From an uncultured Clostridia bacterium (GTDB lineage Bacteria; Bacillota; Clostridia; Christensenellales; Borkfalkiaceae), in assembly GCA_944354535.1 (NCBI GenBank), contig CALVPY010000019.1:1-44966 (forward strand): a stretch of DNA of 44,966 nucleotides, written 5' to 3'. Below the pieces are notes generated by a model. It was given only the letters and a program-made list of their open reading frames with translations. It searched no databases and had not been told where the DNA came from. Below, one piece after another: positions 1 through 44,966 of the stretch. The position numbers were made by a program, and so were the translations under genes. The stretch's first letter is position 1, and every line of letters begins with the position of its first letter.

Positions 1-633
1 GTCGATGCCGCGTTCGCTTTCACTCGTCTTGCCGCCCGCGACAAAGAGATGGGACAGAAGGATATGCGGCACACCGCCGCGGAACCCTTGTTCCCCGCTC
101 TCGATCCAGCGGGCGACCTTTTCGGAATAGCTCTCCTCCGTCTTTTCTTCCTTCAGGCGCGCCTCGTTGGGATAGGGAAGCGCGTTGATGTAGATACGGT
201 CGCCCTTTTCATCCTGCAAAACGAGGTGATTCTCCCCCGCCTCCACCGCACGGACGGGCCTGTTTCCGCCGAGCGCGAAATGGCCGCCCCTGCTGCCGAA
301 CAGATAGACGCCGTGCTGCTCCGCAATGGGCGCGGAAGCCGCAAGCCGAACGCCGTCATCGTGGTTTCCCGGGATGACGACGACAGCACGCGTATCGCCC
401 GCAAGCTCCTTGACGGCACGAAAAAAGACCTCTTCCGCTTCGGCGGGCGGAAGATAGGTATCGAAAACATCCCCCGCGACGAGCACGACGGAGACCTCTC
501 TCTCCCTGCAGATCGCAGTAAGCTCATGGAGCGCCTCGATCTGTTCGGGGAGGCGATCTCTGTCCATGAGCCGTTTCCCGATATGCCAATCTGATGTATG
601 GAGAATGTTCACTCTGAAAATGCGTCCTTCCAT
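1..633 (-). CDS. sbcD: Exonuclease SbcCD subunit D (5' part, runs off left edge)
   Basis: Nuclease subunit of the SbcCD (Mre11-Rad50-like) complex, which opens hairpins and protein-blocked DNA ends in the cytoplasm. The N-terminus has the calcineurin-like metallophosphoesterase motifs: HTSDWHIGK (D and H metal ligands, about residue 11), AGDVFD about residue 50 and PGNHD about residue 84. The frame is open through base 1, so the C-terminal half and the expected sbcC partner lie outside the window. The start is uncertain: ATG at 633 has a poor ribosome site, and a GTG at 612 would give the shorter N-terminus usual for SbcD. It is divergent from the DnaD gene. Family assignment is firm. Confidence 0.9.
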   Translation of the reverse strand, partial: MEGRIFRVNILHTSDWHIGKRLMDRDRLPEQIEALHELTAICREREVSVVLVAGDVFDTYLPPAEAEEVFFRAVKELAGDTRAVVVIPGNHDDGVRLAASAPIAEQHGVYLFGSRGGHFALGGNRPVRAVEAGENHLVLQDEKGDRIYINALPYPNEARLKEEKTEESYSEKVARWIESGEQGFRGGVPHILLSHLFVAGGKTSESERGID

Positions 634-669
634 CCCGCCAAAAACACTCCCCCGAACACGGAAAGAGCC

Positions 670-698
670 TTGCTTTTGCGGGCAAGATGTGATATACT
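670..698 (+). promoter_or_regulatory. Sigma-A-type promoter of the DnaD gene
   Basis: TTGCTT at 670-675 and TATACT at 693-698, separated by 17 bases, in the gap between sbcD and the DnaD gene. Transcription would start near 705, about 87 bases before the ATG at 792. The -10 matches 5 of 6 consensus bases. Confidence 0.55.
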
Positions 699-791
699 GT
701 GATGAGGGACGAAACTGCCCCTTATAGAATACCATTATACATCGACTGCCGCGAAAAAGCAAGCGGATGAAAGAAAGTTCGGAGATTTTGT

Positions 792-2528
792 ATGTCCTTC
801 AGCGCCTATTCCAAAGAATTTACCGAAAATATGTACACCACCGTGGAGAATCAGTTTATCACGAAATATCTTCCGCAGGCGGACGGCGACGCCGTGAGGG
901 CGTATCTCTACGGGCTGTACCTTTGCGGCTGCAAGGACGATTTCGACGCACGCGCAATGGCAAAGCTCTTGAAGATCCCCTACGAACGCATCCGGGAGAT
1001 CTTCGGCTTCTGGGAGGAGTGCGATCTCGTGCGCATCCTCTCCCAAGATCCCCTCTTCGTGGAATATCTGCCCGTGAGCTCCACGGCGGGGAAACCCAAG
1101 CCCGTGAGAGCGGAAAAATACTCTCAGTTCAACCGCGAGCTTTTGAAACAGCTTCAAAAAGCGGGAAAAGACTTCAAACCGTATGAGCATCAAAGGATCC
1201 TGGAATTCCTTGAAAACTATCCCATGGAGCAGCAGGCCTTCCTGCTGATCTCCGAATACTGCATGAAAAAAGACGGCGATAAGCTCTCTTCGCAGCACAT
1301 CCTCAATAAGGCCAAAAAGCTGTGCGCCGAACACAAATATACCTATGAGCAGGTGGAACAGGAGCTTGCCGATTTCAATGAAAACGAACGCGCGCTCTCA
1401 CGCATCTATTCCTTGCTCGGCGTCTACAAAAAGCCGCAGGAGAGCGATTACGCCTATCTTGAAAAATGGCAGGAAGCAGGCATGGATCAGGGCGCAGTGT
1501 TTGCGTGCGCTTCGGCATTGAAGAAGGGGTCCTTATCAACGCTCGACGCTCTTGTCGGAGAGCTGCTCGAAAAGGGCATCACGGGCGAAAAGCAAGCCAA
1601 AGAATACTTAACGCTTCGGGAGAAAAAAGCCGAACTCGTCTTCGCGATCGGAAGAAAATTGGGGATCCGCATCCAGAACCCTCGCGCTTACATCGAGGAA
1701 TATGCCGAAAAATGGCTGGAACGCGGCTATGAAGCAGAGAGCCTGATAAAAATCGCCTCCTTTTGCTTCAAACTCGGATATGATTTCCAGGGCATGGACG
1801 GCTTTCTCGGCTCCCTCTACGAGAGCGGAATTGTCGATGAAGAGGGAGTTGCCGCGTATCTTACGAACCGCGAAAAGCAGCTCAAACTTCTGCAGTCTCT
1901 TCAATCGGTTTGCGGTGTCATCAAAAAGACGACGAGCGCACTCGACATGATCGCGGCATGGAAGAGCTGGGAATTTTCCGACCGGATGATCTTGGAAGCG
2001 GCAAAGCGGAGCGCCGGCGCGAGCGCCCCGCTCTCCTATATGAACAAACTGCTTTCCGAATGGAAGCGCACCAACGTCAAAGAGATCTCCGAGATCCCCG
2101 AACGCACCGCTTTGGCGCAGGGCCAAGCCCGGAACACCCAGAGGCGGACAGATTTCAAGAGCGAGGCGGAGATCGCGGCAGACCTTCGGGGAGAGAGGGA
2201 ACATTACTATGCCGTACTGCGCCAAAAAGCACAGGAGCGCGCGGAAAGCAACCGCCGCATCGCAGAGAGCGATAAAGCATTTTCGCAGTCCGATTCCCTC
2301 ATCAAGCGCAAAGAGATCGAGCTCGCCCGGGCGGAAGTATTCTCCCCCGCAGCCGCAGAGGCCCTCCGAAAGGAGCTTACAGTCGCGAAGGAACAGCGCC
2401 GCGCAGCTTTGAAAAAGCTCTCCCTTTCCGAAGCAGACCTTACGCCGGAATATCAATGTTCAAAGTGTTCGGATACGGGATTTCTTCCCGACGGAAGAGC
2501 CTGCGACTGTTATCCCGCAAAACAATAA
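792..2528 (+). CDS. DnaD-domain primosome protein fused to a DnaC/DnaI-type N-terminal domain
   Basis: Likely replication-restart/primosome protein. Residues 30-95 look like the winged helix of DnaD. Helical DnaD-like repeats follow (about 130-195, 215-275, 295-355), and the most canonical copy is at 385-435 (WEFSDRMILEAA ... YMNKLLSEW). Residues 455-578 look different: a charged coiled coil, then YQCSKC ... CDC with C556, C559, C571 and C573. That is the layout of the N-terminal, helicase-binding part of DnaC/DnaI loaders. No Walker motif follows, and the gene ends at a terminator, so the AAA+ ATPase domain is absent here. At 578 aa it is much longer than ordinary DnaD (about 230 aa). Start: GGAG at 781-784, 7 bases from ATG 792. 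The fusion reading is inference from motifs. Confidence 0.85.
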   Translation: MSFSAYSKEFTENMYTTVENQFITKYLPQADGDAVRAYLYGLYLCGCKDDFDARAMAKLLKIPYERIREIFGFWEECDLVRILSQDPLFVEYLPVSSTAGKPKPVRAEKYSQFNRELLKQLQKAGKDFKPYEHQRILEFLENYPMEQQAFLLISEYCMKKDGDKLSSQHILNKAKKLCAEHKYTYEQVEQELADFNENERALSRIYSLLGVYKKPQESDYAYLEKWQEAGMDQGAVFACASALKKGSLSTLDALVGELLEKGITGEKQAKEYLTLREKKAELVFAIGRKLGIRIQNPRAYIEEYAEKWLERGYEAESLIKIASFCFKLGYDFQGMDGFLGSLYESGIVDEEGVAAYLTNREKQLKLLQSLQSVCGVIKKTTSALDMIAAWKSWEFSDRMILEAAKRSAGASAPLSYMNKLLSEWKRTNVKEISEIPERTALAQGQARNTQRRTDFKSEAEIAADLRGEREHYYAVLRQKAQERAESNRRIAESDKAFSQSDSLIKRKEIELARAEVFSPAAAEALRKELTVAKEQRRAALKKLSLSEADLTPEYQCSKCSDTGFLPDGRACDCYPAKQ

Positions 2529-2531
2529 AAA

Positions 2532-2565
2532 GAGCCCGCAGAGAGAAGTTCTGCGGGTTTTCTCT
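2532..2565. terminator. Bidirectional intrinsic terminator
   Basis: CCCGCAG at 2535-2541 pairs with CTGCGGG at 2551-2557, with TTTT on the plus side and CTCTTTTT on the minus side. It can end both the DnaD transcript (+) and the sigG-ylmC transcript (-), which converge here. Confidence 0.85.
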
Positions 2566-2625
2566 AAATCAAGCAGCCATTATGTCTGGCATAATACTAT
2601 GCAAACGCATGAATTACTGCAAATA

Positions 2626-2961
2626 TTACTCATAATCGCTGTAATCTCGGCGGGGATCTTTGCAATTTTGCTGCGGAGAGTATGGTGCGCCCCCACGCGA
2701 TAAAAGCCCCTTTTTCCGATCGATCCGAGGCGCGCTTTTGAGTTCCACGAGGACGACATCTACGCCGATCTTGCTCACGCATTTGAGATCGATATACACA
2801 TCGGACTTGCCCCAGCGGAACCCCCTTCCGCCTGGCGCCACGATCCCCGACACGCGTCCTTCGGGATAGGTGAAAACAACATCGGAAACCTTTCCGAGCT
2901 GTTTTCCGTCACAAACGTTGACGACCATCTTTTGTTTGAGATCCTGAAAGCTCGTTTCCAC
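2626..2961 (-). CDS. ylmC: YlmC/YmxH-family PRC-barrel protein
   Basis: Small PRC-barrel-like protein of 111 aa, a family common in spore-forming Firmicutes and often placed next to sigG. The N-terminus METSFQDLKQKMVVNVCDG followed by KQLGKVSDVVF is typical; the C-terminus is a basic, probably disordered tail. The start is GTG at 2961 with only a weak upstream GGGG, but it gives the family's normal N-terminus. It lies 54 bases downstream of sigG on the same strand, consistent with co-transcription. The molecular role of the family is not settled. Confidence 0.85.
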   Translation of the reverse strand: METSFQDLKQKMVVNVCDGKQLGKVSDVVFTYPEGRVSGIVAPGGRGFRWGKSDVYIDLKCVSKIGVDVVLVELKSAPRIDRKKGLLSRGGAPYSPQQNCKDPRRDYSDYE

Positions 2962-3015
2962 GCTATATCATATGCCCCGATCGGGCAATTCTTGACAAAA
3001 TTCGCGCTGAACTCA

Positions 3016-3786
3016 TCAGGATATTTCTTTTCTTATCGTCCCGATCGCGTTCTTTTCCAGGCGGGAGACCTGCGCCTGCGAGATGCCGACCTCTGCCGAG
3101 ATCTCCGTCTGCGTTTTCCCCTCAAAGTAGCGGAGCTGCAGGATCTTTCGTTCCCGCTCATTGAGCCTGTCGAGCGCCTCTCGAAGCGCGACGTGCTCTG
3201 TCCAGATCTCATCGCTCTGCTTTTCGTCACAGATCTGATCCATGAGTTCCAACGCATCGCCCGACTTATTGTAGACAGGCTCATACAGCGAGACGGGATC
3301 GGATATGGCGTCGAGCGCATACACGACTTCCCGTTCCTTTATGGATAGCTCTGCTGCAATGCGGGAGATCGTCGCCTCCTCGTCCTTCGCTTCGATCCGT
3401 TCTCGCGCCTTCAGGATCTGATAGGCGGTATCCCGAATGGAGCGGGAAACGCGCAGAGAGTTGCCGTCCCGAAGAAATCTTTTGATCTCCCCGAGGATCA
3501 TGGGCACCGCGTATGTTGAAAACTTAACATTGTACTTTAAGTCAAAGTGATCGATCGCCTTGATGAGCCCCACACAGCCAGCCTGAAAGACGTCGTCGGC
3601 GTTTGCATTTTTTGCCCAAAACCGCTTGACGAGGGAAAGAACAAGGCGCATATTTCCGACGATGAACCGCTCCCTCGCCCGTTCATCCCCCTCTTTCAAA
3701 GCCTTCATGAGCCTCTCGTTTTCCTCGGCTGTAAGCTTGGGGAGACCGGAAGTATCTACCCCGCAGATGACGACCTTTTGCAGCAT
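3016..3786 (-). CDS. sigG: RNA polymerase forespore sigma factor SigG
   Basis: Late forespore-specific sigma factor that directs transcription of spore-protection genes. The N-terminal signature VVICGVDTSGLPKLT matches SigG. Region 2 (RLVLSLVKRFWAKNANADD, DVFQAGCVGLIKAIDHFD, KFSTYAVPMILGEIKRFLRD) and the region 4 helix-turn-helix (GKTQTEISAEVGISQAQVSR) are intact. Start: an AAGGAGG at 3792-3798 sits 5 bases before ATG 3786; the GTG at 3792 overlaps that site and is less likely. The spoIIGA-sigE genes that precede sigG in Bacillus are not here. Downstream is ylmC. This is the strongest sign that the organism makes endospores. Confidence 0.95.
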   Translation of the reverse strand: MLQKVVICGVDTSGLPKLTAEENERLMKALKEGDERARERFIVGNMRLVLSLVKRFWAKNANADDVFQAGCVGLIKAIDHFDLKYNVKFSTYAVPMILGEIKRFLRDGNSLRVSRSIRDTAYQILKARERIEAKDEEATISRIAAELSIKEREVVYALDAISDPVSLYEPVYNKSGDALELMDQICDEKQSDEIWTEHVALREALDRLNERERKILQLRYFEGKTQTEISAEVGISQAQVSRLEKNAIGTIRKEIS

Positions 3787-3843
3787 ACCCACCTCCTTAT
3801 GTACCCACGCGGGAGTATCCGCAATTTTACCGACAATTATACC

Positions 3844-3874
3844 AAAGGGGAGCAGACTCGGCTGCTCCCCTTTT
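3844..3874. terminator. Strong hairpin between degV and sigG
   Basis: AAAGGGGAGCAG (3844-3855) pairs perfectly with CTGCTCCCCTTT (3862-3873), 12 bp with a 6-base loop. The U-run is good on plus (TTTT) but short on minus (TTTGG), where it would end the marR-degV transcript before sigG. Confidence 0.65.
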
Positions 3875-3905
3875 CTTGCCTTTTCGGCGATATTTTATGC
3901 GCCCC

Positions 3906-4754
3906 TCATTTGGAGAAAAACGCAACGGCGATCGCGTTCGGCCCGATGTGCGTTCCGATCGTACTGCCGATGAGATAGTATGGGATATGATCGGCGTGAT
4001 CTTTCCAAAGATGTTCGCTGTCATGCAGGTACTTTAGAAGATAACTCTCCGAAAGCCCGGAGTAAGCGAGCGTATAGGGCATGGAGAAATCGATGCCGCC
4101 GCACTCTTCCACAAGGCGGTTGAGAAGGTTGTTGCCCTTCTTGGAGCCCATCGCTTTGCCGATGAGTTTGGGTTCGCCGTCCGAGACGGTGATGACAGGC
4201 TTGATGGAGAGCATCTCGCCTGCGATCGCGGTCACGGAGGAGATTCGCCCTCCCTTCCGAAGATATTTCAGCGTATCGAGGAGGGCAAGCAGTTTGATCT
4301 TCCCCTTCTTGTCATCCAATTCCTTTGCGATCTCCCGCGCAGAGAGCTTCCCCTCCTCCATGAGGCGAACGGCATATTCGACGAGGATGCGCTCCCCGAG
4401 GCAGGCGTTCATGCTGTCTACAACGAACACTTTGCCCCCAAATTTTTTTGACGCCTTCACTGCGCTCGCATATGTACCCGAAAGTTTGGAAGAGAGGACG
4501 ACCGCAACGACCTCGCTCCCGTCTTTCGTCAGTTCATCAAACGCCTCCATGAATCGAAATTCGTTGATCTGGCTCGTCTTGGGGATGTCATCCGTCTCGA
4601 TGAGTTTTTCAAAAAAGGCACGGTGCGAGAGAGTGACGCCGTCCTGATATTCCTCCTCCCCAAAGCGGATATAGAGGGGCAAAAGCGTGATCCCGCGCGC
4701 TTTGGCTTCCTCGGCTTCGAGGTCACAGGCGGAATCCACAAGCAATTTGATCAT
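3906..4754 (-). CDS. DegV family fatty-acid-binding protein (FakB-like)
   Basis: DegV proteins bind one fatty acid and present it to FakA kinase for phosphorylation into phospholipid synthesis. This one has full length (282 aa), the N-terminal VDSACDL motif, the SSKLSGTYASA motif around residue 90, and a C-terminal IGPNAIAVAF near the end, as expected for acyl-chain binding. No fakA is in the window. Its ATG overlaps the marR stop by four bases (ATGA), with AAGGAGG just upstream inside marR, so translation is probably coupled. This suggests that the MarR protein responds to lipid state; see the findings. Confidence 0.9.
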   Translation of the reverse strand: MIKLLVDSACDLEAEEAKARGITLLPLYIRFGEEEYQDGVTLSHRAFFEKLIETDDIPKTSQINEFRFMEAFDELTKDGSEVVAVVLSSKLSGTYASAVKASKKFGGKVFVVDSMNACLGERILVEYAVRLMEEGKLSAREIAKELDDKKGKIKLLALLDTLKYLRKGGRISSVTAIAGEMLSIKPVITVSDGEPKLIGKAMGSKKGNNLLNRLVEECGGIDFSMPYTLAYSGLSESYLLKYLHDSEHLWKDHADHIPYYLIGSTIGTHIGPNAIAVAFFSK

Positions 4755-5215
4755 ATTTCCTCCTTAGAGCCGCTCTCGTCGAGCAGCTTCTTCTGATATT
4801 TTTCGAGATTGCAGCAAATGGTTTCGAGGACGCAGAAAAAGCGGGTGCGTTCCTCATCGCTCAGTCCCACGCCTCCTTCGCTCACGGCGCAGGCGGCGCG
4901 GCCCGTGATGTAAGAGGCGAGCTCTTCTCCCTCCTTCGTAAGCCGCACGGGGGCGAGACGGGCGTCATCGGGCACAACGTAACCCCGCTCCCGCAGCACG
5001 GAGACGGCGCGGGAAACAGCCGCCTTGTCGTCCATCGTCTGACGGCAGAGCTCGCTGACGGAAAGCCCTTCGCGGTGCATGCGAAGCAGATATAAGATCA
5101 TAACGTGCACGGCTTTGAGATCGAACGGCACCATTTCGAGCGCCTTGATCTTCTGCACGATCTTACTCATTTTGAGGATGAGCAGGGAAAACTGCTCAAA
5201 GATATCTTGCTGCAT
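4751..5215 (-). CDS. MarR family transcriptional regulator
   Basis: Winged-helix repressor of 154 aa. The HTH region is GLSVSELCRQTMDDKAAVSR, with the wing after it (ERGYVVPDD ... PVRLTKEGEELA), and helical dimerisation segments lie at both ends. The frame is open to 5338, but the perfect promoter at 5252-5280 lies inside that longer reading, so the true start must be downstream. ATG 5215 has GGAG at 5222-5225 six bases upstream; ATG 5227 has no ribosome site. The gene is followed by degV with a 4-base overlap. It is probably autoregulated through the palindrome over its transcription start. Confidence 0.88.
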   Translation of the reverse strand: MQQDIFEQFSLLILKMSKIVQKIKALEMVPFDLKAVHVMILYLLRMHREGLSVSELCRQTMDDKAAVSRAVSVLRERGYVVPDDARLAPVRLTKEGEELASYITGRAACAVSEGGVGLSDEERTRFFCVLETICCNLEKYQKKLLDESGSKEEI

Positions 5216-5226
5216 GATCTTCTCCA

Positions 5227-5244
5227 TTGTTGATTTTTCAACAA
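5227..5244 (-). promoter_or_regulatory. Palindromic operator at the marR transcription start
   Basis: TTGTTGA-N4-TCAACAA, a perfect 7+7 bp inverted repeat starting about 8 bases downstream of the -10 box. Size and position fit a MarR dimer site for autorepression. The pairing of site and protein is inferred from position only. Confidence 0.65.
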
Positions 5245-5251
5245 CTCGTCC

Positions 5252-5280
5252 ATTATACACAAGAATATTCTCCCTGTCAA
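5252..5280 (-). promoter_or_regulatory. Consensus sigma-A promoter of marR-degV
   Basis: On the minus strand, TTGACA (5275-5280) and TATAAT (5252-5257) with 17 bases between: both boxes are perfect. Such a strong promoter is consistent with control by repression. Confidence 0.85.
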
Positions 5281-5292
5281 TCAAATCGGCAC

Positions 5293-5318
5293 AAAAAAGC
5301 CCCATTTGAGGGGCAAAA
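5293..5318 (-). terminator. Intrinsic terminator of the LysR gene
   Basis: On the minus strand GCCCC-TCAAAT-GGGGC is followed by TTTTTTG. It ends just before the marR promoter and insulates the two units. Confidence 0.8.
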
Positions 5319-5406
5319 TCAAACAATTGGGAGCTCATGCCGTGCGGCTCTCGGGGAACAACTCCATATTGCGCATCGGAAAGCGGGCCGACCGATCCGT
5401 TACGTC

Positions 5407-6297
5407 TTACCCCTCGCGGAAGAGTTCCAAGAAGGCGCGGAGGGCGTAGGAAATGCTCGTATTTTTGGGGAGCGCCACCCCCACCGAACGCGACGGCATC
5501 GTGGGAGAAACTTCGATCTCGAAGATGCTATTATCTCCCGCTTCCGGCTGCATATACTCGCGCGGGATACAGCCGATGCCCATGCCCTCTGCGACGAGTT
5601 TTTTCATGAACCCCCAGCTGTCGACCTCGATGGCGGGGCGGAAGCGGATGCCGAGGCTCGTGCAGAAGTGATCGACGGCGCTCCTTGCCACGGTGTGCGG
5701 CTCCATCAAAAGGAGCGGCTCGTTTTGCAGCTCCCATAAGGGCACCTGACGACCCCTGAAGCGTTCGAACCCCTTTCCGCCGATAAATACGTCGTTGAGA
5801 AGCGTGATGGTCTGGCGAACGACAATGCCCTCGTCTTCGGGAATGGGAAAATTGAGGAAGCCGACGTCGCAGCGGTCAGTCTTGAGCTGTTCGATGGTGA
5901 TGGGCGAGACGTCGGACAAAAGCTCGAATTTGACGTCGGGATAGAGCGCATGATATTTGACGAGCTTATCTGCAAGGAGATACTGAAAGATCGTCTCGGA
6001 AGCGCCGATGCGAAGGGTGCCTTTGGCGCTCTTCTTGAGCTCGGAGAGGCGGCTCTCCACCCCGTCCAAAAGCTGAAGGGCGCGCGAAACGTCCTCAAAC
6101 ACAAGTTCGCCCCCCTGCTTCGTGAGCTCCATGCCCTTATGCACGCGGTTGAAGAGCGTCGTGCCGAGCTGATTTTCTAATTGCCGGATCGCCTGAGAGA
6201 CGGCGGGCTGGGAAATATACAGCTCCTGTGCCGCCTTTGTAAGGCTCCCGCACTTTGCGACCGTGTAAAAGACGCGGTAAAGTTCCAGATTGACCAT
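5407..6297 (-). CDS. LysR family transcriptional regulator
   Basis: DNA-binding regulator of 296 aa. The N-terminal winged helix spans residues 1-60 (LELYRVFYTVAKCGSLTKAA, QELYISQPAVSQAIRQLE), and a type 2 periplasmic-binding-like effector domain spans about 90-290. AAGGAG lies five bases before the ATG. LysR regulators usually act next to a divergent target, but the neighbours are mnmE upstream and marR downstream, both on the same strand, so the target and effector are unknown. It resembles CysL/CbbR-like proteins in general layout only. Confidence 0.9.
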   Translation of the reverse strand: MVNLELYRVFYTVAKCGSLTKAAQELYISQPAVSQAIRQLENQLGTTLFNRVHKGMELTKQGGELVFEDVSRALQLLDGVESRLSELKKSAKGTLRIGASETIFQYLLADKLVKYHALYPDVKFELLSDVSPITIEQLKTDRCDVGFLNFPIPEDEGIVVRQTITLLNDVFIGGKGFERFRGRQVPLWELQNEPLLLMEPHTVARSAVDHFCTSLGIRFRPAIEVDSWGFMKKLVAEGMGIGCIPREYMQPEAGDNSIFEIEVSPTMPSRSVGVALPKNTSISYALRAFLELFREG

Positions 6298-6335
6298 AAT
6301 TACTCCTTATAGAGCAAGGCAAAACGCTGCCGCGC

Positions 6336-7625
6336 TCACTTGCCCACACAAAATTTGGAGAAGATCTCGCTGATGATCTCCTCGGTCGCAGTCTCCCCGC
6401 TCAAGAGCCCCAGCGCCACGTAGGCGCGCTTGATGTCCTCGGCATAGAGTTCGGCGGGAAGCCCCTCTGCGATCGCCTTCCGGGCTGTCCGAACGGCCTC
6501 TCTCGCCTCCCCGACTGCGCGGTAGTGCCTCTCTTCCATCAGAAAGATACTGTCGTTCTGCTTTCCGAAGCCCCGTTCAAAGATGAGCTCCTTGAGTGCT
6601 TGGATGCCCTCGCCCGTGACCGAAGAGACGTTGATATCGCAGTCCGTTTCGCGGCGCACGTCGCTCTTGCTTCCCACGATGATGAGCTCGGCGCCTTCGG
6701 GAAGCGCAGGCGGCAACTCTTCATCCTCGCGCACCCAAACGACGACGTCGGCGCGTTCCATTGCGGCACGCGCACGGCGGATGCCCTCTTTTTCGATCTC
6801 CCCTTCGCCCTCGCGAAGGCCTGCCGTGTCGGTAAGGCGGAACAGGACGCCGTGAAGTTCAATCGTTCCGTCTACGGCATCGCGCGTCGTTCCCGCTTCC
6901 GAAGAGACGATGGCACGGTCGTAGCCCAAGAGCGCATTGAGAAGCGAGCTCTTGCCCGCATTGGGCTTGCCGCAGAGCGCGACATTGACGCCCTCACGGA
7001 TGCGCTTGCCCGCGCGATACTGCATTAAAAGCGCCGACAGCGCGTCCTGAACGATCGCGAGCCGCTCTTCGATCTCCTCGCCCGTTACGGCGGAGAGATC
7101 CTCTTCCGGGTAATCAACGTCGGCATCGACGCGCGCAAGGCATTCTTTGAGAAGATCCTGAAGACGCTTCCCCTCTTTGGTAAGTTTCTCCCCGTAGAGA
7201 AGGTATCCGGCTTTTGCCTGCGCTTCCGAGCGCGCTGAGATCATCTCTCCGAGTCCCTCTGCTGCGGAGAGGGAAAGTTTTCCGTTCAGAAAGGCGCGGC
7301 GGGTAAACTCCCCCGCTTCCGCAGGACGTGCGCCAAGATCGAGCGTACGCTGATAGACCGCCCGTGCGATCTCCACCCCGCCGTGACAATGAAATTCGAC
7401 GGTATCCTCCCCCGTGAAGGAGTGCGGCGCGCGAAAGTAGACGCACATACCGCGATCGGAAAACGCACCGCAGTCGATATGCCCGGGATAGAGACGGTAC
7501 GGCTCAAATTCTCCCTTATAGGAGAACATTTTTTGGGCAAGCGGGAGCGCGCCCTCTCCGCTTACGCGGATCACGGCAATTCCTCCGACTCCCTGCGCGG
7601 TAGCGATAGCAGAAATGAGTTCCAT
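6336..7625 (-). CDS. mnmE: tRNA modification GTPase MnmE
   Basis: With MnmG, MnmE makes the 5-carboxymethylaminomethyl group on the wobble uridine of certain tRNAs. The N-terminal formyl-THF-binding domain is present (IATAQGVGGIAVIRVSG, HCHGGV, AGEFTRRAFLNGKLSL). Next comes a G domain inserted in the helical domain, with P-loop GKPNAGKSS, GTTRD, DTAG and SKSD, and the C-terminal CVGK carries the catalytic-site Cys. Start: ATG 7625 with AGGTG upstream; GTG 7634 overlaps that ribosome site. The usual partners mnmG, rsmG and jag are not adjacent, so here the gene is alone. Confidence 0.95.
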   Translation of the reverse strand: MELISAIATAQGVGGIAVIRVSGEGALPLAQKMFSYKGEFEPYRLYPGHIDCGAFSDRGMCVYFRAPHSFTGEDTVEFHCHGGVEIARAVYQRTLDLGARPAEAGEFTRRAFLNGKLSLSAAEGLGEMISARSEAQAKAGYLLYGEKLTKEGKRLQDLLKECLARVDADVDYPEEDLSAVTGEEIEERLAIVQDALSALLMQYRAGKRIREGVNVALCGKPNAGKSSLLNALLGYDRAIVSSEAGTTRDAVDGTIELHGVLFRLTDTAGLREGEGEIEKEGIRRARAAMERADVVVWVREDEELPPALPEGAELIIVGSKSDVRRETDCDINVSSVTGEGIQALKELIFERGFGKQNDSIFLMEERHYRAVGEAREAVRTARKAIAEGLPAELYAEDIKRAYVALGLLSGETATEEIISEIFSKFCVGK

Positions 7626-7647
7626 AACTTTCACCTATGAAAGCAGC

Positions 7648-7666
7648 GCAAGATCGCATATCTTGC
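7648..7666 (-). other. Hairpin in the mnmE leader
   Basis: GCAAGAT-N5-ATCTTGC (7 bp, perfect) between the predicted transcription start and the mnmE ATG. No U-run follows. Role unknown; it might affect leader stability or initiation. Confidence 0.4.
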
Positions 7667-7674
7667 ACACCTTG

Positions 7675-7721
7675 CTATAATCTGTGATTATGATTATAGC
7701 AGACAAAATCAAAAAAGTAAA
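7675..7721 (-). promoter_or_regulatory. Probable mnmE promoter with an overlapping dyad
   Basis: On the minus strand, TTTACT (7716-7721) and TATAAT (7693-7698) are 17 bases apart. The -10 box lies inside an inverted repeat, CTATAATC (7675-7682) and GATTATAG (7692-7699), which could be an operator or chance in AT-rich sequence. Confidence 0.5.
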
Positions 7722-7731
7722 ATGATTTTAC

Positions 7732-7766
7732 AAAAAAACAGCTTCCCGAGTGTAAGGGAAGCCGTT
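7732..7766 (-). terminator. Terminator of the ecf-truA-membrane protein operon
   Basis: On the minus strand GGCTTCCC-N8-GGGAAGCT is followed by a run of seven T. It lies directly after the stop of the membrane protein gene. Confidence 0.85.
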
Positions 7767-7771
7767 GATTT

Positions 7772-8704
7772 TTACTTTTTGTCGTCGCCGAACTCGGAGA
7801 AGGGATCGTCGTCGGAAGATGGATCGGACGAAGTTCCCGAAGAACTATCGCCCGGATTTCCGTAATTCCCGCCCGATGGCCCGCCAAAGCCTTCAAAGGG
7901 GTCGAGCCCGTTCTGCGTGTCGTTCCTGTTTTGACCGTAAGGGCCATTCTGTGAGCCATAAGGGCCATAGGGCGGCTGATAGCCGTTGCTGCGCATATAG
8001 GCCTGCGTGCGGCGGCGGATATAATCGTTATAGTCGACGGGAGCATTATTGCGAACGGCAAAGATCGTGATCCCGCGGAACGGGAAGATCGTCGAAAGAA
8101 AAGCAAGCAGGATGGGCCCGCGCGCATAGTACTTGCGGAAAAACGCAACGTACAAGACGCATAAGAAGACGATGGCGAAGAACCAGATGAGATAGGCGAC
8201 AAGATTGCCGTAATTATTGGTAGGCGTGATCCATGCGGGGAGACTGTCGTTGGGAACGCCGGAAAGTGCGCCCGTCTTCTCATCGATCTCAAGTGTCAGA
8301 TATTGCGGGAAGCAGGCAACAATGCTTATGATATACAGGAAGATCTCCAATGCGACATAGAGAAATTCCAAGATCGCCGCATACAGTCCGACGCGCTTCA
8401 TCTTCTGCCCGAAGAACTGCGTCTCGCCAGCAAGTTTGCCCGAGTAATAGGTATTGAAAAAAGGCAAAAACGCCATCCAGCGCTGTTTGAGCCCCTGCTT
8501 CTTGGCAAGTTTATTGAGCCCGATCCCACCGAAGACGAGCAGGATGAGATAGATCGCAAGCGCGCCCAAAGCGGAAAACAAGTAACAGCTCAAAACGACG
8601 TTCGAGTAGTCGTAGACATCATTGATCTCCGGCTTGACGATAAAGTTGATGATCCCCTGCATAAACATCAGCGGGACGCTAAAAAATTCAAAAAATTCCA
8701 TCAT
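7772..8704 (-). CDS. Unknown polytopic membrane protein with a Gly/Asn/Pro-rich tail
   Basis: No family recognised. The 310 aa chain shows about five hydrophobic segments (near residues 10-25, 40-62, 105-130, 165-190, 195-215). Between the second and third is a soluble stretch with a KQGLKQRWMAFLPFFNTYY motif, as in small membrane proteins of uncharacterised families. The last 80 residues are low complexity (repeated PYGPYG, NQN, then SSSDD) and acidic at the end. Start: GGGAGG just before a double ATG (8704/8701). It is 6 bases downstream of truA and is the last gene of the ecf operon before a terminator. Function cannot be assigned. Confidence 0.75.
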   Translation of the reverse strand: MMEFFEFFSVPLMFMQGIINFIVKPEINDVYDYSNVVLSCYLFSALGALAIYLILLVFGGIGLNKLAKKQGLKQRWMAFLPFFNTYYSGKLAGETQFFGQKMKRVGLYAAILEFLYVALEIFLYIISIVACFPQYLTLEIDEKTGALSGVPNDSLPAWITPTNNYGNLVAYLIWFFAIVFLCVLYVAFFRKYYARGPILLAFLSTIFPFRGITIFAVRNNAPVDYNDYIRRRTQAYMRSNGYQPPYGPYGSQNGPYGQNRNDTQNGLDPFEGFGGPSGGNYGNPGDSSSGTSSDPSSDDDPFSEFGDDKK

Positions 8705-8710
8705 TCCTCC

Positions 8711-9469
8711 CTAAGGAAGCATTTCGGCAATGCCGTAATCGGCGCTTTCAAGGACGAGCCCATGCGGCGGCATCGTTACCGAAAGCGCGCTTCGCTCCCC
8801 CGTTTCAAAGGCACGCGTGATCCCCTCCTGCTTGCCGCAGCCAATGGCGAACAATTCGCCCGCGAGGATGCGCACCATGTTGTATAAAAATCCGTTCCCC
8901 GTGACCCGCACCGAATAGAGCTTGCCCGACGGGATGGCAGTTTTTTCGAAGTTGACAGAATAGAGCGTCCGTATGCTCGTCTTAGACGTATAGCCGGACG
9001 CGCGAAAGGCGGAAAAATCATGCTCCCCTTCCAAGAGTTTTGCGGCCTCTTGCATGAGTGCAAGATCGGGCTCTTTTTTGAGCCGCGCCGCATAGCGGGC
9101 ATAGAGCGGAAGTTCGCTCTCTGCAAAATATGCGTTGTAGCAGTACGTCTTGCGCTTTGCCTGCCGTGTAACGTCGAACCCCTCGGGTGCCTTGCAGCTT
9201 CGTATCACTTTGACGTCGGGCGGGAGCTGAACGTTGAGGCATTCCCTGAGCTTTTCGGGCGGGATGCCTTCGGGGAACTCGCCTTCGACGACCTGCCCCA
9301 AGGCGTGGACGCCCGCGTCCGTCCTGCCGCTTGCGGTCAAAGCAACGCGGCGGGAAAAGGCGCGAAAGGCAGCATCTTCCATCTCTTCCTGCACCGTGCG
9401 GGCGTTCGGCTGACGCTGCCAGCCCGAAAACGCGGTGCCGTCGTAACTGACTAAGAGCAGCGCCTTCAT
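8711..9469 (-). CDS. truA: tRNA pseudouridine synthase A
   Basis: Converts uridines 38-40 of tRNA anticodon arms to pseudouridine. 252 aa, normal length. The catalytic Asp is in ASGRTDAGVHALGQV about residue 52. Also visible are the N-terminal SYDGTAFSGWQRQ and the C-terminal FLYNMVRILAG, both typical of TruA. Its ATG overlaps the ecfT stop by four bases, so it is translated with the ECF transporter. The ecfA-ecfA-ecfT-truA order is a conserved Firmicutes arrangement. Confidence 0.95.
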   Translation of the reverse strand: MKALLLVSYDGTAFSGWQRQPNARTVQEEMEDAAFRAFSRRVALTASGRTDAGVHALGQVVEGEFPEGIPPEKLRECLNVQLPPDVKVIRSCKAPEGFDVTRQAKRKTYCYNAYFAESELPLYARYAARLKKEPDLALMQEAAKLLEGEHDFSAFRASGYTSKTSIRTLYSVNFEKTAIPSGKLYSVRVTGNGFLYNMVRILAGELFAIGCGKQEGITRAFETGERSALSVTMPPHGLVLESADYGIAEMLP

Positions 9470-10281
9470 ATCATCGCCCCGAGATAGACGTTGAGGAGCA
9501 CCACGCCCGTGATGAGCGCAGCTCCTGCAAAAAACGCAAGGAGATCGCGCCAGGTGAAGCGCAGCTTTTTATACTTGGTGCGCTTCCTGCCGCCCGTATA
9601 GCAGCGGGCTTCCATCGCGTCGCCGAGTTCCTCTGCCCGACGGAAGGAGGAGAGCAGCAGCGGGATGAGCACGGGGATGACCGCCTTGACGCGGCTAACG
9701 AGCCCTCCCGTTTCAAAGTTTGCTCCCCTCGCCTTCTGCGCATTCATGATGCGCTCCGTTTCATCCATGAGGATGGGGATATAGCGGAGGGCGATGCTCA
9801 TGATCTGCGCGAGTTCGCGCACGGGGAAGCGGATGAGTGTAAGCGGAAATAAGAGGCTCTCGATGCCGTCTGTGAGCGCCACGGGCGTCGTCGTATAGGT
9901 GAGAAGCGACGAGCAGGTGATGAGCAGCACGAGGCGGATGACAAGGAAGACGCTGAACAGGATGCCCTCTTTCGTGATGGTGAAGATCCACCACTCCGCA
10001 TACACCGTCTCCCCGTTATAGAAAAGGAGGTTAAGGAGCGTCGTAAAGACGATGAGAAAGAGGATGCCCTTGATCGCCTTGAAGACGCGGAGAACGGGCA
10101 CACGGGAAAACCCGATCGAAAGCGCCAAAACGACAAAGCAGCAGGCGAGCCCGTAAAAATTCTTCGCGAGGAAGATCGCCACGATGTAGGCGATGAGGAA
10201 GACGATCTTGAGCCGGGGATCTAAGTTGTGGACGTAAGACTTCGTCGGATAGTACTGCCCGAAGGCGACGTCTTTCATCAT
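9466..10281 (-). CDS. ecfT: ECF transporter transmembrane component EcfT
   Basis: Membrane scaffold that joins the two ECF ATPases to interchangeable vitamin-binding S components. 271 aa, with hydrophobic segments near residues 28-62, 72-95, 110-135 and 245-270. The coupling region has the two Ala-Arg-Gly-like helices (NAQKARGANF, then EELGDAMEARCYTGG) that contact the ATPases. It overlaps ecfA2 by four bases and truA by four bases. The folT-like S component at 19.7-20.3 kb could use this core. Confidence 0.93.
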   Translation of the reverse strand: MMKDVAFGQYYPTKSYVHNLDPRLKIVFLIAYIVAIFLAKNFYGLACCFVVLALSIGFSRVPVLRVFKAIKGILFLIVFTTLLNLLFYNGETVYAEWWIFTITKEGILFSVFLVIRLVLLITCSSLLTYTTTPVALTDGIESLLFPLTLIRFPVRELAQIMSIALRYIPILMDETERIMNAQKARGANFETGGLVSRVKAVIPVLIPLLLSSFRRAEELGDAMEARCYTGGRKRTKYKKLRFTWRDLLAFFAGAALITGVVLLNVYLGAMI

Positions 10282-11192
10282 ACGCTGCCCCCTTTCCCTT
10301 GAAGGGCAAGGGCTTTTTTCAGGAAGTCTTCCGTCGTGAAATCACATTCAAGCCGGATGCCGTACTCTTTGAGCGCGAGACAGATCTTCGCGGTGAGCGG
10401 CACATCGAGCCCGAGAGCAAGCAGTTCTTCCGCATGCCGGAACAGTTCTTTGGGGGGCAGGACATATTTGACTTCCCCGTCCGAAAAGACGGCGACGCGC
10501 GTGCAGTTTTCGGCGATCTCGTCCATATCGTGCGAGACGATGATGATGGTCTTGCACCACGAGGCATGCAGGCGGTGCAAAAGCTCCATGACTTCCTGCT
10601 TGCCCAAAGGATCGAGGCCCGCGGCGGGCTCGTCTAAAACCAGAATTTCGGGTTTGGTGACAATGACGCCCGCAATGGCGACGCGGCGCTTCTGCCCGCC
10701 CGAAAGATCGAAAGGAGACATCTCCTTCACTTCGTCGTAGTTGAGCCCGACGATGGTGAGCGCGTCTCGGACGGCACTTTCCACCTGTTCCTTCGTCGGC
10801 TTTTCGGGGGCGAAGTTCTTATACCCGAAGGCGACGTCTTCAAAGACCGTCTCGGCAAAGAGCTGGTATTCGGGGTATTGCATCACCATGCCGACTTTGC
10901 TGCGAAGGGCGTTGAAGTCCGTCTTCTTGTCGGTAAGGTCGAATTCCCCCACCCGGAGGACGGTATTGGAAGGCGGTGCTTTGTGCTTCTTTCTGTACTT
11001 CTTCAAAGAAGTCGGGACACGCAGGAGCGCGTTGAGGTGCTGGACGAAGGTGCTCTTCCCGCTGCCCGTGTGACCGATGATGCCGAAGAACTCCCCCTCT
11101 TCCACGGAGAGGGAAACGTCCTTCAAAGCCGCCGAGGAAAAGGGCGAGCCAGGGTTATAGGTATAGCTCAAATGCTCTGCTTGGATACGCAT
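10278..11192 (-). CDS. ecfA2: ECF transporter ATPase EcfA2
   Basis: ABC ATPase of 304 aa that powers vitamin uptake with EcfA1. Walker A is GHTGSGKST about residue 41, the signature is DLSGGQKRRVAIAG, and Walker B is PEILVLDEPAAGLDP with the switch His in IIIVSHDMDEIAE. An insert after Walker A (TSLKKYRKKHKAPPSN) is typical of this subunit. The start has AAGGAG inside the ecfA1 end, which it overlaps by 25 bases. Confidence 0.93.
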   Translation of the reverse strand: MRIQAEHLSYTYNPGSPFSSAALKDVSLSVEEGEFFGIIGHTGSGKSTFVQHLNALLRVPTSLKKYRKKHKAPPSNTVLRVGEFDLTDKKTDFNALRSKVGMVMQYPEYQLFAETVFEDVAFGYKNFAPEKPTKEQVESAVRDALTIVGLNYDEVKEMSPFDLSGGQKRRVAIAGVIVTKPEILVLDEPAAGLDPLGKQEVMELLHRLHASWCKTIIIVSHDMDEIAENCTRVAVFSDGEVKYVLPPKELFRHAEELLALGLDVPLTAKICLALKEYGIRLECDFTTEDFLKKALALQGKGGSV

Positions 11193-12004
11193 GCGGCGAT
11201 CTCCTTTGCAAGTGAGCTTGCGTCCAAGGTGTCCTGAACGGGCATCCCGCCCGCGCGCAGTTCCTTGCAGATGCGCCCGATGAGGGGCAGCGTAAGGTTA
11301 TAGGTCAGAAGCTCTTCGTGGCGCTCGAAGATGTCGTCGGGGGTACCCTGCATGACGATCTCGCCGCGGTTCATGACGATGGCTCGCGTCGCACGCAGCG
11401 CTTCCTCCATAAAGTGCGTGATGAGGAGCACGGTAATGCCTTGTTCGCGGTTGAGGCGGGTGACGACGTCGATGATCTCGCGGCGGCCCTTCGGATCGAG
11501 CATCGCCGTCGACTCATCGAGGATGAGCACCTTGGGCATGACGGCAAGGACGCCTGCGATCGCAATGCGCTGCTTCTGCCCGCCCGAAAGACGGGAGACC
11601 GTCGCATGGCGGAACTCCTCCATGCCGACCGCCTTCAATGCAAAATCGATGCGGCGGCCGATCTCCTCGCGCGGAAGGGCGATGTTCTCTGCGCCGAATG
11701 CAATGTCGTCTTCCACGATGGAAGCGACCGTCTGATTGTCGGGGTTCTGAAATACGATGCCGACCTGCTTCCGGATGTCAAAGAGATTTTTGTCCGTCAG
11801 TTGTTCGCCGAAGACGCGGATGATGCCGCCGTCTGCTTCCAAAAGTCCGTTCGTGAGGCGGGCGAGCGTACTTTTGCCGCTGCCGTTGTGGCCCAAAATG
11901 GCGACAAACTCCCCTTCCTCCACGGAAAAATTTAAGTTTTTGATCGCAAACGCCCCGCCCTCTTCATAAGAAAAGCTGACGTTTTCGAATTCGATCGCTT
12001 TCAT
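11168..12004 (-). CDS. ecfA1: ECF transporter ATPase EcfA1
   Basis: First gene of the ECF core operon, 278 aa. Walker A is GHNGSGKST about residue 37, the Q-loop is VGIVFQNPDNQT, the signature is RLSGGQKQRIAIAG, and Walker B is PKVLILDESTAMLDP with the switch His in LLITHFMEEA. The C-terminal domain after residue 225 has the LTLPLIGRICKELR segment seen in EcfA proteins. The ribosome site before ATG 12004 is weak. A promoter and a leader hairpin lie upstream. Confidence 0.93.
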   Translation of the reverse strand: MKAIEFENVSFSYEEGGAFAIKNLNFSVEEGEFVAILGHNGSGKSTLARLTNGLLEADGGIIRVFGEQLTDKNLFDIRKQVGIVFQNPDNQTVASIVEDDIAFGAENIALPREEIGRRIDFALKAVGMEEFRHATVSRLSGGQKQRIAIAGVLAVMPKVLILDESTAMLDPKGRREIIDVVTRLNREQGITVLLITHFMEEALRATRAIVMNRGEIVMQGTPDDIFERHEELLTYNLTLPLIGRICKELRAGGMPVQDTLDASSLAKEIAACVSKQSI

Positions 12005-12020
12005 ATTCTGTTACAGTATT

Positions 12021-12047
12021 GGGCGCGCAAAAACCATCGGTGCGCCC
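12021..12047 (-). other. Hairpin in the ecfA1 leader
   Basis: GGGCGC at 12021-12026 can pair with GCGCCC at 12042-12047 in the roughly 50-base leader. It is not followed by a U-run and matches no riboswitch class known to me. Confidence 0.35.
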
Positions 12048-12060
12048 CGAACTCCTTCAT

Positions 12061-12089
12061 ATTATAGCAAAAAAATACCCCAAATACAA
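12061..12089 (-). promoter_or_regulatory. Promoter of the ecfA1-ecfA2-ecfT-truA operon
   Basis: On the minus strand, TTGTAT (12084-12089) and TATAAT (12061-12066) with 17 bases between, directly downstream of the plsY terminator. Confidence 0.7.
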
Positions 12090-12140
12090 TGAAAACGCCG
12101 TGAAAGTTTATGAAATACTGCTTAAATGCAGCACTCGCAC

Positions 12141-12177
12141 AAAAACGAAAGCGATTCCCCGCATCGGGCGGGGAATC
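12141..12177 (-). terminator. Terminator of the lspA...plsY gene run
   Basis: On the minus strand a perfect 10 bp stem GATTCCCCGC / GCGGGGAATC with a 5-base loop is followed by GCTTTCGTTTTT, right after the plsY stop. Confidence 0.8.
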
Positions 12178-12179
12178 AT

Positions 12180-12917
12180 TTACATATTCTGCATACCGCG
12201 CTTGCCCTTGGAGAGCTTCTTGACGGAAGTCCTGTGCTCTTCGCCCGCAAACAGGCGCACGAGGTTCTTCCGATGCGCAAACCAGGTAAGGAAATTGAGA
12301 AAAAGCAGGAGCATGAAGATGAGGATGACAAAGACGTTTTGAAGCTCCGCCTCATAGCGAAGGAAGAAGATGACGCCCTGCCACAGCGAAAAGCCCGTAA
12401 CGCCGAGAAGAGAGCCCATCGAGCCCCACTCCGTCACGGCGATGAAGAGAAGGACGCAGACGAGCCATAAAAAGGCAGCGGCCGCATACCAGCCTTGCTC
12501 ACAGCCGAGCGAAAACCAAAAGAGGCCGAGCGTCGAGGCAATGCCTTTTCCGCCGCGGAAGCGCATCGTGACGGGCCAGATATGCCCGATGATGACGAAC
12601 ACGCCGCAGAAATACCTTGTGAAGTCGGAGACGACGACGTCCGTCCCCGCGAACACACAGCCGCGGAAAATAAAGTAACTGATAAGCGCGGGAACACCGC
12701 CCTTCGACACATCGAGGAGGAAATTGACAAGCCCCACTTTGAGGCCGAATTCGCGGCTCATGTTCATGGTCCCCGGGTTGCCGCTGCCGATCTTGTGCGC
12801 ATCCTTATGCTTGGTGCGGGCGATGATCATGGCAAAATTGACGCATCCCAAGAGATAGCAGATCACGGCCATCAACAAAAACCAATACCAATTCTCGGAA
12901 AAGTACAGCTCTTGCAT
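12180..12917 (-). CDS. plsY: Acyl-phosphate glycerol-3-phosphate acyltransferase PlsY
   Basis: Integral membrane enzyme that transfers an acyl group from acyl-phosphate to glycerol-3-phosphate, the first step of phospholipid synthesis. Signature motifs are GSGNPGTMNMSREFG near residue 44, RFRGGKGIAS near 120, and a C-terminal NLVRLFAGEEHR. Several strongly hydrophobic helices alternate with these. At 245 aa it is a little longer than the usual 200-215, through a longer third loop and a basic tail. GAGGAG lies before the ATG, and der ends 9 bases upstream; der-plsY order is common in Firmicutes. Confidence 0.93.
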   Translation of the reverse strand: MQELYFSENWYWFLLMAVICYLLGCVNFAMIIARTKHKDAHKIGSGNPGTMNMSREFGLKVGLVNFLLDVSKGGVPALISYFIFRGCVFAGTDVVVSDFTRYFCGVFVIIGHIWPVTMRFRGGKGIASTLGLFWFSLGCEQGWYAAAAFLWLVCVLLFIAVTEWGSMGSLLGVTGFSLWQGVIFFLRYEAELQNVFVILIFMLLLFLNFLTWFAHRKNLVRLFAGEEHRTSVKKLSKGKRGMQNM

Positions 12918-12926
12918 AGAAGCTCC

Positions 12927-14234
12927 TCAATCGTCCTTCTTGTTGCGCACCTGGATGCGGATGGGCGTTCCCGAAAAGTCGTACGCCTGACGGATGACGT
13001 TTTCGAGATACCGCGCATAGGAAAAGTGAAGGAGCGTCTCGTCGTTGACCATAAGCACGAAGAGCGGCGGCGCGACGGAGACCTCGGACGCATAGTAAAG
13101 CTTTAATCTCCTGCCCTGATAGGAAGGCGGTTCGGAAATGCGCATGGCGTCCATCAAAAGATCGTTGAGCGCCCCCGTCGGGATACGGAAATGCGCGTGA
13201 TCGTACGCCTCGCGGGCGAGCTTTAAGACTTTTTCCGCTCGCTGGCCCGTCTTTGCCGAAATGTACACGGACTTGAAGTAGTCCATGAATTTGAGATCTT
13301 CTTTGAGCTTTGCTTCAAACGTCTCGATGGTGTGGGTATCCTTCTCGACGAGATCCCACTTGTTCATGACGATGACGGAAGGCTTGCCCTCCTCGTGTAC
13401 CATGCCGATGATGCGCACGTCCTGCTCGGTGAGCCCCTCCACGGCATCCACGACGAGCACGGCAACATCTGCCCTTCTCACGGCGTCAAAGGCGCGGAGA
13501 ACGGAATAATATTCGACGTTGTCTTCGACGGAGCGCTTGCGGCGGATACCCGCCGTATCGATGATGACGTACTTTTCGCCGTCCCGCTCGAAGGGGGTAT
13601 CGATGGCGTCGCGCGTCGTACCCGCAATGTCGGTGACGATGGTGCGCTCCTCGCCCAAGATACGGTTGACGAGCGAACTCTTGCCCGCATTCGGTTTGCC
13701 GACGACGGCGATACGGAGGGCGTCGCTCTCCTCTTCCTCCCCTTCTTCGAAGGAAGAGACGGCCTCGTCCAGAACGTCGCCGATGCCGCGCGAATGCTCG
13801 GCGGAGATACCGAAGGGCTCCCCGAGGCCGAGCGAATAAAATTCAAAGAGCTTGTCCTGCGAGTATTCGTCGAGCTTGTTGACGACGAGGACGACGGGCT
13901 TGCGGCTGCGGCGGAGATAGTCCGCGACGTCGTAATCGGAGCTCGTCAGCCCCTCCCTGCCGTCTACAAAGAAGAGGATGACGTCGGCTGTCTCGACGGC
14001 GAGCTTCGCCTGAGAGGCGATCTGCTTCCACATGACGTCTTCGCTTTTTAATTCGATACCGCCCGTATCGACGAGCGTGAAGGGCTTGCCGCGCCACTCT
14101 GCCGAGGCGTAGATGCGATCGCGCGTGACGCCCGGGCGGTTCTCCGTGATGGAGAGCTTGCGCCCGATGACTTTATTAAAGAATGTGCTCTTGCCGACGT
14201 TCGGCCTGCCGACAATGGCAATGAGATGCTGCAT
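12927..14234 (-). CDS. der: Ribosome biogenesis GTPase Der (EngA)
   Basis: Double GTPase needed for 50S subunit assembly. Two G domains in tandem: GRPNVGKSTFFN near residue 8 with DTGG and NKLD, then GKPNAGKSSLVN near 183 with GTTRDAIDTPF, DTAGIRRKRSV and NKWD. A C-terminal KH-like domain follows (about 350-435) and ends in TPIRIQVRNKK. 435 aa is the normal length. Start ATG 14234 has AAAAGGAGGG upstream. It lies 34 bases after pyrR. Confidence 0.96.
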   Translation of the reverse strand: MQHLIAIVGRPNVGKSTFFNKVIGRKLSITENRPGVTRDRIYASAEWRGKPFTLVDTGGIELKSEDVMWKQIASQAKLAVETADVILFFVDGREGLTSSDYDVADYLRRSRKPVVLVVNKLDEYSQDKLFEFYSLGLGEPFGISAEHSRGIGDVLDEAVSSFEEGEEEESDALRIAVVGKPNAGKSSLVNRILGEERTIVTDIAGTTRDAIDTPFERDGEKYVIIDTAGIRRKRSVEDNVEYYSVLRAFDAVRRADVAVLVVDAVEGLTEQDVRIIGMVHEEGKPSVIVMNKWDLVEKDTHTIETFEAKLKEDLKFMDYFKSVYISAKTGQRAEKVLKLAREAYDHAHFRIPTGALNDLLMDAMRISEPPSYQGRRLKLYYASEVSVAPPLFVLMVNDETLLHFSYARYLENVIRQAYDFSGTPIRIQVRNKKDD

Positions 14235-14268
14235 AAATCCCTCCTTTTAAGGGGTGTTGAGTGTAAAA

Positions 14269-14793
14269 TTACGCCGTGATATACGCGCCGTCTTCGCCGT
14301 CCGTTTCGCGGAAGCGAACGATGACGCGCTCCTTGCTGCTCGTCGGCACGTTCTTTCCCACGCCGTCCGCGCGGAAGGGAAGCTCCCGGTGCCCCCTGTC
14401 AACGAGGCAGAAAAGGCGCACGCTCTCGGCTCGCCCGAGCGCGGAAAGCGCAGAGAGCGCCGCGCGCACCGTGCGGCCCGTGTAGAGGACGTCGTCGCAG
14501 AGGATGACCTTCTTGCCCTCGACGTCGAAATCGATCTCGCTGCCCTTGAAGACGGCGTCGCAGCTTCCCGAGAGAAGATCGTCGCGATAGAGGGCGATAT
14601 CGAGGATACCGAGGGGAAGTCTGACCCCTTCGAGCTTTTCGATCTCCGCCTGCATACGGCGCGCAAGAATGACCCCGCGCGTGCGGATGCCGATGAGGAC
14701 GACGTTCTCCGTCCCTTTTTCCAGCTCGACCGCCTCTGCGGAGAGCCTGCGGATGGTGCGGGAGAGCGTCTCTGCGTCGATGATATTTTTCAT
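14269..14793 (-). CDS. pyrR: PyrR, pyrimidine regulator / uracil phosphoribosyltransferase
   Basis: RNA-binding regulator of pyrimidine genes in Firmicutes that also has uracil phosphoribosyltransferase activity. 174 aa. The PRPP-binding loop is VILCDDVLYTGRTVRAAL near residue 97, with IGIRTRGVILARR near 35. No pyr biosynthetic gene or PyrR-type attenuator is visible nearby, so it would act on targets elsewhere. Its ATG overlaps the rluD stop by 4 bases; the rluD-pyrR pairing behind lspA is a conserved Firmicutes order. Confidence 0.95.
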   Translation of the reverse strand: MKNIIDAETLSRTIRRLSAEAVELEKGTENVVLIGIRTRGVILARRMQAEIEKLEGVRLPLGILDIALYRDDLLSGSCDAVFKGSEIDFDVEGKKVILCDDVLYTGRTVRAALSALSALGRAESVRLFCLVDRGHRELPFRADGVGKNVPTSSKERVIVRFRETDGEDGAYITA

Positions 14794-15716
14794 TTGTCAC
14801 CTCTCACAATGGTAAGGATGCGTTGAAAATAGTCGGGAAGCGGGGCGGTGAACGTCTTCACTTCGCCCGTCCGAGGATGGGTGAGCGTCAGGCGGAAGGC
14901 GTGTAAAAGCTGCCCGTGAAGTTCGAACCGCTGTTTTTTGTAGCCGTAGACATGATCGCCGACGACGGGATGCCCCATGTATTTGGCGTGCACCCTGATC
15001 TGATGGGTGCGCCCCGTGTGCAAAGTAAAATGCACGAGCGTGTTGTGGGCGAAGCGCTCCTCCACTTCCCAGTCCGTTTCGGCGCGCCGCCCCTTTCCTG
15101 CGGGAAGCACCGCCATTTTGAGGCGATCTTTGGGGTCGCGCCCGATCTCTGTTATCACCTTGCCGCTGTCCTCTTTCAAAACGCCTTCGAGAAGCGCGAG
15201 GTATTCGCGGCGGCAGGTCTTTTGGGCGATCTGCTCGCTCAAAGAAAGATGCGCCCTGTCGTTCTTGGCGACGACGAGCAGCCCCGAAGTATCTTTATCG
15301 ATGCGGTGGACGATGCCGGGGCGCAATTCGCCGTTGATGCCGCTCAAATGGTCGAGCCGAAACAAGAGCGCATTGACAAGAGTGCCTTCGTAGTTGCCGC
15401 TGCCCGCGTGCACCGTCATGCCCTGCGGTTTGTTGATGACGGCGATGTCTTCGTCTTCATAGACGATGTCGATGGGGATGTCCTCGGGGCGTGCCCCGAT
15501 GGGCCTCGGGTCTGGGATCTCGATGACGACCTCCTCCCCCGCCTTCAAGAGCGCGCCCGCCTTGACGGGCTTCCCCGAAACGAGCACATGCCCCTCTTCC
15601 GTGAGCTTTTTGACAGCGCTTCGCGAAAGACCCGACTTTTCGCTCAAAAACACGTCGACGCGGAGGCTCTCCTCCGCGACATACTGCTGCCTATTCATCG
15701 TGTTTGGGCTCGTCAT
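14790..15716 (-). CDS. 23S rRNA pseudouridine synthase, RluD family
   Basis: RluA/RluD-family pseudouridine synthase, 308 aa. An N-terminal S4 RNA-binding domain (residues 15-75, VDVFLSEKSGLSRSAVKKL) precedes the catalytic domain with GIVHRIDKDTSGLLVVAKND near residue 138, where the Asp after RI is catalytic. The C-terminal TGRTHQIRVHAKYMGHPVVG is also conserved. ATG 15716 has GAGGAGG just before it and overlaps the lspA end by 26 bases; ATG 15698 is possible but has no ribosome site. Exact rRNA target is not shown by sequence. Confidence 0.93.
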   Translation of the reverse strand: MTSPNTMNRQQYVAEESLRVDVFLSEKSGLSRSAVKKLTEEGHVLVSGKPVKAGALLKAGEEVVIEIPDPRPIGARPEDIPIDIVYEDEDIAVINKPQGMTVHAGSGNYEGTLVNALLFRLDHLSGINGELRPGIVHRIDKDTSGLLVVAKNDRAHLSLSEQIAQKTCRREYLALLEGVLKEDSGKVITEIGRDPKDRLKMAVLPAGKGRRAETDWEVEERFAHNTLVHFTLHTGRTHQIRVHAKYMGHPVVGDHVYGYKKQRFELHGQLLHAFRLTLTHPRTGEVKTFTAPLPDYFQRILTIVRGDK

Positions 15717-16368
15717 TCCCCTCCTCGGAAGAGGGCGTTTCGGGGTCTTGCGCGGAAGGGGCTTCGGCAGGACTTTCCGCCGCGGCTTTCAGAGCCTCTC
15801 TCTTTTTTTCCTCCTCCTTTGCCTCTTCTCGCCATTTTTTCGTGAGCGGGAAGAGCGCATCCTTGCCGATAAAGACGATGATGAAAAGGAGTGCGACCCC
15901 GCCGAAAGTGATGAAAAAATCTGCAAAATTGCACACGCCGAAACCGAACGCAGAAACGTCGACCATATCGCGAACGAACCCCAAAGCAAGACGGTCGATG
16001 AGGTTGCCGATGGCGCCCGCCTCGATGACGGCGAGCGTGATACGTGCCGGAGTATTGCGCCGAAATACGGTAAAGAAGAGTGCGACGAGGGCGACGATGA
16101 GCACGACCGTGAAAATGGTGACGACGGTCATTGCGTTCTCGTTGTCCTCAAACAAACTAAATGCCATGCCCGTGTTCTTCACATATCGGAAGGAGATCAG
16201 CCCGGGGATGAACGTAAAGAGAAATGTTCCGTCCGCTCCTCCCGCAGCACGCTGCGCCCAACTCTTTGTCACGAGGTCAACGGCAAGCAGGGCGCCGAAC
16301 ACGACGAGCGAGATGAGGGCGACGATCGTCTCCCTTTTTTTGAAAAAATCAATGAGTTTTTGCTTCAT
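15691..16368 (-). CDS. lspA: Lipoprotein signal peptidase LspA with a charged C-terminal tail
   Basis: Aspartic membrane protease that cleaves signal peptides of diacylglyceryl-modified prolipoproteins. Four hydrophobic helices are visible. Motifs: RYVKNTGMAFSLF near residue 60, AGAIGNLIDRLALGFVRDMV near 117 (first catalytic Asp in LIDR), and CNFADFFITFG (second catalytic Asp). Typical LspA is about 155-165 aa; this one has 225 because of a soluble tail of about 55 residues rich in Glu, Lys, Ala and Pro. No Shine-Dalgarno site is visible before ATG 16368, unlike nearly all neighbours. Substrates in this window would be the lipoproteins at 26.3-32.5 kb. Confidence 0.93.
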   Translation of the reverse strand: MKQKLIDFFKKRETIVALISLVVFGALLAVDLVTKSWAQRAAGGADGTFLFTFIPGLISFRYVKNTGMAFSLFEDNENAMTVVTIFTVVLIVALVALFFTVFRRNTPARITLAVIEAGAIGNLIDRLALGFVRDMVDVSAFGFGVCNFADFFITFGGVALLFIIVFIGKDALFPLTKKWREEAKEEEKKREALKAAAESPAEAPSAQDPETPSSEEGNDEPKHDE

Positions 16369-16510
16369 ATGAGATGAATATTAGTGCCGAAGATGTGCCT
16401 TAGGACCTGAGGTGAAGCTTCAAGCAAGACGAGGAGGCTGCGTATCTGCCGAAAGGAGTTTACTTAGGGGTAAATGACTGAGGCAGAACGTAAAGCCGAC
16501 ATAGTATTGC
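16369..16510. other. Unassigned intergenic segment with a nested hairpin
   Basis: No supported gene. A two-part hairpin is visible: TCTGCC (16445-16450) with GGCAGA (16482-16487), and inside it TTTAC (16459-16463) with GTAAA (16470-16474). The internal loop has GAAAGGA facing GACTGA on the plus strand, reminiscent of a kink-turn. The motif GCCGA appears three times. Read on minus it would be the leader of lspA; read on plus it would be a separate RNA. It matches no riboswitch class I can name. Confidence 0.4.
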
Positions 16511-16539
16511 GAAGAAGATCCGCCTCAGGCGTCTTCTTC
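16511..16539. other. Hairpin over the 3' end of the coiled-coil gene
   Basis: GAAGAAGA (16511-16518) pairs with TCTTCTTC (16532-16539), with an inner GCC/GGC. It overlaps the stop codon at 16525. There is no U-run on either strand, so it is not a clear intrinsic terminator. Confidence 0.4.
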
Positions 16540-17010
16540 CATGAGGCCGAGTTCTTTGCACAGCTTGGAAAGATCGAGCGGATATTTGGGATTCAGCACT
16601 TCTTCCATGTTGAATTCAGGCTCTTCCGCTTCCTCTTCGCCAAGATAGACGAGCAGGGAATGGGTAAAGTCCTGAAAATCGGAAACGTCCTCTTCGTCGG
16701 GATACTTGGCATTGAGCCGATCGCACAAAAGGCGGCATTTTTCCGCAAGCAGTCGAAGCTCCCTTCTGTCGTTCTCAGCCTGCTCGTTCCCTTCCTTTTT
16801 GATACGCTCCCCTTCCGCAACGGCGCGCATGAGCGCTTCGGAGACCTCCCCGCGCTGACCTTCGAGAACGGAGAGGCGGGCACGGAGACGGCGGTTGTCC
16901 TCACGGATCTCTTCGGTAACTTCACGCTGACGCTTCAAGACACGGTCGTACTCCTCTTTCAGCCGTTCTACAAGCGTTTGCACTTCCTTTGCGGAATATT
17001 TTTTCTGCAT
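16525..17010 (-). CDS. Coiled-coil protein, DivIVA/GpsB-like
   Basis: 161 aa, strongly helical. Residues 5-110 are predicted coiled coil (KEVQTLVERLKEEYDRVLKR, EDNRRLRARLSVLE); the rest is acidic, with DFTHSLLVYLGEEE and a short C-terminal segment NPKYPLDLSKLCKELGLMEE. In many Firmicutes a divIVA gene lies close to lspA, so a DivIVA-like division or polarity role is possible, but the N-terminal DivIVA lipid-binding motif is not clear. Start: GGGAG six bases before ATG 17010, one base after the pncB stop, so translation is probably coupled. Confidence 0.7.
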   Translation of the reverse strand: MQKKYSAKEVQTLVERLKEEYDRVLKRQREVTEEIREDNRRLRARLSVLEGQRGEVSEALMRAVAEGERIKKEGNEQAENDRRELRLLAEKCRLLCDRLNAKYPDEEDVSDFQDFTHSLLVYLGEEEAEEPEFNMEEVLNPKYPLDLSKLCKELGLMEEDA

Positions 17011-17011
17011 A

Positions 17012-18442
17012 TCAGACTCCCTTGCCGTAGCGGTGCATCATTTCCGTCTTCAAGGAATGCAGCGCGGGCGATAAGTCGACTTTATAGATATGCGGCATAT
17101 CGAGGCGGGTGTACTCCTCCCAGAAGCGTGCATACTCCGAATTGAAATAGGCGTTGATCTCTTTGAGCGGCTTGGAATAGATGAGGCGTTCGCCCTCTCT
17201 GATCCACGTTTCGCGGATGTTGCGGACGGAAAAGTTTTCGACCGTCATGCGCTTCCACGTTTCGACGGGGTGGAAAAGTTCGAGCGGCTTTTTCGTATCC
17301 ACCGTCTCTCCCGCGCGCACGATATAGTCGGCGATCGCCTTTCCCGAAGCGTTATCGTAAATGCGGTAGACGTCCTTCATGCCGGGGTTGGTGACCTTTT
17401 CCGAGGTATCGGAAAGCTTGATCTTGGGGATCTCCTCGCCGTTTTCAAAGACGGCGGCGAGCTTATACACGCCCCCGAGTGCGGGCATATCGGCGCTCGT
17501 GATGAGCTTTGTTCCGACGCCCCACGAATCGATGCGCGCGCCCTGCTCCTTCAAAGAACGGATGGAATACTCGTCGAGATCGCCCGAGGCGCAGATGATG
17601 GTCTTTTCAAAGCCCGCTTTGTCGAGCATCTTCCTTGCCTCTTTGGAAAGATAGGCAAGATCGCCCGAATCGAGGCGGATACCGACGGGCTCGTGCCCCG
17701 AAGCGCGCAGTTCCTTGAAGACCTGAATGGCGTTGGGAACGCCGCTCTTTAAGGTATCGTAGGTATCAACGAGGAGCAAACACCCCGTCGGGAAACTCTT
17801 TGCATAGGCGCGGAAGGCTTCGAGCTCGGAGGGAAAGTTCATCACCCAGCTGTGCGCCATCGTGCCCGAGACGGGAACGTCGAACGCTTTCCCCGCATAG
17901 ACATTGGAAGTGCCCACGCATCCGCCGATGATGGCGGCACGCGCGCCGAAGATGCCCGCATCGGGCCCCTGCGCGCGGCGAAGGCCGAATTCCATCACGC
18001 CACCGCCCGCAGCCGCGCAAATTTTTGCGGACTTGCTCGCGATGAGCGTCTGATGATTGACAAACGTCAAAAGCGCCGTCTCTGCGAGCTGCGCTTCGAT
18101 CATGGGCGCCTTGATGGTGAGGATGGGCTCGTACGGGAAGACGATCTCCCCTTCTTTGACGGCGATCATGTCGCCCGTGAAGCGGAGCCCCGAGAGATAT
18201 TCGAGGTAGTCTTCCGTAAAGATATTCAGCGAGCGCAGATAGGCAATGTCGTCCTCGTTGAAGTGAAGGCTCATAAGCCAGTCGCACGCCTGCTCCATGC
18301 CTGCCGCGACCGAATAGGTGATGAGCTTGTTGGGGCGGAAGAAGATGTCGAACGCCGCCATCTCTTCGTGCCTGCCCTCGTTGAAATAGCCCTGCCCCAT
18401 CGTGATCTGGTATAGATCGGTCAAAAGCGTTAAATTTCTCAT
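17012..18442 (-). CDS. pncB: Nicotinate phosphoribosyltransferase
   Basis: Joins nicotinate to PRPP with ATP use, in NAD salvage. The N-terminus LTLLTDLYQITMGQGYF is diagnostic. Other motifs are FGLRRAQGPDAG near 150, GTMAHSWVMNFPSE near 180, RLDSGDLAYLS near 240 and SWGVGTKL near 285. The frame extends to 18535 inside lgt, but the family start is ATG 18442, with GAGGAG inside the last codons of lgt; this gives 476 aa, a normal length. Co-transcribed with lgt upstream (1-base gap) and the coiled-coil gene downstream. Confidence 0.94.
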   Translation of the reverse strand: MRNLTLLTDLYQITMGQGYFNEGRHEEMAAFDIFFRPNKLITYSVAAGMEQACDWLMSLHFNEDDIAYLRSLNIFTEDYLEYLSGLRFTGDMIAVKEGEIVFPYEPILTIKAPMIEAQLAETALLTFVNHQTLIASKSAKICAAAGGGVMEFGLRRAQGPDAGIFGARAAIIGGCVGTSNVYAGKAFDVPVSGTMAHSWVMNFPSELEAFRAYAKSFPTGCLLLVDTYDTLKSGVPNAIQVFKELRASGHEPVGIRLDSGDLAYLSKEARKMLDKAGFEKTIICASGDLDEYSIRSLKEQGARIDSWGVGTKLITSADMPALGGVYKLAAVFENGEEIPKIKLSDTSEKVTNPGMKDVYRIYDNASGKAIADYIVRAGETVDTKKPLELFHPVETWKRMTVENFSVRNIRETWIREGERLIYSKPLKEINAYFNSEYARFWEEYTRLDMPHIYKVDLSPALHSLKTEMMHRYGKGV

Positions 18443-18443
18443 G

Positions 18444-19553
18444 TCATTTCTCCTCGGGCGGCGTATCCGAGGCGTCGTCCTCATTGTCGTTTTGTGTTTG
18501 TTCGGGCGGCTGTCCGTCCGTATCCTGCGGGGCAATTTCTGCCGCGCCGTCCTCTTTCAACTCCTTTCCCTTCTTCGGAGGTGCGGGCGGATAGTTGGCG
18601 CCCAAAAGATTTACCTTGTCGAAGTACGGCACATCCTCTTTATACGCCTTGATATACGCCGTGATGCCGCAGGGATCGCCCGTCTTGCTGCCGAGGAGCG
18701 CGCCCTCTTTCCGATAATTGAGATACAGGAGAACGCCCGCGCCGATGAGACCCAGCACCATGAGGATGAGTGAGGTCACAAACGACCAGCGGATGCCCCC
18801 GCCGCTTAAGATAAACTGATTGTCGCGCAGCGGCTCCATGATAGAGCGCACGAGGCCGTACCAGAAGAAGTAGGCGCAGACAAAGAGGCCGTTGGGCTTT
18901 TTATCCCACTTCCACGCCGCGTAAAATAAGAGCGCCCAGCCGATGAGATTGATGCAGCTTTCGTAAAAGAAGAAGGCGTAGTGCCATTCCGAACCCGTAT
19001 CGGAGAAGGAACCGATACCGTAGATATTGCTTGAAGGGCTCACGGGCACCGCAAACGGGAACCACTGAAAGGCGGAATTTGTGACTTCCGCGCCATAAAC
19101 TTCCTTGTTGAAGAAGTTGCCCCACCGCCCCATCGCCTGCGCGACGAGGATGTTGAGGACAACGCAGTCGGCAACGCGCAAAAAGTCGATCTTCTTGACA
19201 AGGCAGACGATAAGCCCCGCAAGAACGCCGCCCATGACGCCGCCGAGGATGCTCAAGCCGCCGCTTCGGATGCTGTCCCAATCAAACCACTGCGAAATGT
19301 GCATTCCGTCCGTGATGCAGTAGTAAAGCCGCGCGCAGACGAGCGCCGAGGGAATGCAGACGATGAAGAGCGTTAAAATGAGCTCGGGGTTGATATTCCT
19401 CCTCCGCATGAGGAGAGAGGAAAGATACGCCGCGAGCAGCATGCCCGCAACGATGCAGATGGCATAGAAGTAAATTTCAAACCCGAAGAGGATGATGCCG
19501 CGCTCGTTGATGCCGAAGAGCGGCCCGTCCTTCGCAAGAAGCAAAGTTTGCAA
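18444..19553 (-). CDS. lgt: Prolipoprotein diacylglyceryl transferase Lgt with a long C-terminal tail
   Basis: Adds diacylglycerol from phosphatidylglycerol to the lipobox Cys of prolipoproteins, the step before LspA. Seven hydrophobic helices are visible. Motifs: RSGGLSILGGVMGGV near 105, AQAMGRWGNFFNKEVYG near 143 (Lgt signature), and RSIMEPLRDNQF near 238. The tail after the last helix (about 80 residues) ends in a Pro/Asp/Glu-rich stretch not found in short Lgt proteins. Start: TTG 19553 with GGGAGG seven bases upstream; the longer TTG at 19568 would include that site. Own promoter upstream. Confidence 0.93.
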   Translation of the reverse strand: MQTLLLAKDGPLFGINERGIILFGFEIYFYAICIVAGMLLAAYLSSLLMRRRNINPELILTLFIVCIPSALVCARLYYCITDGMHISQWFDWDSIRSGGLSILGGVMGGVLAGLIVCLVKKIDFLRVADCVVLNILVAQAMGRWGNFFNKEVYGAEVTNSAFQWFPFAVPVSPSSNIYGIGSFSDTGSEWHYAFFFYESCINLIGWALLFYAAWKWDKKPNGLFVCAYFFWYGLVRSIMEPLRDNQFILSGGGIRWSFVTSLILMVLGLIGAGVLLYLNYRKEGALLGSKTGDPCGITAYIKAYKEDVPYFDKVNLLGANYPPAPPKKGKELKEDGAAEIAPQDTDGQPPEQTQNDNEDDASDTPPEEK

Positions 19554-19593
19554 CGCAATACCTCCCAAAAAGGCGAGAAGTTAAGTTTTGACT

Positions 19594-19623
19594 ATTATAC
19601 CATCCCAAGCGCAAAAAAGTCAA
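19594..19623 (-). promoter_or_regulatory. Promoter of lgt-pncB-coiled-coil operon
   Basis: On the minus strand, TTGACT (19618-19623) and TATAAT (19594-19599), 18 bases apart; the leader before TTG 19553 is about 35 bases. Confidence 0.75.
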
Positions 19624-19653
19624 CCGCGTGGGTCGGCTTTCACAAAAGTTTCG

Positions 19654-20349
19654 TCATTCGAGGCCGAGCTTTAACGGCTTCACCGCATTGAGGAGCGGGA
19701 TCGCGAGAAATGCAAGGATGTAATTTAGAATGCTGTTATAGATCTGCCCCAGCACAAAGAGGCGCACGAAGACATAGTTCCCGAACGTCCAGACACCGCC
19801 GAAGCGCTCGTTGATGGCATCGATGAGGCTTTGAGATAAGAACATCTTGTTGCCGATATAGTACATCCCGAGCGAATTGACGAGCACGGTGCAGAGCGAA
19901 AACGTAAGAACGGTGACGATCGCGAGCTTTACAAAGAGGCTCCCCTTAAAGTGCATGGGGATGCGCATCACGAGCCCCGCGATGACCGCCATGAGCATCA
20001 GGGAAAGCGCCACCCACCAATAGTAATACAGCCCCGCGCTGTTGAGAAGGTACCCGAAAAGATCGCCCACGAATACGGCGACGGCGCCGGGAAGCGCGCC
20101 GAGCATGACTCCCGCAAGGAGCGCCGTGAACAGGCTGAAACTGAACTGCGTATCGGCAAACTTGATCTCAAACGTGTTGACGGCGATACAGAGCGCTGCC
20201 ATCACGCCGATATAGGCGAGCTTGTGCGAGACCGGGCGGAAGAGGAGCACATCGGAAAAGAGGAGCTTCTTCCAGAGCGGAGCTTTTCTTTCCTTCCCCT
20301 CCCCTGAGACTGCGGCGTTTGCCGCACCTTGTTTGACTGCTTCGGACAT
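19654..20349 (-). CDS. folT: Folate-family ECF transporter S component
   Basis: Substrate-binding membrane subunit for folate uptake, working with the EcfA1-A2-T core. 231 aa with about six hydrophobic segments (near 55-75, 82-104, 110-130, 135-152, 160-185, 200-225). The N-terminal soluble stretch ends at RPVSHKLAYIGVMAALCIAV, the family-typical entry into helix 1, and LGALPGAVAVFVGDLFGYLL is a typical loop. Start ATG 20349 follows GGGAGG, which itself lies in a hairpin. The THF riboswitch upstream makes the folate assignment strong. It is the only S component in the window. Confidence 0.88.
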   Translation of the reverse strand: MSEAVKQGAANAAVSGEGKERKAPLWKKLLFSDVLLFRPVSHKLAYIGVMAALCIAVNTFEIKFADTQFSFSLFTALLAGVMLGALPGAVAVFVGDLFGYLLNSAGLYYYWWVALSLMLMAVIAGLVMRIPMHFKGSLFVKLAIVTVLTFSLCTVLVNSLGMYYIGNKMFLSQSLIDAINERFGGVWTFGNYVFVRLFVLGQIYNSILNYILAFLAIPLLNAVKPLKLGLE

Positions 20350-20351
20350 AC

Positions 20352-20377
20352 AAAAAAACCTCCCATTGAGGAGGTCC
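20352..20377 (-). terminator. Expression-platform hairpin of the folT riboswitch
   Basis: On the minus strand ACCTCC (20370-20375) pairs with GGAGGT (20358-20363), extended by G-U pairs, followed by TTTTTTT and then the start codon. The same hairpin hides the folT Shine-Dalgarno site, so it could act as a terminator, a translation block, or both. An upstream GCGGAC (20373-20378 region) can instead pair with GTCCGC near 20413-20418 at the aptamer end. Confidence 0.7.
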
Positions 20378-20407
20378 GCAAAAAGGGCGCTTTGCACTCA
20401 AAGCGCA

Positions 20408-20520
20408 GATCGAGCGGACGCGCCGCGGCACCGCAGAGGCAATGCTGAGATTTTTGCCCCTTTCGTCTGCGAACAACGTCCCGTTTCGCAGCACTTAACG
20501 CACCTTGGCTACTCTTCGTC
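20408..20520 (-). ncRNA. Tetrahydrofolate (THF) riboswitch upstream of folT
   Basis: On the minus strand the order of conserved THF-aptamer blocks is present: AGAGTAG, GCGTTAAGTGC, GGGACGTTGTTC, GACGAAA, GCGGTGCC and finally GCGTCCGCTCG. This matches the known class that controls folT and folate genes in Firmicutes. It sits between a promoter (20524-20552) and folT. A second hairpin GCGCTTTG-AGTG-CAAAGCGC with CCTTTTT lies between the aptamer and the folT hairpin. Assignment is by recalled consensus, not by a covariance search. Confidence 0.85.
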
Positions 20521-20523
20521 GTT

Positions 20524-20552
20524 ATTATAGCACCTTTGAAGGCGGGCGGCAA
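20524..20552 (-). promoter_or_regulatory. Promoter of the THF riboswitch-folT transcript
   Basis: On the minus strand, TTGCCG (20547-20552) and TATAAT (20524-20529), 17 bases apart, placed so that transcription starts at the first aptamer bases. Confidence 0.7.
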
Positions 20553-20595
20553 GCAAATTCGGCATATTTTCGGGCGAGGGAAACAAACTTTGCAT

Positions 20596-21282
20596 ATGGC
20601 ACTCATCATGGTAAGGACGGTCATCATCTTTTTGGTCCTTCTCATCATCATGCGGCTGATGGGCAAGCGGCAGATCGGGGAGATGCAGCCCTTCGAACTC
20701 GTCATCACCCTGCTCATTTCCGAGCTTGCCTGCATCCCCATGGCAGACGCATCCGTCCCCCTCCTCTACGGCATCGTTTCCGTCGTCACCATCTTCGTTC
20801 TGCATGAGCTCGTCACCCTCATCGACCTTAAAGGCAAGCCCTTCAAGGCGCTGCTTTCGGGGAAGCCGGGCGTCGTCGTCAACAAAAACGGCATCGACGC
20901 CTATGAATTGAAGCGCAACCGCCTCGATGTGAGCGACCTCATCGAATCGCTCCGCACAGCAGGATATTTTTCCCTCGACAGCATCGATTACGCCCTCTAC
21001 GAGGCCAACGGCACCTTCTCCGCGCTCCCGAAGAAAGACTACGAAGAAAAGCAGACTTCTCTCCCCCTCGTTATCCTCTCGTCGGGAAAGTTCGATGAGA
21101 AAAATTTGCAGTTTTCGGGGCTTTCCGCGGAGTTCTTCCGCGGCATCCTGCGAAATAAAGGCGTGAAAGAGAAGGACGTCCTCGTGCTTACCGCGGACGG
21201 CACGGGGAAGCTCTATTTGCAAGAAAACGGGAAGAAGTATCAGACGATGCAGGTCGAATATCCGGGAGGCAGGACGTGGTAA
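20596..21282 (+). CDS. YetF-like DUF421 membrane protein
   Basis: Three N-terminal hydrophobic helices (about residues 1-20, 35-52, 55-75) lead into a soluble domain. Family-typical motifs are RLMGKRQIGEMQPFELVITL near 18 and KPGVVVNKNGIDAYELKRNR near 92; DLIESLRTAGYFSLDSIDYA is also conserved. YetF proteins are widespread in Bacilli and Clostridia, including sporulation sets, with no proven biochemical role. The start is uncertain: ATG 20596 gives a clean N-terminus but has no close Shine-Dalgarno site; ATG 20608 is an alternative. It overlaps the next gene by seven bases. Confidence 0.88.
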   Translation: MALIMVRTVIIFLVLLIIMRLMGKRQIGEMQPFELVITLLISELACIPMADASVPLLYGIVSVVTIFVLHELVTLIDLKGKPFKALLSGKPGVVVNKNGIDAYELKRNRLDVSDLIESLRTAGYFSLDSIDYALYEANGTFSALPKKDYEEKQTSLPLVILSSGKFDEKNLQFSGLSAEFFRGILRNKGVKEKDVLVLTADGTGKLYLQENGKKYQTMQVEYPGGRTW

Positions 21283-21653
21283 AATCGCTTTTGAGCATCC
21301 TCTTGGCGGGCATGCTTCTCGTCGGCGCGGCGGTCTTTGAAGGGATATATGTCAAGCGGCAGTTTTCCGCCTTCGGCGAGGAAGTTGCGGCGCTCATCCA
21401 AAAAACGGAGGAAGGAGAAGCGGGCGAAGAAGACGGGGAAGCCGTGTATGCTTCATGGGAAATAAGGCGGGATGAGCTGCATATCTGGATCCCCCACAAC
21501 GACATTTCGCGCATCGACGACTATCTTTCGGAAAGCATCCGCTTCCTTCGGGAACATGAAAGGGAGCTCGCCCTTTCAAAGCTTGAGATCGTTGCAAGGC
21601 TGTGCGAAACGCTCCCTTCGACCTATCTCGTCTCGCTGCCCAACCTCTTTTAG
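21276..21653 (+). CDS. DUF4363 family protein
   Basis: 125 aa: an N-terminal membrane anchor (residues 3-24) then a helical extracytoplasmic domain with WEIRRDELHIWIPHNDISRI and a Leu-rich C-terminus. DUF4363 genes commonly follow yetF-like genes in Clostridia, and that is the case here. GTG start at 21276 overlaps the yetF stop; GGGAGG lies about 8 bases upstream. Function unknown. Confidence 0.8.
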   Translation: MVKSLLSILLAGMLLVGAAVFEGIYVKRQFSAFGEEVAALIQKTEEGEAGEEDGEAVYASWEIRRDELHIWIPHNDISRIDDYLSESIRFLREHERELALSKLEIVARLCETLPSTYLVSLPNLF

Positions 21654-21660
21654 AACCAAT

Positions 21661-21686
21661 GAAGGCGCCCCGTTCGGGACGCCTTC
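21661..21686. terminator. Hairpin between convergent DUF4363 and aquaporin genes
   Basis: GAAGGCG (21661-21667) pairs with CGCCTTC (21680-21686), with an inner CCCG-TT-CGGG. Neither side has a good U-run, so termination may be weak. Confidence 0.5.
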
Positions 21687-21705
21687 TCAAAATAAGGAGG
21701 AAGGA

Positions 21706-22380
21706 TCATTCGCTCTGTTCGGGACCGCTTTCGCCCTTGTCGAGGAAGCGATAGACGAGCGCTGCAAGCGCTGCGCCCGCAAGCGGGCCGACGATGAAGA
21801 TCCAGATCTGGGAGATCGCTGTGAAATCGCCGCCGATCATCTGCAGAAGCGCAGGGCCGAGCAAGCGGGCGGGATTGACGGAAGTACCCGTGAGGCGGAT
21901 GCCGAGAAGATGTACGAGCGTCAGCGTAAGGCCGATGACGATGCCCGTGACCGTCTTGTTGTCCGTCTTCGACGTGACGCCGAGGATGGCGAGCACGAAG
22001 CCGAACGTTAAGACGATCTCCGCGACAAGACCGATGACAAGCGAGACGTTGTCTCCGTAGGCTGCAACGACCCCGTCCTGCACCGTGTTTCCGCCGAGGT
22101 TCGCAAAGTCACGAAAGAAAAGCCCCACGATGGCAGCGCCCGCAATGGCGCCGAGCACCTGCGAGATGACATAGCCCACAAATTCCTTGCCCGTCATCTT
22201 CTTATTGAGGAGCATCGCAAGGCTCACGGCAGGGTTGATATGGCAACCCGAAACATTGCCGATAGAGTACGCCATCGCTACGATGACGAGACCGAACGCG
22301 AGCGCCGTTGCGACAATGCCGTCGTTGCCTTCGCACCCCGTTGCGACTGCGACCCCGCAGCCGAAGATGACAAGGATCAT
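21706..22380 (-). CDS. Aquaporin (MIP family), start region disrupted
   Basis: Membrane channel for water or small solutes. Both NPA boxes are present: SGCHINPAVSLAMLL and GTSVNPARLLGPALL. The residue after the second NPAR is Leu rather than the Asp of glycerol facilitators, so it looks more like the AqpZ type. Upstream of ATG 22380 the frame still encodes KKCIAEFIGT, the normal first residues of the family, but the codon before AAA AAA is TCT instead of ATG and a stop lies soon after. No in-frame start or ribosome site is available there. The gene has therefore lost its natural start at the junction with AT-rich DNA and may be non-functional. Confidence 0.8.
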   Translation of the reverse strand: MILVIFGCGVAVATGCEGNDGIVATALAFGLVIVAMAYSIGNVSGCHINPAVSLAMLLNKKMTGKEFVGYVISQVLGAIAGAAIVGLFFRDFANLGGNTVQDGVVAAYGDNVSLVIGLVAEIVLTFGFVLAILGVTSKTDNKTVTGIVIGLTLTLVHLLGIRLTGTSVNPARLLGPALLQMIGGDFTAISQIWIFIVGPLAGAALAALVYRFLDKGESGPEQSE

Positions 22381-22404
22381 GGTGCCGATAAATTCGGCGA
22401 TACA

Positions 22405-22867
22405 TTTTTTAGAAAGATTGGAATATTATCGTACTGAATATAAAAGCAATTCAGCCTATGAATTCTATCTATTAAACCCGGGCGATGATTGTGTGAATTG
22501 GTTACCGGACTGTCTGGTTAAAGAATTTCACATATATAGAGGCGGATCCGGACGAACAGACATAATAACAGAATATATAATGCTGTACGACAAGAGTCTT
22601 CAAGAGACAACAGCAGAAAGTGATATACCGGACGGAGAAAGCAATTGCAACATTTCGTTTTCGATTATTTTGTGCCCTGTAGAAAAAAGCATAGAAGGAA
22701 AGAATTTTATACTTGAGTTTGGCAACAATTATTCAGGTAATATGTCTAACTATGTAAATATTTATATAGAAGAGTCTTGTATAGCAACATGTTATTATAA
22801 AACAGAAACATCTGTATCGCTTAATTGGTTTTTAGACTATTTCAAGAATAATTTGATCAGGGGGTAA
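22405..22867 (+). pseudogene. AT-rich orphan ORF, probably missing its start
   Basis: Not recognised. The open frame encodes about 150 residues from a TTG at 22418 to the stop at 22865-22867, rich in Asn, Tyr, Ser and Ile, with codon use (AAT, TAT, ATA) unlike the GC-rich neighbours. No ATG with a ribosome site is present at its 5' end; the reading enters from the aquaporin side through TTTTTTAG at 22405. Motifs visible include SNSAYEFYLLNPGDD and EFHIYRGGSGRTDII. A terminator follows at 22992. Probably a 5'-truncated gene on transferred DNA, for example an immunity or accessory protein, but this is a guess. Confidence 0.5.
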
Positions 22868-22991
22868 TGAAGATATTCCAAAAACAGCATAACATAAAAC
22901 AATCAACGGGTGACAAGCCAAAACCTTAAAAGGGCTTAAAACTGGCTGAGCCCACGCCTTCGTTATTTTATCAGCTGTAAATTGCCTCTAA
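22868..22991. other. Non-coding AT-rich gap
   Basis: No gene is supported. The base composition stays like that of the orphan ORF until about 22985 and then returns to GC-rich, which marks the right edge of the foreign stretch. No inverted repeats or target duplication typical of an insertion sequence are visible. Confidence 0.5.
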
Positions 22992-23016
22992 CGGCCGCCT
23001 CACGGCGGCTGTTTTT
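22992..23016 (+). terminator. Intrinsic terminator after the AT-rich ORF
   Basis: CGGCCGCC-TCAC-GGCGGCTG (with one G-T pair) is followed by TTTTT at 23012-23016. Confidence 0.8.
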
Positions 23017-23031
23017 ATTATGTAAACGAAA

Positions 23032-23059
23032 GCCGCGCATCCCGAAAGGGATACGCGGC
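23032..23059 (-). terminator. Terminator of the toxin-antitoxin operon (repeat copy 1)
   Basis: GCCGCG ... CGCGGC around a CCC-GAAA-GGG tip. On minus it is followed by TTTCGTTT. Its central 26 bp (23033-23058) are identical to the terminator at 23842-23867. Confidence 0.75.
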
Positions 23060-23074
23060 ATTTCAAAATCAAAA

Positions 23075-23416
23075 CTATTTCTCGACATCGGTGAGTTTTG
23101 TCTGCTTCAATTGCACGTCTATATCGCGCCTGCCGTACATAACGCGGATGATCGTGACCGTCTTCTCTTCATTCTTCGGAATATAGAACACCAGATAATG
23201 ATCCACGGGCATAATGCGCAGGTTCCGCTCTTTCCACGGTTCTTTCTCGTAGAGTTGATACCGCTCCGGCATTTCGTCAAGAGACAGGATCGCCTGTTCC
23301 AAACGGTCAAGCTGATCGAGAGCGTTCTGCCCCGCGAGCAGATCGTAGGCTATGTACTCAAAAATGGCGCGCAAGTCCGCGGCCGCTTGTTCGGTCGTGA
23401 AAACTTCGTATTTCAT
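23075..23416 (-). CDS. RelE/ParE-superfamily toxin
   Basis: 113 aa type II toxin: the small alpha/beta fold of RelE/ParE, with YEVFTTEQAAADLRAIFEYI at the start and NLRIMPVDHYLVFYIPKNEE and VTIIRVMYGRRDI at the end. The GRRDI end with a conserved Arg is typical. RelE members cleave ribosome-bound mRNA and ParE members block gyrase; sequence alone does not decide which. It overlaps the antitoxin gene by four bases. Confidence 0.88.
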   Translation of the reverse strand: MKYEVFTTEQAAADLRAIFEYIAYDLLAGQNALDQLDRLEQAILSLDEMPERYQLYEKEPWKERNLRIMPVDHYLVFYIPKNEEKTVTIIRVMYGRRDIDVQLKQTKLTDVEK

Positions 23417-23715
23417 GCTTTGTAGCTTCCCCGAATGTCTGCGAACGCCTTTTTCGCGGAAACGACGCGCCCCGCCTGCATATCCGCATAGCCCTTTTCA
23501 AGTTCGGCGTCAAGCTGCTCTCCGCTCATGCTGCCGATATCCAAAGGATGCTGCGGAAGTTTGACGTCGAAGGGAAGCCCGCGTTGTAAAATGATCTGCT
23601 TATAAAACATATTGATGGCGTTCGAGGCGGGGATCCCCAGCTCACTCAAAATGCTCTCCGCCTGTTCTTTGACTTCGGGTTCGATCCGTGCATACAAGTT
23701 TGCCGATTTTGCCAT
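23413..23715 (-). CDS. RelB/DinJ-family antitoxin
   Basis: 100 aa. The N-terminal ribbon-helix-helix is ANLYARIEPEVKEQAESILS followed by LGIPASNAINMFYKQI, the RelB/DinJ signature. A flexible C-terminal part should wrap the toxin. Start ATG 23715 has GGGAGG six bases upstream; the longer frame to 23832 begins upstream of the promoter and is rejected. The antitoxin normally represses its own promoter at 23756-23784. Confidence 0.9.
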   Translation of the reverse strand: MAKSANLYARIEPEVKEQAESILSELGIPASNAINMFYKQIILQRGLPFDVKLPQHPLDIGSMSGEQLDAELEKGYADMQAGRVVSAKKAFADIRGSYKA

Positions 23716-23755
23716 AAAGCACCTCCCAATCGTATTTTGTCTTTTATCCACTGAT

Positions 23756-23784
23756 ATTATACACGATCGTCCGCACAAATGCAA
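23756..23784 (-). promoter_or_regulatory. Promoter of the toxin-antitoxin operon
   Basis: On the minus strand, TTGCAT (23779-23784) and TATAAT (23756-23761), 17 bases apart. Confidence 0.75.
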
Positions 23785-23836
23785 TACATATTCCAAATTT
23801 CCTTCATGTTTTCCGACCTGTAAATATCGCACATCA

Positions 23837-23872
23837 AAAGACCGCGCATCCCGAAAGGGATACGCGGTCTTT
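23837..23872 (-). terminator. Terminator of the glycan-uptake operon (repeat copy 2)
   Basis: AAAGACCGCG ... CGCGGTCTTT around a CCC-GAAA-GGG tip, with TCTTTTG on the minus strand. It ends the transcript after the GH3 gene. The central 26 bp (23842-23867) equal those at 23033-23058. Confidence 0.85.
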
Positions 23873-23913
23873 CAAAACAGGATGCCCTGTGAAATATAAG
23901 GGCTAATGACAAC

Positions 23914-26274
23914 TTACTTTTCGGGAGCTTCTCCGTTGGCAGCTCCGAGCATATACAGCGCCGCCTCATAGGGGAAGCGTCCGCCCGAATTCATCACGAG
24001 CGAGAGAAGCGAACTCGTATCGATGATGCGCTTCAAAAAGACGGCGCCCTTGATCATGTTGAACTTCTCATCCCCTTCGGGCAGCTTCTCCGCCTGCGCC
24101 ATGAGCTGATAATACCCCGCCTGCATCTGATCGTAGATCGCCTTGCCCGCAGGCGTCACCTGCATATCGGTAAAGCGGGAAAGGAGCGTGAACGGCGTTC
24201 TGGGCGGCTCTTCGGGGATCTTCTGTCCGCTCATCGCCTCAAACTGCGCATCCGTAACGAAAGGTACTTCCCTTGCCGTATAGAAGCGGCTGTCCCGAGC
24301 GGGCGTCTCGCCCTCGATCGCGATCTCGGAGACGGCAATGTCGGTAAGGACGTCGGTCGCCAGATGGACCGCATATCTCCCGCCGAAGAGCTTCCAGCCC
24401 TTGCCGGGGATAAAATCTTTGAGGTCGTCTGTCCGGAAAGTGAGCGTGACTTCCCTGCTCTCCCCCGCCCCGAGGCGCACCTTTCGGAAGGCGCGGAGCT
24501 CTTTCATGGGACGCGGGATGCCGTCCTCGCGGGAGGAAACGTAAAGTTGGAGGACGGCAGAGCCCGCGCGGTCCCCGGTGTTGGTCACACGGCAGGCGAC
24601 GGAGACGGTGTCGCCCTGCACTTGGGCAGGAGATGCCGAATAACAAAAACTTGTATAGGAAAGTCCATAGCCGAATGGATAGCGCACCGCCTTCTCCGCC
24701 GAGGTATAATAGCGGTATCCGACAAAGACGCTCTCTTTATACACCTCGTTGACCTTTTTGGAAAAGGCATCTCCGAAGGGAACGTCCGCATAGGTCATAG
24801 GCCAGGTCTCGGCAAGGCGGCCTGCGGGGTTTTTCTCTCCGAAGAGAAGTTCGGCGCACGCAGTTCCGCCGTTCTGCCCGGGAAGGTACATATCGAGGAT
24901 GGCGTTCACCCTATCCGCAAAGGGCAGCTCCATGGGGGAACCGCCGAAGAGCACAACGGCGACCTTCTTGCCCGTCGAGAGCATCGCGTCGATGAGATCG
25001 AGCTGCTGCTTGGGCATGCACATATCGCCGCGGTCGTAGCCCTCCCCTTCCGACATATCGTCAAGGCCCGCAAAGACGAGGACGGTATCGCAGGAGGCCG
25101 CCGCCTCAAATGCCGCCTGGCGCAGTTCCTGCGCGTTGGCGCCGCTCTCCGTATAGCCCTTGCGATAGGAATAGGCAATGCCCTTTGCGTCGAACGCCTC
25201 TTGGGGCGAAGTGAGCTTCGTCGGGTTGATCATCGAACTGCCCGCACCCTGATAGCGCATCTTTTCGAACATCTCGCCGACGACGAGCAGCTTTTCCTTG
25301 CCCGTGAGGGGCAGAGTTCCGTCGTTCTTTAAGAGCACGGCACAGTCTGCCGCGATCTCGGCGGCAAGCGCGTGATGCGCCTCAAAGTCTGCCTCCTTCC
25401 TCTCTGCGCCGACGGCATACGTTTCGACGAGTTTCAAAACGTTTTCGACCGCCTTGTCGAGCGCCTCGGAAGGAAGCGAGCCGTCCTTGAGCCCCGCCAG
25501 GATCTTATCACGGCAGAATTCGGTATTGCCCGGCATTTCGAGGTCGAGCCCCGCCTTGACGGAGGCGACGCGATCGTGCGTTGCGCCCCAATCGGTCATC
25601 ACGAGCCCGTCAAAGCCCCATTCGTCGCGGAGGACATCGGAAAGAAGCCACTTGTTCTCCGAACAGAACGTGCCGTTGACGGCGTTGTACGCGCACATGA
25701 GGGTCGCAGGCCTCGCTTCCCTGACGACGCGCTCGAATACTTTGAGATAGAGTTCGCGCGCGGCACGCTCATCGACAACGCTGTTGCCGACAAAGCGGTG
25801 ATCTTCCGCGTTGTTGAACGCATAGTGTTTGAGCGAGACGCCCACGCCCTTGCTCTGTACCCCGTTCACTTCACCGATGCCCATTTCGGAGGCAAGCAGC
25901 GGATCTTCGGAATAGTATTCGAAGTTTCTTCCGCACAAGGGGTTGCGCTTGATGTTGACGCCCGGCCCGAGGATGACGTGTACGCCGTAGTGCCTGCACT
26001 CTTCCGCAATGCCCTCGCCCACCTTTTTGGCGTTTTCGGGATCCCAGCCCGAGGCAACGGTCGCCGCCGTCGGGAAGGAAGTCGCAGGTTCGCTCATAGA
26101 GACGCCGTTGTCTCCCCCTTCCGTCTGCTTGCGCAGGCCGTGGGGGCCGTCCGACATACTTAGAGAAGGAATGCCGAGCCGTTCGACGGGAGCCGTGTAC
26201 ATGAAGTTGACTCCCGCAACGAGCCCCGCCTTTTCTTCGGGTGTGAGTTCGCCAATGAGTTTTTTGATGTCCAT
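23914..26274 (-). CDS. Glycoside hydrolase family 3 (beta-glucosidase/xylosidase type)
   Basis: 786 aa. GH3 N-terminal barrel with SMSDGPHGLRKQ near 40, NIKRNPLCGRNFEYYSEDP near 107, and the nucleophile Asp in GLVMTDWGATHDRV near 225. The C-terminal sandwich domain has RYQGAGSSMINPTK and PFGYGLSYTSF, and a fibronectin-III-like domain lies near 570-640. No signal peptide, so it should act on imported sugars in the cytoplasm. Last gene of the uptake operon: AAGGAG precedes the ATG, 9 bases after the esterase. Family is firm, exact substrate is not. Confidence 0.93.
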   Translation of the reverse strand: MDIKKLIGELTPEEKAGLVAGVNFMYTAPVERLGIPSLSMSDGPHGLRKQTEGGDNGVSMSEPATSFPTAATVASGWDPENAKKVGEGIAEECRHYGVHVILGPGVNIKRNPLCGRNFEYYSEDPLLASEMGIGEVNGVQSKGVGVSLKHYAFNNAEDHRFVGNSVVDERAARELYLKVFERVVREARPATLMCAYNAVNGTFCSENKWLLSDVLRDEWGFDGLVMTDWGATHDRVASVKAGLDLEMPGNTEFCRDKILAGLKDGSLPSEALDKAVENVLKLVETYAVGAERKEADFEAHHALAAEIAADCAVLLKNDGTLPLTGKEKLLVVGEMFEKMRYQGAGSSMINPTKLTSPQEAFDAKGIAYSYRKGYTESGANAQELRQAAFEAAASCDTVLVFAGLDDMSEGEGYDRGDMCMPKQQLDLIDAMLSTGKKVAVVLFGGSPMELPFADRVNAILDMYLPGQNGGTACAELLFGEKNPAGRLAETWPMTYADVPFGDAFSKKVNEVYKESVFVGYRYYTSAEKAVRYPFGYGLSYTSFCYSASPAQVQGDTVSVACRVTNTGDRAGSAVLQLYVSSREDGIPRPMKELRAFRKVRLGAGESREVTLTFRTDDLKDFIPGKGWKLFGGRYAVHLATDVLTDIAVSEIAIEGETPARDSRFYTAREVPFVTDAQFEAMSGQKIPEEPPRTPFTLLSRFTDMQVTPAGKAIYDQMQAGYYQLMAQAEKLPEGDEKFNMIKGAVFLKRIIDTSSLLSLVMNSGGRFPYEAALYMLGAANGEAPEK

Positions 26275-26283
26275 AAGATCTCC

Positions 26284-27270
26284 TTACCGGAAGAAAGATA
26301 CCGTCAGGCAGTTGTAAAGATCGATGATCCAGGTGGCATAGGTATGCCCCTTGTTTTCCTTATCGTTGAGGATAAAGTTCTCGCCTTCCGTAAAATATCT
26401 TCCGTCTGCGAGCAGGTCGTCCGCCATCTCGAGCTGCGTAGCGCGCAATTCGACAAGATCGAGCGTTCCCTGCCCGTTATAGAAAAAGTTGATGTGATAG
26501 TCCTTGTTCTCCTCGGCGGAAAGGACATTGAGAAGAGACTGCGCGTCTCCGGAGCCCGTATAACAGCCAAACCAACCGATGATATCTAGGTTTTGCTGAA
26601 GGCCGACCGTATAAGTCGTCATGCCGCCCATCGAGAATCCCGCCATCGCGCGGTGATCGCGCGTTGCAATGAGATTTGCATCGGAAACATCGCCGTTTGC
26701 ATAGGTATTGTACTTCGTCTCGATCGCGGGGATGAGCGCCTCACGGAAGTAGGCGCCGTCCGAGGCCAGAATATCATAAGTGCCGGGGGTTACGATGATG
26801 ACGGGATCGCACATACCGTAATAGATGAGGTTATCGAGCATCGCCACGGTAAAGTTCTCGCTGAACTTGACATAATCATAACCCTGTTTGAGCCAATACC
26901 CCTCATTTTCATTCGCGCCGTGCAGAAGATAGAGGATATCATAGTCTATCTCGGCCGCTTCATCATATCCGTACGGAAGGTAGACGTATGCGCCGAACTG
27001 TTCTTCTCCGTAAGTGATCGTCTCCGAAACGACAGTCCCCTGCTCGGGGCAGCCGTCTTCGCGGAACTTTACGGGAACAGACTTATCTTCGTACTCGTGC
27101 ATCCCGCAGCGGGTGCAAGCATTGTCTTCCCACGAATGCTCACAAACTTCCCCGCAGAGAGTGCAGGTGCCGTTATCCCATTCATGCGTGCAGGGCACAT
27201 CCTCTTCCGCGCAGCCCGCTGCAAAACACAACAGCGCGGCTCCGATCGCAAAAGCAAATATCTTCTTCAT
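26284..27270 (-). CDS. Secreted lipoprotein esterase, CE1/esterase-D-like, with a Cys-rich N-terminal module
   Basis: 328 aa. Lipobox LLCFAAGC (Cys 20) marks a lipoprotein processed by Lgt and LspA. Next come two short repeats, CTHEWDNGTCTLCG and CEHSWEDNACTRCG, like small zinc ribbons. The alpha/beta hydrolase domain follows: ILYLLHGANENEGYWLKQG near 111, the nucleophile Ser in AGFSMGGM near 212, and a C-terminal GHTYATW His. It resembles feruloyl/acetyl-xylan esterases. It is 3 bases after the MalG-type permease and before GH3, so it probably de-esterifies glycans outside the cell before import. Confidence 0.87.
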   Translation of the reverse strand: MKKIFAFAIGAALLCFAAGCAEEDVPCTHEWDNGTCTLCGEVCEHSWEDNACTRCGMHEYEDKSVPVKFREDGCPEQGTVVSETITYGEEQFGAYVYLPYGYDEAAEIDYDILYLLHGANENEGYWLKQGYDYVKFSENFTVAMLDNLIYYGMCDPVIIVTPGTYDILASDGAYFREALIPAIETKYNTYANGDVSDANLIATRDHRAMAGFSMGGMTTYTVGLQQNLDIIGWFGCYTGSGDAQSLLNVLSAEENKDYHINFFYNGQGTLDLVELRATQLEMADDLLADGRYFTEGENFILNDKENKGHTYATWIIDLYNCLTVSFFR

Positions 27271-27273
27271 CGC

Positions 27274-28179
27274 TTACTCCTTGACGCCGCCGAGCACCGC
27301 GCCCTTTTCGATATATTTCTGGAAGAAAGGGAATGCGCAGAGGATGGGAATGGTCGCAACGACAACAAGCCCGTACTGGATGAGATAACGCGAATAGTCG
27401 ATGTTGCCCGACTGCATGAAGTTGGTATTCTCTGCGATCATGTTGTTGACGACGAGCTGCAGAGGCCACCATTCCTTTGCCGACGACAGATAGACATATG
27501 CCTGGAACCAGGAATTCCACTGGAAGACGACACTGTAAAGGAGCACGACCGTCGCGATGCTCATGCACTGAGGAAGGCAGATCTGGAACATGAGGCGGAA
27601 ATGCCCCGCGCCGTCCAGCTGCGCCGCCTCTACCGTCGACTGCGGTACGCTGAGATAGGCGTTCATCATGAGGATCATGAAATAGGCGTTCGTGCAGGTG
27701 GGGATGATGATCGCGAGCGGGTTGTTGACAAAGCCCAAAGCCTTCATGACGATATACGTCGGGATGAGGCCGCCGCCGAACATCATCGTGAACATGACGA
27801 TCATGATCATGATCCCGCGATACCGGGTATCACGGCTCAGAACATACCCCGCAAGCACGTTGAGGACGAACCCGAGCAGCGTTGCGGAGACAACATAAAG
27901 AAGCGTATTGCCGTAGCCTAAAAACACCTGGTCGGTCGCAAAGACATGGGCGTATCCCTTTAAGTTCCACTTCCCGACGGGAAGCCAGATCATGCCGTCC
28001 GTATTGTAGAGGGTAAAGCCGTCAGAGAAAGAGGCGACGAGCGAATACCAAAGCGGAATGATGCAGATGAACATCATGAGGACGAGGAACGCATAGATAA
28101 GGATATCCGCGATCCAGCCGCCGACGCCGTTCTTTTCGACCATGCCGCCGTTTGCATACTTTGTTTTCACTTTATTCAT
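27274..28179 (-). CDS. ABC sugar transporter permease (MalG/LplC/YtcP type)
   Basis: Inner-membrane subunit of a carbohydrate importer, 301 aa with six hydrophobic helices. The EAA coupling motif reads QSTVEAAQLDGAGHFRLMFQ near 190, followed by ICLPQC. The ATG at 28179 has AAGGGGGG upstream, 11 bases after the partner permease; the frame is open further up but inside that gene. No ABC ATPase is present in the operon, so a shared MsmK-like ATPase from elsewhere is expected. Confidence 0.92.
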   Translation of the reverse strand: MNKVKTKYANGGMVEKNGVGGWIADILIYAFLVLMMFICIIPLWYSLVASFSDGFTLYNTDGMIWLPVGKWNLKGYAHVFATDQVFLGYGNTLLYVVSATLLGFVLNVLAGYVLSRDTRYRGIMIMIVMFTMMFGGGLIPTYIVMKALGFVNNPLAIIIPTCTNAYFMILMMNAYLSVPQSTVEAAQLDGAGHFRLMFQICLPQCMSIATVVLLYSVVFQWNSWFQAYVYLSSAKEWWPLQLVVNNMIAENTNFMQSGNIDYSRYLIQYGLVVVATIPILCAFPFFQKYIEKGAVLGGVKE

Positions 28180-28190
28180 AACATCCCCCC

Positions 28191-29186
28191 TTAGAAGAGC
28201 GAAGTCTTCGCCGCAACTTTCGTCAGTTTGTTGGAAAGGAGCAGAAGCGCCGTCGAGATGACGGACTGGAAGAGGCCCGCCGCCGACGAAAGACCGTAGT
28301 TGTTCTGCTCTACGCCCCAACGATAAGTGAACGTCGAAAGGCAGTCCGCCGTATCGTAGATGCTCTCGTTATAGAGAAGGAGCACCTTGTCGAAGCCCGT
28401 CATAAAGACGGTGCCGACGGACATCGTGAACATCATGATGATGGTCGGCAAGATGCTGGGAAGCGTAATGTTGACAAGCCTTCTCCATCTGCCCGCGCCG
28501 TCGAGCGCCGCCGCCTCGTAGAGATCGGGGTTGATATTGGAGATCGCCGCCACATAGACGATGGAGCCGTACCCTGCGCCCTGCCAGATACCCGCAAACG
28601 TATTGATCCACCAGAAATACTTGGGGTTGGTGAGCATATCTTCCTTAGGCGCGCCCAACGCGACGAACAGGTCGGTAATGACACCCGAATCGCTCAAAAA
28701 GTCTTTGATGAGCGAACAGACGACGACGGTCGCCACGAAATAGGGCATATAGCTCACCGTCTGGGCGACGCGCTTGAAGGGCCTGAAGCGCACCTGCGAG
28801 AGGATGAGGCCGAGGATGACGGGAGCCAGAAAGCCGATGGTGAGGTTCATCGCCGCCATCACGCAGGTATTGCGGAAGACGAGCGGGAAAGATTCGTTGG
28901 AGAAGAGATCGTAAAAATTCTCAAAACCGTGCATCCCTGCCCACTCGCTGCCGAAGACGCCGCGGCCGGGTTTATAGTCTTCAAATGCAATGATGATGCC
29001 GAACATCGGCACATAGTTGAAGATGACGAAGAAGACAAGAATGGGAATGAAGAGCAAATAAATGGGATAGTCCTTCTTCATATCCTTGACCCACTTCTTG
29101 TGCTTATCCTGCCGTTTGCGCTTGCGCAGTTCGGCGGGAGAAACGTCCTCTTCTTCCACAGCAGCTACATTTTCCAATGTCTGCAT
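28191..29186 (-). CDS. ABC sugar transporter permease (LplB/YteP type)
   Basis: 331 aa. A charged cytoplasmic N-terminus of about 40 residues (KRKRQDKHKKWVKDMKKDYP) precedes six hydrophobic helices. The LplB-type signature NYVPMFGIIIAFEDYKPGRG is near 58, and the EAA motif is DLYEAAALDGAGRWRRLVN near 222, followed by ITLPSI. AAGGAGGG lies before the ATG. This subtype is typical of Firmicutes importers for complex oligosaccharides such as pectin fragments. Confidence 0.93.
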   Translation of the reverse strand: MQTLENVAAVEEEDVSPAELRKRKRQDKHKKWVKDMKKDYPIYLLFIPILVFFVIFNYVPMFGIIIAFEDYKPGRGVFGSEWAGMHGFENFYDLFSNESFPLVFRNTCVMAAMNLTIGFLAPVILGLILSQVRFRPFKRVAQTVSYMPYFVATVVVCSLIKDFLSDSGVITDLFVALGAPKEDMLTNPKYFWWINTFAGIWQGAGYGSIVYVAAISNINPDLYEAAALDGAGRWRRLVNITLPSILPTIIMMFTMSVGTVFMTGFDKVLLLYNESIYDTADCLSTFTYRWGVEQNNYGLSSAAGLFQSVISTALLLLSNKLTKVAAKTSLF

Positions 29187-29260
29187 AATTCCCTCCTTAT
29201 GAAAATTTGAGAGTGGCGGCGCGGGAAAAACCCGCGCACGCCGCCCTGATGGATCAAACG

Positions 29261-30625
29261 TTACTCTGCAACGATTGCCGTGTAAGCGTTTCCGTTAATG
29301 GTGAGAGCAAGAGAGCCGTCGTCGTTGGCCTCCCAAGTACCCGTGGTGACTTCAACATCCACAGCACCGACGCTCTCGGCATCCGCAACAACTACCACGG
29401 TGCCGTCAGCAGCCAACGTGATGGTGAGCGTGCCGACTCCGCCCCAAATATCGCCCGTAAACGTATGGGCGTCTGCCCCTTCTTCCGAACGAGCCGTCAT
29501 CGTGATCTCAGTCCCGAGGTCATAAGACCAATCGTTTTTGTAAACGAATGTATAGGTGACCGTAGGCACTTCATTCTTATAAGTAAGCGTGACTTCCTCG
29601 CCGCCGAATTGAGCTGCATTGATCTTATACTTCAGCGTATAAGTGCCTGCGCCGTCGGTCTCCGTGCTGATGGATTCGCCATTGAGGATAAAGACATACA
29701 TATCCTCGTCTGCCATATACGACCAGGTACCCGTAGCGTCCGCAAAGTCCATCACGCCTTCCATCGTGATCTGAAGGTTGCAGGTCGAATCGTCGTAACA
29801 GGTGAGCACGATGCTCGCGCCCCAGCTGTTGGAACCCGTCAGCGTCATTGCAACGGTCGCCATGGGATTGATGGAAGTCATCGTGTACTCGGTCTCGCCG
29901 CTTTTGAGCGTAATGGAGCTGCCAACGACCGTAATGGTATAAACTTTGGAGCTGTCGTCGCCGTCCGTCATCGTATAAGTGACAGTGCCGTCCTCCGCCG
30001 TTTCCGAAGTGTAAGTGCCGAGCGAACCCGCCTGACCTGCGCCGTTGATGCCGTCGAGAGCATACGAATCATCGGAATAGAAGGTCGCTGTAATGAAATC
30101 TTCCTCGTAATTGACGCTCCAGAACTGTTCGACCGTCTGGATCGCCTCTGTAAAAGGTTCCTCCTGCTTGGTGTACTCGTAGGTACCCAGACTCATACTG
30201 TCGTACATCCCCGTGAGATAGACCGATCCTTCCGAATTGGAGACGATATAGTGCGTTTCATCGCCGAAATCATCACCCTCGTCAAAGGTGACTTCATAGT
30301 GAATGGTCCTGCCTTCCTCATCGGTACCCGTTGCTTCCTTCGCCGAGTAAGTGCCGTAGACGATCGTCATGGTGAACTGGTTGTAGTAGAAGGTGCCATT
30401 TTCATAGAGATTGAGCTCGAGGCCGATGCCGCCCTGATCGGGGGGATAGTAGGCATAGCCGCCCTCCACGGTGACTTCCGCGGGAGTATCGGGCGTATCG
30501 CCGCCGGGAGTTTCGGGATCTTTGCCCGGATCATCCGTTTCGGGCACGCAGGCCGCAAGGCCGAAGGAAAAAGCCGCAACGGAAAGTGCTGCAATACCAA
30601 TGGTTAAAAACTTACGAAATTTCAT
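29261..30625 (-). CDS. Unknown beta-rich lipoprotein of the uptake operon
   Basis: 454 aa, no family recognised. The signal peptide ends in lipobox FGLAAC (Cys 26), then a Pro/Asp/Thr linker (residues 30-50). The rest is beta-strand-like, acidic, and contains at least five copies of a short motif with GTY or GTW that begins a strand: YGTYSAKE, LGTYEYTK, LGTYTSET, TGTWSYMADED and TGTWEANDDG. It stands between the binding protein and the permeases. That position suggests a surface glycan-binding partner, but this is inference. AAGGAG precedes the ATG. Confidence 0.8.
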   Translation of the reverse strand: MKFRKFLTIGIAALSVAAFSFGLAACVPETDDPGKDPETPGGDTPDTPAEVTVEGGYAYYPPDQGGIGLELNLYENGTFYYNQFTMTIVYGTYSAKEATGTDEEGRTIHYEVTFDEGDDFGDETHYIVSNSEGSVYLTGMYDSMSLGTYEYTKQEEPFTEAIQTVEQFWSVNYEEDFITATFYSDDSYALDGINGAGQAGSLGTYTSETAEDGTVTYTMTDGDDSSKVYTITVVGSSITLKSGETEYTMTSINPMATVAMTLTGSNSWGASIVLTCYDDSTCNLQITMEGVMDFADATGTWSYMADEDMYVFILNGESISTETDGAGTYTLKYKINAAQFGGEEVTLTYKNEVPTVTYTFVYKNDWSYDLGTEITMTARSEEGADAHTFTGDIWGGVGTLTITLAADGTVVVVADAESVGAVDVEVTTGTWEANDDGSLALTINGNAYTAIVAE

Positions 30626-30649
30626 GATATATTCTCCTTATCGATTTTT

Positions 30650-32530
30650 TTAGTTGAGCCTGTCGTAGAGGTTCTGAAGGCGCTCGACGTTGTCGTCGCA
30701 CTTGCGGGTGCGGAGCGCGCCGAGGAAAGCGTTCCAATTCATATCGGTGACGCCGCCCTTGATGAGGCTGGGAAGTTCCTTGCCGAGATACTCGCGGATG
30801 GTCTCCTGCGTGGCATTGTAATCGGAGGCCTCTTCTTCCGTGAACTGAGAGGTAAAGCTTCCGGCAAGATTCCCCTTATCGTCGTACTTTGACCATGCCT
30901 CGAGCGCATGAGACTTGACGAGGGTGTTCTGATCGTACTCCTTCTTGGGATCCATGCCTCTGCCGAAGAAGTAAGCGCCCGTCACGGCAACGCCGAGATC
31001 GCCCGATGCATTGACGATGATGGGATTGTTCATGACCTTCGCGCCGGGAGTACCCTCTTCGCACTTTTCGCCGTTTTCATCGACCCACCACCAGCAGCCC
31101 TCTTCCATGAGGCCATACTCTTCCAAAAGGGAAGTATCGATATCGTACTCTTCGATCTGTTCCTTGGAAAGGCCGTAAGACTTGGTACGGCAGCCTTCGG
31201 GGCTGTACAGCCAATCGAGCATTTCAAAGAACTTTTCGTAATTCTTGCCCTCGATGCTGTCGGTCACGATCCAGCGGCGGGAAGTCTCCTGCCCGTCGAG
31301 ATAGAAGATCGTGGGATCGTCGCAGTACATCTCTGCTGCCTCATCCGCGGCGCCGTAACCTTCTCTCGGATGGCAGGCGCCCCAGAAATCGATCCCCTTG
31401 AGCGCATCATAGACATTGCCCGAAACTTCTGCATTCTTCTCGACCAGGTCGCCGATCGATCCTGCCGTGCCGTAGAACATTCCGACCTCGCCGCGGTTGA
31501 CAGAGTCTGCGTCGATCGCATAGAACATATCGCCGCTCGTCGACGTGAAGTTGGGATCGAGCCAGCCCTTACTGTACCACTCGTTCATCGTCTCGACATA
31601 TCTTCTGTAGCCTGCCTCGGTAGGCCCGAACTTGACTTCGGAAAATTCGCCCGTACCGTCATCGTACACGTTCCAGAGCGCTCCGACGCCGAACGCACTC
31701 AGAAGATCACCCGTGCCGTGATAGCCGATATTGGGAATCGAAATGCAGTATGTGCAGTACTTGTTCTGAGAGAAGATCTCGAACATCCACTCCCAATCGC
31801 GGATCGTAAGAGGATTGTCGTATCCGTCCTCGGTGAGATAGCCGTCGGGGAAGACGATACCGTCTATATAGGCATAGCCGCCCTCATAGCTGTCGTCCGC
31901 AACGGGTTCGATAAATCCGCCCGTGCGCCCCGCGCTCTCGGAGGAGAGCGCTTTCTCCACTTCTTCCGCGGAAGAATACTTGCCCTTCGTCTGAGATTCG
32001 CCATAGTCGATGAGCCAATCTCTCCTGTACAGCCAGCCGCCCCACTGGTTGGGAATGGCTTCGTTGTAGTTGTTGATCGTGAGATACTTCCCGTCGATCT
32101 TGGCGTAACGCGTCAGTTCCTCCTGCTCGGCCATGAACTGCGTGTAATTGGGCATATAGTCGGCAACGATCTCGGTAAGATCCATCGCCGCGCCATATCC
32201 TTCATCGTAAAGGCCTGCAATGGAGTCGGTGTAGAAGGAAAGATCCATCAGGTCGAAATAGGTACCGGAGCCGATGAACTTATTGAAGTCCTCAAGCTCT
32301 TTGCCGAGCATGGGAGTTTCAATATCGAGCGTGATGTCGAACTTCTTCTCCAGATACTGAATAAACGGGTTTTCGCCGTAGTCGCTGTAAAACGTACTGT
32401 TGACCGAAGACGCCATCCAGATCGTGAACGTATCCGGGTCGCTGCCTTTACAGCCGGCGAAGATCCCCATGCTGCCCGCCGCGACGACCGTCGCGAGAGC
32501 TGCTGCGCCAAAAGTTTTCCACTTCTTCAT
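30650..32530 (-). CDS. Extracellular sugar-binding lipoprotein of an ABC importer
   Basis: Solute-binding protein (family 1/LplA-like), 626 aa. The signal peptide has lipobox IFAGC (Cys 27). Typical features are DTFTIWMASSVNS after the lipobox, KFDITLDIETPMLGKELEDF near 68, and ENYEKFFEMLDWLYSPEG in the C-terminal half, a segment common in this family. Its size fits binders of larger oligosaccharides. Start ATG 32530 with AAGGGAGG upstream; the longer frame overlaps the promoter. First gene of the six-gene operon ending at GH3. Confidence 0.92.
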   Translation of the reverse strand: MKKWKTFGAAALATVVAAGSMGIFAGCKGSDPDTFTIWMASSVNSTFYSDYGENPFIQYLEKKFDITLDIETPMLGKELEDFNKFIGSGTYFDLMDLSFYTDSIAGLYDEGYGAAMDLTEIVADYMPNYTQFMAEQEELTRYAKIDGKYLTINNYNEAIPNQWGGWLYRRDWLIDYGESQTKGKYSSAEEVEKALSSESAGRTGGFIEPVADDSYEGGYAYIDGIVFPDGYLTEDGYDNPLTIRDWEWMFEIFSQNKYCTYCISIPNIGYHGTGDLLSAFGVGALWNVYDDGTGEFSEVKFGPTEAGYRRYVETMNEWYSKGWLDPNFTSTSGDMFYAIDADSVNRGEVGMFYGTAGSIGDLVEKNAEVSGNVYDALKGIDFWGACHPREGYGAADEAAEMYCDDPTIFYLDGQETSRRWIVTDSIEGKNYEKFFEMLDWLYSPEGCRTKSYGLSKEQIEEYDIDTSLLEEYGLMEEGCWWWVDENGEKCEEGTPGAKVMNNPIIVNASGDLGVAVTGAYFFGRGMDPKKEYDQNTLVKSHALEAWSKYDDKGNLAGSFTSQFTEEEASDYNATQETIREYLGKELPSLIKGGVTDMNWNAFLGALRTRKCDDNVERLQNLYDRLN

Positions 32531-32560
32531 CAAAATTTCCTCCCTTAGGAATTTGACCCC

Positions 32561-32589
32561 ATTATATACGAAAAAGCGGCGCTTGTATT
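32561..32589 (-). promoter_or_regulatory. Weak promoter of the sugar uptake operon
   Basis: On the minus strand, TATAAT at 32561-32566 lies 31 bases before the ATG. The position 17 bases upstream reads AATACA, a poor -35 box that lies inside the preceding terminator hairpin. This fits a promoter that needs an activator. Confidence 0.45.
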
Positions 32590-32607
32590 TCACCAGCGTC
32601 GCTTTTT
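32571..32607. terminator. Terminator between GH78-1 and the uptake operon
   Basis: AAAAAGCGGCGCT (32571-32583) pairs with AGCGTCGCTTTTT (32595-32607), 13 bp with one G-T pair. It has T-runs on both strands and ends the GH78 transcript on minus. Confidence 0.8.
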
Positions 32608-32669
32608 GTGCATGATTATCGCTTATTTTTTATCTTTTTCACGAAATGTGATAGACCAACACCAACAGT

Positions 32670-35384
32670 TCACTTGTTCATGACAGGCAGAGCGTTGAGT
32701 TTGTTCAGCACCGCCGTAAACAGCGCCGTACCCTGCTCTCCCGCATAGGCGCACATCTCCGCGAGCGTCATATCGCGCGCAAGTTCGACCATCGGCCCGT
32801 CGAGCATCCCGGGGGAAATTTCGTTCAGAATGGCGCGCCCTTCCGGCATATCGAGGATGGAGCCGAATCTCGTCTCCATCGTGTAGCGCTGAAGCTTGAG
32901 ATCGGTCTTCGTTTCGTATTCCCACTCATAGGAGCCGCTGCCGACGGTGACGGTCTCGTGCTCGGGGATGACGACCTGAGCCGTGCAGTTTGCGGGCACG
33001 GTGACAAAGACGCGCAATTTGCCTTGCCTGCACTCATAACCCGAAACGACGGTGCCGTACACGCTCTCAAACTCCGCACGGACGCTCTCCAGCCCCTTCG
33101 TGAGCGTGGGCGCAAGCATCAAGGTGCGGTAGCCGGGCGACGTTTCGCGGATGCCCGCAACGACACGGTACAGCCAATCCCCCACCGAGCCGTAGGAATA
33201 GTGGTTGAAGGAGTTCATGGAAGGCTCGTGCAGCGAGCCGTCGGGCAGGATGCCGTCCCACCGCTCCCAGATGGTCGTCGCGCCCATCTTGACCGCATAC
33301 AGCCAGGAAGGGAAATCTTCGTGGAAGAGCAGCTTTTCGGCAAGGTCGTGCATCCCGTTTTCGGAGAGCGCGAAGAGAAGATAGGGCGTTCCCGCAAAGC
33401 CCGTGACGAGATGATTGTTGTGTTCGGAGAGGTTGGTCCTGAGCGTTTCGATGACGCGCGCTCTCTTTCCCTCGGGAATGAGCCCGAAGTAAAGCGTCAG
33501 AACGCACGCCGTCTGCGTTTCGGAGACGAGGCGGCCCGTCGCCGTAAAGTATTCCGTCCGGAACGCCGCCCTGATGGCTTCCGCACGGTCAGCATATTCC
33601 TTTGCGAGCGCCTCTTCGCCCAAAACTTTAGCAGCCTTTGCGACGATGCCCGTCGAAACATAATAGAACACGTTGGCGACGAGGTGCTTATCCGTCGAGC
33701 CCGTGCGCGTTGCAGGGTTGGAGCCGTCGAGCGCCAGCCAGTCGCCGTACTGATAGCCCGTCTGCCACAGTCCGTTTTCGCTGCATCTGGAATGGACGAA
33801 ATCCACCCACTTCTTCATGGCGGGGAATTGTGCGCGGAGCGCGTCTTTATCGCCGTAGACGAGATATTCGTTCCAGGGGATCATGGTCGCGCAGTCGCTC
33901 CAGAGCGCCGCGCCGTCGTTTCCATTGAGAATATCGGGGATGACGTGCGGCACGCTGCCGTCGGCGCGCTGCTCGCTCGCAAGATCTATGAGCCATTTCT
34001 TGAAGAAGGACGAGACGTCGTAATTGAACGCCGCCGTGCGGAAGAAGACGTTAGCATCACCCGTCCAGCCGAGTCGCTCGTCGCGCTGCGGGCAGTCGGT
34101 CGGAACATCGACGAAGTTGCTCCTCTGCCCCCAGACGATGTTCTGCCAAAGCCTGTTGACGCGGGGGTCGGAGCACTCGAATTTTCCCGTCCTCTTCATA
34201 TCGGAATGGAGCACCAGCCCCGTGACCGCCTCTTTGGGAAGTTCCTTCCCGACGATCTGAAGATAGCGGAAGCCATGGAAGGTGAAGTGCGGCGTCAGGA
34301 CCTGCTTCCCGCCCGCGAGGATGAACGTATCTTCGCTCGTCGCTTCGCGCAGGTTCTCGGTGTAGAAATTGCCCTCTTTATCAAGCACTTCCGCATGGCG
34401 CAGCGTGATGATCTCCCCGCGCTTTCCATCCACTTCCAAAGAGACAAAGCCCGTAAAGTTCTGCCCGAAATCGAGGACATATTCCCCCTTCGGCGTATGG
34501 AAAGCGGAGACGGGCTTTAAGACCTCGGTACAGCGGACGGGCTCGTTGATCTGTCCGACCACCTTGGCGGAGAAGGAGATGACTTCTACGGGAGATATTT
34601 TCTCTTCTTTCGTGAAGTCCTGTGTTTCGCCGAAGTAAAATTCGCTGTCTGCAATATAAGTAGAGACGGCTGAGAAGCTCTCGTCCGTTCCGAATACGTC
34701 CTCGGTGCCGTCCTCGTAAGTCAGGCGCACTTCCGCCATCCCCGCCGTACGGTCGCCATAGATGCCGCTCTGCTTCATAAAGCCGAGAGCGCCCGCATAC
34801 CAGCCCTTGCCGATGAGCATCGCAAAGTCGTTCTCCCCCTCTTTGACGAGGGAAGTGACGTCGTAAGTCTGATACTCGAGGGTGTGGGGATAGCTCGTCC
34901 AGAAGGGGGCAAACCAGCAGTCCCCCGCCTTCACTCCGCCGAAATAGCACTCATAGAGGCCGAGTGCAGTCGCATACAGCCGCGCCGCCCTGACGGGCTT
35001 TTTCGCCGTAAATTTCCCCTTGAGCGCATAGACGGGCGCAGGGACTTGCTTAGGCGCGATCATCTTTGCCGCAAAGGGTTCGGAGAGCTTATCCGTTTCA
35101 AAGACAAGGGATGCCTCTGCGCGTTCCCCGTGGTTGTCCTCCGCCGTAACGCGCACTTCATAGCGAGTGCGGGGCAAGAGCGCTTCCCCTTCGGCAAGAA
35201 TATAGGCGCACTCTCCCTCCCCTTTGGCGGACGAGACTTTTTTCCCGTCTTGCAGTACGCAAAGCTCGAAGGCTGCCTGCTTCGTATCCTTCTTTTCGGA
35301 ACGAAGTTTCCAGGAAAAATGCGGGCGTTCGGTGCGGCAAAACCCGCCCGCCGCCTCGACGACGCGAAGATCAAAAAGCTGCAT
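32670..35384 (-). CDS. Alpha-L-rhamnosidase, GH78 (copy 1)
   Basis: 904 aa, releases terminal alpha-L-rhamnose from pectin side chains, saponins or flavonoid rutinosides. N-terminal beta-sandwich domains (FCRTERPHFSWKLRSEKKD, KKPVRAARLYATALGLYECY) lead to the (alpha/alpha)6 barrel. The GH78 core VPTDCPQRDERLGWTGDANV lies near 430-446 and carries the catalytic Glu. C-terminal part: ATTIWERWDGILPDGS and MNSFNHYSYGSVGDWLYR. No signal peptide, so intracellular. AGGAGG lies 10 bases before the ATG. Divergent from AraC-1 across shared promoter element A. Confidence 0.95.
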   Translation of the reverse strand: MQLFDLRVVEAAGGFCRTERPHFSWKLRSEKKDTKQAAFELCVLQDGKKVSSAKGEGECAYILAEGEALLPRTRYEVRVTAEDNHGERAEASLVFETDKLSEPFAAKMIAPKQVPAPVYALKGKFTAKKPVRAARLYATALGLYECYFGGVKAGDCWFAPFWTSYPHTLEYQTYDVTSLVKEGENDFAMLIGKGWYAGALGFMKQSGIYGDRTAGMAEVRLTYEDGTEDVFGTDESFSAVSTYIADSEFYFGETQDFTKEEKISPVEVISFSAKVVGQINEPVRCTEVLKPVSAFHTPKGEYVLDFGQNFTGFVSLEVDGKRGEIITLRHAEVLDKEGNFYTENLREATSEDTFILAGGKQVLTPHFTFHGFRYLQIVGKELPKEAVTGLVLHSDMKRTGKFECSDPRVNRLWQNIVWGQRSNFVDVPTDCPQRDERLGWTGDANVFFRTAAFNYDVSSFFKKWLIDLASEQRADGSVPHVIPDILNGNDGAALWSDCATMIPWNEYLVYGDKDALRAQFPAMKKWVDFVHSRCSENGLWQTGYQYGDWLALDGSNPATRTGSTDKHLVANVFYYVSTGIVAKAAKVLGEEALAKEYADRAEAIRAAFRTEYFTATGRLVSETQTACVLTLYFGLIPEGKRARVIETLRTNLSEHNNHLVTGFAGTPYLLFALSENGMHDLAEKLLFHEDFPSWLYAVKMGATTIWERWDGILPDGSLHEPSMNSFNHYSYGSVGDWLYRVVAGIRETSPGYRTLMLAPTLTKGLESVRAEFESVYGTVVSGYECRQGKLRVFVTVPANCTAQVVIPEHETVTVGSGSYEWEYETKTDLKLQRYTMETRFGSILDMPEGRAILNEISPGMLDGPMVELARDMTLAEMCAYAGEQGTALFTAVLNKLNALPVMNK

Positions 35385-35408
35385 ATGTAAAATTCCTCCT
35401 ATTTTTGC

Positions 35409-35467
35409 TTTATACTATCATATTTTTTCGGAAAAGTATTGCACGATTGTTGTTTTTATTGTATAAT
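35409..35467. promoter_or_regulatory. Divergent promoter element A (GH78-1 / AraC-1)
   Basis: Plus strand: TTGCAC (35439-35444), 17 bases, TATAAT (35462-35467), driving AraC-1. Minus strand: TACTTT (35433-35438), 18 bases, TATAAA (35409-35414), driving GH78. The two -35 boxes touch, forming AAAGTATTGCAC. The same arrangement recurs at 38218 and 43110. Confidence 0.7.
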
Positions 35468-35510
35468 TATTGCAAATTTATACTGCGGCTCACAGCGGAG
35501 GTGCTTTTGT

Positions 35511-36734
35511 ATGGAAACGATCGACCTTTTATCTGAACTTTCAAAACTGTTCAACGATCTCTCCGGCCTTCCCGTCGCCCTCTTCCGCGGGAAAGAGCAC
35601 ATAAAAGATTATTCCGTAGTACGGCTACCCCCCCCCTCGGCATCTCCGGCCCTGAGGCACTTTGAGACGCTGTACGAAAAGAACGAGCCCGTTTCCTACG
35701 AGATCGCGGACGACAAACTGCTCTTCGGCCTTGTCCGCGTGAAGGACGACGACCTGAGCCTTCTCGTCGGACCGGCGCGGCTCTCCTTCCTCGCGGAAAA
35801 CGAGGTCGCAAAGCTCCTTCTGAATTACGAGATCCCCAGGGAAGACGAACACGCCTTTCGCGACTTTTTGTTCTATACGCCCGTCTTTCAGTACCACTAC
35901 TGCATCCAGCTGCTGCTCTTTTTGCAGCTCTGCATCAACCGCACGCCCGTTTCCCAAAGAGAAGTCACCCTCGAAAAATCAGAGCGAGGCGAAGAGCTCG
36001 TACATCAAGCCTTCCGCGAAATGATCCGGCACAACGAACAGCTCGAATACGGCGAGGTGGAACGGCACACGACGCTCGAATTTGAACAGATGATGCTCGA
36101 CGCCGTCCGCACGGGCAATCTGAAGGGGCTTCAGGATGTCTTCGAGCACGTCCCCATCGGAAGGATCGGGATCGTTGCGCCCAACTCGCTGCGCCAGGCA
36201 AAGAACACCGCCATCGTCTCGATCACCCTCTCGACGCGGGCGGCGATCGCGGGCGGCATGAGCCAGGAGACCGCCTTCCAGCTTTCCGACATCGCCATCC
36301 AGAAAGTGGAAGCCTGCAATTCCATCAACGAAGCTAATCTCATCGTCTACCGCATGGTGATCAACCTCACGGAGCGGGTCGCGGCGATGAAAACGCCCAG
36401 ATCGGGAAACCCCATCGTAGACAGCGCGATCCGCTATATCGACGAGCACATCTGTTCCAAAGTCTCCATCGACGAACTTGCAGAATTTACGCACGCAAAC
36501 CGTTCCTACTTAAGCGCAAAATTCAAGAAGGAGACTGGGCTCTCGATCATGGAATATATCAACAAACGGAAGATCGAGGAAGCGGAACGGCTCCTGCGCT
36601 TTTCGGATAAGCCGCTCATCGCCATTGCGAGCTATCTCTCGTTCTCCTCGCAGAGCCATTTCCAGAACACGTTCAAAAAGATCACGGGTACGACGCCCAC
36701 GCAGTATCAAAGGCAGTGGAAGACAGAGCCCTGA
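35511..36734 (+). CDS. AraC family transcriptional regulator 1
   Basis: 407 aa. The C-terminal 100 residues hold the two AraC helix-turn-helix motifs: KVSIDELAEFTHANRSYLSA and IAIASYLSFSSQSHFQNTFK, ending in the TTPTQYQ family signature. The N-terminal sensor part is unlike the AraC cupin; it begins with SKLFNDLSGLPVALFRGKEH, shared with the second regulator at 38276. Start: GGAGG nine bases before ATG 35511. It probably senses a glycan breakdown product and controls element A and its siblings. A terminator follows directly. Confidence 0.92.
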   Translation: METIDLLSELSKLFNDLSGLPVALFRGKEHIKDYSVVRLPPPSASPALRHFETLYEKNEPVSYEIADDKLLFGLVRVKDDDLSLLVGPARLSFLAENEVAKLLLNYEIPREDEHAFRDFLFYTPVFQYHYCIQLLLFLQLCINRTPVSQREVTLEKSERGEELVHQAFREMIRHNEQLEYGEVERHTTLEFEQMMLDAVRTGNLKGLQDVFEHVPIGRIGIVAPNSLRQAKNTAIVSITLSTRAAIAGGMSQETAFQLSDIAIQKVEACNSINEANLIVYRMVINLTERVAAMKTPRSGNPIVDSAIRYIDEHICSKVSIDELAEFTHANRSYLSAKFKKETGLSIMEYINKRKIEEAERLLRFSDKPLIAIASYLSFSSQSHFQNTFKKITGTTPTQYQRQWKTEP

Positions 36735-36765
36735 AAAAAGGCGGCCGCAGACAGGCCGCCTTTTC
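36735..36765 (+). terminator. Terminator of AraC-1
   Basis: GGCGGCC (36740-36746) pairs with GGCCGCC (36754-36760), extended by A-T pairs, followed by TTTT. Confidence 0.85.
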
Positions 36766-36799
36766 CGTTCATGCAAGTCCCGTGAAAAAAGTCATGCTC

Positions 36800-36826
36800 A
36801 CATAAACCGCAGGCAGCTTCCTGCGG
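36800..36826 (-). terminator. Probable terminator of the GH1 gene
   Basis: CCGCAGG (36807-36813) pairs with CCTGCGG (36820-36826); on minus it is followed by TTTATG, a short U-run. Confidence 0.5.
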
Positions 36827-36834
36827 CCGCGTTT

Positions 36835-38163
36835 TTATCCGCCGCAGCGGTGAGCTGCGATGTAGTCGCGATAGAAATAGGCGCTCTTTTTCCATGCCGT
36901 TTCAAACGTCCTGAAATTCGTGCGGATAAGGCCGTATTTTACCATCGTCCCGGCGCTCCATTCGATGTTGTCCATCAGGCTCCACGCATAGTATCCCGCG
37001 ATGTTGAGCCCCTCGTCGTTCGCCTTTTCCATCCAATGCAAAAAGCCTTTCAAATATTCGATGCGGCCGTTGTCGCGCACGGTTTTCCCGAGGCGCGGTT
37101 CAAACACATAGTTCCCTTTGCCGTTTTCGGTGATGAGGATGGGGATGCGCAGATCGTACATTCCGCGCAGCATTTTCACAACGTCGTAGACGGCTTTGTG
37201 GTAAACCCCGCCTGCGGCTTCCTGGATATTTCCGCCCTGCAGAAGTCTTTTTTTTGCCGACTTGTCCTTGTCGACAAGCACACGGTTATACACATTGAGG
37301 CCGAAGAAATCAAGCTTCTGCCGCATGAGAGAATAGTCGCGCTCTCCGATCTCCATGAGCGTCCCCTCCCGCGAGAGCGCAGACAGGATATAGTCGGAAT
37401 ATCCCTTCCCGAGAACGGGATCGGTGTAGAACTTCCAATTGCGCTCGTCCTCGTCGCGGACGGCCTCCATGTTCTTCTCCGTCGGGATCTTAGGATAGCG
37501 CTTCCAAACGTCGATGACGATGCCGATCTTGGAAGAGGGCGAAGCCGAGGCGCGGAAGGCCTCCACCGCCCTGCCGTGCGCGACGAGCAAGTTGTGGCGC
37601 GCCTGATTGCCGAGCTTTTCGTCTCTATGCCCCGGAGCGAAGCTCCCCTTTGCATAGCCCACATAGGTTGCGATGGGCTCGTTGACGGTCGCAAAATACG
37701 GAACGATATCCGAATAGAGGCGGAACATCTTTTCCGAATACTCGCCGAACCACTCGATGCAGTCGCGGTTCGCCCAGCCGCCCCTCTCTTCCAGACATTG
37801 CGGCAGATCCCAATGATAGAGCGTGACGTTCGGCTTGATCCCCGCTTCAAGAAGGCTTTCAAATACGCGGCGGTAATAGCCGACACCCTTTTCATTGAGC
37901 TTTCCCGTCCCTTCGGGAAGTACGCGCGACCAGGAGACGGACATACGATAACTGTTTACGCCGAGCGCTTTGAGGTTTTCAAGGTCGCGGGGAAAGCGGT
38001 GATAACTGTCGCACGCGGTCGGGAAGCGGTTCGCGTTCATCACCTTTTTCTCCGCTGCAAACTTATCCCAAAGGCTCGGGCTCCTGCCGTCATCCGCCGC
38101 CCCGCCTTCAATCTGGGCGGCCGCCGTGGAAACGCCCCACAAAAAATCGTTCGGATAAGACAT
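36835..38163 (-). CDS. Glycoside hydrolase family 1 (beta-glucosidase type)
   Basis: 442 aa, full-length single-domain GH1. N-terminal FLWGVSTAAAQIEGG is the family signature. The acid/base Glu is in FATVNEPIA near 160 and the nucleophile Glu in PILITENGKGNY near 343. GYYAWSLMDNIEWSAGTMVKYG is also conserved except that the usual FEW is IEW. Start AAGGAG before ATG 38163. No signal peptide. The residues after the catalytic Glu do not show a phosphate-binding motif clearly, so plain beta-glycosidase is preferred over 6-phospho-beta-glucosidase. Divergent from AraC-2. Confidence 0.94.
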   Translation of the reverse strand: MSYPNDFLWGVSTAAAQIEGGAADDGRSPSLWDKFAAEKKVMNANRFPTACDSYHRFPRDLENLKALGVNSYRMSVSWSRVLPEGTGKLNEKGVGYYRRVFESLLEAGIKPNVTLYHWDLPQCLEERGGWANRDCIEWFGEYSEKMFRLYSDIVPYFATVNEPIATYVGYAKGSFAPGHRDEKLGNQARHNLLVAHGRAVEAFRASASPSSKIGIVIDVWKRYPKIPTEKNMEAVRDEDERNWKFYTDPVLGKGYSDYILSALSREGTLMEIGERDYSLMRQKLDFFGLNVYNRVLVDKDKSAKKRLLQGGNIQEAAGGVYHKAVYDVVKMLRGMYDLRIPILITENGKGNYVFEPRLGKTVRDNGRIEYLKGFLHWMEKANDEGLNIAGYYAWSLMDNIEWSAGTMVKYGLIRTNFRTFETAWKKSAYFYRDYIAAHRCGG

Positions 38164-38195
38164 ACACGCTCTCCTTATCGCCGTTCATCGGTTTG

Positions 38196-38252
38196 ATTAT
38201 AGCATGAAACTTTGGCAAAAGTCTTGCATTTGTATTTTATTTCAGATATAAT
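38196..38252. promoter_or_regulatory. Divergent promoter element B (GH1 / AraC-2)
   Basis: Plus strand: TTGCAT (38224-38229), 17 bases, TATAAT (38247-38252), driving AraC-2. Minus strand: GACTTT (38218-38223), 16 bases, TATAAT (38196-38201), driving GH1. The -35 boxes touch as AAAGTCTTGCAT. Confidence 0.75.
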
Positions 38253-38275
38253 TGTTTCAATATCGGAGGCTCAAC

Positions 38276-39481
38276 ATGAAAAACATCGACTTTGAATACC
38301 TCTGCACCGTCATCGGCAATCTTGCGGGCGTACCCATCCGCCTCTTCCGCGGAAAAGAACAGATCTTCTATCATGCGGTCGTATCGCTCCCCAAAGATCC
38401 CATTCTGCCCTATCGGGAAGACATCCTTTCCATCAACTCACACATCGGGTATTATATCACGCCCGAATTCTATTATTACGGCATCGTGCGGAGCGGAGAT
38501 CTGACCATAGCCATCGGACCCTCCATGCAGATCGGGAGCGACGATCAGACGCTCAAAGAACTCGCTTTCCGCTGCGACGTTCCGCAGGCGGACATGGGAG
38601 AATTCCTCACGGGGATGAAGAGCATCCTTCCCCTGCCGCTCGACAGCATCCTTCAGATGCTCTGCGCCATGAACTACGTCATGAATGAGGAAAAGCTCGG
38701 CCTTGAGGATCTGCGCATCTATGAGACCGAGCAGCGGGAACTGAAGGAACAGACGGAAGAGTTGTTTGCAGAGCATCAGCTCGACACCGAACTTGACGCG
38801 GGACCGCAGGAGCTGCACAATACGCTCGCCCTCGAGCAAACCATTCTCAACTTCGTGCGGCGCGGAGACACCTCCGCCTTAAGAGACTGGCTGAAAAAGA
38901 TGCCCGCCGTCCGCCCCGGGATCCTTGCAAAGGATGCGCTTCGCCAGCTCAAAAACACCTTTATCGTCACCGCAACGCTTGTCTCACGCTCGGCGATCAG
39001 AGGCGGGATGGAGGTCAACGAAGCGCTTACGCTGAGCGACGCCTATATCCAGAAATGCGAACTTCTAAATAGCTTCGAATGCATCACGAATCTTCAATAC
39101 TGCATGATCTTCGACTACACCGAGCGTGTAGAGCGCCTTCGCCTCGGAAGAATGCCCTCGAAATTCGTGCTGGACGTCACGAACTATGTAAGGCGCCATC
39201 TTTCGGAGCCCATCAGCACGGAAAAGATCGCAGAATCGATGTTTCTGAGCCGATCGCGCCTCTCCGTCAAATTTCGGGAGGAGACGGGCGTGACGCTCAC
39301 CGATTTCATTCTGCGCGAAAAGACGGAGGAGGCAAAACGGCTTTTGCGCTATACCGAAAAGTCCGCCGTCGCCATCTCGAATTATCTGGGTTTTTCCTCC
39401 CAAAGCCACTTTTCGCGCGTCTTCAAGAAGTATGCGGGGTGCCAACCCAACGAGTATCGGAAACGATATGACAGGCCATGA
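38276..39481 (+). CDS. AraC family transcriptional regulator 2
   Basis: 401 aa, paralogue of the regulator at 35511. Shared N-terminal pattern: IGNLAGVPIRLFRGKEQI here and LSGLPVALFRGKEHI there. The C-terminal double helix-turn-helix is intact (PISTEKIAESMFLSRSRLSV, AVAISNYLGFSSQSHFSRVF), ending in CQPNEYRKR. The middle part has a helical segment with QLKNTFIVTATLVSRSAIRGG, closely like AKNTAIVSITLSTRAAIAGG in copy 1. GGAGG lies six bases before ATG 38276. It probably has a related effector and the same or an overlapping operator. Confidence 0.92.
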   Translation: MKNIDFEYLCTVIGNLAGVPIRLFRGKEQIFYHAVVSLPKDPILPYREDILSINSHIGYYITPEFYYYGIVRSGDLTIAIGPSMQIGSDDQTLKELAFRCDVPQADMGEFLTGMKSILPLPLDSILQMLCAMNYVMNEEKLGLEDLRIYETEQRELKEQTEELFAEHQLDTELDAGPQELHNTLALEQTILNFVRRGDTSALRDWLKKMPAVRPGILAKDALRQLKNTFIVTATLVSRSAIRGGMEVNEALTLSDAYIQKCELLNSFECITNLQYCMIFDYTERVERLRLGRMPSKFVLDVTNYVRRHLSEPISTEKIAESMFLSRSRLSVKFREETGVTLTDFILREKTEEAKRLLRYTEKSAVAISNYLGFSSQSHFSRVFKKYAGCQPNEYRKRYDRP

Positions 39482-39499
39482 TTTATTCCGTATGAGACC

Positions 39500-39531
39500 G
39501 AGCGGCCCGCATTCCTGCGGGCCGCTCTTTT
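39500..39531. terminator. Terminator between convergent AraC-2 and GH78-2
   Basis: GAGCGGCCCGCA (39500-39511) pairs perfectly with TGCGGGCCGCTC (39516-39527) with a TTCC loop, followed by TTTT on plus. Confidence 0.85.
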
Positions 39532-39560
39532 CATAAGGGGATGGATAGAAGATAGGATGG

Positions 39561-42089
39561 TCAGAAGGTATATTCCCCCGCCGAAAGGGTCTCCTTCCTG
39601 CCGTCGGGGAGCACGAGTTGCGCCGTCGTATTGGCGGGCACGCGGACGGTAAATTTCCAACCGTTCCCGCTCTTTTCCCAGCCGCAGGAGATCTCGCCGT
39701 AAATGCTCAGATAGTCCGTCTTCGCAAAGGTAAAATGTCCGCCCGGGCGGGGCGCGATCGTAAACTTGTTCTCGCCCGCCACCCGGATGCCGCACATCTC
39801 GGAAAACACCCACTCGCACAGCGCGCCTTTCGAATAGTGGTCGCGCGAATCGGTACCTTCCCAGCCTTCCCAGATGGTATTGGCGCCCGCCTTGACCATA
39901 TACAACCAGCCGGGCATCTCCTCGCTCTCGAGAAGGCGGTAAGCATATTCAATGTCCATCTCCGCGAGCACATAGAGGATAAACGGCGTCGACAAGAAGC
40001 CGGTACCAAGCCGCCAGCGATAGTTTTCGAGCGCCTTCAGAAGGCGGTCTTTTGCATATTTTTCCTGCTGCTTGTCGAGAAGGCGCAGATAGAGCGGCCG
40101 CACGAGCTTTGCCTGACGGTCGGTGTCGAGCGAGAACTTCTTGCCCGATACAAGCTTCCGATAGCCCGTCCTTGCCCTTTCCGCATACTTCTTGTAGTAT
40201 GCCTCATCCTCTGTCTTCCCGAGGGCGGCAGCGATTTGAGCCATCCGCTCCAGAAGCAGCACGACGTACGCCGTCGACTCCTCGGGATGAGGGCTGACAA
40301 AATCGGAGATCGCAAAGGGATGCACATCGGCGGGCTCCGACCATTCGCCGTAAGATTGGCCGTAGTTGCAGATATATTTGCGGTACTTAAGCCCGACGCC
40401 CGTCGGCAAAGAAGTGAGATAATGCTTCCCGAGCGTCTTGATCTTGAACTTCGCATACGCCTGCATGGAGGCATAGCTCTCTTTCAGGATGCGCTCATCG
40501 CCGTACATCTTCCAGAGAAAATACGGGATGAACACGCCCGCATCCGACCAGCCCGCCGAACCGTCCATCGCGTCCATGTAACGGTCGACGCCGCCGGGCG
40601 GCGTGATCTGACGATAGCAGCCGTTCTTTCTCTGTCCGTCCTGCATGTCGTTGATATACTTGCGCGCCATCGCGTCGTAATCGAAGAAATAGCTTGCCGT
40701 CTTCACAAAGATCTGCGCATCCCCCGTCCAGCCGTGGCGCTCGCGCGTCGGGCAGTCGGTGGGAATATCCGCATGGTTGTTCTTTGCCGACCAGCGGGTA
40801 TTTTCGACGAACTGATTGAGGAGCGCATTGGAGCTTTCGAACGCGACCGTGCTCTCCATGGAAGAATAGACGGCGATCGCGGTGAAGTCCTCCTCCTTCC
40901 AGGGCGCATCCCCTTCGACGAGCGCATATTGGAACCCGAAGATCGCGAACTTGGTCTTATATTCGTTCACGCCCTCGCGGCAGGTATATTCGATCTGCTG
41001 CAAGGGGGTCTTGCGCTCCTTTTTGACGCATTGGATGTTCTTCTGCGTGAATTCGCCCTCTTCGTCAAACATCTCGCCGAAGCGGAGCCTGAGTTTCTGC
41101 CCCGCCTTCGCATTGAGGCGGAATTCGATATACCCTGCGATATTCTGCCCGAAGTCGAGCACCTTCTTCCCCGAAGGCGTCGTGATGACCTGAACGGCTT
41201 TGAGCCGCTCGTGCTCTTCCAAAAGTACGTTATTTGAAGCGGTCGGAAGCACGGGGCAGGACGTAACTTTGGCTTTCCCCGAAAAGCTCGGCGTTTTGCG
41301 GGCGTCGCAAATTTCGCCGTCCTTATTGTCGGCAAAGCGGATGGGCCCGTCGTTCGACCACGCCCAGTTCCCGTCCGAAATGATCTTCGTCACCTTTCCG
41401 CTCTGATCGAAGAGTTCAAGCTGCACAAAGAGCTTTGTTTCGATGCCGTACTCATTCAGAAGCCCCCACGCGCCGCAGCTGCCGCGGTACCAGCCGTCTG
41501 CCAGCTCGCAGGTGAGGACATTTTCCCCGTTATTGAGAAGCGCCGTCACATCCGCCGTCTGATATTGGATGCGCTTTTTATAATCGGTATGCCCCGGCGC
41601 GAGGCAGAAACTTCCCGCCTTCTGCCCGTTGAGCTTCACTTCGTATATGCCGCAGGCGGTCGAGTACAGCCGCGCCTTGACGATGTTTTCCGCCGAAAAC
41701 CTGCGCAGGAAGCAGTCGACGGGATAGCGCTTGGAAGCATCCACCGTATAATTCCCCGCGATCCACTTGGCGGAAAAATCGGAGGGCGACAAGAGTCCCA
41801 TCTCGAAGGAGGCTTCTTCCGACCACTCCCCTTCCTTCCCCTCTTCATCCCAGAGTTTGACCTTCCACACAACGCGCTGACGGGAGACGAGCTGTTCGGG
41901 GTACACCGCCCGCATCGAGGAAGAGGCGACCTTCCCGCTGTCCCACACCGTCTTGCCTCCGCTTTCGGCAGCGATGCGGTAGGCAGTCTGCGTCTTTCCG
42001 CCCTCACAGTTCCAGAACAGGCGGGGGTTTTGGATGTCGATGCCGATGGGATCGAACAAATATTCCGTCTTGAGTCTTACTGCTTTCAT
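39561..42089 (-). CDS. Alpha-L-rhamnosidase, GH78 (copy 2)
   Basis: 842 aa. N-terminal Ig-like region (DPIGIDIQNPRLFWNCEGG), then FLRRFSAENIVKARLYSTAC, the typical first GH78 sandwich. The catalytic core is DIPTDCPTRERHGWTGDAQI near 445, with the Glu in RERHGW. C-terminal part: GANTIWEGWEGTDSRDHYSK and SKGALCEWVFSEMCGIRV. It differs clearly from copy 1 throughout, so it is not a recent duplicate. Start ATG 42089 with GAGGAG six bases upstream; the longer frame reaches into the esterase gene. Second gene of the element C operon. No signal peptide. Confidence 0.94.
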   Translation of the reverse strand: MKAVRLKTEYLFDPIGIDIQNPRLFWNCEGGKTQTAYRIAAESGGKTVWDSGKVASSSMRAVYPEQLVSRQRVVWKVKLWDEEGKEGEWSEEASFEMGLLSPSDFSAKWIAGNYTVDASKRYPVDCFLRRFSAENIVKARLYSTACGIYEVKLNGQKAGSFCLAPGHTDYKKRIQYQTADVTALLNNGENVLTCELADGWYRGSCGAWGLLNEYGIETKLFVQLELFDQSGKVTKIISDGNWAWSNDGPIRFADNKDGEICDARKTPSFSGKAKVTSCPVLPTASNNVLLEEHERLKAVQVITTPSGKKVLDFGQNIAGYIEFRLNAKAGQKLRLRFGEMFDEEGEFTQKNIQCVKKERKTPLQQIEYTCREGVNEYKTKFAIFGFQYALVEGDAPWKEEDFTAIAVYSSMESTVAFESSNALLNQFVENTRWSAKNNHADIPTDCPTRERHGWTGDAQIFVKTASYFFDYDAMARKYINDMQDGQRKNGCYRQITPPGGVDRYMDAMDGSAGWSDAGVFIPYFLWKMYGDERILKESYASMQAYAKFKIKTLGKHYLTSLPTGVGLKYRKYICNYGQSYGEWSEPADVHPFAISDFVSPHPEESTAYVVLLLERMAQIAAALGKTEDEAYYKKYAERARTGYRKLVSGKKFSLDTDRQAKLVRPLYLRLLDKQQEKYAKDRLLKALENYRWRLGTGFLSTPFILYVLAEMDIEYAYRLLESEEMPGWLYMVKAGANTIWEGWEGTDSRDHYSKGALCEWVFSEMCGIRVAGENKFTIAPRPGGHFTFAKTDYLSIYGEISCGWEKSGNGWKFTVRVPANTTAQLVLPDGRKETLSAGEYTF

Positions 42090-42153
42090 GTTTTTCTCCT
42101 CTTCTATACTGTTCCCTTTCCGTATTGTTTGCTGCCGCTTTGGCAGATGTTTT

Positions 42154-43032
42154 TCAGCGGACGATCTCATCAAAGAACGCTTTCATATTTTGAAGCGTCT
42201 GATGTGCTTCGGGGATCTGCGGGATGGACGCCCAGGCATGCAGCTGTTTGTGCCCGATCTCCAGCTTGCACTTCACTCCCGCCGTCTTTGCCTTTTCATA
42301 GAGAAGTTTGCTGTCGTCGAACAGCACTTCGCTGTCCGACACCGACAAAAAGAGAGGCGGAAAGCCGCGGAATTCGCCATATATGGGCGAAATATTCGGG
42401 TCTTTCAAGAAGTCCTCTCCCGCGCCCGCAGGCACAAGTTTTTCAAGGAGCTTCCCGCCCGAAGGATCGCGCTTCAGCATATAATCCGTTTTGATATTTG
42501 CCTTGTGCGAGGGAAGATCCATGCCGATGCCCGCAACGGGCGAAAACGCCGCGACCGCCAAAGGCAGCGGAAGATGGGCGCGCATCGCCCGCTGTACGGT
42601 GCCGATGGCAAGCGCCCCGCCCGCGCTCCCGCCCAGAACAATGAGGCGCGGATACTTTTTGATGACCGCGCGGTACACTTCGAAGCAGTCCTCAAAGGCC
42701 GCAGGCAGCTTGTGTTCGGGTGCAAGCCGGTAATCGCAGGCAAGCACGTTGTAGCCGAGCTTATCGCAAAGATAGAAGGAAAGGGCGCGCGTCTCCTTCG
42801 CAGAGCCCGTCGTAAACCCGCCGCCGTGGATGTTGAGCACATAAATATCCCCGTTCCCCTGCTTTTCGATCAATTCGCACGGAACAGAAAGCCCCGCATC
42901 CCCGACCGTAACGCCCTTCGGGGGCTTGGGAAGCGGCCGCGCGGCATTTTGACGGCGCTCCTCCTCGGTGTCCTCGATGATGGGCATATGGCGGAACATG
43001 ACATTGAGAAAATGCGTCACAAAACTTGCCAT
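42154..43032 (-). CDS. Alpha/beta hydrolase, hormone-sensitive-lipase (HSL) family esterase
   Basis: 292 aa, cytoplasmic esterase. Oxyanion-hole motif LNIHGGGFTTGS near 65, nucleophile Ser in VLGGSAGGALA near 132, catalytic Asp in SVSDSEVLFDD near 228, and the His in KQLHAWAS near 258: the complete HSL/BD-FAE set. It probably removes acyl groups from imported rhamnosides. Start ATG 43032 has GGGGGG upstream. It is 64 bases upstream of GH78-2 and is driven from element C. Confidence 0.9.
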   Translation of the reverse strand: MASFVTHFLNVMFRHMPIIEDTEEERRQNAARPLPKPPKGVTVGDAGLSVPCELIEKQGNGDIYVLNIHGGGFTTGSAKETRALSFYLCDKLGYNVLACDYRLAPEHKLPAAFEDCFEVYRAVIKKYPRLIVLGGSAGGALAIGTVQRAMRAHLPLPLAVAAFSPVAGIGMDLPSHKANIKTDYMLKRDPSGGKLLEKLVPAGAGEDFLKDPNISPIYGEFRGFPPLFLSVSDSEVLFDDSKLLYEKAKTAGVKCKLEIGHKQLHAWASIPQIPEAHQTLQNMKAFFDEIVR

Positions 43033-43087
43033 CTTATCCCCCCTTTTGTTGTCTCAAAATCATAACGCCGTCTTTCGTTTTGAAACA

Positions 43088-43144
43088 ATTATATCAAATT
43101 CATCTCGGGAAAGTCTTGCACGATCGTTTTATTTCGAGCATAAT
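43088..43144. promoter_or_regulatory. Divergent promoter element C (esterase-GH78-2 operon)
   Basis: Minus strand: GACTTT (43110-43115), 16 bases, TATAAT (43088-43093), driving the esterase. Plus strand: TTGCAC (43116-43121), 17 bases, CATAAT (43139-43144), but no gene follows on plus. The outer arms are also symmetric: AAACAATTAT at 43084-43093 and ATAATTGTTT at 43140-43149. Confidence 0.7.
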
Positions 43145-43284
43145 TGTTTTATCTTTTTCCAAATTCCTCACACTGACGACGCGTGACCGCTCTTTTTCCG
43201 CAAAAAGAGAACACCTCCAAAGGAGAGATCCTTTCAAGAGGTGAAGAGCCCGGAAGCGCAGCCGGGAAGAATCAAAAATTTTTT
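43145..43284. other. Gap downstream of orphan plus promoter
   Basis: No ORF with a ribosome site on plus. It contains small hairpins: CTCTTTTT/AAAAAGAG near 43190-43210, the PIG-L terminator hairpin, and CCCGG-N8-CCGGG near 43249-43266 followed by an A/T-rich tract. A short untranslated RNA from the plus promoter is possible. Confidence 0.4.
43202..43243 (-). terminator. Terminator of the nagB-PIG-L operon
   Basis: On minus, CACCTC ... GAGGTG (43212-43243) encloses AAAGGA-TCTC-TCCTTT and is followed by TTCTCTTTTT. Confidence 0.7.
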
Positions 43285-44106
43285 TTACCGAAACTTTGCG
43301 ATATTCTCCTTGACCTGCGTTTTGAAGCGTTCAATGGCGGCCGTGATGTAGTCCGCAATGTCCACGGTTTCATCCATGAGCGGCGTCAAGTCCATTGCAT
43401 AGTTGAGCGCCGTGTAGGTGTCGCACGCGTGGCTTGCGGAGAATGTCGCGTTCGCGAGCCTGCGCCCCTCTGCCGCTAAGTCGTAGCGCTTCCCGCCCGC
43501 GATCTGGCTGGCGAACACCGCCGAAAGCGCGCGCATGAGGTTGGGATGTGCTCCGCAGTCGAGGTACACCTTCTCCTCGTCCGGGAGCCAATCCAAGTCT
43601 CTCCACACTTCGCAGCCGTACACCTTCTCCGGCCGTTCTTCGGGCCGCAACAGCCGCAGCGCAGCGATGACCCTGAGCGCCGTCGCAACGTGCGTCTCGT
43701 GTTTGTCCGCCAAGTTGTGCGTATAGAGATAATTCGGACGCGCCTTTCGGATGAGCTCGGCGAGTTCTTCGACGACCGCTCCCGCCCCCGCTTTCACTTC
43801 CTTCGACGGATGACCGAGAAGGGCGAGGAAACTGTACTCCCCGACGAACGCCGCCTTCTCCTGCTCCACGACGCGCACTTTCTTCATCTCTTCGTCCGTG
43901 TAATCGGCATAAAGGCCGCTTCTCGGGCTGCCCGCGCCGTCCGTCACCACGATGGCGCCGAACCACTTCTCCTTGCTCCCGAAGCACTCCGCGATGGGCG
44001 CATACGCCATGAACTCGATGTCGTCCTGATGCGCCGAGATCGCAAGGTGCGTCGTCCGTCTTACGCCCTCTTCTTCTTTCTTTTCATCCGGGATATACAT
44101 TTTCAT
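43285..44106 (-). CDS. PIG-L family N-acetyl-sugar deacetylase
   Basis: 273 aa zinc deacetylase of the GlcNAc-PI/diacetylchitobiose deacetylase family. The metal motif AHQDDIEFMA near 25 (His, Asp, Asp) and the downstream LYTHNLADKHETHVATALRV (second His and catalytic-site His) are intact. VVTDGAGSPRSGLYADYTDE is also typical. ATGA overlap with nagB suggests joint translation: this enzyme would free the amino group and NagB would deaminate the product. True substrate may be GlcNAc, a GlcNAc oligomer or another acetylated sugar. Confidence 0.9.
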   Translation of the reverse strand: MKMYIPDEKKEEEGVRRTTHLAISAHQDDIEFMAYAPIAECFGSKEKWFGAIVVTDGAGSPRSGLYADYTDEEMKKVRVVEQEKAAFVGEYSFLALLGHPSKEVKAGAGAVVEELAELIRKARPNYLYTHNLADKHETHVATALRVIAALRLLRPEERPEKVYGCEVWRDLDWLPDEEKVYLDCGAHPNLMRALSAVFASQIAGGKRYDLAAEGRRLANATFSASHACDTYTALNYAMDLTPLMDETVDIADYITAAIERFKTQVKENIAKFR

Positions 44107-44825
44107 ATCTTTTCTGCCGCCTCCCTGTCGGCTATGAGCGTACAGTCGGGGTGCAGCTGCAATACCGATGCGGGAACTTGTTCCGTCACCGCGCCCTTCA
44201 CCATCTTATATACGGCATCCGCCTTCTTCGCTCCGCTCGCCAAGATCAATATCTTCTTCGCCTGCATGATCTGTTTGATCCCCATCGTGAACGCCTTCCT
44301 CGGCACTTCCGAGATGTCGGAAAACAGCCGCGCGTTGTCCCTGACCGTGCTCTCCGCAAGCGTGACGACGTGCGTGCCGCTTGAAAACGCCGTGCCCGGC
44401 TCGTTGAACGCGATGTGGCCGTTGCTGCCCAACCCCAAAAGCTGGATGTCCCGCGGGAGTTCCTCCAACAGTCTATCGTACCGCGCACACTCCGCTTCCT
44501 CGTCCTCCGCCATGCCGTTCTCGATGTTGGTATGTTCGGGGACGATCCCCAGCCCGTCAAACAGGTTTTTGCGCATGAAATAGGCATAGCCCTGCGGATG
44601 CGAAGCGGGCAATCCCTGATATTCGTCCAGATTGACCGTGCGGATCTGCGAATAGTCCGTGCCGTTCTCTTTGCGGTCGGCGATGAGACGCGCATACAGC
44701 CCCAAAGGCGTCGTACCCGTCGCAAGCCCCAGCACCGCCTGCGGGGTCTGCCTGACAACGTCTAAGATCGACTGCGCCCCGATGCGCGAGAGTTCCTCGT
44801 AATCTTTTGTTATAACGATCTTCAT
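44103..44825 (-). CDS. nagB: Glucosamine-6-phosphate deaminase
   Basis: Converts glucosamine-6-phosphate to fructose-6-phosphate and ammonia. 240 aa, normal length. LGLATGTTPLGLYARL near 38, TVNLDEYQGL near 65 (catalytic Asp) and LLGLGSNGHIAFNEPG near 128 (catalytic His) are all present. Start ATG 44825 has AGGAGC upstream; the frame runs on to 44879, but the family starts at MKIVITKDYEEL. NagA is not in the window, and the deacetylase next to it may do that job. Confidence 0.94.
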   Translation of the reverse strand: MKIVITKDYEELSRIGAQSILDVVRQTPQAVLGLATGTTPLGLYARLIADRKENGTDYSQIRTVNLDEYQGLPASHPQGYAYFMRKNLFDGLGIVPEHTNIENGMAEDEEAECARYDRLLEELPRDIQLLGLGSNGHIAFNEPGTAFSSGTHVVTLAESTVRDNARLFSDISEVPRKAFTMGIKQIMQAKKILILASGAKKADAVYKMVKGAVTEQVPASVLQLHPDCTLIADREAAEKI

Positions 44826-44899
44826 TGCTTCTGCTCCTGCATTTTCATGAAATACTCCGGCCTGTGAAATGTCGGGCAATACGTCGGCGCGAGCTTCAT
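44822..44899 (-). CDS. Possible 25-residue coupled mini-ORF before nagB
   Basis: An ATG at 44899 opens 25 codons (MKLAPTYCPTFHRPEYFMKM, then QEQKQ). It starts inside the upstream stop (ATGA) and stops inside the nagB start (ATGA). No clear ribosome site and no known relative, so it may be chance. Confidence 0.25.
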   Translation of the reverse strand: MKLAPTYCPTFHRPEYFMKMQEQKQ

Positions 44900-44966
44900 T
44901 TCACAGCTTCCTGCATTTTTTCAAAGCAGCCGAGCATTTCGTCTACCAGCCGGAACTGCGTGTGCG
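44896..44966 (-). CDS. 3' end of an upstream gene cut by the window edge
   Basis: The last 22 codons of a minus-strand gene (HTQFRLVDEMLGCFEKMQEA, then VK and stop). Too short to identify. It is in line with nagB-PIG-L, so probably part of the same amino-sugar operon. Confidence 0.5.
   Translation of the reverse strand, partial: HTQFRLVDEMLGCFEKMQEAVK

What the first reader, a model, noticed from the sequence alone, without database searches (positions are those of the whole stretch)
35409..43149. Three copies of one divergent-promoter element tie two AraC regulators to three glycan operons
At 35433-35444, 38218-38229 and 43110-43121 the sequence AAAGTMTTGCAY occurs on the plus strand. In each case TTGCAY is the -35 box of a plus promoter (17-base spacer to TATAAT/CATAAT) and the adjoining AAAGTM is, on minus, a GACTTT/TACTTT -35 box (16-18 bases to TATAAT/TATAAA). 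Two opposite -35 boxes that touch leave one short site through which one protein could control both directions. Elements A and B lie between an AraC gene and a glycosidase gene, and C precedes the esterase-GH78 operon. The two AraC proteins are paralogues, so cross-regulation is likely. I know of no description of this element.
Basis: partly seen in the sequence, partly recalled or inferred. Interest (0 to 1): 0.72.

Follow-up and report, generated by a model that had tools for sequence, protein, structure and literature searches.

The report
AraC operator beside glycan-degrading genes
The three repeated sites are probable landing pads for AraC-type gene switches, each a pair of matching half-sites 20 bases apart beside sugar-degrading genes; the layout is of an ordinary kind, but relatives show which two amino acids of the switch appear to read it.

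Summary
They are one end of a 46-bp element: two direct-repeat half-sites 20 bp apart, ending against the -35 box of a glycan gene. The bare 12-mer is not enriched in 60 other genus genomes (37 matches, 41 control matches). The 46-bp element lies directly upstream of the AraC2 orthologue in 9 of 9 genomes that have one, and upstream of 69 of 80 wider clostridial relatives (61 of 72 without training records). The two half-sites change together (z 6.95). AraC residues 327 and 328, at the start of the first recognition helix, track the half-site bases better than any other of 352 columns. So the adjacent AraC is very probably the binder. B and C carry AraC2-type half-sites, A the AraC1 type, which argues against easy cross-regulation. 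Activation of glycan genes and self-repression of araC are inferred from layout. Known kind of operator; I found no description of this one.

The parts
35433..35478 (-). Element A: whole 46-bp operator, written in the glycan-gene direction
   Evidence: R1 model E 1.2e-8 in own genome (training site)
35441..35455 (-). A: half-site next to the glycan promoter (columns 24-38)
   Evidence: direct repeat at offset 20
35461..35475 (-). A: distal half-site (columns 4-18)
35439..35444 (+). A: -35 of araC1 promoter, TTGCAC
35462..35467 (+). A: -10 of araC1 promoter, TATAAT, inside the distal half-site
35435..35440 (-). A: -35 of GH78 promoter, AATACT (weak)
35409..35414 (-). A: possible -10 of GH78 promoter, TATAAA (spacer 20; alternative TAGTAT at 17)
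   Evidence: sequence
38218..38263 (-). Element B: whole 46-bp operator
   Evidence: R1 model E 6.2e-10 (training site)
38226..38240 (-). B: proximal half-site
38246..38260 (-). B: distal half-site
38224..38229 (+). B: -35 of araC2 promoter, TTGCAT
38247..38252 (+). B: -10 of araC2 promoter, TATAAT
38220..38225 (-). B: -35 of GH1 promoter, AAGACT (weak)
38196..38201 (-). B: -10 of GH1 promoter, TATAAT, spacer 18
   Evidence: sequence
43110..43155 (-). Element C: whole 46-bp operator, no araC gene beside it
   Evidence: R1 model E 1.3e-11 (training site)
43118..43132 (-). C: proximal half-site
43138..43152 (-). C: distal half-site
43112..43117 (-). C: -35 of esterase-GH78 promoter, AAGACT (weak)
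43088..43093 (-). C: -10 of esterase-GH78 promoter, TATAAT, spacer 18
   Evidence: sequence
35511..36734 (+). AraC1, 407 aa, HTH_18; predicted binder of A
38276..39481 (+). AraC2, 401 aa, HTH_18; predicted binder of B, C and the sites on other contigs
32670..35384 (-). GH78 alpha-L-rhamnosidase, target of A
   Evidence: Pfam
36835..38163 (-). GH1 glycosidase, target of B
   Evidence: Pfam
42154..43032 (-). Abhydrolase_3 esterase, first gene after C
   Evidence: Pfam
39561..42173 (-). GH78 alpha-L-rhamnosidase, second gene after C
   Evidence: Pfam

Best explanation
Each element is an operator of the neighbouring AraC-type regulator. Two half-sites in direct repeat, 20 bp apart, take two copies of the HTH domain (shown by sequence and covariation; binding itself not shown). 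The proximal half-site abuts the weak -35 (AAGACT/AATACT) of a glycan promoter, the position from which AraC proteins activate (inferred). At A and B the same 46 bp contain the araC promoter from its -35 to its -10, so a bound regulator should shut its own gene, and the overlapping -35 boxes should keep polymerase from serving both directions at once (inferred). C is the same operator without an araC gene; AraC2, encoded 3.6 kb away, should activate the esterase-GH78 pair there in trans. AraC2 should also act at GH3 and GH31 genes and one surface-protein-like gene on other contigs. A belongs to AraC1.
For: Six exact own-genome sites align over 46 bp with a best self-match at offset 20. A model from 10 sites finds 6 places in the own genome at E up to 1, one of them not in the training set. 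Genus: 8 of 103 genomes have R1 matches at E 1e-5 or better and all 8 have an AraC2 orthologue; 9 have one, and in each the element lies just upstream (8 by R1; G157 by weight matrix only, score 23.3). Wider: 69 of 80 relatives exceed the highest of 800 shuffles within 250 bp upstream, all 69 in the same orientation. Half-site identity at offset 20 is 0.641 against 0.205-0.397 at other offsets in 52 distant sites, with concerted change z 6.95 and 0 of 3000 permutations. Residues 327 (r 0.610) and 328 (0.607) rank first and second of 352 columns, next 0.358; in 50 distant members alone 0.645 and 0.496, next 0.389. They start the helix 326-337 in the model, the HTH1 recognition helix. Arg328 goes with A at bases 8 and 28 in 19 of 19; Pro-Tyr with T in 36 and 34 of 37. 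Divergent genes: GH3 47, MFS_2 17, GH43 3 of 67.
Against: No binding, transcription start or expression data. 11 of 80 relatives had no site above threshold. Five other columns (0.358 to 0.286) exceed the largest of 300 label permutations (0.284), so shared ancestry is not fully removed. Concerted change among the 21 close sites is modest (p 0.007 uncorrected over 13 offsets; offset 23 gives 0.021); in the distant set offsets 15 and 25 reach 0.011 and 0.023. GH78 promoter of A has no good -10 at spacer 17-18. Four genus genomes without an AraC2 orthologue have weak R1 matches, E 3e-4 to 9e-4. The family of AraC paralogues is large (7 with E 5e-23 or better in this genome), so other paralogues could bind some sites. 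Activation versus repression is not tested.
Confidence: 0.83

Rival explanations
1. The element is only a pair of back-to-back promoters with touching -35 boxes; the shared 12-mer is promoter sequence, and any regulator binds elsewhere.
For: At A and B both hexamer pairs are good and well spaced, and TATAAT is kept at 11 of 11 araC-side sites.
Against: The direct repeat with concerted change and its tracking of AraC residues 327 and 328 need a protein reading both half-sites. TTGCAY is kept at sites without an araC gene, where the -10 is not.
Confidence: 0.05
2. AraC binds the operator but as a repressor of both directions, released by a sugar.
For: The proximal half-site ends in and overlaps the glycan -35 region; no tool here separates activation from repression.
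Against: In Caldicellulosiruptor bescii all four single-component AraC regulators have tandem-repeat sites upstream of mapped promoters, suggesting activation (PMC8579813, passages). The glycan -35 is weak, which fits an activated promoter.
Confidence: 0.1
3. AraC1 and AraC2 both act at all three elements.
For: A, B and C share the frame and are all found by one model; the proteins are paralogues.
Against: Half-site bases that follow AraC identity differ: GCA/ACA at A and GCT/GCA at the G034 AraC1 site, GAA/AAA at B, AAA/AAA at C. But one AraC2 orthologue (G055, Pro327) also has GCA/GCA, so the boundary is not sharp.
Confidence: 0.2

Closest known systems
AraC-family carbohydrate regulators with direct-repeat sites (AraC-type RhaR of Bacillales, Bacteroides, Enterococcus; Rodionova et al. 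2013, PMC3870299, passages seen)
   Same: AraC-family regulator, direct repeat about two helical turns apart, beside sugar genes (rhamnose there, alpha-L-rhamnosidases at A and C here).
   Different: 21-bp periodicity there, 20 here; the passages do not describe overlap of the repeat with the regulator's own promoter.
Single-component AraC regulators of Caldicellulosiruptor bescii (PMC8579813, passages seen)
   Same: Clostridial-type sugar regulators, tandem-repeat sites upstream of promoter elements, predicted activators.
   Different: Sites there compared with mapped starts; I saw no motif letters to compare with mine.
araC/araBAD-type divergent control of Escherichia coli (recalled)
   Same: Regulator and target transcribed apart from a shared region; regulator limits its own promoter while activating the other.
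   Different: araC control uses a looping pair of distant half-sites (recalled); here one compact 46-bp element.
TIGR04094 YSIRK-adjacent regulators such as EbrB (PMC3669262, passages seen)
   Same: Best full-length NCBIfam match of AraC1, AraC2 and the C12 AraC.
   Different: Scores 155.9, 163.1, 158.3 lie below the cut-off of 200; EbrB acts on a surface protein, and its authors found no obvious binding site.

Membership tests
AraC/XylS family regulator | C-terminal double HTH domain (HTH_18) | tested here: met
   AraC1 76.7 bits, AraC2 74 bits, cut-off 33.6; model of AraC2 matches solved AraC-type DNA-binding domains
TIGR04094 YSIRK-adjacent regulator | score at or above the curated cut-off of 200 | tested here: not met
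   155.9 and 163.1 bits
TIGR04094 YSIRK-adjacent regulator | neighbouring gene with a YSIRK-type signal peptide | not tested
   neighbours of A and B are GH78 and GH1; signal peptides not examined
AraC-type direct-repeat operator | two half-sites in direct repeat about two helical turns apart | tested here: met
   offset 20, identity 0.641 in 52 distant sites, concerted change z 6.95
AraC-type direct-repeat operator | site bound by the adjacent AraC protein | tested here: inconclusive
   coevolution with residues 327 and 328 is indirect; binding needs an experiment
AraC-type direct-repeat operator | transcription of the target is activated | not testable with these tools
   position against the -35 only
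Divergent regulator-target promoter with shared operator | regulator gene and its promoter on the far side of the operator | tested here: met
   A and B: araC gene and TATAAT present
Divergent regulator-target promoter with shared operator (element C) | regulator gene and its promoter on the far side of the operator | tested here: not met
   no plausible plus gene after C, CATAAT

The most novel reading that the evidence does not exclude
A subfamily of AraC regulators spread through gut Clostridia uses one compact bidirectional switch: a 46-bp direct repeat that is at once operator, complete araC promoter and -35 region of a glycoside hydrolase 3 or sugar-transporter gene, with overlapping -35 boxes that exclude one another. 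Its specificity is set by residues 327 and 328 of the first recognition helix, which read bases 6-8 and 26-28 (Ser-Arg reads AAA, Pro-Tyr reads NTT or NAT), so the regulon of each species can be read from two amino acids.
Probability: 0.5. Interest if true: 0.5.

Novelty: new member of a known kind. Interest (0 to 1): 0.36.

Why it matters
It gives a predicted DNA site and regulon to a large, unstudied group of AraC regulators in uncultured gut Clostridia, and a testable two-residue rule for which bases they read. That would let sugar-degradation regulons be called from sequence alone in genomes where no genetics exists. It also shows that three similar sites near two paralogous regulators need not mean cross-control.

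Tried and rejected
The bare 12-mer as a regulon marker: rejected, 37 matches against 41 control matches in 60 other genus genomes. The pattern with a fixed -10 in the family (11 of 101 genomes) mixes unrelated hits with true sites; the 34-column score separates them. A 21-bp offset first guessed by eye was wrong; the data give 20. The C12:43053 site beside an AraC and an MFS_2 transporter has the 12-mer but is not found by R1 at E up to 1; I treat it as the site of that other AraC and left it out of the 21-site table, with its G034 counterpart. I also left out of that table the sites of G112, G140, G147, G010, G012, G034:C7, G158:C71, G042, G170 and G006. Upstream regions of the other AraC paralogues: the C28 one shows the same layout (TTTGCAATACAAA then TATAAT), C9, C1 and C30 do not clearly. 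The N-terminal sensor domain of AraC2 has no Pfam match at E up to 0.001 and Foldseek's significant matches are explained by the DNA-binding domain; the ligand stays unknown. Model confidence is moderate (pLDDT 78.7, pTM 0.43). Sequence-letter search of papers: 31 papers hold one of four short words, the 10 listed are unrelated by title, the other 21 were not seen.
Full report
Observation. The three 12-mers are exact, all on plus, unique in the window, and 0 of 100 shuffles had three. Promoter boxes are as described. Extending the comparison, A, B, C and the three further exact matches in the genome (C10:21378, C12:37179, C12:43053) align over 46 bp. In the direction of the glycan gene the consensus of ten sites is AAGATAAAACAATTATACCnnAAATAAAACAAAnATGCAAGACTTT. 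The 12-mer is only the last twelve columns.

Anatomy. Pooled self-comparison of the six sites peaks at an offset of 20. Columns 4-18 and 24-38 are two half-sites in direct repeat. The glycan -35 is best placed at columns 39-44; in 69 relatives a -10 with 5 or 6 of 6 matches follows at spacer 17 (46) or 18 (15) in 61, against 7.5% in shuffled tails. The araC -35 is the reverse complement of columns 35-40 and its -10 that of columns 12-17, spacer 17. So the araC promoter lies wholly inside the operator and the two -35 boxes overlap by two bases.

Genes. A: GH78 / AraC1. B: GH1 / AraC2. C: esterase then GH78, nothing credible on plus. Other contigs: GH3 (C10), GH31 (C12:37179), MFS_2 plus GH2 opposite a third AraC (C12:43053), and a 404-aa protein without a family match (C51). 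AraC1 and AraC2 are 34% identical; seven AraC proteins match AraC2 at E 5e-23 or better in this genome.

Is the 12-mer the unit? No. In 61 genus genomes, 26 have it; the 60 others hold 37 matches against 41 for the reversed control (summed by hand). Those with a good score over the other 34 columns lie beside GH3, GH43, esterase, MFS_2 or AraC genes; the rest do not resemble the operator.

Model search. R1, built from ten sites without structure, finds six places in the own genome at E up to 1: five training sites and C51:4584, which has one mismatch in the 12-mer. In 103 genus genomes 12 have a match at E 0.001 or better; eight have one at 1e-5 or better, four lie between 3e-4 and 9e-4. AraC2 has orthologues (54-80% identity) in eight other genomes; the eight genomes with strong R1 sites are among these nine. 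In eight the R1 site lies just upstream of the orthologue; in the ninth, G157, a weight matrix finds it at score 23.3. Five of the eight genomes contributed training sites, three (G158, G163, G166) did not. The AraC1 orthologue is found in G034 only, with its own site upstream. GH3 genes carry the site in nine genomes, Abhydrolase_3 genes in three, GH43 genes in three. In 251 family genomes 18 match at 0.001, in 6 of 18 genera.

Divergent promoter or not. In a hand-chosen table of 21 sites the plus -10 is TATAAT at 11 of 11 with an araC gene on that side and 1 of 10 without (Fisher 3.4e-5; orthologous sites are not independent). So the bidirectional reading holds for A and B and not for C.

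Breadth. A scan with the AraC2 orthologue alignment kept the best 80 of 162 relatives in the genome collection, named as uncultured Clostridia, Candidatus Gallimonas, Candidatus Borkfalkia, Oscillospiraceae, Lachnospiraceae and others. In the 250 bp upstream of each, 69 of 80 exceed the best of 800 shuffles; all 69 have the same orientation, and 68 end 10-42 bp before the start codon, one at 81. Eight of the 80 are the contigs of training sites, so 61 of 72 are independent. Of 67 divergent genes scanned, 47 match GH3, 17 MFS_2 and 3 GH43.

Who binds. In 52 sites beside more distant AraC relatives (one a training site) the halves are 0.641 identical at offset 20 and 0.205-0.397 at other offsets. 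They change together: z 6.95, 0 of 3000 permutations, carried by columns 6, 7 and 8 with 26, 27 and 28. Correlating these bases with each AraC alignment column, after removing distance in residues 1-295, ranks residues 327 (0.610) and 328 (0.607) first of 352, next 0.358 (68 of 70 proteins; L140 and L141 dropped because the HTH was missing or cut). In 50 distant members 0.645 and 0.496, next 0.389. Label permutation gives at most 0.284 in 300 draws, and five further columns exceed this, so kinship is not wholly removed. Arg328 goes with A at both bases 8 and 28 in 19 of 19. Pro327-Tyr328 goes with T at base 8 in 36 of 37 and at base 28 in 34 of 37. In the predicted structure helix 326-337 is the first recognition helix (recalled: the matching helix of MarA and AraC contacts DNA).

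Which AraC at which element. B has GAA/AAA and C AAA/AAA at the tracking bases, as expected for AraC2 (Ser-Arg). A has GCA/ACA, and the G034 AraC1 site GCT/GCA. With only two AraC1 sequences this is a lead. One AraC2 orthologue with Pro327-Arg328 (G055) has GCA/GCA, which shows the rule is about residues, not just clades, and also that the types are close.

Mechanism. Shown: presence, spacing, conservation, concerted change, coevolution with the recognition helix. Inferred: binding by two HTH domains, activation of the glycan gene from beside a weak -35, repression of araC by covering its promoter, exclusion between the promoters. The activation step leans on family knowledge: in C. bescii AraC-type sites lie upstream of mapped promoter elements and the authors infer activation (PMC8579813, passages).

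Known or new. Direct repeats of about 21 bp are the reported form for AraC-type rhamnose regulators in Bacillales, Bacteroides and Enterococcus (PMC3870299, passages). This is thus a known kind of operator. I found no description of this motif or this regulator group in ten library searches, which cover open-licence papers only. TIGR04094 is the nearest named family but its cut-off is not reached. In the paper on EbrB, a member, no obvious binding site was found (PMC3669262, passages).

Noticed in passing
L004 (G000:C28) 6057-8510, plus: A GH3 protein whose Pfam C-terminal domain (32-281) precedes its N-terminal domain (579-804), divergent from another AraC of this group with a similar promoter layout.
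   Followed up: partly
L093 (G000:C51) 4685-5899, plus: The operator precedes a 404-aa protein with an N-terminal hydrophobic stretch and GGLVG-type repeats; no Pfam, NCBIfam or PDB match. It may be a surface protein under AraC2.
   Followed up: partly
L056, L057, L058 (G140, G112, G147): Three genomes of another genus have a similar 46-bp stretch upstream of a gene starting MRTREESLN (264-265 aa; the L056 one has no Pfam match); no AraC gene was seen divergent from it.
   Followed up: no
L098 (G158:C55) 6089-6134: Upstream of an Abhydrolase_3 gene both half-sites carry GCGAC instead of AAAAC, while the AraC2 site of the same genome carries AAAAC twice; another paralogue may bind it.
   Followed up: no
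L002 (G000:C12) 14020-14065 and L055 (G034) 1579-1624: A third AraC (62% identical between the two genomes) with the same layout opposite an MFS_2 transporter, but with other half-site bases; not found by the AraC2 model in the own genome.
   Followed up: partly
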